Of a DNA stretch of 39,852 nt, positions 1-39,852 are shown one piece after another. The notes beneath the pieces are model-generated. The model was not told the DNA's origin and did no database searches. It worked only from the letters and a program-made list of their open reading frames with translations. Within the stretch, counting starts at the first letter, position 1. The number at the start of each line of letters is the position of its first letter. A program made the translations under genes and the position numbers. The stretch lies in the IMG/VR virus record IMGVR_UViG_3300004369_000045, positions 1 to 39,852 of that record, one strand, 5' to 3'. The stretch is from a virus.

Positions 1-3000
1 GTGTTTTAATCTTTTCGTTTAACTTGATTGCTTCTTCAGGGTTTTCTTTGTTTTCTAAAGCGAAGCTTAGAAGATTGTTTACCGAAGGTGATTCAAAAAA
101 GTTTTCTCGAATATTAGATAAAGATCTAGATATGACTGAATTGAAATATTGTATTATTCCAGCTTCACTGCTGCTATCTGGAGTGATCAAGTCTATATAA
201 TTTTTTCTTATAAACTCAACTGCTTCTCTTCTAGTGGCAGAGTTTGCTACAGGAACTCCTTGACCACCAAGCTGGGGGTTACTTGGAGCATTAAAGTAGT
301 CGGCTCCTAGCAATAAGGCTAATTCATCAACTGCAGTATTTTCCGTATTTGACAAACCTGATATTGGCAAGTTTACGTCTTGAAAATTCTGAAACGTATT
401 TTCATTTGAAGATCCTAGTATTTTAGCAAACTCTTCGGGGAATAGCTCTACTGAATCTGGATCCATGCCATAAACCCTGGAGAAAACTGCTTTAACACTG
501 TCGTAAGTATGATAGCCAAATCTAAACTGATCCCATATATCGTTAGCTTCTTGAAGATTTCTTCCGTTTCCAGCTATGACAGAGACATTTGGATCAAAAT
601 TTTCGTCATAATATGATCTAGCCTCAACACCCACTGGATCAAGAGGATCGTAAACGCTGAGGAATCCGGCTCTGCCTTTAGCGGAGTCTGTATCGCCTGT
701 AGTTGCTAGTTCTTCATCAAGTATTTGATACAGATAACTTCTACTTAGTAAATTGTTATTTATTACGTCGTCAAATGACTGACCTAAACCCAACGAAACA
801 TCTACATTATTAAAGTTTGGTACATCTAATAAAGTTTGAAAATAGCCAATAAAAGGCTTATCTCTTCCCTCTGGAGTAGCTAAAATGTTTCCACCAAATT
901 CAAATCTACTATATGTTATCTCAGCGTTTTCTGCGACCCACTCTCCAAATATTGTGCCAGCCAATTGCTGATCCAAACCATCTCCATCTGGGTTTCTTTC
1001 GGTGACAAAATCTTGAGAAGTAGTTTTTCTTGCAAGAAGCGCTGATGTTGTTCCGTCAGAATTAAGTGCGTAATTTCCAAAACCTATAATGTAATTACTA
1101 TCTATTGAAGGGCCATCTTTTGCAAAAAACTTTTTAACTGGTGCAGCGGCTGATGAAATAACGCCTACAGGAACGTCATCTGGAACAAAAGCGTACATGC
1201 AGTTGACTGACCTTGGAACTAAAGCTATTCCACTTTCATCTTCATAATTTAACTCATCTTCATTTCCAAATAAAGTTATTCCTAACCTATTCCATATCTT
1301 AGAAGCTACTCCAAAGCGATCATTTACCCATTGAACTACCTTTGCTGGTTTAATTATCGTCCAGTCAATAACATTAGCTTGAAGTTCAGCTAGGGTATTA
1401 ACAAATGATGGAAGAGAGTCCATAAAGCTAGAATCTGTGTCATCAGCTGATATTTTAAAATCTAAATCTGGAGATATGTAATTGCCCAAGTACCAGGCTG
1501 CATCTGGAGAAACGATAGCTGTAGTATCTTCGTCTTCGTCGCCCCACATGAAGTATGCTGGCGCACATACAACGGCCCTTCCTGTAAAGGGGCTAAATAC
1601 TAGAACTTTTCTCTTCTTATAATCTTGAGCGGTTCCATATAAATCTACGAAACCATATTTTTCTTTAAACTTCTGTAAAGCTTCATCTCCAACTTGAACT
1701 TGACTATTGCCTGGATTGTAGGGCCATCTCATTGCTATGTAGAACTGCTCTGCTTCTTCCGCCGTTTGCTGAGAAGCTGGAAGATCTTGTGGAGATCCCC
1801 ATTCTTCGTAGGATATTTGAGTTGACAATTCGTACTCGAATGAATAGTCCTCAGAATTTCTTTCGGCCTCATTTGAACCAATACTATATTTGAGTAAGGC
1901 ATCCTGGTCCAAGAACAGGCTTGGTCTATTATTGGCCGTTGAGGGAAGTGGCATTCTGACGTAGCTAGTTGTTGCGCCGCCTATAAAGGATAGTCCATCA
2001 ACATCTACTAAATTATCTAGAAATGTTGAAAAGCCTAAAGGTCTGTCTAACTCTAGTACTCCTGACGAAGGAACTAGCGTTAATTCATTGTTTAATATGA
2101 ACTTACTTTCATACTGCAAGACAGTAAACAGGTTTGCTACGAATGTTGCTCCGCCAACAGCCCTACGATCTTCTGCTTGAGCCTCTTTAATGAATCCTTC
2201 AAACTCTTCCGCGTCCATAGGAACTCCGCCTTCATTTTTTAAAAAGGCTCTTCCGGATTTGCCAATGTCTTTAAAATGACTTGAGGCCTCTTTGAATACG
2301 CCACCGTCTCTGACGGCATAGGATGTTGAATCAAGTATAACGCTTTCATTGATAGTGTAGAATGGGTATTTAAATCTTGGAGGCAGGTTATCTAGTTGTG
2401 CGTGAGACCTAGCGTCACCCATAGGTGCTATTGTCGCAGATGGATCACCAACTGGCAAGTGGAAACCAACTCTGGCTGGACCAAAAATAGTAGGTAGCTT
2501 TGAAACAATTACTGGATCCTTACTTCCCTCTGGTGTTTCTTGAAACACATTTGCCATAGGTGAGTTAAAGTTTATTAATTTTTCTCTTAAAAATGAAGTA
2601 GGCTTATATATCCCCTGCGAATTAACTTGATCACTAGCTAGACTTGCCATTGTGTCAGACAATTCATTTGACCTCTTAAAAGCCTCATAATCTGCTAGCG
2701 TATTATTGGACCTATTAATATTATCCATTATATTTTGAATATCTTCTTGAGGAGAACGATACTTAGGATATCCTGGAAGATTCAATTCTGATGCCTTATC
2801 AACGCTGGGGAATCCCGTTGTTACTGGAACAACACCAGAGGTATATAGCCAATGAGGCTTTCCATAAAATATGGTTGACCTATCTTCGAATGGTCTAATT
2901 GCTACGATATAATTAGGAAGCAAGCGTGCGCAAATTTGGAACAAGTCCCACACTGTTCTCATGTAAGTCTGTGCCCTAAAGGAAACCTCATCAAAGCCAG

Positions 3001-6000
3001 GTAGATCATCATCAGCATTTGGCGCTAGAATTCCCATGGTCCTAAACAGGTTTGTGCCACCTCTACCTCGTAAGATTCCAAATAATCCACCACCAGCAAT
3101 TGTCGCACCTGCCGCAAAGTTAACACCAGGTATCAAGCCGATTCCAACTGATAGTCCACCCATAAGTATGTTTTTAGTAGTATTCGCTCGTCCATCTGCA
3201 GAGACTAGCTCGTTTCCGGAAGTTAATGTTCCGATTGCTGTTTTTGCAGACACAGATTCATTCTGAGCTTCTACTATTAATCTATTCCAAGAACGATCTG
3301 TTCCTCGCTCTAGATAAGCCTGACCTTTTAGCTTCTTTTCATCTTCTTCAACCAACGAAGAGGCAGTTAGCCATCCGTCATCTATGTCTCCACCAAGGAA
3401 CTGCGCAAAACCTGTCCCATTGCCTGGATAGATATTTCTCTTAAATATCTCAAGATCTACTTCTGCACAGAAATTTGACATTAACTGACCCATACTAGTC
3501 ATTATTCTGCCATCGCCAAAGAAAGTACTTACAGGATTTCTTGTGAATACGTTAGTTGCAAGTTTAAAGGTTGCTGCATTTGCAGCACCTCCTACGTCTC
3601 CCTCTCCTAAATTAGAATAAACACTGGCAACAACATTTCTAATTCCATCTGCTCTGGCCTGCTCACTAGCGCTCAGAGGCTCATACAATGTTGACCCAAA
3701 GTGCCTGATTCCAAATCGGTTTTCAGAGAAAACAGTTCCATTAGTAGCACGAGCAAAAGCTTCCCTAAATCTTGATGCGCCCATTGACAGTAATCTAACC
3801 ATCAAATCTCTTGGCTCAGATAAATACATTCCGGTATCTATTCCACCATCTATTTTTCCAGTGTCGCCTTTTTTATTTGTTGAATTAACTATGGCGCCGA
3901 GCTCTATCGCATCTGACTGTGCAGTAACAGTAACTATTTCTCCCTGTTCAACATTTGTTATCACACCATTAAATATTGTTTGAAGAGAGTTAGGGTTTGA
4001 TCCGTATCCACACCTTAGGTGAACACGAACTCCTGGCTTTAATCTTATATTATTTATATCAACTACATAATCATTCCTCATGCCAGAAACAATATTCTTA
4101 GCTATATTTAAAGTTCTGTCTACAATTGACTCAATTCCTTGACTAAAGTCAATCGGCTGATCATCCATTCCTTCCCTTCTGCTGTTAAATATTTCAGTAG
4201 AAGGCCTAGTTGTTAGCTTAGAATACATATTGGAAACTCTAAATATTAATGTATCACCTAATAAATCTTCAGAAGAAACAACTGAGAAATCAACTATAGA
4301 TTGAAGTCCATAGAAATTATCGAATAGTTTAACTCCTGCAAAAAAACCACCCTCATCTATTAGCCACAGCATGTACGTTGGAAATGCTCTGATCATTCTT
4401 CCTGATATATCTCGATATTGAACATCGTTCATCATTTTTTGAATGTGGCCACCAAAAGATCCATCATACGCTTTTTGATACTGATCCAACGACTGCACTC
4501 CGTCAACACCCGTCAGAGCGTTTGTGCAGCCACGATCAGGCGTTTGCGTGTCTTCAACTTGATTCTCAACAAGTGTCTTATCACCATTTGAATCTATTTT
4601 GACGTTTGATCCATCTACAGTAAGATAAAACCTTCCATTGTCTTTATTGATATAACCAAAATGTGTTCCTAGAGCTGACTGCATCATCGCAGGAATTTCA
4701 TTTGTTGTCTGCTCCGGATTAGTTGCAGGAATCATGTACATTACTTTATGAAACTCTACCTCATCTGGATTAAAGCTAACTTCATCTTCATCACTTTGGT
4801 GAGCATTGGCCAAAGTCTGCTTAATTAGATTTAATGTTTCTGCGCTCTTATATGAAACATTTCCCACTGAGTACGGTGCAGAGTTTATTTCGTGAAATAC
4901 TTGAGAATCCTCAGTAGATTGAGATGCTATAAAAATGTAGTCAGTTAAAAGTCCTTGTTTTTTAGATATATCAAATTCAGAACTTTCTGTCTGAATTATT
5001 TCTTGAAATAAACTAATAAAGTTATGAACACTAATTCCTGTACCATTAACATAATCTATCATTTCCTGAATGATTACACTATTATTAACGGCTCTTTGAG
5101 CGGCGGCAAATGGTTCACTTCCAACATCTCTATATGAATATTGTCTAAGAAAGTCTATTATTCTATTTTTTATAGCATTCTTTCTAATGTCTATTGCTCT
5201 GGCATCGCCTACCTTAGCCCAGTCGTCAGAATAATCAAATTTAAAATCTTTAGTTAGGTCAGGTTGATATATGAAGTTATTGATAACATCTTTATCAAAC
5301 ATTTCAAAGCTTCTAAAGTAAAAATCTGGATCTAGGTTTCCTACGATTTCATTTTCGGAATCACGGACATCTAGTGGCATGTCGGGGTAGGCGTTAAACG
5401 CTCCCCAAAGCTGTTTGATGCGCAAGAACGGATTTCTTTTAGAGCCAAAATGTTCAATAAAATCTTTTTGCTGCTTAGATGACAGCTTCTCTCTCTGCTG
5501 CTGAAATATATCAAAGTCAACCAAACTAAGCTCAACATTGTAAACGTGAGGATAATTTGGAATTGTGTCAATCTTAAGATTTAACGGTATAACGTACTTG
5601 ATTCCTGACAATGCGGTTATGATATTTTTAATACCCAAAAAGCCTATTACGCCGGTGGAATGCTCTAATCTAGCTAACGAATTGATATGATCAAATATCG
5701 CTCTTATCTTGTATAATTCTTTTTCCCCAAAAACAGTAAGAGATATATTGATATAGGAATCTCTTCCGCCTATATATTGATAGGTTGGCTCATCTTGCAT
5801 CTGAACCTGCAATTTAGCTAAATTATTTCCTAACGTAACATTAACACCGTTTACAATTGCATAGCGAGGATCTAGGTCGACTTTAATCATCGGAACTTCC
5901 CACTCTTGGAAATGGTAGTCGCCCTCTTGTAGCCTCTTTGCCTCCATTATATTTTTAATGTAACCATCAGAAAAGAATCTTTCATATAGGGCGAGTAGGA

Positions 6001-8320
6001 ATGCATCTGTGGCTTGTTGCTCGATTTTTTCCCTGTTAGAGTTGACTATGTCTACTTCTACTCCAAGAATCTTTCTTCTCTCAATTTCCTCTTGGACAAA
6101 AGAGTCTATAATTGTTCCAGACTTATAGGTAGAATCCCATATGCTTCTCTTTATAAAGTTTAAATTAGTATTTCCATCTACATTTTCAAATATTGGATCA
6201 TTTAATACATAGGAGCCCTCTGCTGGAAACTGAGTAAAGTAGTCTGCATCAAATGGCATTTCGTCTGGACTGAGATACTTTTCTAACCAATCTTTTTCTT
6301 CTGCTGTAAGCTTTGTTATGTTACTTGAGATAAAAGACTGTATCTTATAGGCATATATTCCTGATCTATAGTCTGATTGGCTTACTCCAGCCGTGATAAT
6401 ATCGACTAACTGCACCGCCCTGCTTCTAGTTGATGGGGGAAACGCTCTCTCCAAGGAAACTGAACGCATTTGATATACATCTTTTACGAGTGGATTATTA
6501 TCAGTTATATTTATTCCAAATTTTGATAATAGATCATTCCACAGACCAGCGCTCTGTTGATTTAGTATTTTTTCTTGTTCACTTCTAAATGAACTTGTGT
6601 CTGGTAAGAATATTTTAGTTTGAGTTTCTGCTGGAGTATAAAACGTTAGGTTGCTGCCATCTCTCCATTGTGAAACTATGTTGGTGTATATCACGTCATT
6701 TTCGTAGGCGTTTAGAACTTCGACAACGTCGTCTGTCAAAGAAGAATCTACAAGAGCTGATTCATTTGCTATTGAAGCTCCGTATCGACTAGTTTCATAA
6801 ACCTGAGAACCACTTCTCAGTAAGCCTGTTTCTTCTCCATCATTAGTTTCCGCATTTCTATCGTCATTTCTTTTTATCAAAAAACTCTCATTGGCGTACC
6901 TATGCATGGCACCCGCTGCCTTGCCCATATACTGACGATACTTGCCCCAATGAATTGCTTGATTAAAATCTTTAATCATAGGAAGGAAAGGTTTATGATT
7001 ATAATTCATAAGTTCAAGATCAACAACAACAGAGAATGGGTAATTCGGAACTGTTGATATAGACATGTTTGATAGCGCAACTGCCGTAATTCCATGAACA
7101 GAGTTAAGGTACTGATTCTTTACGGGAAGTATTGGCGAATACTTAAAGGCGGCAATTAAGCCTCTTAGGGACGAGAGAAACTTATCTATTTTTTCTTCTG
7201 AATCACCAGAGTTTTTGAAATCTATTTTAAAACTTTCCTTAAGATTTATACTTGACACATCGTCAATGCTCATTCCCCAAATTTCTTCATAATTTGGAAA
7301 GAATAACCTAAGAGAAATTGTAGTTTCTTTATAACCAGCGTTGTACTTTGGGGTATTCCTCTGTCTAATTGCTCCGCCTGTTAAAGAACCTGTTTTAAAT
7401 GCAGAGTTAACAGTAACGGAAATTGGTGGAACATAAAAATTGGCTGCGCCAAGCCTTAGGTGAAATATGTCTGGTTTTTTGGGTGGTATATTTGCCCTAA
7501 ATGGAAAATCTTCAATAGCCTTACGAATTCTTTGAGAAGTGTTCCCGCTTTCTATTTTAAAAGCCATTGTAAATATGGGCTCACCATTTTCTGCTACGCC
7601 AAAAGCTTTTTCTAGTTCCTCAATTGCATCCTCAACTCTATTGAGAGTGTCTTCTCTTCCTCCACCTTTTCCTGCTCTGGAATAGTCGCCAGTAACAGCA
7701 AGGGCGTCAAACACAAATGTCAATAGTCCTGGCATATAGTGATTTATGATTGAAAATGATATGGGGTCCGCTTGTAAGTTATAGACCACTTGACTAAGAA
7801 GTGTTAACCACTCAACATCAGACGCTGGATCGACATGGAAATCTAAAGACTTCTGAGTCATATAAACATTTTGTAATCTTTTCTTTCCGAATTCAGCTAT
7901 CTCGTAGGCAAACGCTGCTATGTAGAGTAACCCTGTAGATTCAATTCTTTTATATAAATTTACCAATAAAAACGTATCGTCTAAAATAGACGTTAATGAT
8001 CCACCTTGAGATACAAAAACCCTTGTTGTAGCTTCTATCCTCTTTGCAAAATTTTCTGCGTCAGACCTTAAGTCACCTAGTGGATCTTCGGTTTCTAGGC
8101 TTTGATCTATATTAGGAACAATGTCAGGTCTAGTTAAAGAAAAAAATCTTTTTATAGCGGACTCAGAATTGTTGCTTACGCCATCAAAAATTTCAATACC
8201 GCCAATAGGCCCTACTTCAAGTAACCTAACAAATGCTGCCATATTAGCATTGATGTCTAGTGGGTCGCCAGAATTTATATTCTGTTCCTGCTCATTTTCA
8301 GACTGTTCTACGTTTGACAT
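1..8320 (-). CDS. Giant baseplate hub / tail protein, 3' end outside window (at least 2773 aa)
   Basis: An uninterrupted frame runs from an ATG at 8320 off the left edge, so the C-terminus is missing. The start has AAGG six bases upstream, overlapping the previous stop codon. Two related domains sit near residues 282-440 and 805-930; each has a beta-rich stretch ending in [TS]-[IV]-PNYP followed by alternating hydrophobics. Residues about 1293-1475 look like a gpD/gp27-type hub: an AFPTY...FIDE-like strand with DNFYG, then LKPGVRVHLRCGYG and a TAQSDAIEL strand. A Gly-rich hydrophobic stretch lies near 1710-1758, just before RPFEDRSTIFYGKPHWLY. Near 2233-2277, GRAVVCAP...W...IVSPDAAWYLG resembles RlpA/expansin-like folds that act on peptidoglycan. 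The hub role is well supported by motif and position; the wall-degrading role is tentative. Confidence 0.78.
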   Translation of the reverse strand, partial: MSNVEQSENEQEQNINSGDPLDINANMAAFVRLLEVGPIGGIEIFDGVSNNSESAIKRFFSLTRPDIVPNIDQSLETEDPLGDLRSDAENFAKRIEATTRVFVSQGGSLTSILDDTFLLVNLYKRIESTGLLYIAAFAYEIAEFGKKRLQNVYMTQKSLDFHVDPASDVEWLTLLSQVVYNLQADPISFSIINHYMPGLLTFVFDALAVTGDYSRAGKGGGREDTLNRVEDAIEELEKAFGVAENGEPIFTMAFKIESGNTSQRIRKAIEDFPFRANIPPKKPDIFHLRLGAANFYVPPISVTVNSAFKTGSLTGGAIRQRNTPKYNAGYKETTISLRLFFPNYEEIWGMSIDDVSSINLKESFKIDFKNSGDSEEKIDKFLSSLRGLIAAFKYSPILPVKNQYLNSVHGITAVALSNMSISTVPNYPFSVVVDLELMNYNHKPFLPMIKDFNQAIHWGKYRQYMGKAAGAMHRYANESFLIKRNDDRNAETNDGEETGLLRSGSQVYETSRYGASIANESALVDSSLTDDVVEVLNAYENDVIYTNIVSQWRDGSNLTFYTPAETQTKIFLPDTSSFRSEQEKILNQQSAGLWNDLLSKFGINITDNNPLVKDVYQMRSVSLERAFPPSTRSRAVQLVDIITAGVSQSDYRSGIYAYKIQSFISSNITKLTAEEKDWLEKYLSPDEMPFDADYFTQFPAEGSYVLNDPIFENVDGNTNLNFIKRSIWDSTYKSGTIIDSFVQEEIERRKILGVEVDIVNSNREKIEQQATDAFLLALYERFFSDGYIKNIMEAKRLQEGDYHFQEWEVPMIKVDLDPRYAIVNGVNVTLGNNLAKLQVQMQDEPTYQYIGGRDSYINISLTVFGEKELYKIRAIFDHINSLARLEHSTGVIGFLGIKNIITALSGIKYVIPLNLKIDTIPNYPHVYNVELSLVDFDIFQQQREKLSSKQQKDFIEHFGSKRNPFLRIKQLWGAFNAYPDMPLDVRDSENEIVGNLDPDFYFRSFEMFDKDVINNFIYQPDLTKDFKFDYSDDWAKVGDARAIDIRKNAIKNRIIDFLRQYSYRDVGSEPFAAAQRAVNNSVIIQEMIDYVNGTGISVHNFISLFQEIIQTESSEFDISKKQGLLTDYIFIASQSTEDSQVFHEINSAPYSVGNVSYKSAETLNLIKQTLANAHQSDEDEVSFNPDEVEFHKVMYMIPATNPEQTTNEIPAMMQSALGTHFGYINKDNGRFYLTVDGSNVKIDSNGDKTLVENQVEDTQTPDRGCTNALTGVDGVQSLDQYQKAYDGSFGGHIQKMMNDVQYRDISGRMIRAFPTYMLWLIDEGGFFAGVKLFDNFYGLQSIVDFSVVSSEDLLGDTLIFRVSNMYSKLTTRPSTEIFNSRREGMDDQPIDFSQGIESIVDRTLNIAKNIVSGMRNDYVVDINNIRLKPGVRVHLRCGYGSNPNSLQTIFNGVITNVEQGEIVTVTAQSDAIELGAIVNSTNKKGDTGKIDGGIDTGMYLSEPRDLMVRLLSMGASRFREAFARATNGTVFSENRFGIRHFGSTLYEPLSASEQARADGIRNVVASVYSNLGEGDVGGAANAATFKLATNVFTRNPVSTFFGDGRIMTSMGQLMSNFCAEVDLEIFKRNIYPGNGTGFAQFLGGDIDDGWLTASSLVEEDEKKLKGQAYLERGTDRSWNRLIVEAQNESVSAKTAIGTLTSGNELVSADGRANTTKNILMGGLSVGIGLIPGVNFAAGATIAGGGLFGILRGRGGTNLFRTMGILAPNADDDLPGFDEVSFRAQTYMRTVWDLFQICARLLPNYIVAIRPFEDRSTIFYGKPHWLYTSGVVPVTTGFPSVDKASELNLPGYPKYRSPQEDIQNIMDNINRSNNTLADYEAFKRSNELSDTMASLASDQVNSQGIYKPTSFLREKLINFNSPMANVFQETPEGSKDPVIVSKLPTIFGPARVGFHLPVGDPSATIAPMGDARSHAQLDNLPPRFKYPFYTINESVILDSTSYAVRDGGVFKEASSHFKDIGKSGRAFLKNEGGVPMDAEEFEGFIKEAQAEDRRAVGGATFVANLFTVLQYESKFILNNELTLVPSSGVLELDRPLGFSTFLDNLVDVDGLSFIGGATTSYVRMPLPSTANNRPSLFLDQDALLKYSIGSNEAERNSEDYSFEYELSTQISYEEWGSPQDLPASQQTAEEAEQFYIAMRWPYNPGNSQVQVGDEALQKFKEKYGFVDLYGTAQDYKKRKVLVFSPFTGRAVVCAPAYFMWGDEDEDTTAIVSPDAAWYLGNYISPDLDFKISADDTDSSFMDSLPSFVNTLAELQANVIDWTIIKPAKVVQWVNDRFGVASKIWNRLGITLFGNEDELNYEDESGIALVPRSVNCMYAFVPDDVPVGVISSAAAPVKKFFAKDGPSIDSNYIIGFGNYALNSDGTTSALLARKTTSQDFVTERNPDGDGLDQQLAGTIFGEWVAENAEITYSRFEFGGNILATPEGRDKPFIGYFQTLLDVPNFNNVDVSLGLGQSFDDVINNNLLSRSYLYQILDEELATTGDTDSAKGRAGFLSVYDPLDPVGVEARSYYDENFDPNVSVIAGNGRNLQEANDIWDQFRFGYHTYDSVKAVFSRVYGMDPDSVELFPEEFAKILGSSNENTFQNFQDVNLPISGLSNTENTAVDELALLLGADYFNAPSNPQLGGQGVPVANSATRREAVEFIRKNYIDLITPDSSSEAGIIQYFNSVISRSLSNIRENFFESPSVNNLLSFALENKENPEEAIKLNEKIKT

Positions 8321-8328
8321 ATAATACC

Positions 8329-8775
8329 TTAGGTAAACATCATGTTGTTTTTAATAATTTTAGACAATCTATCACTAGAAGAGTCTCTCATTGTAGATGA
8401 GCTATAATTGTCTATTATACTACTTTTAGTTTCATTTGTAAAAGAATTAAAATCAAAACTCCCACCTATTTTTGTTTTAATATTTTTTGAATATCTAGCC
8501 CTCTGATGCTTTTTGGCTGCGTAACCTGTATCATTCATCAATATGTGGGCAGGAGATGCATTCTCTAAACCTTCAAAGGATCCTCTGACTTTATCAGATT
8601 GTCCTGCAGCTTGAATTTTTTGGCGGGATTCAGAAACCACGTTTCTTGAAGGACTTTTACTAGAAGCTACTTTTGCTGCATACTTGTTGGCCGTCAAACT
8701 TCTATGTGAGGTATCTTTTGACTGTTTTGCAGCGTTAGCTAGAGATTTATTTTGATCTTTAACACTTAGTATCAT
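8329..8775 (-). CDS. Unknown basic, Ser/Lys-rich 148-aa virion-region protein
   Basis: I do not recognise this protein. It starts at an ATG with AAGG seven bases upstream and lies between the 1669-aa giant protein and the hub gene, with gaps under 10 bases on both sides, so it is in the same transcription unit. It is rich in Ser, Lys, Asn and Ala, has no Cys and no obvious membrane segment, and looks largely disordered or helical in its first two thirds. The position suggests a small baseplate or tail-tip accessory, or an assembly factor for one of the giant proteins. That is inference from context only. Confidence 0.6.
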   Translation of the reverse strand: MILSVKDQNKSLANAAKQSKDTSHRSLTANKYAAKVASSKSPSRNVVSESRQKIQAAGQSDKVRGSFEGLENASPAHILMNDTGYAAKKHQRARYSKNIKTKIGGSFDFNSFTNETKSSIIDNYSSSTMRDSSSDRLSKIIKNNMMFT

Positions 8776-8784
8776 TTGAGAGCC

Positions 8785-11700
8785 TTAAAAAGAGCTAGCC
8801 AGTTGCTGATATGGATCAGAACTTACATCGGGAATCCTATTATACATAGTACTGTTAATTGCGCCATTAGTAAGTCCAGAAGCTGCCTGTTGGAATCTTT
8901 CTACTTCTTGCCTTGATCCATATAAAGAAACTTTATAATTCATGCCAGAGGAATAACCCGTAGAGGGCATTCCTGGGATTGAGACATTAGCGGTTGGGTA
9001 ATCATTTTCGTATGCAGACCCTCCAGGCAGCAGTGGTGGTCCTGCTGCGTCCTCTATTGTCTTGTCTTTTTTATTTTGATAAAGGAAGCTACCAGCTATA
9101 AGTAGCCCTGCGCCTATCGCACTCTTGACAACTCCTGGCCTAGAAAACTGCTCCCTAATATAGTCCATGGTTACTGGAGTAAATTTAGTGGGCCTTACAC
9201 TTGTAGCTGCTGAAGAATCAGCCACGTTCCTTAATACTTCGCCTACAACTCCAGAAGCCCTAGAGCCTGGTTTAGCGACCTTATCAGATGTTATCATCCC
9301 ATTTAGGAAATCATCTATAGCCGGATCCATTATCTGCTGCTCGTAAAAAGCTCTTGACCTAATTGCATTGGCTATCGTCAATATGTTATCATCAAACTGA
9401 CCCCGTGATGCGTCGGCCACTGCCGCCCTTAATTGTTGAATGTCAAATCCGTCAAATATCCCACTAATATCACCGTATTGATCTAGTCCAGAAACATTTC
9501 CGCTGACAATATCAGATATAAGAACATCTCTCATTGAACTACTAGCCTGAAAGAAGTTATCGACCATTTGTCTCACGCGAGCGTCCATGACAGATGATTG
9601 ATAATTACTTTTCATTCGCTTTGCTAGATTTAATCTATAAAAGAGATCAATGAATTCTTCATCACCTCCCATAGAGAGGTCAGCAAGTCCTTCAAATGAG
9701 TATTGACCCATTCCCCTATCTATAGCTTCTAATTGAAGAGCACTCATAATATTAAAACCCGTTAGCGCAAAGCTTCCTCTAACCTCATCTATTTCTTTTA
9801 GAAAAGTATCACCAAGTTGCGTTCTTAAAATTTCTCTTTTGACAGTATTCATCTCCATTGCCGCCTCAAGCTCTTGAGCGCTTTGCCCCTCTTCAAGTAG
9901 TCCTTTTAAGAGGTTTTGTTTTTGTTCTCGAACAATCTTATTGAGATTCAAGTATTCATCTAGATCATCTTTGTTTCTATCTAATATGGCTTTGGCTGCC
10001 TCCTGAGCTTCAATAAAATTTTCGCCCATATCTCTAGTCAAAGTATTTTTAAGTACGTCATAATTATCTGATACCCTTTTTCTTTGGGCCTCAATGAATA
10101 TTGCACTAGACCTACCAACTTGAACAGTTCTGGACAAATCTCCTTCACCTATGATTCCAGATTGTGTTAAAGCTTCTATAAGCCTTGCCTTCTTTGGATC
10201 TTCTTCTCCCGCGAATAATGCCGATAGTCTATCCAACGTTTCTTCATCACCGGTAATTCCTTCTGCTATCCTTGCCCTAGCACCAGTGATATAGGCCTGA
10301 GTAAATGCAGTGAGGTCTTCTTTGTTAAGCTTACCAAAATCAATTAAAGCCTTATCAATAATGAACCGATTGCCACCTCTACCCTGTAGATATCCAAACA
10401 TCTCTCCATATTGAGAAACGCTTTTAAGTCCATGGTCTTCAAGATTGAAATTGTTACCATACATTCTCCTAAATACGTCCATTCCATAAATTGCGTCTGC
10501 GGCTGCTTCTGCTTCCATTTTTAGTTGCAGCCTACCAGAAGTAAATGTCTGAGTCATGTCTACTGCGGTTTCTGAAGAAGGGAATCCAACTAGCAAGCCT
10601 TTGTCTTTAAGTTTTGCTAATATTTCTGCATCATCTCCAAAGGCTTTTTCAAACTGATTAATTCCATCAGCTATTGACGTAGCTCTGTTGACATGCTTTC
10701 CTAGGTTTCCACCCTCTTCCATCTGAGCTTGAGCTGTAATATTTAAATAAAATTCATTAAATGCGACAGCGGCTTTGTCTTTATCTAAGTTAAAACTGTC
10801 CAAGGTTTTATAAAATAAACTAGATTTATCAGATAAAGACTGTTGAGCCTGTTCTAATGCTCGTCGTGCGTCTAGGTCATCGTAAATTTCTCCCGGTATA
10901 GACATTCCAGCGTAGGCTTGCGGCTTCAATTGTTCTATATCGCTTAAAATAGCAGATAATTGAGATCTTTGCTGATCAGTCATTAAGTCTTGAAGTGCGG
11001 AAAAAACATTTGATTCCAGGTTCATTTGAGAGACTTCTGTTTTTAGTTTTTGAAAACCAAGCATTGCTAAACCGGGATCTACTCCAGCAAGATCTACTAA
11101 TTTTGTTCCGGCAAAAAAGTCTACTTGATTTGAGCCCTTCTTTAACACTCCTAGGGATTCAAAATATGCTCTATCAAATTTTCTAGCTTTACCCTGATAC
11201 AATCTATCCCTAACATCAATAATCGTTTGCTCAAAATCATCTATTAACTGAGACTGGTCAATTTCTGTCATTCTTTCTGCGGTTAGTTTTTCTGTTAAAT
11301 TTGTTTTTAAAAGCCTCAATCTTTGCAGTTCGGGTGAACTACCTGAGCCCTGAAGATATGCCAACATCTCTTCTTGCTCCCCTATCATTTGATCAAGGGC
11401 TTTCATAAATTGTTTATTATGTCCAAATAATTCTTGGTAACTTTCAATATCTTTAAATTCAACAAATCCCACCATTTCACCAGCTCCAGTTGGCTGACGA
11501 GCCATTGCCATTGCTAGCCTTCTTTTACCATCGGACATATAGGTTCCCAAAACTGGTAGACCCTTATCGTCTAAGTCGAACCCACCAAGTGCGTGGTGAA
11601 ATCTTATTACATCTCTTTCACTCATTAGTAGGTTGTGATTACTGAACCTAACTCTTGTTGTATTAATTCCAAAACCCTCGTCCATCTGTATGGCCCTGTC

Positions 11701-13794
11701 TTGCATTCCGAGGAATATTCTTCCACCAGAAGCTGCTTGTGTAGACTCGGCGTTTAATGCAAATCTATATACATCCGGCATAGCGGGGAGTGGTATGCCT
11801 TTTTTGATTTTGAAGAATTCTGTCTGAGCAAAATCTAACATTCTGTTTAGTGCTCGGGGCTGTTGGTCTAATGGTACTCCGCTTCTATGAATCGCAAGTA
11901 ATTCTTGCGCCAACGTCCTGTGCATCATCTGCGAAAATTGTTGAGTTTCTAATATGTCTTCGTCCATCATATTAGCTGCCCTAACTAAGCTTTGATAGAA
12001 AGAGCTATTTTCGTCAATTCTATTTTTAACTAACATAGCTTTAATCTCAGACTGAATATCTGCAGAATACTGTTTGGCTAACTCATTAGCTTCTCTAGAG
12101 CCAAAAACTGCACTATGGAATGCATCTAGCATGGGGTCTGAATAAACTAGACCTTTAGACTCTCCTGTGCCGCTTATATTTAGTATTTCAGTTAGTCCCG
12201 CAATTCTGGTTTCTCTTTTTAAAGTTGCCTTAGCTGCGACCATTGAATATTTAGCGTATCTTTCTGCGAAATCAACAACTTGAGCTGCTCCCTTAAGGGA
12301 AAATATTTTATTTGGATCTAAAACTACATTTCCTCTAATTGTAATTTGAGACAATCCCTTTGACATACTTAACTGATTCATGCTACGTTCTATCTCTAAT
12401 TTTTTCAGTAATAGTTTTTCTTTTTCCAACCTACTTGTAGTCTGAGCAATTTTGCCATTGATTGTATCTAACTCTTCTTTCATTCCTTTTCTTATTGATT
12501 CACTAAATTTCTTATTGAGTAATTGCGAACCATCTGATCCCTTATCCATTTCATCTAGTAAAGTATCTATAACTTGCATTTGATCTTCATCAATATTCAT
12601 AGATTTTAATTGCTTTTTCAATTCTTCTATACCAAATCGACCAGATGTAATATCTATTTCCCCACTATCTATTGCCTGACGCATCGCATTTGTTAGTGTT
12701 GAGTTTATATCAGAAAATAGCTGGGCCTCTCTTCCTGCGTATTTTCCAGATGGGCCACTCTTACCTTTGATTACTTCCTCTAAAATCGTATTGTAAAAAG
12801 CTTTAGACTGATTATTGGGGTCCATTCCATTTATTGACCAGGCGTCTTTTATGTACTGCGCTGCATCAAGTGCTTTTTCAACGTTTTTTGCTCCAGATAA
12901 GTTGCTAGTTGTATCCACATCTAGGGCCATACCGAGTATCTCAAAGACTGGATCAGTAGCTAAAACTGTATCTGAGAAGGTTTTACCTCCTGCTCCAGCG
13001 AGATCTAACATTCTTTCCATGAAGTCTCCTGCAACAGAAACTTCTCTAGGCGACAAAACACCTCTTAGTCTTTTATCAAGTTTTTGAATCAATGAAGAAA
13101 GTTTTTTGTTACCACTTCTCAATGCTTCTTGAAGTACGTCGGGATCAATAACCGACACACCAGCGGACTGCATTGCCTCTAGCGTTTCTTTAACGGTTAA
13201 GACCCTTTGTTGTCCGCCAATTGTCGCCACAAAATTCATTGCGAAACCCCCCTCATCATTTGGGAGTAACATGCCATATCCTTTTTCTGATTGAGTTTTA
13301 AAAAAGTTTAACAGAGCTTCTCTGCCTGCCTCCGTACTGTTATCACCTCTATGTATTACAATATTTAGATCTAAAGCTTCTATTCCAAACAAGCCCTTTT
13401 GAATCGCGTTGCTTTCGATCTGCCGTAAGACCTGTGCATAGCCTCTATACACAGTTGGGACATCTTCTTTGGTAATAGAATATACATCCGTAATACTTAG
13501 TGAAGAAAAATATTCAATAGCGTCTTCAACGGAAGAAAATATTGTTCTTGCACCTGCTCGTTGTGGATCGGCGTACTTTGACTGATATCTCAGTATCCCA
13601 TCTTCTCCAACTATTGGTTCAATTAACTGTTTTTGGCCAAGGGGTATTTTTCCAAGTATTCTTCTTGCTGCTCTTATTTGATTTTCTGGAGAAAGAGGAG
13701 AAAGATACGCTGACAGATAATCACCCGCAGAAGAGGCAGCAGCAGATTCTTGTGATGATCTCTGCTGAAAAAAGGAACTCAGTCTTCCTATCAT
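8785..13794 (-). CDS. Giant 1669-aa virion protein next to the tape-measure slot
   Basis: The ATG at 13794 is two bases past the stop of the 2222-aa gene; AGGAG lies ten bases upstream. The sequence is mostly helical and charged, with heptad-like stretches around residues 395-480 and 1170-1260. A more beta-like patch near residues 690-780 contains GGFDLDDKG (F739 to G745). A single hydrophobic segment near residues 1554-1574 is followed by KKDK and a flexible Gly/Pro/Ser tail. Placed between the chaperone-like genes plus first giant protein and the hub, it is probably a virion component: a second tape-measure-like or internal tail protein, possibly delivered into the cell. No enzymatic domain is secure. 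The acidic loop loosely recalls the metal-binding loop of two-barrel RNA polymerases, but this is not enough to call function. Confidence 0.6.
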   Translation of the reverse strand: MIGRLSSFFQQRSSQESAAASSAGDYLSAYLSPLSPENQIRAARRILGKIPLGQKQLIEPIVGEDGILRYQSKYADPQRAGARTIFSSVEDAIEYFSSLSITDVYSITKEDVPTVYRGYAQVLRQIESNAIQKGLFGIEALDLNIVIHRGDNSTEAGREALLNFFKTQSEKGYGMLLPNDEGGFAMNFVATIGGQQRVLTVKETLEAMQSAGVSVIDPDVLQEALRSGNKKLSSLIQKLDKRLRGVLSPREVSVAGDFMERMLDLAGAGGKTFSDTVLATDPVFEILGMALDVDTTSNLSGAKNVEKALDAAQYIKDAWSINGMDPNNQSKAFYNTILEEVIKGKSGPSGKYAGREAQLFSDINSTLTNAMRQAIDSGEIDITSGRFGIEELKKQLKSMNIDEDQMQVIDTLLDEMDKGSDGSQLLNKKFSESIRKGMKEELDTINGKIAQTTSRLEKEKLLLKKLEIERSMNQLSMSKGLSQITIRGNVVLDPNKIFSLKGAAQVVDFAERYAKYSMVAAKATLKRETRIAGLTEILNISGTGESKGLVYSDPMLDAFHSAVFGSREANELAKQYSADIQSEIKAMLVKNRIDENSSFYQSLVRAANMMDEDILETQQFSQMMHRTLAQELLAIHRSGVPLDQQPRALNRMLDFAQTEFFKIKKGIPLPAMPDVYRFALNAESTQAASGGRIFLGMQDRAIQMDEGFGINTTRVRFSNHNLLMSERDVIRFHHALGGFDLDDKGLPVLGTYMSDGKRRLAMAMARQPTGAGEMVGFVEFKDIESYQELFGHNKQFMKALDQMIGEQEEMLAYLQGSGSSPELQRLRLLKTNLTEKLTAERMTEIDQSQLIDDFEQTIIDVRDRLYQGKARKFDRAYFESLGVLKKGSNQVDFFAGTKLVDLAGVDPGLAMLGFQKLKTEVSQMNLESNVFSALQDLMTDQQRSQLSAILSDIEQLKPQAYAGMSIPGEIYDDLDARRALEQAQQSLSDKSSLFYKTLDSFNLDKDKAAVAFNEFYLNITAQAQMEEGGNLGKHVNRATSIADGINQFEKAFGDDAEILAKLKDKGLLVGFPSSETAVDMTQTFTSGRLQLKMEAEAAADAIYGMDVFRRMYGNNFNLEDHGLKSVSQYGEMFGYLQGRGGNRFIIDKALIDFGKLNKEDLTAFTQAYITGARARIAEGITGDEETLDRLSALFAGEEDPKKARLIEALTQSGIIGEGDLSRTVQVGRSSAIFIEAQRKRVSDNYDVLKNTLTRDMGENFIEAQEAAKAILDRNKDDLDEYLNLNKIVREQKQNLLKGLLEEGQSAQELEAAMEMNTVKREILRTQLGDTFLKEIDEVRGSFALTGFNIMSALQLEAIDRGMGQYSFEGLADLSMGGDEEFIDLFYRLNLAKRMKSNYQSSVMDARVRQMVDNFFQASSSMRDVLISDIVSGNVSGLDQYGDISGIFDGFDIQQLRAAVADASRGQFDDNILTIANAIRSRAFYEQQIMDPAIDDFLNGMITSDKVAKPGSRASGVVGEVLRNVADSSAATSVRPTKFTPVTMDYIREQFSRPGVVKSAIGAGLLIAGSFLYQNKKDKTIEDAAGPPLLPGGSAYENDYPTANVSIPGMPSTGYSSGMNYKVSLYGSRQEVERFQQAASGLTNGAINSTMYNRIPDVSSDPYQQLASSF

Positions 13795-13796
13795 TG

Positions 13797-16700
13797 CTAT
13801 CTAACTCCTGCACTTATGTCGATTTGCTGGCTACCAAATGGGTTCATTACTGGAGTTACCGAACCAGATATTCCCATGCCATTCATTAACGACCTTAGCC
13901 TATAGGCTACGTCTGCGTTTGAATTTGAAGAATAATTAAACCTTGGATAGCTTGGATTGGCCAAATTAGCTTCTCGTATCTGTTGTGGATAGTAACCCAT
14001 TTGAGACATTTCTAGTCCCATATTTTGTCCTATCTTAATTTTTACAGAATCCATATTTGTGTTTGGATGCCAACCCTCCCATCCTTCATCGGGAAGTTCA
14101 TGTCTAGAAAAATAATCTGTTAACTCAGGCCTCTTTTCAACCGGCATTCCCCAGGCGGCTTGATATATTCTTCTTTCTAGCCTTCCAGCGGTTGAAAGAA
14201 TCTGCTCTCTTTCTTCTTGTGGCGCATTGATCATTGCCTTAAAGTGCTCTCTTTTTCTCTTAGGTATCGCCAAAGAAAGTGACTCTATATCTGTCCCGTA
14301 CCTGCCAGTTCCCATTTCGTTGATCGGGGTACCGTACATTGTTCTCTTTGCTGCTGACCTAAATTTAAATGCAGAAGCTCTATCTCCAGACATGTCTGCC
14401 ATATTTGCTAGTCTTGTATTTTTAACGTAAGACAAAATGTCCGTATACTCTTCTAAGGCTAACTCTTTTTTACGTTCCAATGGAATAAACCTGTTTCCCG
14501 TAATTGCTTCTTGAGCGTTTGCGCCAGAAGACACAGCTAAACCAGTTGTTGCTCCAATTGTGGACATTACCAATTTACCTGGTTGGGTTCTACCAAAAAA
14601 CATTCCTGCAGTACCTAACGCTGCAGCTGCTGCTAGCGGATTTCGATCTGCAGCTTTGTTTAGCATAGGCTCAATAAAGCTTTCATAGGGTCTTTGCCAT
14701 TCTGGGAATGTTGCGCCATAAACATTGTTTCTTTCCCAATCCTCTACGGCAGTCTGTCTATTAATAAACTTCCTATTAATAAAGGTGTCTCTATGTGCTA
14801 AGTATTCAGCTGTTCTGGCTATATTATGAGCCAAAGGATTAGTTCCTGCCTCCTCAGCGGTTTTGCCAACATGGCTATACTCAGAAAATGTTCTTCTTTG
14901 CTGCATAGCAGCAGTTCTTTCTCTTAAATCACTCAGCATGATCTTTTGTGCTGGATCGTCAATTAAATTATCAATTTGCTTATCTAAGTATCTATACTGC
15001 TTAGAATACGGTGCAACATCTCCAAGTATCTTAAACTGATCAAGAAGGCCATATCTGCCGGTTTCATCTGATTGAAGTCTGTTTAGCCTTTCATAGGCAA
15101 CTCCTGGAAGTCTTAATTCTCCTTCTGGCACCTTTGTAAATGGATCTCCTCTTGTAAAATCAAGATAATATTCTGGCCCAGGAAGAAAGGGGTATTGTTG
15201 GCCCATTAAATTTTGTATTGGATTTATATAATCAACACCAGTTCTATCTTTTGGTATGAATCTTCTTGTTATTTCAGAAAATTCTAAAGAACCAAATTGT
15301 CTACCTCCCAACATTGGGACGTCACCAAGTCCGCCTAGATTATAATCCCAAAACTGTCTACTCATGCCGTATGCTTTTGAAGCAGACTGCAGAACAGCTC
15401 TTTGTGGCTCAAAGTCAGACTGACCATAACCAAAGGACTCCCTAAATGTTCCACCGGCAAAGCCGTAGATACCCAATGCTTCTTGCAATCTATATCCAAA
15501 TTCTTGCGCCTGTATTTGTGGGTTACCAACAGAAATAGGAGAACCTGATCCAACTATTCTTGGAGGCATTATACCTGTTTGTTTAGTTGGACCATAAGCC
15601 ATCTGTGTGTACTGACTATTCATTTGACCTATTGTCTGCATGGTTGAATACTTAGCAGTATTTAAGGCACCTGCCCTTCCTGCCAGTTCAGCGTTTGTTG
15701 ATGCCTGGATTCCTGGGCCAGGACCACCAGAGGAGCCTATAGCAAAACCTTGTCCAGCGCCTTGTCCAGGTGATCTACTTATGTAACCGCCTGGAGCAAA
15801 AGATGGGCCTGATGATGAAAATTGTTGAATATAGGCACTGGCGTCGTACGCACCAGATTGTCCTGCTGGCACATATGAGGCTAGGCCTGAAGACAACTCT
15901 CTTTCGTGCATCATAATTTGCGGCTTAAGAACTCTTCCTACCGTCGCATTTAAAACTGGATTTAGCGGGCCAAATGGACCCGTGAAATACTCTCCTGTGA
16001 CAGGGTATGGTCTATCCGCATAATGTTTTATCTCAAATCTATATGGATCGAATGGTTTCAATGGAGATATATCAGTATAATATAAAGCTCTCTCAATTGG
16101 CGAATCATAAGTATCAGATGTAAACATTCCTCCAGCTTCAATCTTTCTGTAGATTGAAGGTCGGTAATACATAATCTTTCCACCCATAAAAGGAGTATTT
16201 CCTAATGGCCAAAAGCGCCCTTGTCTAATCGGTACTTCGCCTTCAAAAAGTTGTTCTCTTTTTTCTTCGTAGCTCATACCTCCAGGTATAATTCCAGCGC
16301 CGAGCGCGTGCAGTTCTCCTACCCCCTTAGCTGCAGCTCCCACAAAGAAAGGTGAATATATACGCTCACCTCTTTCATCTGTACCATTAACCATTCCGCC
16401 TATTGTTCTGTCAGCGGTCATAAATGCTAATCCACCACCATAAATTGGAAGAACCCTTTTACCAACCATACCTCGGGCAAATAGGTCTAATGGTGAATTG
16501 TATTTGTTTACATCTAACTGCATTCCAACGGTTCCAAAATATTTATTTAATCTTTCAACACCGTGAGAAACTGCCGCAGATAAATTGGAATAGTTTTCGG
16601 GATCAGTATATGTTGTTAAGCCGACTACACTTTTCAATGCTCCAATTGGATTTCTGCTAAACGCACTTCCAAACGTCGGCACGAGAAGAACATCTGACCC

Positions 16701-19700
16701 AGGGCCAGTTGCCGACCCAAGTGGATCAGATGCTAAATGAGATATCTTAAAAGAAGAAGTGCTTAAAGATGGATATAATAATTTTTTAAAAAATCCAACC
16801 TTACCTATTTCTCCAACTCTTTCAATCGATCCAGTAACAAATGGTGAGGCTAGTTCTGGCACTTGCTGCAGAGAATTAGCAACGTTGCTAAGTGCTCCTC
16901 TTTGAACCTGTATTTCTTGCAAAAAGGATCTGTTTGCCCTAATCGAATTAAGATTCATTAAAGCACCAAACGCTGCTGCCTGTGCCTCTGCCAATTCTCC
17001 TGCGGGTATCTGTTTTGAAAGTGCTGATAACGCTTCATTTATTTTAATAAAGTTTGCACCAGAGCTTCCCGCAAGCATTTCGTTTCTTTGAATAATGAAT
17101 CTGAATATTTCGTTGGTCAGCTGATCTTCTCTACTTAAAATGGTTGGACTAGTAGATCTAAGTTGGGAACCGGATAGCAAGTCCGCTTCTTCCATCGTTT
17201 TTAGTATTCTTTTACCGCTCTGATATAATGTAGATGGATCTATTCCTTGCCTTCTAAGAATATTTGCATCTCTATCTATTCCCTGCAAGATTCTTTCTGC
17301 AAACTCTTTCTTTTGCTGAATATTGGTTAGTTCACTAACACCCTGTCCGCCATACTTAGCGATTGCTCCGCCATCGATATCTTCAATAGATCTCATCGCT
17401 CTTTGCGAGAAGCCGAATGCAAATGTCCTTCTTCTAAATCCTTCAAAGGCCTCCAGCATTGCTTTTTCGGAGACCATTTCTTGGCCAGTTGCAGTATTAA
17501 TTACATTAATTGATGAAGTAGATCCATCTAAGTTTTTAGAAATATTAAGCTTTGCGATTCCGCTTTTAGTCTTGACTTCTTCGCCTCTTATTATTTGGGC
17601 AAAGAATCTTGGATTCTCTGGATCTAGTTTTCTTTGTGAGAATCTAGAAAGAAAACCAAAAATTGAGTTTGGTTGATCATAGTTTATATCAAACATTTCT
17701 CTAAATCTGAGCTCCCTTTCGGGAGTCATGCCAAATCTAGAGAGTGAGGAGAATATTCTACTTCTAAAGCTGTCGTCTTGATAGTTTAAAACATTTAAAG
17801 AGTCTGCATCTCTTTCACCAGCTGCGTTTCTTGCAGCTCTTGTCATCATTTGAGAGCTATTCTTCTTAAGTGGTCTAAAGTTTCCGTCTAGATCCCTACC
17901 TACATATTGGCCAGTTATAGACTCCCTTTGGAAGGCCATAACATTTCCCTTTGTTCTTCCTCCGCTGTAGAAAACATAAAAATCTGCAGCTTTGTCGGCC
18001 TCCCTTAAGAATGGCTGAGAAACTCTACCTTGAACAATCTGGAACGGAGCCCTACCAGACATTTCATTAAATGACCGCTTGCCAAATAAATCTGCGGGAT
18101 TAAAACCAATAATTGGAATTTTGAGATCGTTTGCTAAAAAGTTTCCAACATTTCTAAAAGATTGCCTAATTGCAGAGGTATCTAAAATGTTTCCACCTTT
18201 TGTTACAAAAACATCTGGAAGAACAGAAACGCTAGAAGAGGTAAATGTGGGATCTGATTTAGTCAAAGCTGAAGACATTTGGCCAATTACTTTTCTAGTA
18301 TTTTCATCTAGATTAGAAAACAGTCCTCGTTGATTTGCTTCATCAACAGTTATCTGCCTTAAGCCCAGAATGTTGTAGCCGCTAGCTAAAACACCTGAAC
18401 TTATTTGCTTTTCACGAACCAAGAAGCTTCTTAGTTGACCAGGATTTTTTATGTCCAAACCAACTTTAGCGAGAGACTCTCCTAGCTCACTTCTAGTTAG
18501 GTTATTGCCGTCCGCATCTTTTAATCTTATTCCTAGCCTTTGAGCAGATCTTTTTATTAAGAATTCTTTTTGTGCGTATGATAGGTTTTCTAAATCTAAG
18601 AAATCTTCAAAGTCTGCTCTTTTTGTTTTTAGAACCTTACCGGCAACTTTGACCATGCCCTGATCAACAAAACCTTGCCAAGCTTTATTAGCTTTTTGCT
18701 CTAAACCAAGTTGGAACTGTCTGCCTTGAAATATTCTATTTGCGTCGTTTATAGAATCCTTTAAGACGTCGGAATTTCCAACTGTATCTATAAACTCTTG
18801 CCTTTTTTTCTTTGCGATTGTTCCAGTAAATCTAGCTATAATTTCATCAAACGGTTGATCTCCGTCCAGAATGATTTTTGTTTCACCTATCGTTATTCTT
18901 CGTGAAGTCTCCATAGCAGACTTATTGATATCGATATCGTCAACAAATTTAGCTATTGTTTTAGCGAAATCACTTTTCTCTAATGTTCCAGTTCTATCCA
19001 TCAAAGATCTATAGAGTAGAGTTTTATATTCTTTTTGTTCTATAGCCTTATAAAACTCTGATGTATAGAACGAATCTGAACCTACTCCACCACCCACAGT
19101 TCTAGCTATCTTGCTAGCCATAGCGGTCATTCTATTCGAGTATGTAGCCTGAAGATCTCCTACGATTCCCTTTAACTCTGTCGCAAAAGCGTTCTTGTTC
19201 GATCCGCCATATCTTTGTACTGCAGAGTCAAAGTCGATTGCTTTGGATATTACATCGTATCCATATCCTACTTTTTTATACTTGTTAACACCCTGTCTTA
19301 CAGCACTGCCGATTCCCCTTAAGCCTGGGAATAGATCTATGTAACCGGAGTTTCCGCTAGCGTCATTGCCAAAGGCTAACTGTAGCCCTGCGTTACGTGC
19401 TCTTTTTAGCTTGGATCCCTTAGAGTCTTCATATAATTGTCTAGCTCGAAGATTTCTAGTTCTAGACAAAATAGAGTTTATATCAACTCTCTGCTGAGAA
19501 TATTCAGTTGTTGCTGCCTTAATTGCTCCACTTGTTTGAGCGGAAACCTTTAACGCTTTTTGTGATAAGTCGGCTAAATCATGTCCAACTTCAGAAAGAA
19601 CATCAGCTAAACTAACAAACATTCTTGATGACTGTGTCTTCAAGTCTGTAGTGCCAGTCGATCTAGCCATATCAGACATTGAGTATCTGAAGTTGGACAA

Positions 19701-20465
19701 GGATGATCTAGCATTACCTATGGCTGCTCCGCCAACTTCTAGTGGCGCCATCATTGTAACTAAATTGATTGTTGAATCTTTTACAAAGTCAGTAACAACA
19801 TCAACTGGGTTATACCACTTTACCTTTGAATCATCGCGTCCACCGAATATAGGGTCAACTATAGCCTTTTGACCAACATACATTGCTGGCAATTCGTATG
19901 GCATTCTTCTGGCCAGTGAAACTAGTCGGGCTTGAGATTCTTCTCTAAAACCCCAAATACCAGCCGTCTCATATTCTATTCCACGACCACTTTGTCTAAT
20001 TTCTCCGGCGGTCCAGTGATAACCCCTGTCGGTATGTTTTATGGTTCCAGTAGTTAGTTTGCCCTCTGAAGTTTCAAATACAAGCCTGGAATATGGATCT
20101 AATTGATCGGGATCAACACCGTCAATTAACCGGCTAACTCCAGCTAACTCATCTAGCTCTCTCCTTATTTTAGGAAAAGCGTTAACTATATTTGAGGAAA
20201 ATCTACTAGCACCCGTGTCTGCACGATCTTGAATAGTTTTAGCTAATCTAAGTCCACCCTCTTTGGTCACCTTGGACAAAACAAAGGCGGAAGCCATTGT
20301 TGTAGCAGCTGTAGAAACAAATCTTAGAACAGGATGATTATTTAGTGCTCTAGAAACAAATGAGGAATTAGGGGCATCACCCGTTTCCTCATCTTTCATA
20401 GTAGGAACATCTCTAGATGTGACACTATATCCTAGGTTGTGTATAGGACCAGGATCTCTAATCAA
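13797..20465 (-). CDS. Giant 2222-aa virion protein in the tape-measure position
   Basis: The start is a TTG with AGGGG six bases upstream; the next ATG, 22 codons in, has no comparable ribosome site, so TTG is preferred. The gene directly follows two chaperone-like genes, the usual site of the tape measure protein, which sets tail length and is ejected with the DNA. Hydrophobic segments lie at about residues 45-64 and 1942-1982. The middle is long and mixed helical. Near residue 1415-1437 is a motif WPLGNTPF...GGKIMYYRPS, followed by a GPFGPLNP stretch, which I associate from memory with giant virion proteins of other large myophages. A Gly/Pro/Ser-rich linker spans about 1555-1598. It is not a simple coiled-coil tape measure, so an additional or different role is possible. 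Confidence 0.65.
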   Translation of the reverse strand: MIRDPGPIHNLGYSVTSRDVPTMKDEETGDAPNSSFVSRALNNHPVLRFVSTAATTMASAFVLSKVTKEGGLRLAKTIQDRADTGASRFSSNIVNAFPKIRRELDELAGVSRLIDGVDPDQLDPYSRLVFETSEGKLTTGTIKHTDRGYHWTAGEIRQSGRGIEYETAGIWGFREESQARLVSLARRMPYELPAMYVGQKAIVDPIFGGRDDSKVKWYNPVDVVTDFVKDSTINLVTMMAPLEVGGAAIGNARSSLSNFRYSMSDMARSTGTTDLKTQSSRMFVSLADVLSEVGHDLADLSQKALKVSAQTSGAIKAATTEYSQQRVDINSILSRTRNLRARQLYEDSKGSKLKRARNAGLQLAFGNDASGNSGYIDLFPGLRGIGSAVRQGVNKYKKVGYGYDVISKAIDFDSAVQRYGGSNKNAFATELKGIVGDLQATYSNRMTAMASKIARTVGGGVGSDSFYTSEFYKAIEQKEYKTLLYRSLMDRTGTLEKSDFAKTIAKFVDDIDINKSAMETSRRITIGETKIILDGDQPFDEIIARFTGTIAKKKRQEFIDTVGNSDVLKDSINDANRIFQGRQFQLGLEQKANKAWQGFVDQGMVKVAGKVLKTKRADFEDFLDLENLSYAQKEFLIKRSAQRLGIRLKDADGNNLTRSELGESLAKVGLDIKNPGQLRSFLVREKQISSGVLASGYNILGLRQITVDEANQRGLFSNLDENTRKVIGQMSSALTKSDPTFTSSSVSVLPDVFVTKGGNILDTSAIRQSFRNVGNFLANDLKIPIIGFNPADLFGKRSFNEMSGRAPFQIVQGRVSQPFLREADKAADFYVFYSGGRTKGNVMAFQRESITGQYVGRDLDGNFRPLKKNSSQMMTRAARNAAGERDADSLNVLNYQDDSFRSRIFSSLSRFGMTPERELRFREMFDINYDQPNSIFGFLSRFSQRKLDPENPRFFAQIIRGEEVKTKSGIAKLNISKNLDGSTSSINVINTATGQEMVSEKAMLEAFEGFRRRTFAFGFSQRAMRSIEDIDGGAIAKYGGQGVSELTNIQQKKEFAERILQGIDRDANILRRQGIDPSTLYQSGKRILKTMEEADLLSGSQLRSTSPTILSREDQLTNEIFRFIIQRNEMLAGSSGANFIKINEALSALSKQIPAGELAEAQAAAFGALMNLNSIRANRSFLQEIQVQRGALSNVANSLQQVPELASPFVTGSIERVGEIGKVGFFKKLLYPSLSTSSFKISHLASDPLGSATGPGSDVLLVPTFGSAFSRNPIGALKSVVGLTTYTDPENYSNLSAAVSHGVERLNKYFGTVGMQLDVNKYNSPLDLFARGMVGKRVLPIYGGGLAFMTADRTIGGMVNGTDERGERIYSPFFVGAAAKGVGELHALGAGIIPGGMSYEEKREQLFEGEVPIRQGRFWPLGNTPFMGGKIMYYRPSIYRKIEAGGMFTSDTYDSPIERALYYTDISPLKPFDPYRFEIKHYADRPYPVTGEYFTGPFGPLNPVLNATVGRVLKPQIMMHERELSSGLASYVPAGQSGAYDASAYIQQFSSSGPSFAPGGYISRSPGQGAGQGFAIGSSGGPGPGIQASTNAELAGRAGALNTAKYSTMQTIGQMNSQYTQMAYGPTKQTGIMPPRIVGSGSPISVGNPQIQAQEFGYRLQEALGIYGFAGGTFRESFGYGQSDFEPQRAVLQSASKAYGMSRQFWDYNLGGLGDVPMLGGRQFGSLEFSEITRRFIPKDRTGVDYINPIQNLMGQQYPFLPGPEYYLDFTRGDPFTKVPEGELRLPGVAYERLNRLQSDETGRYGLLDQFKILGDVAPYSKQYRYLDKQIDNLIDDPAQKIMLSDLRERTAAMQQRRTFSEYSHVGKTAEEAGTNPLAHNIARTAEYLAHRDTFINRKFINRQTAVEDWERNNVYGATFPEWQRPYESFIEPMLNKAADRNPLAAAAALGTAGMFFGRTQPGKLVMSTIGATTGLAVSSGANAQEAITGNRFIPLERKKELALEEYTDILSYVKNTRLANMADMSGDRASAFKFRSAAKRTMYGTPINEMGTGRYGTDIESLSLAIPKRKREHFKAMINAPQEEREQILSTAGRLERRIYQAAWGMPVEKRPELTDYFSRHELPDEGWEGWHPNTNMDSVKIKIGQNMGLEMSQMGYYPQQIREANLANPSYPRFNYSSNSNADVAYRLRSLMNGMGISGSVTPVMNPFGSQQIDISAGVR

Positions 20466-20478
20466 TTTATTCCCCTAT

Positions 20479-21108
20479 TTATTGCATGCCCCACAATTTT
20501 TGAGCAATGGGATCTTCGTATGCTGCTTCTCCATCTTTCTTTGAAAGATTATGTCTAGCAGCAGATACCTGCTTCTTTACTTCTTCCTCTTCAGGATCTA
20601 TTAACTGAATCTTTAGATCGGTAGATTCCATGCCATTAGCGTTTTGTTTTATTTCAATTATTTTCTCTGACAGTGCTACTTTTTCTGCTAATTCAGAAAA
20701 TGTCATATTTTCCAAATCTTCTGGAGAATATATAGATATAGTAGCCAGAACAAACGCTTTCATTAAATTTTTAACTTCGTTTGCTTCAAATCTTTTTTGC
20801 TCAAGAACTCCTTTAGCTACAGAGGCGCTGTAGAAGCCAGAAATATCTAAGATCTCTGATGAAAGATTAGAAACAACACCAGGAGGTATCGACAACGTAT
20901 CGAAACCCTCTGGGTATATGACGGCGTATTCCAGGATTACATCCTCTATATCAGATGAATCTATATTTTCAAGATTTTTTAAATAAAGAATTTTATCATA
21001 TTCTTTAAATGTTAACTCTCTGAATACTACAGTTTGATTTTTTATATTAACACTGTATATATTGCCGTACTTATTTTTTAGCGAAAAAATAACATCAGCT
21101 GTTAACAT
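20479..21108 (-). CDS. Tail assembly chaperone-like protein 2 (209 aa)
   Basis: The ATG lies one base beyond the stop of the 183-aa gene and lacks a good ribosome site of its own, so translational coupling is likely. Residues 10-92 match the C-terminal part (82-175) of the upstream neighbour: both have KN.YG.IY, a central helical part, a YP.(F)D motif, and end in SGF. The remaining half is helical and charged. In most long-tailed phages two chaperone products lie just before the tape measure gene and bind it until the tube polymerises around it; position and size fit that role. Unlike the usual G/GT pair, the second product has its own start, and its frame would need a +1 or -2 shift from the first gene. 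No convincing slip site is visible at the junction. Confidence 0.6.
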   Translation of the reverse strand: MLTADVIFSLKNKYGNIYSVNIKNQTVVFRELTFKEYDKILYLKNLENIDSSDIEDVILEYAVIYPEGFDTLSIPPGVVSNLSSEILDISGFYSASVAKGVLEQKRFEANEVKNLMKAFVLATISIYSPEDLENMTFSELAEKVALSEKIIEIKQNANGMESTDLKIQLIDPEEEEVKKQVSAARHNLSKKDGEAAYEDPIAQKLWGMQ

Positions 21109-21109
21109 C

Positions 21110-21661
21110 TTACAACTGTCTTACCTCTAGGGCCACAAATCCTGATGCTTCCAAAACTTCCTGAGATATTAAAGAAGGAAGACCAGCCATGAAACCAACT
21201 GCATTGCTCTTATCAAACTTTGGATACAGCATGCACATCTCTGCAATCGTTTCTTCGTTCCATAGGTTTGCTTCTGCAGTTGTCAACTGGCCAGCTTGAA
21301 CTAGCTGCTCCATTTTCTTAACGATCTGCTTATACTCTGCTCTATTTAAAACTCTCCAGACAACATGCTTATCATACGTTATTGATGTAACATAGATGTC
21401 ACCGTAAGTATTCTTCCACTCTTTAACAATTCCAGCTTTGGGACCGTCTTTCCAAATTGGCTCATCGTCAGGAACCTGCTCTATGTCCGTGTACTGATTA
21501 ACCTCTTCATCAAAAGAATCTTCGATAACTAGATGATCCTCAAGCTCTACGTCTACAGTGTTTTCGTCGTCTGATCCGGAAAGTGTGAATTCAATCTCTT
21601 GAGAATCACCAGTGTCCTCTATGTCAAGATTCGTAAGCACAACTTTTCTTTTATTGTCCAT
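21110..21661 (-). CDS. Tail assembly chaperone-like protein 1 (183 aa)
   Basis: The start is an ATG with AAGGAG five bases upstream. The first 70 residues are acidic and low in hydrophobics, probably disordered; residues 82-175 form a compact domain shared with the downstream 209-aa protein (WKNTYGDIY, YPKFD, EVLEASGF). It sits between the tube-like genes and the giant tape-measure-slot gene, where tail chaperones are normally found. An extended -10 promoter candidate lies in the 39-base gap upstream. The chaperone role is inferred from position and from the paralogous pair; I see no diagnostic catalytic or binding residues. Confidence 0.58.
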   Translation of the reverse strand: MDNKRKVVLTNLDIEDTGDSQEIEFTLSGSDDENTVDVELEDHLVIEDSFDEEVNQYTDIEQVPDDEPIWKDGPKAGIVKEWKNTYGDIYVTSITYDKHVVWRVLNRAEYKQIVKKMEQLVQAGQLTTAEANLWNEETIAEMCMLYPKFDKSNAVGFMAGLPSLISQEVLEASGFVALEVRQL

Positions 21662-21688
21662 TTCATCTCCTTGAAATTATCATTGAAC

Positions 21689-21697
21689 ATTATATCA
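21689..21697 (-). promoter_or_regulatory. Candidate extended -10 promoter before the chaperone genes
   Basis: The minus strand reads TGATATAAT, an exact TGnTATAAT extended -10, in the only gap (39 bases) between the 328-aa gene and the first chaperone-like gene. No good -35 hexamer is found 16-18 bases upstream, which extended -10 promoters can tolerate. The start of transcription would fall about 20 bases before the ribosome site. The surrounding DNA is AT-rich, so a chance match is possible. Confidence 0.35.
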
Positions 21698-21700
21698 TAA

Positions 21701-22687
21701 TCATATTATTGGTGGCGAACTGCCTAAAATAGCCCCCCAGTTAGTTGCGTAATTAATACTTTGATCATTGGCAACTGACGACAACGGGCCTGCAGAAACA
21801 TTCTCTGCTGAAATTGTCTTTATAAATGATGTGTCAACCTCGGTAAAGTAGTGATCTCTGGCCATAAATTGATATGTTTCGGCAACTGGTTGTCCGCCAG
21901 GAGAGTATATCGTTGACATGTTAATAATATTAACCTCTTGTAAAACTATTTTCATTGGAGAATTTAGTGCAGTAGATTTAACTACTCTCTGATTAACGTC
22001 GGACAACATAGTTCTACTAATATTGTCTACTGCTCCGTTAAACTCTACATCATTAGCGTCTGATTGAAAAAGATTCTTTGGGGACAGAGCCACCTCTTCA
22101 AGTCCATAAACTATAACGAAGTTAAATGGCGGATGTGCGCTAAATATATTTCTACCAGAATCTACAACATTTTTTGCAAACGGATCCTCAGTTATTCGAT
22201 CTAGCTGACTTCGCTCCCAGTACTTATTTATTAAAGCTTCATCTTCTTCTGTTTCCAATCTGCTTCTTAAATTAGAAATTACTTTATTTGATGCGCTCTT
22301 ATCTGTTGCAGCCGAAGTTCTTATGGAAGCAGCTTTTTCTAAAAGGTCTGTCATTCTTCTTGGGTATCTAGTATATATGGAGACTTCTCCGGTAATAATT
22401 CTTGTTCCATACATTATCGCATCGTAATTATATGACCAGAATCCATAAAGAGGCTGCTTCTCTTGGCGAACATTGAATGCAAATGTTGCGATATCCAATT
22501 CATCATCTGGCTGAAAAAGCCCATCAATAAATATTCTAATATCCTCGCCGCTGAAATAGTAGTCATAATAATTACTAAATCTTTTATCGCCTGAAGTTCC
22601 ACCACTCCAGACTAGGTCCAATCTTTCATTAAGCGGGTTAAACTCCCTAGTAGAGTTGGCAGAAAATGCATCAGGTTCAGCGGGCAT
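21701..22687 (-). CDS. Third tube-like tail protein (328 aa)
   Basis: The ATG at 22687 overlaps the end of the 266-aa gene by 11 bases; GGAGG lies eight bases upstream. The layout follows the two upstream tube-like proteins: SGEDIRIFIDG, a strand with REKQPLYG in divergent form, then GTRIITGEVSIY, a HPPFNFVIVYG strand, and a C-terminal EVNIINMS...ETYQFMARD. It differs by a charged helical insert near residues 130-180 and a longer C-terminal tail. Such divergent tube paralogs are known to cap tubes or connect them to baseplates, and its place last in the trio, next to chaperones and giant tail genes, fits a tube-to-baseplate adaptor. The paralogy is seen by eye; the exact role is inferred. Confidence 0.6.
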   Translation of the reverse strand: MPAEPDAFSANSTREFNPLNERLDLVWSGGTSGDKRFSNYYDYYFSGEDIRIFIDGLFQPDDELDIATFAFNVRQEKQPLYGFWSYNYDAIMYGTRIITGEVSIYTRYPRRMTDLLEKAASIRTSAATDKSASNKVISNLRSRLETEEDEALINKYWERSQLDRITEDPFAKNVVDSGRNIFSAHPPFNFVIVYGLEEVALSPKNLFQSDANDVEFNGAVDNISRTMLSDVNQRVVKSTALNSPMKIVLQEVNIINMSTIYSPGGQPVAETYQFMARDHYFTEVDTSFIKTISAENVSAGPLSSVANDQSINYATNWGAILGSSPPII

Positions 22688-23477
22688 TTGAAATTCCTCC
22701 TCCCCCCGATGGGCTTATTATCTCTTCGGCAACTGTTGGTCTATTGTATCTGGTATTATAGTATTCTGCGTCATTTAGTGCTGCCAAATCATCAATAATA
22801 AGATCTCCAAATATATTTGTACTAATCTGATCTCTTTCCTTCATTTCATCTGGGTAGGATGCGTCTCTTGAAACAGTAGCGTCGTTCGGCATTCTTACTA
22901 AGGGTTGTATGCCTCTAGCCATATAAGTATAGGTTTGCTCTGTTATTAAGTCATCAATAGAAAGAGTTTGACCTTCGTCAACTATCGTTACTCCATATAT
23001 TTTCATTTTGGAGCCAAGTCCATACTCGTTGAAAAATGTTATGACTATATCAAAGGGCGGAAGCATGTCAGCCAGTGGAGCAAAGTATCCCGTTCTTCTT
23101 GCTAAATACTGCTTAAATTCCTTTATTCTATAGAATGCGTATTCATTGAATACGGTAAAAATAAGGCTTCCAGCTATAGTTCTTCCACCCTTTATGAAGC
23201 CACGCACATTTACGTGTCCCAGGGTTCTAACCGGAGAGTTTTCTCTGTGTATAGAATAAGAGATAGTTTGCAGCTCTCCTAGAGTGATAATATCACCTTG
23301 AGATTCGACATTTCCATCTGGTCCAATAACTGGCAAAACTATTGTTGCAACAGCGTCAGCGCCGGAGTAAGACATTGTGGAAAGATATTTTTCCCAATCA
23401 TAGAGATCATTTCCACTTTTTTCAATAGGCTGCTCTTCTTTAGTTTTAGTAAATGTAAAAGTTTTTATTTCAGCCAT
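22677..23477 (-). CDS. Second tube-like tail protein (266 aa)
   Basis: A TTG four codons upstream (23489) extends the frame, but it overlaps the GGAG that serves the ATG at 23477 with six bases of spacing, so the ATG is chosen. The protein matches the 220-aa tube protein along most of its length: YLST.SYSGADAVAT, REN(S)PV(R)T(L)G, GGRTIAGSLIFTVF, LPPFDIVITF.NEYG, and a closing TYTYMARG strand. It carries an extra loop after the first strand and a longer C-terminus. It is probably a tube ring variant. The start sits directly behind a strong terminator hairpin that follows the first tube gene, so its expression should be lower than that of its neighbour. Confidence 0.65.
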   Translation of the reverse strand: MAEIKTFTFTKTKEEQPIEKSGNDLYDWEKYLSTMSYSGADAVATIVLPVIGPDGNVESQGDIITLGELQTISYSIHRENSPVRTLGHVNVRGFIKGGRTIAGSLIFTVFNEYAFYRIKEFKQYLARRTGYFAPLADMLPPFDIVITFFNEYGLGSKMKIYGVTIVDEGQTLSIDDLITEQTYTYMARGIQPLVRMPNDATVSRDASYPDEMKERDQISTNIFGDLIIDDLAALNDAEYYNTRYNRPTVAEEIISPSGGGGISNAR

Positions 23478-23479
23478 TA

Positions 23480-23530
23480 AAATCTCCAAAAATTAAAATA
23501 GGTGCATGGCAGCTATCCATGCACCTATTT
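23480..23530 (-). terminator. Strong intrinsic terminator after the first tube gene
   Basis: A perfect 14-bp inverted repeat (23496-23509 with 23517-23530, 7-base loop) begins about 20 bases after the tube stop codon. On the minus strand the stem ends in TATTT and is followed by TAATTTTT, a T-rich tract. The same tract leads straight into the GGAG ribosome site of the next gene. The hairpin should reduce transcription from the abundant sheath-tube pair into the less abundant downstream genes, while some readthrough must occur unless the next promoter is strong. Confidence 0.8.
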
Positions 23531-23549
23531 CTTGACACCTTAGTAATTA

Positions 23550-24212
23550 TCAGGGTCTAATAATTGTTGTATTTAACCCTTCGGGTGGAACACCCACTAG
23601 ATTAGTTGGATCAACAAGAGTGTCATTTCTAATTGTGTACATGGGCCCGAGCTCACGAGCAACATAGGTCATTGTTTCTTCAATAACAATATCGTCCATT
23701 GAAGCGCCTGATCCTTCATTGAGAAGTTCTACACCGAATATAGACCTAACGGCTGACTGTCCGTACTCATTAGCAAATGTAATGGTAATGTCAAATGGGG
23801 GAATCTGGTCAGCGTAGTAAGGAACCTTTCTAACGACACCAGTTCTTTGTTCATTAACGTCTGCAATACCTCTTCTGTGACCATTGTCGCCAGGAAGGGT
23901 ATTGTGACTTCTTGTGTAGAAGTCCATTGGTCTATTCTGTGTGTAATTTTGTTCCAACATCTTATAAAGAGCTGGACGATCAAACACTGTGAATATTAGT
24001 GATCCGGCGATTCCGCGCTTACCTCTTGAGAAGGATCGTGGGTTGGGTGACCCCATTGTATAGATAGGGGCCTTTTCTCTGGTAACAGAGAAAGTAATTC
24101 CGGATAGCGCACCTATTTCTATTCCACCAAATGTAGCTACAATGTCTGCACCGGAGAAAGTTGTATAGGTATTAAGATACTTGTTTACTGATGTATATTC
24201 TTCTGTGGCCAT
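23550..24212 (-). CDS. Main tail tube protein (220 aa)
   Basis: The start is an ATG with AGGAGG ten bases upstream, 28 bases after the sheath stop. Sheath followed by tube is the standard order in contractile-tailed phages. The protein is short, beta-rich and compact: SGADIVATFGG, ITFSVTREKAPIYTMG, GKRGIAGSLIFTVF, IPPFDITITFANEYG and MTYVARELGP. These segments recur in the next two genes, which identifies a tube family of at least three members here. Among the three it is the shortest, lies directly after the main sheath and is followed by a terminator, all expected of the abundant polymerising subunit. No frame damage is visible. Confidence 0.8.
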   Translation of the reverse strand: MATEEYTSVNKYLNTYTTFSGADIVATFGGIEIGALSGITFSVTREKAPIYTMGSPNPRSFSRGKRGIAGSLIFTVFDRPALYKMLEQNYTQNRPMDFYTRSHNTLPGDNGHRRGIADVNEQRTGVVRKVPYYADQIPPFDITITFANEYGQSAVRSIFGVELLNEGSGASMDDIVIEETMTYVARELGPMYTIRNDTLVDPTNLVGVPPEGLNTTIIRP

Positions 24213-24240
24213 TTTATTTTACCCTCCTAATCGGTAATTA

Positions 24241-25479
24241 TTATAGATTAATGGCTACTCTGACTTCGATCTCCTTGAGCTCGAAGGCAGGTGTTAAAAT
24301 GAGGTCTACAATCGCCTTGTTTTCATTTGGTATATACGAGACTGTAAAGTCACTACCAAGCAAGGCACCTACAATTTGCATACCTCTCAGACCAGAAGTA
24401 ATTGCTGTCTCCATCGCATTTCTTGTTTGAATGTTTGATGGTTCGCCAACAAATCTCTGGCAAGCTTGTCTAACAACAGATGTGGCATCATCGATGATTC
24501 TCTTTGTTGAGAGACGTGTGTAATCAGATGTGGACCAACCAAATGTTAAGCCTTCTCCAAATACAGGAATCTTGTTAAAGTTAATTATTACAGAGTTAAC
24601 ACCCTTGCCTCCAAGTGTAGCCTGCATCGTTCTTGATGGGGCGTAACGCAAAGCCTCTACGTTGTACAGGGCCTTGTTTACAAGAGAGCTGTAGGACGGA
24701 ATGATACTCAGGGCACCAGCTATGTGTGCGGCACCGTTTGTGTAACCAAATACGGTATCTCCAGAACGGTAATTAACTGGCTTAATTTCTGCAGCAACTA
24801 CAGTAACATATGGTCCAACTTCTTTTAGAAGTGAGCTAGAATCTCTATCTGGAAGATTTGTCAAACCTAAATGAGTAGAAACCTCACCAGGAGTCATTGA
24901 CTCGGAAGCGCTATCATATGGCTTGACGCCCATGATGGCTATGCAGGGATTAACATTTTCTGCTATATCCTTGACTTTTTCTGCAACCTTATATGCCCAG
25001 TTGCTAGTAACGGTTGAACTATTGTCAGCGTAAAAGCCATAGAGTCCACCTGAACTTGGTGTAGCAGCCCACTCATTGGGATGGCCACCTCTACCCCAAG
25101 GTATGATCATGTCTGGGATAGCAGCTTCTGCTGCAGCAAAGGCTGCATCAAATACTGATCCACCGTAAGAGCTACTTGTAACTGTAGCAGTTGTGTGGTT
25201 CCACGCTGTATCACTTGGAAGTGGCACTATGTATATTCTTCCTGCGCCAGCTAAAATTAGCTCCAAATATGCCCTGTGGGCGTCTGAGCCATCGCCAAAA
25301 GCAGTGATAACGTCTGCCTCGTTAGTTACTCTAACTACATCTAGATCAGCTACGGAACCAGTTCCGCTAGCTGTACTGCGACGTGCTATTGCAACAATTC
25401 TGGGACCAACAGGTGTATCCTGACGTGATACACTGTAGAAGCGATCTCTAATTAATGTTTTTACTCCAGGTATAGCCAT
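24241..25479 (-). CDS. Main tail sheath protein (412 aa)
   Basis: It forms the contractile outer layer of the tail. It starts MAIPGVKTLIRDRFYSV at an ATG with GGAGG twelve bases upstream. Family features seen are an N-terminal VGPRIVAIARRS strand, RVTNEADVITAFG followed by a helix and a GAGRIYIVPLP strand, a variable middle, and a C-terminal sheath domain: TRLSTKRIIDDATSVVRQAC, a helical part, then a VDLILTPAFELKEIEVRV strand. The length is typical of a compact sheath without large surface inserts. It is preceded by a 111-base gap that may hold a promoter and followed by the tube gene. It is related to the 530-aa sheath-like protein encoded upstream. Confidence 0.9.
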   Translation of the reverse strand: MAIPGVKTLIRDRFYSVSRQDTPVGPRIVAIARRSTASGTGSVADLDVVRVTNEADVITAFGDGSDAHRAYLELILAGAGRIYIVPLPSDTAWNHTTATVTSSSYGGSVFDAAFAAAEAAIPDMIIPWGRGGHPNEWAATPSSGGLYGFYADNSSTVTSNWAYKVAEKVKDIAENVNPCIAIMGVKPYDSASESMTPGEVSTHLGLTNLPDRDSSSLLKEVGPYVTVVAAEIKPVNYRSGDTVFGYTNGAAHIAGALSIIPSYSSLVNKALYNVEALRYAPSRTMQATLGGKGVNSVIINFNKIPVFGEGLTFGWSTSDYTRLSTKRIIDDATSVVRQACQRFVGEPSNIQTRNAMETAITSGLRGMQIVGALLGSDFTVSYIPNENKAIVDLILTPAFELKEIEVRVAINL

Positions 25480-25521
25480 ATTGGTTTTAATCCTCCAAAT
25501 AATAAACTTTTTGAATCTTCA

Positions 25522-25551
25522 CTTATAGTAATGGCTAACTTATAAAAACAA
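25522..25551 (-). promoter_or_regulatory. Weak promoter candidate before the sheath gene
   Basis: In the 111-base gap upstream of the sheath gene the minus strand has TTGTTT, an 18-base spacer and TATAAG. The hexamers are imperfect and the region is AT-rich, so this could be chance. The gap is one of the largest in the window and precedes two genes expected to be highly expressed, which is the main reason for listing it. I see no hairpin in this gap. Confidence 0.25.
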
Positions 25552-25590
25552 CTACAAACTAAATCTGCTGGACTTTTTATATATACCATT

Positions 25591-26454
25591 TCATGTGTTT
25601 GGAGTAGCTGTTTGGAATAGGTCTATAATATTTCCTGTAGTTCCAGACAAATTTGGTGTAGCCAGTTCGTTTCTTAATAACTCTCTTTCATACGCCATCC
25701 ATGTTCTCGCATCTACGGCGATCTTCTCAATTCTTCCATTTGCTATGGCAAACGTTTTCTCCGTAGTCAACATATATGTCACTGTTCTTTTGTGTATATC
25801 TTTACCATCTCTGTTTATTTCAGAGTCTGACAGCCTCCTAGAATAGACCAGCTCGGATGCACCAGCTGCTTTAAATATTGAAGTATACTCCAGCATGAAG
25901 TCCTCAAATGCTTCGATAACCTGATCGCACAGAACCGCTGCATCTAGATCGTCTCTTGTTGTTGTAGTATCTGCACCCTGGAAGGTTCCGACTTTTGACA
26001 TTACTGTAAAGCCAATTATATTTTGAAATCTTTGACCATAGATAGTTACCGTATTAGACAGTACGTTCTGTCTCATTCGTGGCTTTGGTTCTGTGGTATG
26101 AGCCTTTCTTAATTCTAGGTGATAGCCTATAACAGCTGGAAATTCGTCTAGTCCTAAAGAGGTAGACGAAGGCGATGTGCTCAAATCTCCAACTGATGTA
26201 TCAATTGTTAAATTATCATTATACGTTGTGCTGCTCTCTCTGTTTATACTCAATGGGAATATCGGTATATTAGGATAGCTTTCTTCCCATAGTTTTTTAA
26301 CAAGAGCTATAAATTCAATATATGTTAAGTTGCCAGAATATATTTCCTCAACACCATCTTGATCTAGCCGCCTATAACCGGGCGACTGAAGAGCTGGGTA
26401 ACCGTATCTTAAGTTCTCGGAAAAACTAGGAAAGTCTCTATTGATATATGCCAT
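25591..26454 (-). CDS. Probable tail terminator / tail completion protein (287 aa)
   Basis: The start is an ATG with AGGAG six bases upstream, one base after the stop of the sheath-like gene. The N-terminal half is polar and partly low in complexity (many Ser and Thr near residues 70-100). The C-terminal half has strands typical of small connector proteins (NTVTIYGQRFQNIIGFTV), then a DQVIEAFEDFMLEY helix and an RTVTYMLTTEKTF strand. Gene order (adaptor, stopper, sheath-like, this gene, sheath, tube) places it where tail terminator proteins, which cap the head-proximal end of the tube, usually lie. The call rests on position and strand pattern; no invariant residue was recognised. Confidence 0.5.
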   Translation of the reverse strand: MAYINRDFPSFSENLRYGYPALQSPGYRRLDQDGVEEIYSGNLTYIEFIALVKKLWEESYPNIPIFPLSINRESSTTYNDNLTIDTSVGDLSTSPSSTSLGLDEFPAVIGYHLELRKAHTTEPKPRMRQNVLSNTVTIYGQRFQNIIGFTVMSKVGTFQGADTTTTRDDLDAAVLCDQVIEAFEDFMLEYTSIFKAAGASELVYSRRLSDSEINRDGKDIHKRTVTYMLTTEKTFAIANGRIEKIAVDARTWMAYERELLRNELATPNLSGTTGNIIDLFQTATPNT

Positions 26455-26455
26455 A

Positions 26456-28048
26456 CTATGCTCCTGGTCCTGCGGCTAATGAGAAGTTTATCTTCTTAAT
26501 AGCGAAGAAAGATATCAACTCTATTTCAAATATCAGCACACCTCTATCTACACTAGAAAAATTAGCCTTAAATGAAAAGTCTAAGATGGCCTTATTTTTC
26601 TTTAGTGTTTGCAGATACATTTTAACTTCGTCAATAATACTATCATAAGATAAAATATCAAATTTCGATAAAGCTATTCCTTTTATTTCACTAACTACCG
26701 AAGCAACTAGTCTCATCTGGAAAAGCTTGCTAAATACAGAATCTTTATCAGCCATTGTATACTCATTGGTAACATATGTTTCAAAAGGAACTGCTCTTCT
26801 AGTTTTTCTGCCCCTATAAACGGTGTTGATGCCTATATTCTCTAATCTTTCATAATCAGCGTAAGTTAGGTCATTTCCAAAAATCGACAGTGCGCCTGGT
26901 ATCCTAGATCTTATTAAAGCTTTAGCTTCTCTATTTGAAGACATCATACCTGCGTAAGCGGCTGCCGCTGTAGAAGTGTAGCTTATTTTTAATTCTGGAT
27001 GCTGAAAAACAAGTTCCCCATAAATGGGTATAATATACCTACCCTTATCTGAGGCGATTTGACCATTTGAATATAAGGTAAGCTTATTTGCAATAACAGA
27101 ATTAGACTCAAGGATAGATATATCCGCTGCCTTAATTCCATCAGATCTACTGCCTATAACACCCATTTGTACGTAACCAGTTGTATTATGAAAGAGGGAA
27201 CAATAGTTTGCCAATTGAGTAATGAAATCAACTCCACCAGTATTCATAATACTAGTTTCAAGTGGAACTACTACGTCAACAAAATCCAGATCTATTATTT
27301 CAGAGTAAGTTTGCTCCAACCTATCGTGGTATCTTTGATAAAATGTTTGAGATCCAGGGGTTGCATCATTTATGGAAAAGATATTTGTAGAAATATTTTT
27401 TTGAGAATAAGTCTCAACATACTCTGACATTGGAGCAACGGCGCATATCATAATGTCCCTTGCGCCGCACGAGTATGCGTCTAACACACCTTTTAGGAGG
27501 GGGCTATTTGCATCGGCTCCAATTAAATCAATCGCGTGTTGTATCGAATTTATTCTAACTGGATAATTTAACTTCATTCCGTCTGCGTGGCCCAAAAGAA
27601 GTATCGTGCTAGTATTTTTTCTATTTAACTGCTGATACGTTGGATTATAATTTATAACTGAAGATTTTGGCGAAGCTATCGTAACTGGAGAAACTGAAGA
27701 TTGAGACTGCTTAACTTGAAAACTTACTGTAGCATTTATATTTTGGACACTACTGCTTGTCGTGGCCAAAATAGTATAAGTATACTCGTACAAGTTTTCA
27801 GGAACTTTATAGGTGAATGTATATTCACCAGTTCCAGACCTAAGTATAGAATTATTATTAATGTTTCCATTATTGTTTAGTAGAGAGTATGGACCATCTA
27901 TTACCGGGCCAGAACCAGTGCTCCCCCTTAGAACATAAACTATTACATCTACAGGAGTTGCTAAATTAGCTGGATCATAGATAGATCCATCGTAATCAGT
28001 AAAAACAAATTTAAACTGAGCTGTCTGACCTTTAGTTAAAGCTAGCAT
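26456..28048 (-). CDS. Second tail-sheath-like protein with N-terminal Ig-like domain (530 aa)
   Basis: A TTG at 28075 gives a nine-residue longer frame, but the ATG at 28048, behind a purine-rich GAGAGAAG, is the better start. Residues 1-115 form a beta-rich Ig-like domain (TAQFKFVFTDYDGSIYD, VDVIVYVL, GEYTFTYKVPE, ATVSFQV). The rest follows the sheath pattern: a TSTILLLGHADG strand, RINSIQHAIDLIGAD, a helix and an ARDIMICAVAP strand, a middle domain with FVDVVVPLE, and a C-terminal domain with FSKLFQMRLVASVVSEI and a VLIFEIELISFFAIKKI strand. The gene lies between the stopper and the tail terminator genes, so it may form a special ring at the neck or sheath end instead of the bulk sheath. 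The sheath family is well supported; the specialised role is inferred. Confidence 0.75.
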   Translation of the reverse strand: MLALTKGQTAQFKFVFTDYDGSIYDPANLATPVDVIVYVLRGSTGSGPVIDGPYSLLNNNGNINNNSILRSGTGEYTFTYKVPENLYEYTYTILATTSSSVQNINATVSFQVKQSQSSVSPVTIASPKSSVINYNPTYQQLNRKNTSTILLLGHADGMKLNYPVRINSIQHAIDLIGADANSPLLKGVLDAYSCGARDIMICAVAPMSEYVETYSQKNISTNIFSINDATPGSQTFYQRYHDRLEQTYSEIIDLDFVDVVVPLETSIMNTGGVDFITQLANYCSLFHNTTGYVQMGVIGSRSDGIKAADISILESNSVIANKLTLYSNGQIASDKGRYIIPIYGELVFQHPELKISYTSTAAAAYAGMMSSNREAKALIRSRIPGALSIFGNDLTYADYERLENIGINTVYRGRKTRRAVPFETYVTNEYTMADKDSVFSKLFQMRLVASVVSEIKGIALSKFDILSYDSIIDEVKMYLQTLKKNKAILDFSFKANFSSVDRGVLIFEIELISFFAIKKINFSLAAGPGA

Positions 28049-28049
28049 C

Positions 28050-28421
28050 TTACTTCTCTCTAGTTGCTCCGACAATCCAATAGTCTACTTTACCCATTCT
28101 ACCTCTCGCGGCTGTAACCGTATCTATTACAAATAAAGTATAATTTTTAGTTACTTTTAAAGAAAAATTCTCATAAATCCTATCTCCTTCTTTAGGATTT
28201 ATATGATCCTCAAAATAGTACACTGCATCATACTTTGTAAAGAGTCCGTCTTGATTTTCTGTTGTTGATAGCGCATTGGTTATGCCGGACTGTCCTACTT
28301 GACGAGTTGTAACTCTCTCAAATTTACTAGAGTGGTTTCCATTTGAAAGTATCCTTTGAAGATATACATCATGACCCCATTCTCTTAATACTTTTTTAAA
28401 AGATCTTTTAATATCAATCAT
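28050..28421 (-). CDS. Probable head-tail stopper / connector protein (123 aa)
   Basis: The ATG lies inside the last codons of the adaptor gene (8-base overlap), so translation is coupled. The small protein has the usual stopper layout: a charged N-terminus, a GLFTKYDAVYYFEDHINPKEGDRIYE segment split by a turn, then a FVIDTVTAARGRMGKVDYWIVGAT strand pair. The part KEGDRIYE before the final strands is like the 'GD' beta turn found in small beta-barrel connector proteins that plug the portal channel after packaging. Position after the adaptor and before tail genes agrees. The sequence evidence is moderate. Confidence 0.6.
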   Translation of the reverse strand: MIDIKRSFKKVLREWGHDVYLQRILSNGNHSSKFERVTTRQVGQSGITNALSTTENQDGLFTKYDAVYYFEDHINPKEGDRIYENFSLKVTKNYTLFVIDTVTAARGRMGKVDYWIVGATREK

Positions 28422-29316
28422 ACTTCTTTAGACCCCTTCTTGGCATTGGGTCGTCCTTGGGTGGAACTTTCCTTCCTGGACCATATAGTTCTCTATCAGA
28501 AAGGTACACAATCTTACCAGTTTCAACTTCTGGTATTTTACCAGAACTAACAGGAATGCCTCCACTGGGTAGATTCTTCATCTGGAATCCCTGTGGCCCA
28601 ACCTTACCGGCCAGCATTTCTTTTCTCAGTGACGCCGCTATCTGGCACCAGGTTGTTGCGTTATCTCTGGTGACTTTATTCCTAGGAATTGATCTATTCA
28701 TTAAGGAGAAATCGCCCAATTTAACAGAGACTTCGTCATCTCCGCCAAAACCATATGTCCTACTTAATTCACACGCTGTTGAAGCCTTAATATATTCCAA
28801 TACAATAAAAGGTAAACCTGAGCCATCCTCGTCCTCAAGAAGACTATATATTTCCTTTACTTCAAGAGAATAAGTATAAATTATCTCTCCTATTTCTAGC
28901 AAAGAGGCGTCAGGGAAATATGGAAGTAGACTTTCTGGATCCACATATAATGGAGCTATATCTGGAGCAAAAGCTATGGTTTCATCTGTTCTTAGTGTAA
29001 CTGTTGGCTTAAACTCTGCCTCTAATGATGAGACATATAGCTTTTGTTGAACTACAACCGTATTTCCAGATTGTAATGTTCCGGTAAATTTAACACTATA
29101 AGTATCCGCTTGAGTAGGAATATAATCATAATAAAAAACTGATGCTGTAATCGATGTGGCGCTATCAGAGATTAGTTCGATATTATCCGAATCATATATT
29201 CTTACATTAACAGTTACTGGATATATTTCTACCTGATTTCCAGTAGCTGGGTCAACATCGACAAATTTAACCCTAATTCTAACAGTATCATTTACTAAAA
29301 CTCTTTCTGTAGACAT
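28414..29316 (-). CDS. Probable head-tail adaptor with N-terminal Ig-like domain (300 aa)
   Basis: The ATG has AGGGG six bases upstream. Residues 1-100 look like an Ig-like domain (TVRIRVKFVDVD, VTVNVRIYD, DTYSVKFTG, VVVQQKLYV), similar in strand order to the N-terminus of the 530-aa sheath-like protein. Residues about 120-210 form the helical part: YVDPESLLPYFPDA, then a EIIYTYSLEVKEIYSLL helix and a FIVLEYIKASTACELSRTYG helix, the pattern of gp6-type adaptor proteins that sit under the portal. The C-terminal 60 residues are Gly/Pro-rich and probably extended. A stopper-like gene overlaps its end. The adaptor call is based on helical pattern and order; the Ig-like extension could be displayed on the neck surface. 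Confidence 0.58.
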   Translation of the reverse strand: MSTERVLVNDTVRIRVKFVDVDPATGNQVEIYPVTVNVRIYDSDNIELISDSATSITASVFYYDYIPTQADTYSVKFTGTLQSGNTVVVQQKLYVSSLEAEFKPTVTLRTDETIAFAPDIAPLYVDPESLLPYFPDASLLEIGEIIYTYSLEVKEIYSLLEDEDGSGLPFIVLEYIKASTACELSRTYGFGGDDEVSVKLGDFSLMNRSIPRNKVTRDNATTWCQIAASLRKEMLAGKVGPQGFQMKNLPSGGIPVSSGKIPEVETGKIVYLSDRELYGPGRKVPPKDDPMPRRGLKKYD

Positions 29317-29330
29317 GTTACACCCCTATG

Positions 29331-29708
29331 TTACGCTGTTGGTATTATAGTAACGTCTACAGTGCCAGCTGAGTTTTGGTCTAAAACAATTGTTTCAGCC
29401 TGGGAAAGAGCATAGGCTTCTTCATCTAAGACGCTAAACACTATGTAGCCTTCTTGATTATTTAATGTAGAGAAACTCATAGAAGAGCTACTCTCAGTAA
29501 CTTCTAAAACTCCAGTACTAGAAATTACTTGGTGCGTATCAACAAAAACTAATGTAGAATTTATTGAAGATGGAGACAGTATAATTACCGCTAAGACTTT
29601 TGGATTATTTATTGCAAAAGTCGGATCAAAAGATCCTGGTGAGACTATTCTTACGCCATTATATTGAAAATGTGGCTCGTTATAAGATATAGCCTCATCA
29701 TATATCAT
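29331..29708 (-). CDS. Small beta-rich neck/fibre-cassette protein (125 aa)
   Basis: I do not recognise a family for the body of this protein. The N-terminus (ISYNEPHFQYNGV) resembles short Asn/Tyr motifs often seen at the start of small phage structural proteins. The remainder is hydrophobic strands alternating with Ser/Thr-rich turns, consistent with a single beta-sandwich; no Cys, no membrane segment. It lies 15 bases after the 703-aa fibre-like gene and 14 bases before the adaptor gene, with only a weak ribosome site. A neck or head decoration role fits the neighbourhood but is inference. Confidence 0.55.
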   Translation of the reverse strand: MIYDEAISYNEPHFQYNGVRIVSPGSFDPTFAINNPKVLAVIILSPSSINSTLVFVDTHQVISSTGVLEVTESSSSMSFSTLNNQEGYIVFSVLDEEAYALSQAETIVLDQNSAGTVDVTIIPTA

Positions 29709-29723
29709 TAGCTAATCTTTCTA

Positions 29724-31835
29724 TTAGTATGTTCCACCATCTATTGTTATATTGTCGATAGTTCCACCTGTTATATTTACGTTATTAGCATTCTGTACGG
29801 CAATTGTTCCGAGTCCCAAAGTAGTTCTAGCTGCTGATGCATCTGCGTCATCGACAAGTGATCTACCAAATGATGTAAAGTTAGCTAGTGCGGCGGTACC
29901 ACTTCCGGTAAAGTATGGAAGTTTATCAGCTGCAGAAGTTAGTCCAGCTATTGCTGCAAGCTCTGCATCGTATGCTTGAACATCTGTATTAATAACCAAA
30001 CCTAGGTTTGATCTAGCGTCTGCTGCGTTTGTCGCGCCAGTTCCACCGTAGCTTAAGCCAATAGTTGTACCCTGCCATGTTCCAGAGGATATAGTTCCAA
30101 CTGTTGTGATTGTGTTTTGCCCAACATAGGTTGCTGCTATATCAATAGCGTCAGATGATACGGTAATTCTGTCTGTAGTTCCACCGACAGCTAATACTCC
30201 ACTGGCAAATGTTAAACCATCTCCAGCAATAGAACTGTTAACCTGCAGCTCATCCGATGTAATGAGTAATCCACTATTAGTTGCTAAATTAATATCAAAA
30301 ATATTACCGTTAAGTACTAGTCCACTGCCTGCTAGATATGTTCCGGCACCGGAAAACTGACTCCAGTTTACTGCATCGGAGCCAACATTATTTACTTCAT
30401 CCGTGGAAACCCAGCCTGTGTTTGCGTAGTTAGTCCCATTATCTACAAAGACGAAATCACCGCCTGCAATTTCTGTACCGCTGTCAAAATCCCCTGCTCT
30501 TGTTAAGACTGTGCCACCAGTTGCCCATGTGTAAATACCATTATGTGCTGCTGTTGTCTCATTTTTAACTAAAATTCTATCTCCATTCTGGAGATTATAA
30601 TTATCCAGGACAGTAAGTGCTGTACCCAAAGTAAGAGTAGCTCCAACACCGCTTGTTCCATTATCATAGCTGACTGAATCACCAGTAATATTTGCTAGAG
30701 TATCATTTGTAGCAGCTTTGACAGCTGCATGAACGTGTAGACCCTCTGCTACACTGTCAACATAAGCCTTAGTTGCAGCGTCTTGCGCATTTACTGGATC
30801 TGCAAGATTTTCTATTCTTGCACTATTAACAGAAATATGACCTGTTCCATTTGGATCTAAGGATATTCCACCATTTACATCAGTGGCAGATATTGTATTT
30901 CCATCAATACGAATATTGTCAATGTCAATTTGTTGCAGTCCTGCCAGTGAAAGACTAGTTGAACCCAAGGATGTAGTAGTTGTTCCTATTGTCAATGATG
31001 AATTGACTAATTGTGAATTTGAAACTCCACCGGACTTAATTGAAACTGCTCCAGATGTAACATCGAAACTACTTGAGCTAAACGACGCTACGCCCTTAGA
31101 AGATGTTGTGGCGTCATCGCCGCTAACCGTAACCGTTACATTGGTTGAGCTCTTTGCAACAGAGGTTGTTATTCCTGTTCCGCCAACTATCTGCAAATCA
31201 TCATCTGCCAAAGATACATCTTCTGTTGTAGCGCCGTCAGCATCGATAGTAAGGGTAGTGGAGATTGAAGCTGTTCCTGCTGCCGTCAATCTACCTTGAT
31301 CGTCAACAGTAAATGTTGGAATTTCAGTAGCCGAACCATAGCTTCCTGCTGTAACCGCAGTATCGTCTAGGTCAATTGTTAGAGTGTTCGTAGCAGAGGC
31401 TGTTGTAGAAATTCCTGTTCCACCAGCGATTGTAGCTGTCTGAGCATCAGTGATTTCTTGTGGAGTTCCGCCATCTCCAGCTAATGTAAAGGTATAGGTA
31501 GATGACAAAATGGCTCCATCAACATAAGCTGTTGTAGCTACTTTAGTACTATTATCTCCAGCGGTTTGCGTTAAGGCTGTAGCGCTCGAACCTAGTGCAA
31601 CTGTTCCAGAGAATGTCTTGTTGCCAGAAATTGTTTGAGTTGTAGACAAAGTTGTATACGAACCTGGTCCGGCAATAGCTTCTATTGTTGAAGCTGTTCC
31701 CCCAGCACCGCCTGTACCCTTTCCGTAATAAAGAGTATTGTCAACTTCATTATATGCTAATTCTGCATTTTCTAGGCTACTAGGAGCACCGGACGCACCG
31801 GATGCCCTTCTTTTAATTCTAATTGTATTAGCCAT
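29724..31835 (-). CDS. Long repetitive fibre-like structural protein (703 aa)
   Basis: The start is an ATG with GGAGG twelve bases upstream. The N-terminus (ANTIRIKRRASG...LENAELAYNE.DNTLYYG) is the typical opening of fibre and decoration proteins in many environmental tailed phages, including T4-like phages of aquatic bacteria. It is followed by Gly/Ser/Thr/Asp-rich repeats: KVATTAYVDGA, DDQGRLTAAGTASIS, VSLADDDLQIVGGTGI, AQDAATKAYVD, and a C-terminal GGTGATNAADARSNLGLV block that recurs as ARTTLGLG. Such repeats form trimeric beta fibres. Being next to head-completion genes and not among baseplate genes suggests a head, neck or whisker-type fibre. It could also be a receptor-binding fibre. 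No chaperone or protease domain is seen at the C-terminus. Confidence 0.72.
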   Translation of the reverse strand: MANTIRIKRRASGASGAPSSLENAELAYNEVDNTLYYGKGTGGAGGTASTIEAIAGPGSYTTLSTTQTISGNKTFSGTVALGSSATALTQTAGDNSTKVATTAYVDGAILSSTYTFTLAGDGGTPQEITDAQTATIAGGTGISTTASATNTLTIDLDDTAVTAGSYGSATEIPTFTVDDQGRLTAAGTASISTTLTIDADGATTEDVSLADDDLQIVGGTGITTSVAKSSTNVTVTVSGDDATTSSKGVASFSSSSFDVTSGAVSIKSGGVSNSQLVNSSLTIGTTTTSLGSTSLSLAGLQQIDIDNIRIDGNTISATDVNGGISLDPNGTGHISVNSARIENLADPVNAQDAATKAYVDSVAEGLHVHAAVKAATNDTLANITGDSVSYDNGTSGVGATLTLGTALTVLDNYNLQNGDRILVKNETTAAHNGIYTWATGGTVLTRAGDFDSGTEIAGGDFVFVDNGTNYANTGWVSTDEVNNVGSDAVNWSQFSGAGTYLAGSGLVLNGNIFDINLATNSGLLITSDELQVNSSIAGDGLTFASGVLAVGGTTDRITVSSDAIDIAATYVGQNTITTVGTISSGTWQGTTIGLSYGGTGATNAADARSNLGLVINTDVQAYDAELAAIAGLTSAADKLPYFTGSGTAALANFTSFGRSLVDDADASAARTTLGLGTIAVQNANNVNITGGTIDNITIDGGTY

Positions 31836-31837
31836 GT

Positions 31838-32176
31838 TTAAAAGTTTCCTCCATCTACAAGATTTTCTTCGCTGTAGTTAACCCATTCAGCGCCGTTATA
31901 GCGCAAAACATCGCCACTAGTAGCTAAACCTATAGTAACATCTGTTAAACCATTTAAAACAGATTGATCACTTATTGCGCTTTCTGCAGCTATTATTCTA
32001 TCCTTTACAGTTAAGTGGCTACCAGCTGGATTGATGCCCAAAACAGTTTGAACTGCTTCTACTGCGTCGTTTAAGTCTGAGTGTTGCTGATGATGAGGTA
32101 CGGTAACAGAATTTAACCTGTCCGTTGCCGTAGGATTTACAAAATCATCTAAAGAATTAGGATATTGAGTGGTCAT
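31838..32176 (-). CDS. Small fibre-associated structural protein (112 aa)
   Basis: The ATG has AAGGA five bases upstream and the stop is two bases before the next start. The opening TTQYPNSLDDF and the motif HHQQHSDLNDAVEAVQTVLGINP followed by TVKDRI belong to a short protein type very often found beside phage fibre genes; its role is not established to my knowledge. The C-terminal part (LNGLTDVTIG...GDVLRYNGAEWVN) is a strand-turn motif also common at the base of fibres. It likely forms a helical, possibly trimeric, anchor or joint for the neighbouring 703-aa fibre-like protein. Family membership is recalled from memory; role is inference. Confidence 0.65.
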   Translation of the reverse strand: MTTQYPNSLDDFVNPTATDRLNSVTVPHHQQHSDLNDAVEAVQTVLGINPAGSHLTVKDRIIAAESAISDQSVLNGLTDVTIGLATSGDVLRYNGAEWVNYSEENLVDGGNF

Positions 32177-32184
32177 ACTGTTCC

Positions 32185-32592
32185 TTAAAGGCTAAATATT
32201 TTATTGATTGTGTCACTCCAATTAATTGTAATGGATATAGTACTGGAGCTACTCGAAACAGGTAATCCATCAGCTGTATCAATATAGGCTATTAATCTTG
32301 ACGTTGAGGCAGTTCCTGTATCTTTATATATTATTAGGTAACTAAATCCGCTACTTCCATAGTTCTCTATAGTAACGTTTTCTGCGTCAAAGATGCCATT
32401 TGTTGTAGAACGACCAGATAGAACAGGGCTAGTAGCTGCAACGTCTGATGATATATCAGAGTAGTACTCGTGAGCTGATAAATCAACTGAATAAGAAGAC
32501 CTAACCAAGGCTACCTTAATTGAATCATCGGTTAGATCAAGTAGGCCTTCCAGCAAGGCTTCTTTAGCCTTATAATAAAGTCCATTAGCCAT
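32185..32592 (-). CDS. Small beta-rich phage structural protein (135 aa)
   Basis: The ATG shares one base with the preceding TAA, so the two genes are translationally coupled. The sequence follows a widespread phage protein type: YYKAKEALLEGLLDLTDDSIKVALV, then YSVDLSAHEYYSDI, a FDAENVTIENYG strand, LIIYKDTGTASTSRLIAYID, GLPVS and an ending W.D..NKIFSL. The whole length is present. Proteins of this type lie with fibre and head-decoration genes and are generally annotated only as structural. Here it sits in the cassette between the capsid terminator and the adaptor gene. Surface decoration or a fibre joint is the likely use. Confidence 0.68.
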   Translation of the reverse strand: MANGLYYKAKEALLEGLLDLTDDSIKVALVRSSYSVDLSAHEYYSDISSDVAATSPVLSGRSTTNGIFDAENVTIENYGSSGFSYLIIYKDTGTASTSRLIAYIDTADGLPVSSSSSTISITINWSDTINKIFSL

Positions 32593-33365
32593 TAAATACC
32601 TACCTCTGAAGAAACTATTACCCTATATTTATATCCAGTTTCAAAGTACGTCTTATCGTCTTCATAATATACTGGTGTTGCGTCATTTGATGGAAAATCT
32701 ACGTATATGTCTGGCTTCCAAGAATGTAGCGATATTTGAGCTGGTACATTCTCCCACCTAGAAGGAGTTCTTTGTATTTTTTTTCTTTGAGCTTTAAAAT
32801 ACTTTGAAGTCAAGAAGTTTGATGCCGGTCTATCACTAAAAGTTATTGTAACCCTTCCACTATTTTCGTCATTTGCTAAATAAAAACTTCCACTATATGG
32901 ATTAGTTGACTCAATATAAAAGTTAGGATTTTTTGCAATGATTTGATATCCAGTTTCTATATCTGGACGTATAGATTTGTCCTCTATTAGAATTTCATTA
33001 ACTACTGTTTCAGTAGTAGCCTGAAGGATTGATGGTGTAGCAGCGTTTGTCTGACTAGTAAAAGTAATAGATTCCTCTGGAACAGTAAGGCCAGAGGAAT
33101 CAACTAAATTAACAATTCTAATTACATATTCTGTATTTGAAGCTAGAACCGTATTCCAATAGAGGGTTAATGTTCTGCTAATTTGATTATAATTAGTTAA
33201 TGTTTGTATATCTTTAAATGGGTTAGACACTACAACGGGTGTAGCAGTGTTTGTTTGTACTATAAAATTTTCATCAACTAAGGATGATATTTTTATCGTT
33301 CTACCAAATTTAATGTTAACAGTGTTAACACTTACAGTAGCATTATCTATCAAATACAAGCTCAC
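32592..33365 (-). CDS. Ig/fibronectin-like structural protein (257 aa)
   Basis: The frame starts with GTG; GGAG eight bases upstream supports this choice. Residues about 60-105 resemble a bacterial Ig-like (Big_5-type) repeat: LTLYWNTVLASNTEYVIRIV, then a D.SGLTVPEESITFTS ending. The rest is also rich in strands, with a RKKIQRTPSRWENVP stretch and a final GYKYRVIVSSEVG strand. It is the first gene after the capsid terminator and the sigma70-like promoter, and so leads the fibre/neck cassette. A surface-exposed head or neck decoration is likely; carbohydrate binding is possible but no binding residues are evident. Confidence 0.58.
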   Translation of the reverse strand: MSLYLIDNATVSVNTVNIKFGRTIKISSLVDENFIVQTNTATPVVVSNPFKDIQTLTNYNQISRTLTLYWNTVLASNTEYVIRIVNLVDSSGLTVPEESITFTSQTNAATPSILQATTETVVNEILIEDKSIRPDIETGYQIIAKNPNFYIESTNPYSGSFYLANDENSGRVTITFSDRPASNFLTSKYFKAQRKKIQRTPSRWENVPAQISLHSWKPDIYVDFPSNDATPVYYEDDKTYFETGYKYRVIVSSEVGI

Positions 33366-33391
33366 CTAACACGCTCCAAAAATCTTAGTCT

Positions 33392-33419
33392 ATTATAAAT
33401 AGTAATAAATTTAACTCAA
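33392..33419 (-). promoter_or_regulatory. Sigma70-like promoter for the fibre/neck cassette
   Basis: Just downstream of the capsid terminator the minus strand carries TTGAGT (33419-33414), a 16-base spacer and a perfect TATAAT (33397-33392). Transcription would begin near 33385, about 20 bases before the GTG start of the 257-aa gene. The site lies in the non-coding gap, and a promoter here is sensible because the preceding terminator would otherwise starve the downstream genes. The -35 matches the consensus at four of six positions. Confidence 0.6.
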
Positions 33420-33458
33420 TAAAAGCACAGGGGGTAGTAGATTTCTCCACTACCCCCT
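33418..33458 (-). terminator. Intrinsic terminator after the major capsid gene
   Basis: A 10-bp perfect stem, nine of them GGGGGTAGT paired with ACTACCCCC (33429-33438 with 33449-33458), has a 10-base loop and is followed on the minus strand by TGTGCTTTTATT. The position, about 40 bases after the capsid stop, and the GC-rich stem make this a convincing terminator even though the T tract is short. It would limit readthrough from the abundant capsid transcript. Confidence 0.8.
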
Positions 33459-33463
33459 AGCTC

Positions 33464-33493
33464 TAGGGTTAGATTGTAACTATAACAACCCTA
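33464..33493 (-). other. Small hairpin between capsid stop and terminator
   Basis: A 7-bp inverted repeat TAGGGTT / AACCCTA with a 16-base loop lies seven bases after the capsid stop codon and six bases before the terminator stem. Two stacked 3' hairpins could stabilise the capsid mRNA. The stem is short and the loop long, so its folding is uncertain. Confidence 0.35.
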
Positions 33494-33500
33494 AGGATTA

Positions 33501-34559
33501 TCAGCTTGCCTCGTTGGTAACCATTATCTCGTAGTTACGGCTGAGTCTTACGTTCTTAGCAACTGTGATACCTTCGCCGTCACCAAGCATAACGATGTCG
33601 TAACGCTCCTTCATCTTAAGTGAACGAAGATCGCGACTAGGATCATCGAACTGATCCGTGCTCATATCGTCCTTGACGAGAAGTGTTCCAACCTCATTAC
33701 GGTCGATGAGGAAGAGGTCTGACTTGGCTGCTGTTGCACCACTCTTAGCAGTGAAGCTTACGAATGGAGAAACTAGAACATTCAAACCCATTGGAGCGGT
33801 TGCATTAAGAGCACCCTCGGCTGACTGAGGACGGTATCCCCAGCTTGTTCCAACACCTGATGCAGCACCGCCTGCGTGGAAGATGGAATCCTTAAGGAAT
33901 ACCGACCACATTAGGGGGTGAAGAATGAAATCTGTTGGTACATGATTTTCAGCCATGAGTACAGCAGCCATGTCTACAATGTCGTCCCAGGTGATGGTCT
34001 TATTGGCAGCGCCATTAATATCAAAACCTGTTGTGTCATCATAGCCAACGTCATCGTTGTCAAAAACGATTGTAGCTGCGTCCTTAAAACGGCTAAGGGC
34101 AATTTGTTCCTTTAAACGAGCCATAGCACGGCCTGCAGCGCGAACATGTAGACCGACAATGTCCCAAAGTGAGTCAGCGATAACTTCCTCAGTGAAAGCT
34201 AGCTTTACACCTTTCTTTGAAACCTTGCCCTCTACCTGCTTTGCAAAGGCGAGTGCTTGCTCTGGATATTCTTGGCCTTCTGGAATCTCAGCCGCTTGGA
34301 TAGCATTGACTGCTGGGAACTCCAAAGAACGCCCCTTACCGAGACGAACAGTGGAAAGCAGAGGGGTCACAAGAAGCTGTGGCTCAGCTGCTTCTCTTAG
34401 CGTACGAGAGAGAACCTTGGGGAAAAGCGCTGCTGCATCTGGTGAAGCGAACGCCTCCTTAATGGTTACTCTATTGTCTGCATCGATATACCCGTCCTCA
34501 GTCAGTGCAGCCTCCCAAGCTGGGAGACCAGAGAGGAGCTCTTGGATTGTTTTACTCAT
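33501..34559 (-). CDS. Major capsid protein, HK97 fold (352 aa)
   Basis: It builds the icosahedral shell. It follows the protease-scaffold and decoration genes in the standard order and is followed by its own terminator. The N-terminal 60 residues are helical; then comes the segment LLVTPLLSTVRLGKGRSLEFPAV with EIPEGQEYPE, the extended-loop region, and GVKLAFTEEVIADSLWDIVGLH, the spine-helix region. The C-terminal part has TWDDIVDMAAVL, FILHPLMWSVFL, LLVSPFVSF-type and DLFLIDRNEVGTLL strands, as in many myophage capsid proteins of 330-400 aa. GGAGG lies twelve bases before the ATG. By eye its codons are richer in C and G at third positions than those of the neighbours, as expected for a highly expressed gene. 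No insertion domain is visible. Confidence 0.9.
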   Translation of the reverse strand: MSKTIQELLSGLPAWEAALTEDGYIDADNRVTIKEAFASPDAAALFPKVLSRTLREAAEPQLLVTPLLSTVRLGKGRSLEFPAVNAIQAAEIPEGQEYPEQALAFAKQVEGKVSKKGVKLAFTEEVIADSLWDIVGLHVRAAGRAMARLKEQIALSRFKDAATIVFDNDDVGYDDTTGFDINGAANKTITWDDIVDMAAVLMAENHVPTDFILHPLMWSVFLKDSIFHAGGAASGVGTSWGYRPQSAEGALNATAPMGLNVLVSPFVSFTAKSGATAAKSDLFLIDRNEVGTLLVKDDMSTDQFDDPSRDLRSLKMKERYDIVMLGDGEGITVAKNVRLSRNYEIMVTNEAS

Positions 34560-34592
34560 CTTAGGATTATTCCTCCTGTGTTATTGTTTCTA

Positions 34593-35363
34593 TTAGAGTG
34601 TCAGATTGACGCGGAAAGCACCAACGACATTGTATACATCTAGGTTTGCACGAATGCCAAGCTTACCATTGTAGCTACCGCTACGTGTAAGCTCATAAAC
34701 AGTCTTGAGCGCACCTGGATCTGATGGAAGCTGCATGTAGCTAAGGAGGCCGTCGTCAAAGTTTGTAGCAAACTTTTCAACTTCAACAACCTTACCAACC
34801 TGCAAGTAGCTATAGACAGCACTGCTGTTGTAAAAATCAGCAGCGGCTGCGGCTACTGGGCGTCCCATGAAGTCGGAACGGATTAGTGAACCGACTGTTA
34901 CGTCGTCATTAATGCCAGCAACCATTGGATACTCTACATAACCGTGAGTGATAAAACCAGCTCCCTGAGAAGTGCCCTTATCAAATGGTCTATAGAGATC
35001 ATATTGTGCGCAACCAATCGGAATTGACCGAGCGGCAACTGTTACAGTGTCGCTTGAGCCACTTGTAGCGGTTGGCGTTGCGCCATCTTGTGGATCCCAA
35101 TCTGGCATGACGTCGCCCCAACTCTTGTTGGAGGCTGTACCATTAGCTGGCACAATACGGGCGTCGCCATTGCTATCGGCTACCACAGAAAGAATAGTAC
35201 CCTTTGGAATAACGATCTCAAAGCGATCATCTTCACTGTCAAGATACCATGTTGGCAAACCAGGATGGGGAAGGAGGTAAGCGCTGGGGGCTACGCCCTC
35301 AGAAACAACAAACCTTCCTGCACCTGTTTTGCTATGAACCTTACGGAACTTTGCTAAACTCAT
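34593..35363 (-). CDS. Probable head decoration / stabilisation protein (256 aa)
   Basis: The ATG has AAGGAG seven bases upstream and the gene lies directly before the major capsid gene. The protein is beta-rich without membrane segments: FEIVIPKGTILSVVAD, a IPIGCAQYDLYRPFDKG segment, a YVEYPMVAG strand, VTVGSLIRSDFMGRPV, and a YSYLQVGKVVEVEKF strand. The 'pKGTvls' and 'G.L...D..G' strand-turn units resemble those of capsid decoration proteins that bind at three-fold or quasi-three-fold axes, usually encoded next to the capsid gene. It is longer than the classic ~110-residue decoration proteins. Like the capsid gene, it looks GC-enriched and probably highly expressed. The role is inferred from place and pattern. 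Confidence 0.6.
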   Translation of the reverse strand: MSLAKFRKVHSKTGAGRFVVSEGVAPSAYLLPHPGLPTWYLDSEDDRFEIVIPKGTILSVVADSNGDARIVPANGTASNKSWGDVMPDWDPQDGATPTATSGSSDTVTVAARSIPIGCAQYDLYRPFDKGTSQGAGFITHGYVEYPMVAGINDDVTVGSLIRSDFMGRPVAAAAADFYNSSAVYSYLQVGKVVEVEKFATNFDDGLLSYMQLPSDPGALKTVYELTRSGSYNGKLGIRANLDVYNVVGAFRVNLTL

Positions 35364-35381
35364 TTTTATTCTCCTTATTAA

Positions 35382-36206
35382 TTAAAGCTTACGTCTACCC
35401 ATGAGGGCGTCTACTAAAACCTGCTCAAAAGAATTAACTTCTGATACTTGCTCTACAGGCTCTTCTTGACCCATGGTAACTACGTTTTCCTCAACGACGA
35501 CCTCTGCCTCAGAAGTTACTTCTGGAACAGTGTATGCGCTCAGTCTTTTACTTAGTTTTACTGGAGCCTTAGCCAAATCTCTTAGAGAATCAGCCAAAGA
35601 AGAGGCTGTACGAGTTACGTGTTCTTCAATTAGCTTTTCGCGATCATCTACGGATTCGAAGCCCAAGCCAATCTTAGTATCAACAACTCTTTCAACCAAT
35701 GTTCTATGCAACGCGCTCTTGAGCTTTGCATTTTCTTCTTCAAGAGACTTTATTGTCGACTTAAGAAGTTCAACATCTTGCTCAACGCCCTCTGTGTTAT
35801 CGCTGAGCTGGCTGAGCTCCTCAACTGTCTCTTGACTCTCATCAGCATCTGGTGCTGATGACTCTTCTGGCTTTTCAGCATTTTCGGAATCTACGGCTTG
35901 TACATCCGCCTCTTCTGAATCGTCAGTTGAGTTCTTATCGTCAGAGCCTTTGTCAGACTCTTCTGAAACCTTTTCTTCTTCTTCTTCTTCTTCTTCTTCT
36001 GATACTTCCTCATTGTCAGTATCTTCTTTAGCTTCAGGAGTTTCTGAAACTTCTTCAGAAACCTCTGTGCTTTCTTCTTCAGCTTCTACAGTTTGTTCTG
36101 TGGCTTCTGAAGTTTCTTCCGAAGAAGAAGCTGCTATATTCGAGAGATCCTCGCTTAGGCCTTCGGCTACTGCAAGAATGTCTTCTTCGCTATTAACATT
36201 GTCCAT
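35382..36206 (-). CDS. Probable separately translated scaffold protein (274 aa, nested in frame)
   Basis: An in-frame ATG (codon 290 of the protease gene) is preceded by TGAGGAG with nine bases between AGGAG and the start, better than several accepted genes here. It lies exactly at the border between the protease part and the acidic scaffold part. The product would have an acidic disordered N-terminus, one coiled coil and a basic C-terminus, like known scaffolds. Nested scaffold genes made from a protease gene are known in other phages (lambda C/Nu3). The product itself is inferred. Confidence 0.6.
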   Translation of the reverse strand: MDNVNSEEDILAVAEGLSEDLSNIAASSSEETSEATEQTVEAEEESTEVSEEVSETPEAKEDTDNEEVSEEEEEEEEEKVSEESDKGSDDKNSTDDSEEADVQAVDSENAEKPEESSAPDADESQETVEELSQLSDNTEGVEQDVELLKSTIKSLEEENAKLKSALHRTLVERVVDTKIGLGFESVDDREKLIEEHVTRTASSLADSLRDLAKAPVKLSKRLSAYTVPEVTSEAEVVVEENVVTMGQEEPVEQVSEVNSFEQVLVDALMGRRKL

Positions 36207-37073
36207 GCTGTGAGTCTCCTCAGAATTATTTTTTTCAGAATCTTCATTGGATAGTAATGATTCTGTATTATTTATATAACTTTCACTTTCTTGAAGAGCC
36301 AAAGCTGTTAAGAATGCGCCCTTTAAGTGCAAGTAAATTGGTTTTGATTCTTTCTTTTTCATGTTTGAAAGAATTGATTTATTTTCTTCTATAGATATGA
36401 TGTCTTCATTATCCATACTAAGAATAAAAGCTGAACTTTTAGCTACCCAGCCCTCAGAGTTAGCCATGTCTGACTTCTGGTCGCCGGGCTTAACCGATCT
36501 AACTCCAGATTTTTGATCAGCCGGTTGATTGACAAAAGAGTATTCTTTAAATGAAATGTCTTCCATATTGATGTATGCTAGTTTACCTTTATAAACTTTT
36601 CCTCTTTTGTATTTTGAAATGCGTGGACGCCCTGATGCATCCTCTGATGCAAGGTCGTCTCCCGATATGCTGCATACGGCTTTTCCGGCTCTTCCACCAA
36701 CCGAACCAGTTAAATACCTTTTGTCAATAACCTTCTGAGCAGCAACTGGGTCTGTTATGGCGATCTGTAGTCTCACGAAAGATGATCCATCTGCCTCTTT
36801 GTCCATCTTTGCAGCCATGACCCGACCTATTGGCTCAGTATTCAGATCATGGTTCAATATAATTGGCTTAGGATAAGGTTCAACCCAAGACTGCAGGGCT
36901 TTTTCAAGTTCTATTGCAGAATAGTTGTTATAATTAGAGGTCAACCCCTCATGAATGGCAGCGACTTCTATAATCAACCCATGGCTGGAATTAAATGATT
37001 CCGAAAAATCTATGTCCAGCTTTGAAAAGTCTGGAAGTTCTAAAGTAAAGTTTTCTACAAAATCAAAAGACAT
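35382..37073 (-). CDS. Prohead protease fused to acidic scaffold (563 aa)
   Basis: The ATG has AGGGG five bases upstream. Residues 30-190 are a herpesvirus/HK97-type prohead protease: IILNHD.NTEPIGRV carries the likely catalytic His75, and YLTGSVGG holds the likely nucleophile Ser124, followed by AVCSISGDD. This enzyme matures the capsid by cutting scaffold and other head proteins. From about residue 290 the protein becomes a scaffold: a very acidic Glu/Ser-rich stretch (about 330-425, with nine Glu in a row at 358-366), a coiled coil near 425-465, and a basic C-terminus ending MGRRKL, where capsid binding is expected. A strong internal ribosome site before Met290 probably yields the scaffold alone. 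The protease call is firm; the scaffold call rests on composition and position. Confidence 0.86.
   Translation of the reverse strand: MSFDFVENFTLELPDFSKLDIDFSESFNSSHGLIIEVAAIHEGLTSNYNNYSAIELEKALQSWVEPYPKPIILNHDLNTEPIGRVMAAKMDKEADGSSFVRLQIAITDPVAAQKVIDKRYLTGSVGGRAGKAVCSISGDDLASEDASGRPRISKYKRGKVYKGKLAYINMEDISFKEYSFVNQPADQKSGVRSVKPGDQKSDMANSEGWVAKSSAFILSMDNEDIISIEENKSILSNMKKKESKPIYLHLKGAFLTALALQESESYINNTESLLSNEDSEKNNSEETHSMDNVNSEEDILAVAEGLSEDLSNIAASSSEETSEATEQTVEAEEESTEVSEEVSETPEAKEDTDNEEVSEEEEEEEEEKVSEESDKGSDDKNSTDDSEEADVQAVDSENAEKPEESSAPDADESQETVEELSQLSDNTEGVEQDVELLKSTIKSLEEENAKLKSALHRTLVERVVDTKIGLGFESVDDREKLIEEHVTRTASSLADSLRDLAKAPVKLSKRLSAYTVPEVTSEAEVVVEENVVTMGQEEPVEQVSEVNSFEQVLVDALMGRRKL
35973..35999 (-). 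repeat. (GAA)9 trinucleotide repeat encoding Glu9
   Basis: Nine perfect GAA codons in a row on the minus strand (TTC on plus) lie within the acidic part of the scaffold. Pure trinucleotide runs can change length by slippage without breaking the frame, so the number of Glu residues may vary between isolates. Confidence 0.9.
36216..36220 (-). promoter_or_regulatory. Internal ribosome binding site for the nested scaffold
   Basis: AGGAG on the minus strand, nine bases before the in-frame ATG at 36206, inside the protease-scaffold gene. It is listed because it decides whether a second product is made. The codons it occupies (for Glu-Glu in SEETHS) could have been written otherwise, so the match may be selected. 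Confidence 0.6.
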
Positions 37074-37149
37074 GAGTTCCCCTGTTTATTGATATCTGTT
37101 TTAATAGTAAGTTTCTTTTTATAACATTGAACAAATTTATACAAATATA

Positions 37150-37929
37150 TCACACTTTAGCGTAGTTAGAAGATGCTACAGCAGATCTTTCATCACCATT
37201 TTTAACAAATGATTCATACATAACTTCAGACATTATATGAGGGGCATATATGTACGATGCACAGAATAGACTGTATCCGGCTTCTTTACATGACCATGAC
37301 CAACCAACATCTTCACCTTGTTCATGTACGCTATAGTTTATAGAATCGTAAACTCGCCTGTTCATCATTTTTGCTGCCATAATTACATCAGATTTAAAAT
37401 ATGTACCTAGCGGATATTGCTGCTCACGAAATGCCTTACCCACAACATCCGACCTCCAGTTCATGACGCTTGGATACATTGTACCAAAAGGCGTCATAAA
37501 CATCAAAGGATTAACTGCGTCTGCTCCAGATTTACAATGAGCTATTAAAAGCTCAATTGTATTGGGATTGGTGAAAAGTATATCAGAATCCAAACTCAAA
37601 TAATAGTCCGGCGATATATTTCTTACTGTTTCTAGCAATGAGTTTCTTAAAGAAACCATATTAGAATACTTAGATATGGTCCATTGCCTGCCATTATTTT
37701 CATGCTGAAAATGAGGTATATCTTCTCTTACATTAATGGTAAAGTGTGGTATTCTTTTATCATATTTTTTCCACGCGTTTAGCGCGTCAATTGTTTCTTG
37801 GTCATCTGGAGATACCTCAAAAGCAAAGCCGATATTATCAAAGGAAATTGACTGATTAACCAGACACCTGATCCAGAGCGGAAGCATCCATGTCCTTTTA
37901 TAAGTTGGGCAGCCTATCATTAACTTCAT
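37150..37929 (-). CDS. GT-A type glycosyltransferase-like protein (259 aa)
   Basis: The N-terminus (MKLMIGCPTYKR) and a strand with FEVSPDD are the usual opening of GT-A fold family 2-like transferases. The LSLDSD motif gives the metal- and nucleotide-sugar-binding DxD at Asp114-Asp116. A later VHEQGEDVGWSWSCKEAGY segment holds the acidic ED-type residues expected near the acceptor site. No membrane segment or signal peptide is seen, so it acts in the cytoplasm. The ATG overlaps the preceding TGA (ATGA), showing translational coupling to the small gene upstream, and both lie within the head operon between portal and protease. Possible targets are capsid or other virion proteins, or a host polymer; substrate cannot be read from the sequence. 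Confidence 0.78.
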   Translation of the reverse strand: MKLMIGCPTYKRTWMLPLWIRCLVNQSISFDNIGFAFEVSPDDQETIDALNAWKKYDKRIPHFTINVREDIPHFQHENNGRQWTISKYSNMVSLRNSLLETVRNISPDYYLSLDSDILFTNPNTIELLIAHCKSGADAVNPLMFMTPFGTMYPSVMNWRSDVVGKAFREQQYPLGTYFKSDVIMAAKMMNRRVYDSINYSVHEQGEDVGWSWSCKEAGYSLFCASYIYAPHIMSEVMYESFVKNGDERSAVASSNYAKV

Positions 37930-38264
37930 TTAACGCTCTTGCCAGATTCTTCCTTACTAGGATTTATCTCTACATTTTCATTTTCAGTAGCTGACTTCTT
38001 TTTTTCTTCTACCGAGGATTTTACCGATACTGTTTCTGCGGGGGCGGGAGTAGAATATGTCTCCTCTTGATTATCCTCAGTATTGATAACGAGCTGCTCT
38101 AGAGCTACAAGTCTTTCAAATAACTCATCAATTACATCAACTAGAACTTGAAGACTAAGACGAGTTTGACCATTGTCAACTGCCTTTTCTAAAGCTAGTA
38201 AAGAATCTTTAGTTGCCAAATAAGCAGCGACTTGCTCATTCTTCAGTGTCAGATTGTTCGTCAT
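37926..38264 (-). CDS. Small helical protein after the portal gene (112 aa)
   Basis: The frame can be extended to a TTG at 38297, but the ATG at 38264, behind the purine-rich GAGAAAGAGAC, gives a more normal protein and a smaller overlap (29 bases) with the portal gene. Residues 1-65 are helical (NEQVAAYLATKDSLLALEKAVDNG, then a VLVDVIDELFERLVALEQLV helix with heptad pattern); the last 45 residues are Glu/Ser/Lys-rich and probably disordered. I do not recognise a family. Position suggests a minor head protein or a scaffold-like helper. It is coupled to the glycosyltransferase by an ATGA overlap. Confidence 0.6.
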   Translation of the reverse strand: MTNNLTLKNEQVAAYLATKDSLLALEKAVDNGQTRLSLQVLVDVIDELFERLVALEQLVINTEDNQEETYSTPAPAETVSVKSSVEEKKKSATENENVEINPSKEESGKSVK

Positions 38265-39852
38265 TAATTGTCTCTTTCTCTTCTTTTGTGTAGACAATAG
38301 TATACTCTGATTCTAGTGCACTTTCAACTAAATTAAGCCATGTGTTGTCCGCTCTTCTTATGTTAGGAGAATTATTTCGGCCCTGCTGATTGGCAGGACG
38401 TACAGTATTTCCGGGACCACGTCTATTGTTCGGCATATTTCTTTCGCCCTTGCTGGCTGAAGATTGTTTATCTCCGTCCTTAACAACATCCTTACCTTGT
38501 TGACCAGCCATAGTTAGTTCTGCTTGATTTTTTGCTAGTTCCATTTGAACCTTTGCCTGGATGGCCGCAAACATTTCCTCTTCTTCATAATCAGGATCAA
38601 TTCCAAGCTCAAGTCTTGCTTCCTTAATCGATATTATATTATTCACATACTTTTGTATAACATGAGTTTCTTTCTTGACTTGAGTGTCAACATCAATTTC
38701 ATTAAACTTAAAGTAACAACGATCCGAGTTGCCATCTTCTATGGGATTAGTTACTGGATCAAAGCCACCCTCTAAAAGGATTTCATTAAATATATGAACT
38801 CGTACCATTTCCGAAAAAAGTTTCTGATACTGTTTAATCTTGTCATATAAGGCGGTATCCAATCTATCGGTAACCGATCTGTTGCCACCATTCATCATCA
38901 TGCCAAGATGGTGAGGCGCAACACCTAAGCCAACTGCGACTCTTTCCTTGAAGTGCTCCAAATAAGTTGAGGCGTCCAATGCAGTGTTGTTTGCACCTAT
39001 TACCTCAATGTTATGACGATACGGTAATATTAATCCACCTTCAGCTCTCAACGATTCTATCTCGGATGCTGCGTTTGTTATTTCCTGCGGCTCAGCTGGT
39101 TGTTCTGCTGTTCCTATGGTGTATTTATATAGCGGGAATAATTCTCTATGAACAAGGTTTTGTATATCCTCTTCAATTTGACGTAGGGCAACAACATCAT
39201 CAAGAACAGAACTCAAGAATGGAGTACCAAAAGCGCGCCCAGACTTTTTGTCGACATACATATGAATGACCCTGTCTGCAGACCAAACAGGATCACGCTC
39301 TGTTGGCATGTACGTTAGAGGATCTGTGGCCTGTTGGTATGATCTTGGTCTATTGAATTTATCTCTAAGAATTCTTACCTGTTCAGTAGGAATTAGGTAA
39401 TATCCAACTACAGGCTGATCTGCATTGACTCCAGAAATTGGAGTTGGAAAATAGTCTGATATATCGCCACGAGCTTTAACTATAAAAACATTTCCATATT
39501 TAAATATGTGATCAGTAACCTCTATCAAAAAATCAAGAAATGGTCTTTTCATTGCCATTTCCATGTAATCTATTCTTTGATAAAGGTAACTAACTGCTTC
39601 AGGATTTTCTCCGACTATCGACCAATTCTCTTTCCAAAACAATTCTTTATATTTATTTAAAGCTTGCTTAACATAAGAATCTGTATCAGCTGCCTGCATG
39701 ATACGATCAAAGTCGAATGGAGATGGCTCAAATGTAGCTCTATTGTTATAATAGTAAGTATTACCCTGAAACCCAAGGGCTAGGGCAGCAACTTTCATTG
39801 ATTTATTGATAGACTTTATTTCTTCTGGTTGAAGAGCCTTCGCTAAACTATT
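38236..39852 (-). CDS. Portal protein, 5' end outside window (at least 538 aa)
   Basis: The frame stays open to the right edge. An ATG at 39798 exists, but the 18 codons upstream of it within the window are coding-like (NSLAKALQPEEIKSINKS) and lack a ribosome site, so the true start is probably outside. The portal forms the DNA entry ring of the capsid. Seen here: a helical N-terminal part with a conserved FWKENWSIVG segment, a FGTPFLSSVLDDVVALRQIEED segment, the VGLGVAPHHLGMM...NRSVTDRLD block typical of portals, then a long helix (YDKIKQYQKLFSEMVRVHIFNE). The C-terminal 110 residues are Gln/Asn/Arg-rich and probably disordered. The large terminase would be expected just upstream. Confidence 0.88.
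   Translation of the reverse strand, partial: NSLAKALQPEEIKSINKSMKVAALALGFQGNTYYYNNRATFEPSPFDFDRIMQAADTDSYVKQALNKYKELFWKENWSIVGENPEAVSYLYQRIDYMEMAMKRPFLDFLIEVTDHIFKYGNVFIVKARGDISDYFPTPISGVNADQPVVGYYLIPTEQVRILRDKFNRPRSYQQATDPLTYMPTERDPVWSADRVIHMYVDKKSGRAFGTPFLSSVLDDVVALRQIEEDIQNLVHRELFPLYKYTIGTAEQPAEPQEITNAASEIESLRAEGGLILPYRHNIEVIGANNTALDASTYLEHFKERVAVGLGVAPHHLGMMMNGGNRSVTDRLDTALYDKIKQYQKLFSEMVRVHIFNEILLEGGFDPVTNPIEDGNSDRCYFKFNEIDVDTQVKKETHVIQKYVNNIISIKEARLELGIDPDYEEEEMFAAIQAKVQMELAKNQAELTMAGQQGKDVVKDGDKQSSASKGERNMPNNRRGPGNTVRPANQQGRNNSPNIRRADNTWLNLVESALESEYTIVYTKEEKETINDEQSDTEE

Follow-up and report, generated by a model that had tools for sequence, protein, structure and literature searches.

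A conserved, probably low-copy tail sheath paralogue in the neck gene block of a virus fragment and its relatives

On its minus strand, a 39,852-base IMG/VR fragment of a bacterial virus (the window, by which we mean the whole stretch analyzed) has a block of genes running from head to tail, two of which encode tail sheath proteins, and we suggest, with somewhat more confidence than doubt, that one of them forms a low-copy ring at an end of the sheath, most likely the head-proximal end, where it would cap the sheath and anchor it at the neck. Sheath A (412 aa, 24241..25479) is probably the bulk tail sheath protein. Sheath B (530 aa, 26456..28048) has the sheath fold, is a paralogue of sheath A, occupies a conserved position, and is separated from sheath A by codon usage and by transcription signals. 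Phages with two sheath genes, and sheaths that bear Ig-like domains, are already known (PMC7412058, PMC9230969); apparently new is a conserved low-copy sheath paralogue in the neck block, at the same place across distant phages, and we found no description of such a protein in the open-access literature searched.

Both sheath genes lie where a preliminary description of this DNA had placed them, and its identification of the 412-aa protein as a sheath is borne out by PHROG tail-sheath families (best match phrog_16991, 6.9e-19), by a profile match to Afp3 (1e-4), and by a Foldseek match of the AF2 model to the pyocin R2 sheath (3j9q, 9.1e-14). Sheath B begins at an ATG; a TTG at 28075 would add nine residues. 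Searched by sequence alone, sheath B matched no sheath family, and direct BLASTP of sheath A against sheath B gave no real alignment, so recognizing the two as paralogues required profiles. With family profiles built from 27 and 29 relatives, hhalign aligned family B to family A over 340 columns (98%, E 1.9e-13), and 8 of 27 sheath B family members matched phrog_279, annotated "tail sheath." The AF2 model of sheath B (pLDDT 82) has as its best Foldseek match the neck-tail junction of phage 812 (E 1.3e-13), and the top 32 PDB matches are all contractile tails or injection systems. The family profile match, the phrog_279 matches, and the fit of the models to solved sheaths together identify sheath B as a sheath paralogue, as the preliminary description had proposed in saying that the 530-aa protein repeats the sheath pattern; the structure prediction on which it had made the paralogy depend finds the sheath fold in sheath B.

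The sheath core of sheath B occupies residues 148–530 (26459..27607), as delimited by the AF2 model, the hhalign alignment to sheath A, and Foldseek matches to solved sheaths, and the protein keeps the full core, modeled at residues 148–526, together with both terminal arms. The C-terminal strand had been described as different from that of sheath A. This is true only in part: each AF2 model has a predicted final strand (residues 519–526 in sheath B, 404–411 in sheath A) and the two are aligned in the profiles, and sheath B carries in addition a conserved GPGA tail. Ahead of the core lies a segment made up of a linker and the N-terminal arm (residues 114–147, 27608..27709), poorly conserved and disordered in the model between residues 116 and 137 (pLDDT < 50). 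The extra N-terminal beta domain noted at the outset (27710..28048, residues 1–113) is present, with eight strands between residues 2 and 113; these strands and additional Foldseek matches to Ig modules (titin Z1Z2, LAR Ig1-2, and VISTA) make it an Ig-type beta sandwich. Conservation is lowest in the linker (0.37), intermediate in the Ig domain (0.49), and highest in the core (0.62) and C-terminus (0.66), a pattern such as might be expected if a retained lattice protein bore an outer appendage free to vary.

The emphasis that the preliminary description gave to the Ig domain in its title nevertheless seems misplaced, since the proteins in the position of sheath B in Moorella phage MTATph1, Bacillus phage vB_BauM_KLEB27-3 (KLEB27-3), and an Acholeplasmataceae contig (L097) have no such domain. 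The upstream sheath is 360 aa long in MTATph1 and 366 aa in L097; longer forms include the 530-aa Ig form, proteins of about 700 aa, and others of up to 1205 aa, the largest (locus L046) having a core that starts only at residue 820. The downstream sheath is about 411–431 aa throughout the window's clade. Because sheath B ranges from having no N-terminal domain to carrying some 820 extra residues, we regard the Ig domain as a late accretion.

Two small neck-type genes flank sheath B, much as originally described: a putative head-tail stopper (123 aa, 28050..28421) upstream and a putative tail terminator (287 aa, 25591..26454), which sits between the two sheath genes. Each is separated from sheath B by a single base pair in the window. 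The names of these two neighbors are putative, taken from gene position and from matches to PHROG "virion structural" families (phrog_38102 for 10 of 11 stopper family members, phrog_20284 for all 15 terminator family members); a PDB sequence search for names gave no match to either. Upstream of the stopper lies a putative adaptor (300 aa, 28414..29316) with a beta-rich N-terminal stretch, so called on position and sequence only, for which we looked for a clear family match and found none. Downstream of sheath A are tail tube 1 (23550..24212), which is 53% identical to KLEB27-3 gp026, a "tail tube protein," and appears to form the bulk of the tube, and two tube paralogues, tail tube 2 (22677..23474) and tail tube 3 (21701..22687).

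With tube 1 as a neutral anchor, we collected 80 loci on viral contigs together with one genome contig, to which earlier loci and the two cultured phages, MTATph1 and KLEB27-3, were added; judged by the sheath A gene, 62 of these loci are distinct. The order sheath B, tail terminator, sheath A, tube 1, tube 2 holds in all 62, among them loci of Bacillus, Moorella, and Acholeplasmataceae lineages, and a stopper gene is recognized upstream of sheath B in nearly every one. The earlier remark that no sheath is expected at this place is thus correct for textbook phages but not for this lineage, in which a sheath regularly stands there. A tree that gathers the downstream sheaths of all lineages on one side (support 86/81) favors an early split over a recent, lineage-specific duplication, suggesting that the pair may be old; yet the AU test does not reject clade-specific duplication (p 0.22).

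Codon usage separates sheath A from sheath B. We scored codon adaptation against the major capsid gene, an indirect proxy for protein abundance, in 23 genomes that are related to one another. Tube 1 (0.667) and sheath A (0.648) score high; sheath B (0.542) scores low, as do the stopper (0.542), tube 2 (0.551), the adaptor (0.556), the tail terminator (0.565), and tube 3 (0.566). Sheath A exceeds sheath B in every one of the 23 genomes, and for the window itself the 95% bootstrap interval of the difference, 0.017–0.111, lies above zero. The contrast recurs in the cultured phages: in MTATph1 sheath A scores 0.660, tube 1 0.659, and sheath B 0.598, the lowest among 15 genes, and in KLEB27-3 the corresponding values are 0.669, 0.681, and 0.553. 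In Acinetobacter phage ME3 the single sheath scores 0.707, tube 1 is likewise high, and tubes 2 and 3 are low. Pseudomonas phage PaBG provides a control, since both of its sheath proteins appear as Coomassie-visible bands in virion gels (PMC7412058), and its two sheath genes score alike (0.554 and 0.549); indirect as it is, the proxy behaves as expected where the answer is known. It places sheath A and tube 1 with abundant proteins and sheath B with low-copy neck proteins, and so supports the view that sheath B is probably made at low copy relative to the main sheath. Codon adaptation to the capsid gene may, these results suggest, separate bulk from minor paralogues in other uncultured phages.

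Signals that may govern transcription fall along the same line. In the window's clade sheath B directly adjoins the genes on either side, whereas the gap 5′ of sheath A measures 65–119 bp and holds a conserved element of the form GTTTTTATA-N9-TTACTATA, which in the window reads TTGTAGTTGTTTTTATAAGTTAGCCATTACTATAAG (25522..25557). It is the only strong match there (position weight matrix score 46, next best 3), and a near-exact match occurs once per genome in most of nine relatives; the element is absent from MTATph1, KLEB27-3, and L097. It is promoter-like, and we regard it as a candidate promoter. A scan for sigma-70 promoters gave no clear excess over shuffled sequences. Ten of the 24 occurrences of TTACTATA fall between genes, a modest enrichment that ranks 3 of 280 anagrams and does no more than hint at a phage-wide promoter core. 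On the other side of tube 1, a hairpin resembling an intrinsic terminator (15 pairs and a T-run, 23495..23531) lies 3′ of the gene. A terminator meeting strict criteria is found there in 32 of the 62 distinct loci, MTATph1 and KLEB27-3 included, where 0.1 would be expected; about half of the loci fail those criteria, and many of these keep a hairpin with a weaker T-run. The two longest terminator-like stems on the minus strand, within the part of the window scanned, stand 3′ of the capsid gene and 3′ of tube 1. With a gap and conserved element before sheath A and a terminator hairpin after tube 1, these two genes look like a boosted unit, and sheath B would belong to the neck operon upstream of it.

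From these observations we infer a ring stoichiometry, a neck position, and an anchoring role for sheath B. Sheath A and tube 1 would polymerize into the bulk of the contractile tail, and sheath B, a probably old paralogue produced at low level alongside the neck proteins, would build a hexameric ring, or a few of them, where the sheath meets the neck at its head-proximal end. The core of sheath B would join the last ring of sheath A by the usual strand exchange, and the other face of sheath B would touch the collar formed by the tail terminator and stopper. Docked in this way on sheath A at one face and on the collar at the other, sheath B could both cap the growth of the sheath and fasten it to the head, and contraction would then push the tube downward. 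The Ig domain at the N-terminus, like the larger domains that replace it elsewhere, would be a later surface appendage, probably forming a collar-like ring of adhesive or stabilizing knobs. The full core, the neck genes 1 bp away, and codon usage typical of low-copy proteins all lend weight to a neck or sheath-end ring, one of the roles raised in the preliminary description. Gene order is only a guide to where a protein resides, and we favor the neck end because of that order and because sheath B co-occurs with this particular stopper and terminator pair.

A ring at the opposite end of the sheath, nucleating its assembly next to the baseplate in the manner of the specialized sheath paralogues of Afp and PVC, is an unlikely alternative. 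Extracellular contractile injection systems (eCIS) such as these use multiple sheath proteins, their sheath paralogues occur in baseplate maps (our Foldseek searches matched three different sheath chains, C, D, and E, of the AFP baseplate map 6rao), and low copy number would suit a baseplate ring equally well. Against this, sheath B adjoins neck genes and not tube 2, tube 3, or the baseplate genes, and ME3, which has no sheath B, also has no recognizable relatives of the stopper and tail terminator while keeping three tubes. We consider it still less probable that sheaths A and B co-polymerize along the whole tail as a two-component sheath like that of PaBG, with Ig knobs at intervals. PaBG does have two sheath proteins, both visible as gel bands, and sheath B retains the full core and both terminal arms; but the PaBG genes are equal in codon adaptation, whereas those encoding sheaths A and B differ in every genome scored and in two further lineages, and sheath B lies outside the block of sheath A and tube 1. 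As far as codon usage can tell, the pair lacks the joint abundance that marks a PaBG-type sheath, and knobs spaced along the sheath, an idea put forward in the preliminary description, would call for more sheath B than the expression signals suggest.

A role for sheath B outside the stable virion, as an assembly factor or an alternative sheath, strikes us as very improbable. Proteomics on close relatives was not found in the literature searched, which leaves room for such a role, but the retention of sheath B in 62 of 62 distinct loci, at a single position and with a full sheath core, speaks against it, as does the fast-changing outer domain, which is typical of surface-exposed virion proteins.

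Several known systems resemble this pair of sheaths in one respect and depart from it in another. In KLEB27-3 (gp023 and gp025) and MTATph1 (CDS17 and CDS19) two annotated tail sheaths flank a terminator-like gene, as in the window, and tube paralogues follow with the same contrast in codon usage; unlike the window, they have no N-terminal Ig domain on the upstream sheath and no promoter-like gap before sheath A. No functional study of either pair was found in the literature searched, and since both phages are in culture and share the layout, the proposal can be tested now. ME3 has three tubes, one sheath, and no recognizable stopper or terminator of the window's type. The two paralogous sheaths of PaBG (gp76 and gp213; PMC7412058) are encoded far apart, both proteins are Coomassie-visible, and their genes are equal in codon adaptation. 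The eCIS encode several sheath paralogues per particle (Afp2, Afp3, and Afp4; Pvc2, Pvc3, and Pvc4), as the window does, but have no head or neck, number three such paralogues, and place specialized chains in the baseplate map. The cap adaptor Alg16B of AlgoCIS, which bears an Ig-like domain and terminates the sheath by imitating the sheath handshake, offers a parallel to sheath B, although it is not described as a sheath protein (PMC8894135) and sheath B contains the whole core of one. Type 2 sheaths likewise combine the core with an Ig-like sandwich (Evseev 2022, PMC9230969); in the window the domain is N-terminal to the handshake arm, and of the two paralogues only the minor one, sheath B, bears it.

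The way in which contractile tails terminate and keep the sheath attached to the neck is understood in few phages. In phage G, loss of the anchor changes the mode of contraction, and a neck-holding function has been proposed to be missing (PMC8570332). If sheath B is indeed specialized for the sheath end, it would illustrate how simply a cap can evolve, through duplication of a polymerizing subunit and alteration of one face.

Three smaller observations may be added. The signal for a common origin of the sheath B Ig domain and the N-terminal domain of the adaptor did not rise above controls, and that idea was set aside. An alternative genetic code was likewise rejected, the first 8 kb of the window, which contain no complete listed open reading frame, being one frame that runs off the window's end. 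Among BFVD models, A7KUR1 and A7KUR3 look like what we take to be the two sheaths of phage 0305phi8-36.

Three consecutive tail-tube paralogues are encoded on the minus strand of the window (21701-24212), and among them high codon adaptation, which is scored against the major capsid gene and serves as a proxy for protein copy number, is restricted to tube 1 (23550-24212). The same pattern, with tube 1 set apart from tubes 2 and 3, is found in Acinetobacter phage ME3 and, again by codon usage, in Bacillus phage vB_BauM_KLEB27-3. Tubes 2 and 3 look low-copy, as would suit proteins that start the tube next to the baseplate.

The PHROG family that matches tube 1, phrog_9206, is labelled 'major head protein', as are both tubes of Moorella phage MTATph1 (locus L015, 13150-14578), the orthologues of which are annotated tail tube in KLEB27-3; the head label on these tube proteins is probably a propagated mislabel. 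An S-adenosylmethionine decarboxylase gene separates tube 1 from tube 2 in MTATph1 (L015 13680-14036).

The upstream sheath reaches 1205 aa in a related locus (L046, 4104-7721). Its Ig domain is split by approximately 650 residues of jelly-roll-like repeats, N-terminal to the sheath core, and this repeated stretch has no match in Pfam. The RefSeq record of Pseudomonas phage PaBG holds a third 'tail sheath' gene, gp093 (locus L109, 23241-24866), whereas two sheath proteins have been described.

Between the capsid and neck genes of the window lies a gene with high codon adaptation (29724-31835), whose 703-aa product matches both head-decoration and tail-fibre PHROG families. A single open reading frame (1-8350), at least 2783 codons long, continues past the window end and matches an endolysin-family PHROG (1.4e-94). 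A strong terminator-like hairpin (33428-33459) lies directly 3′ of the major capsid gene.
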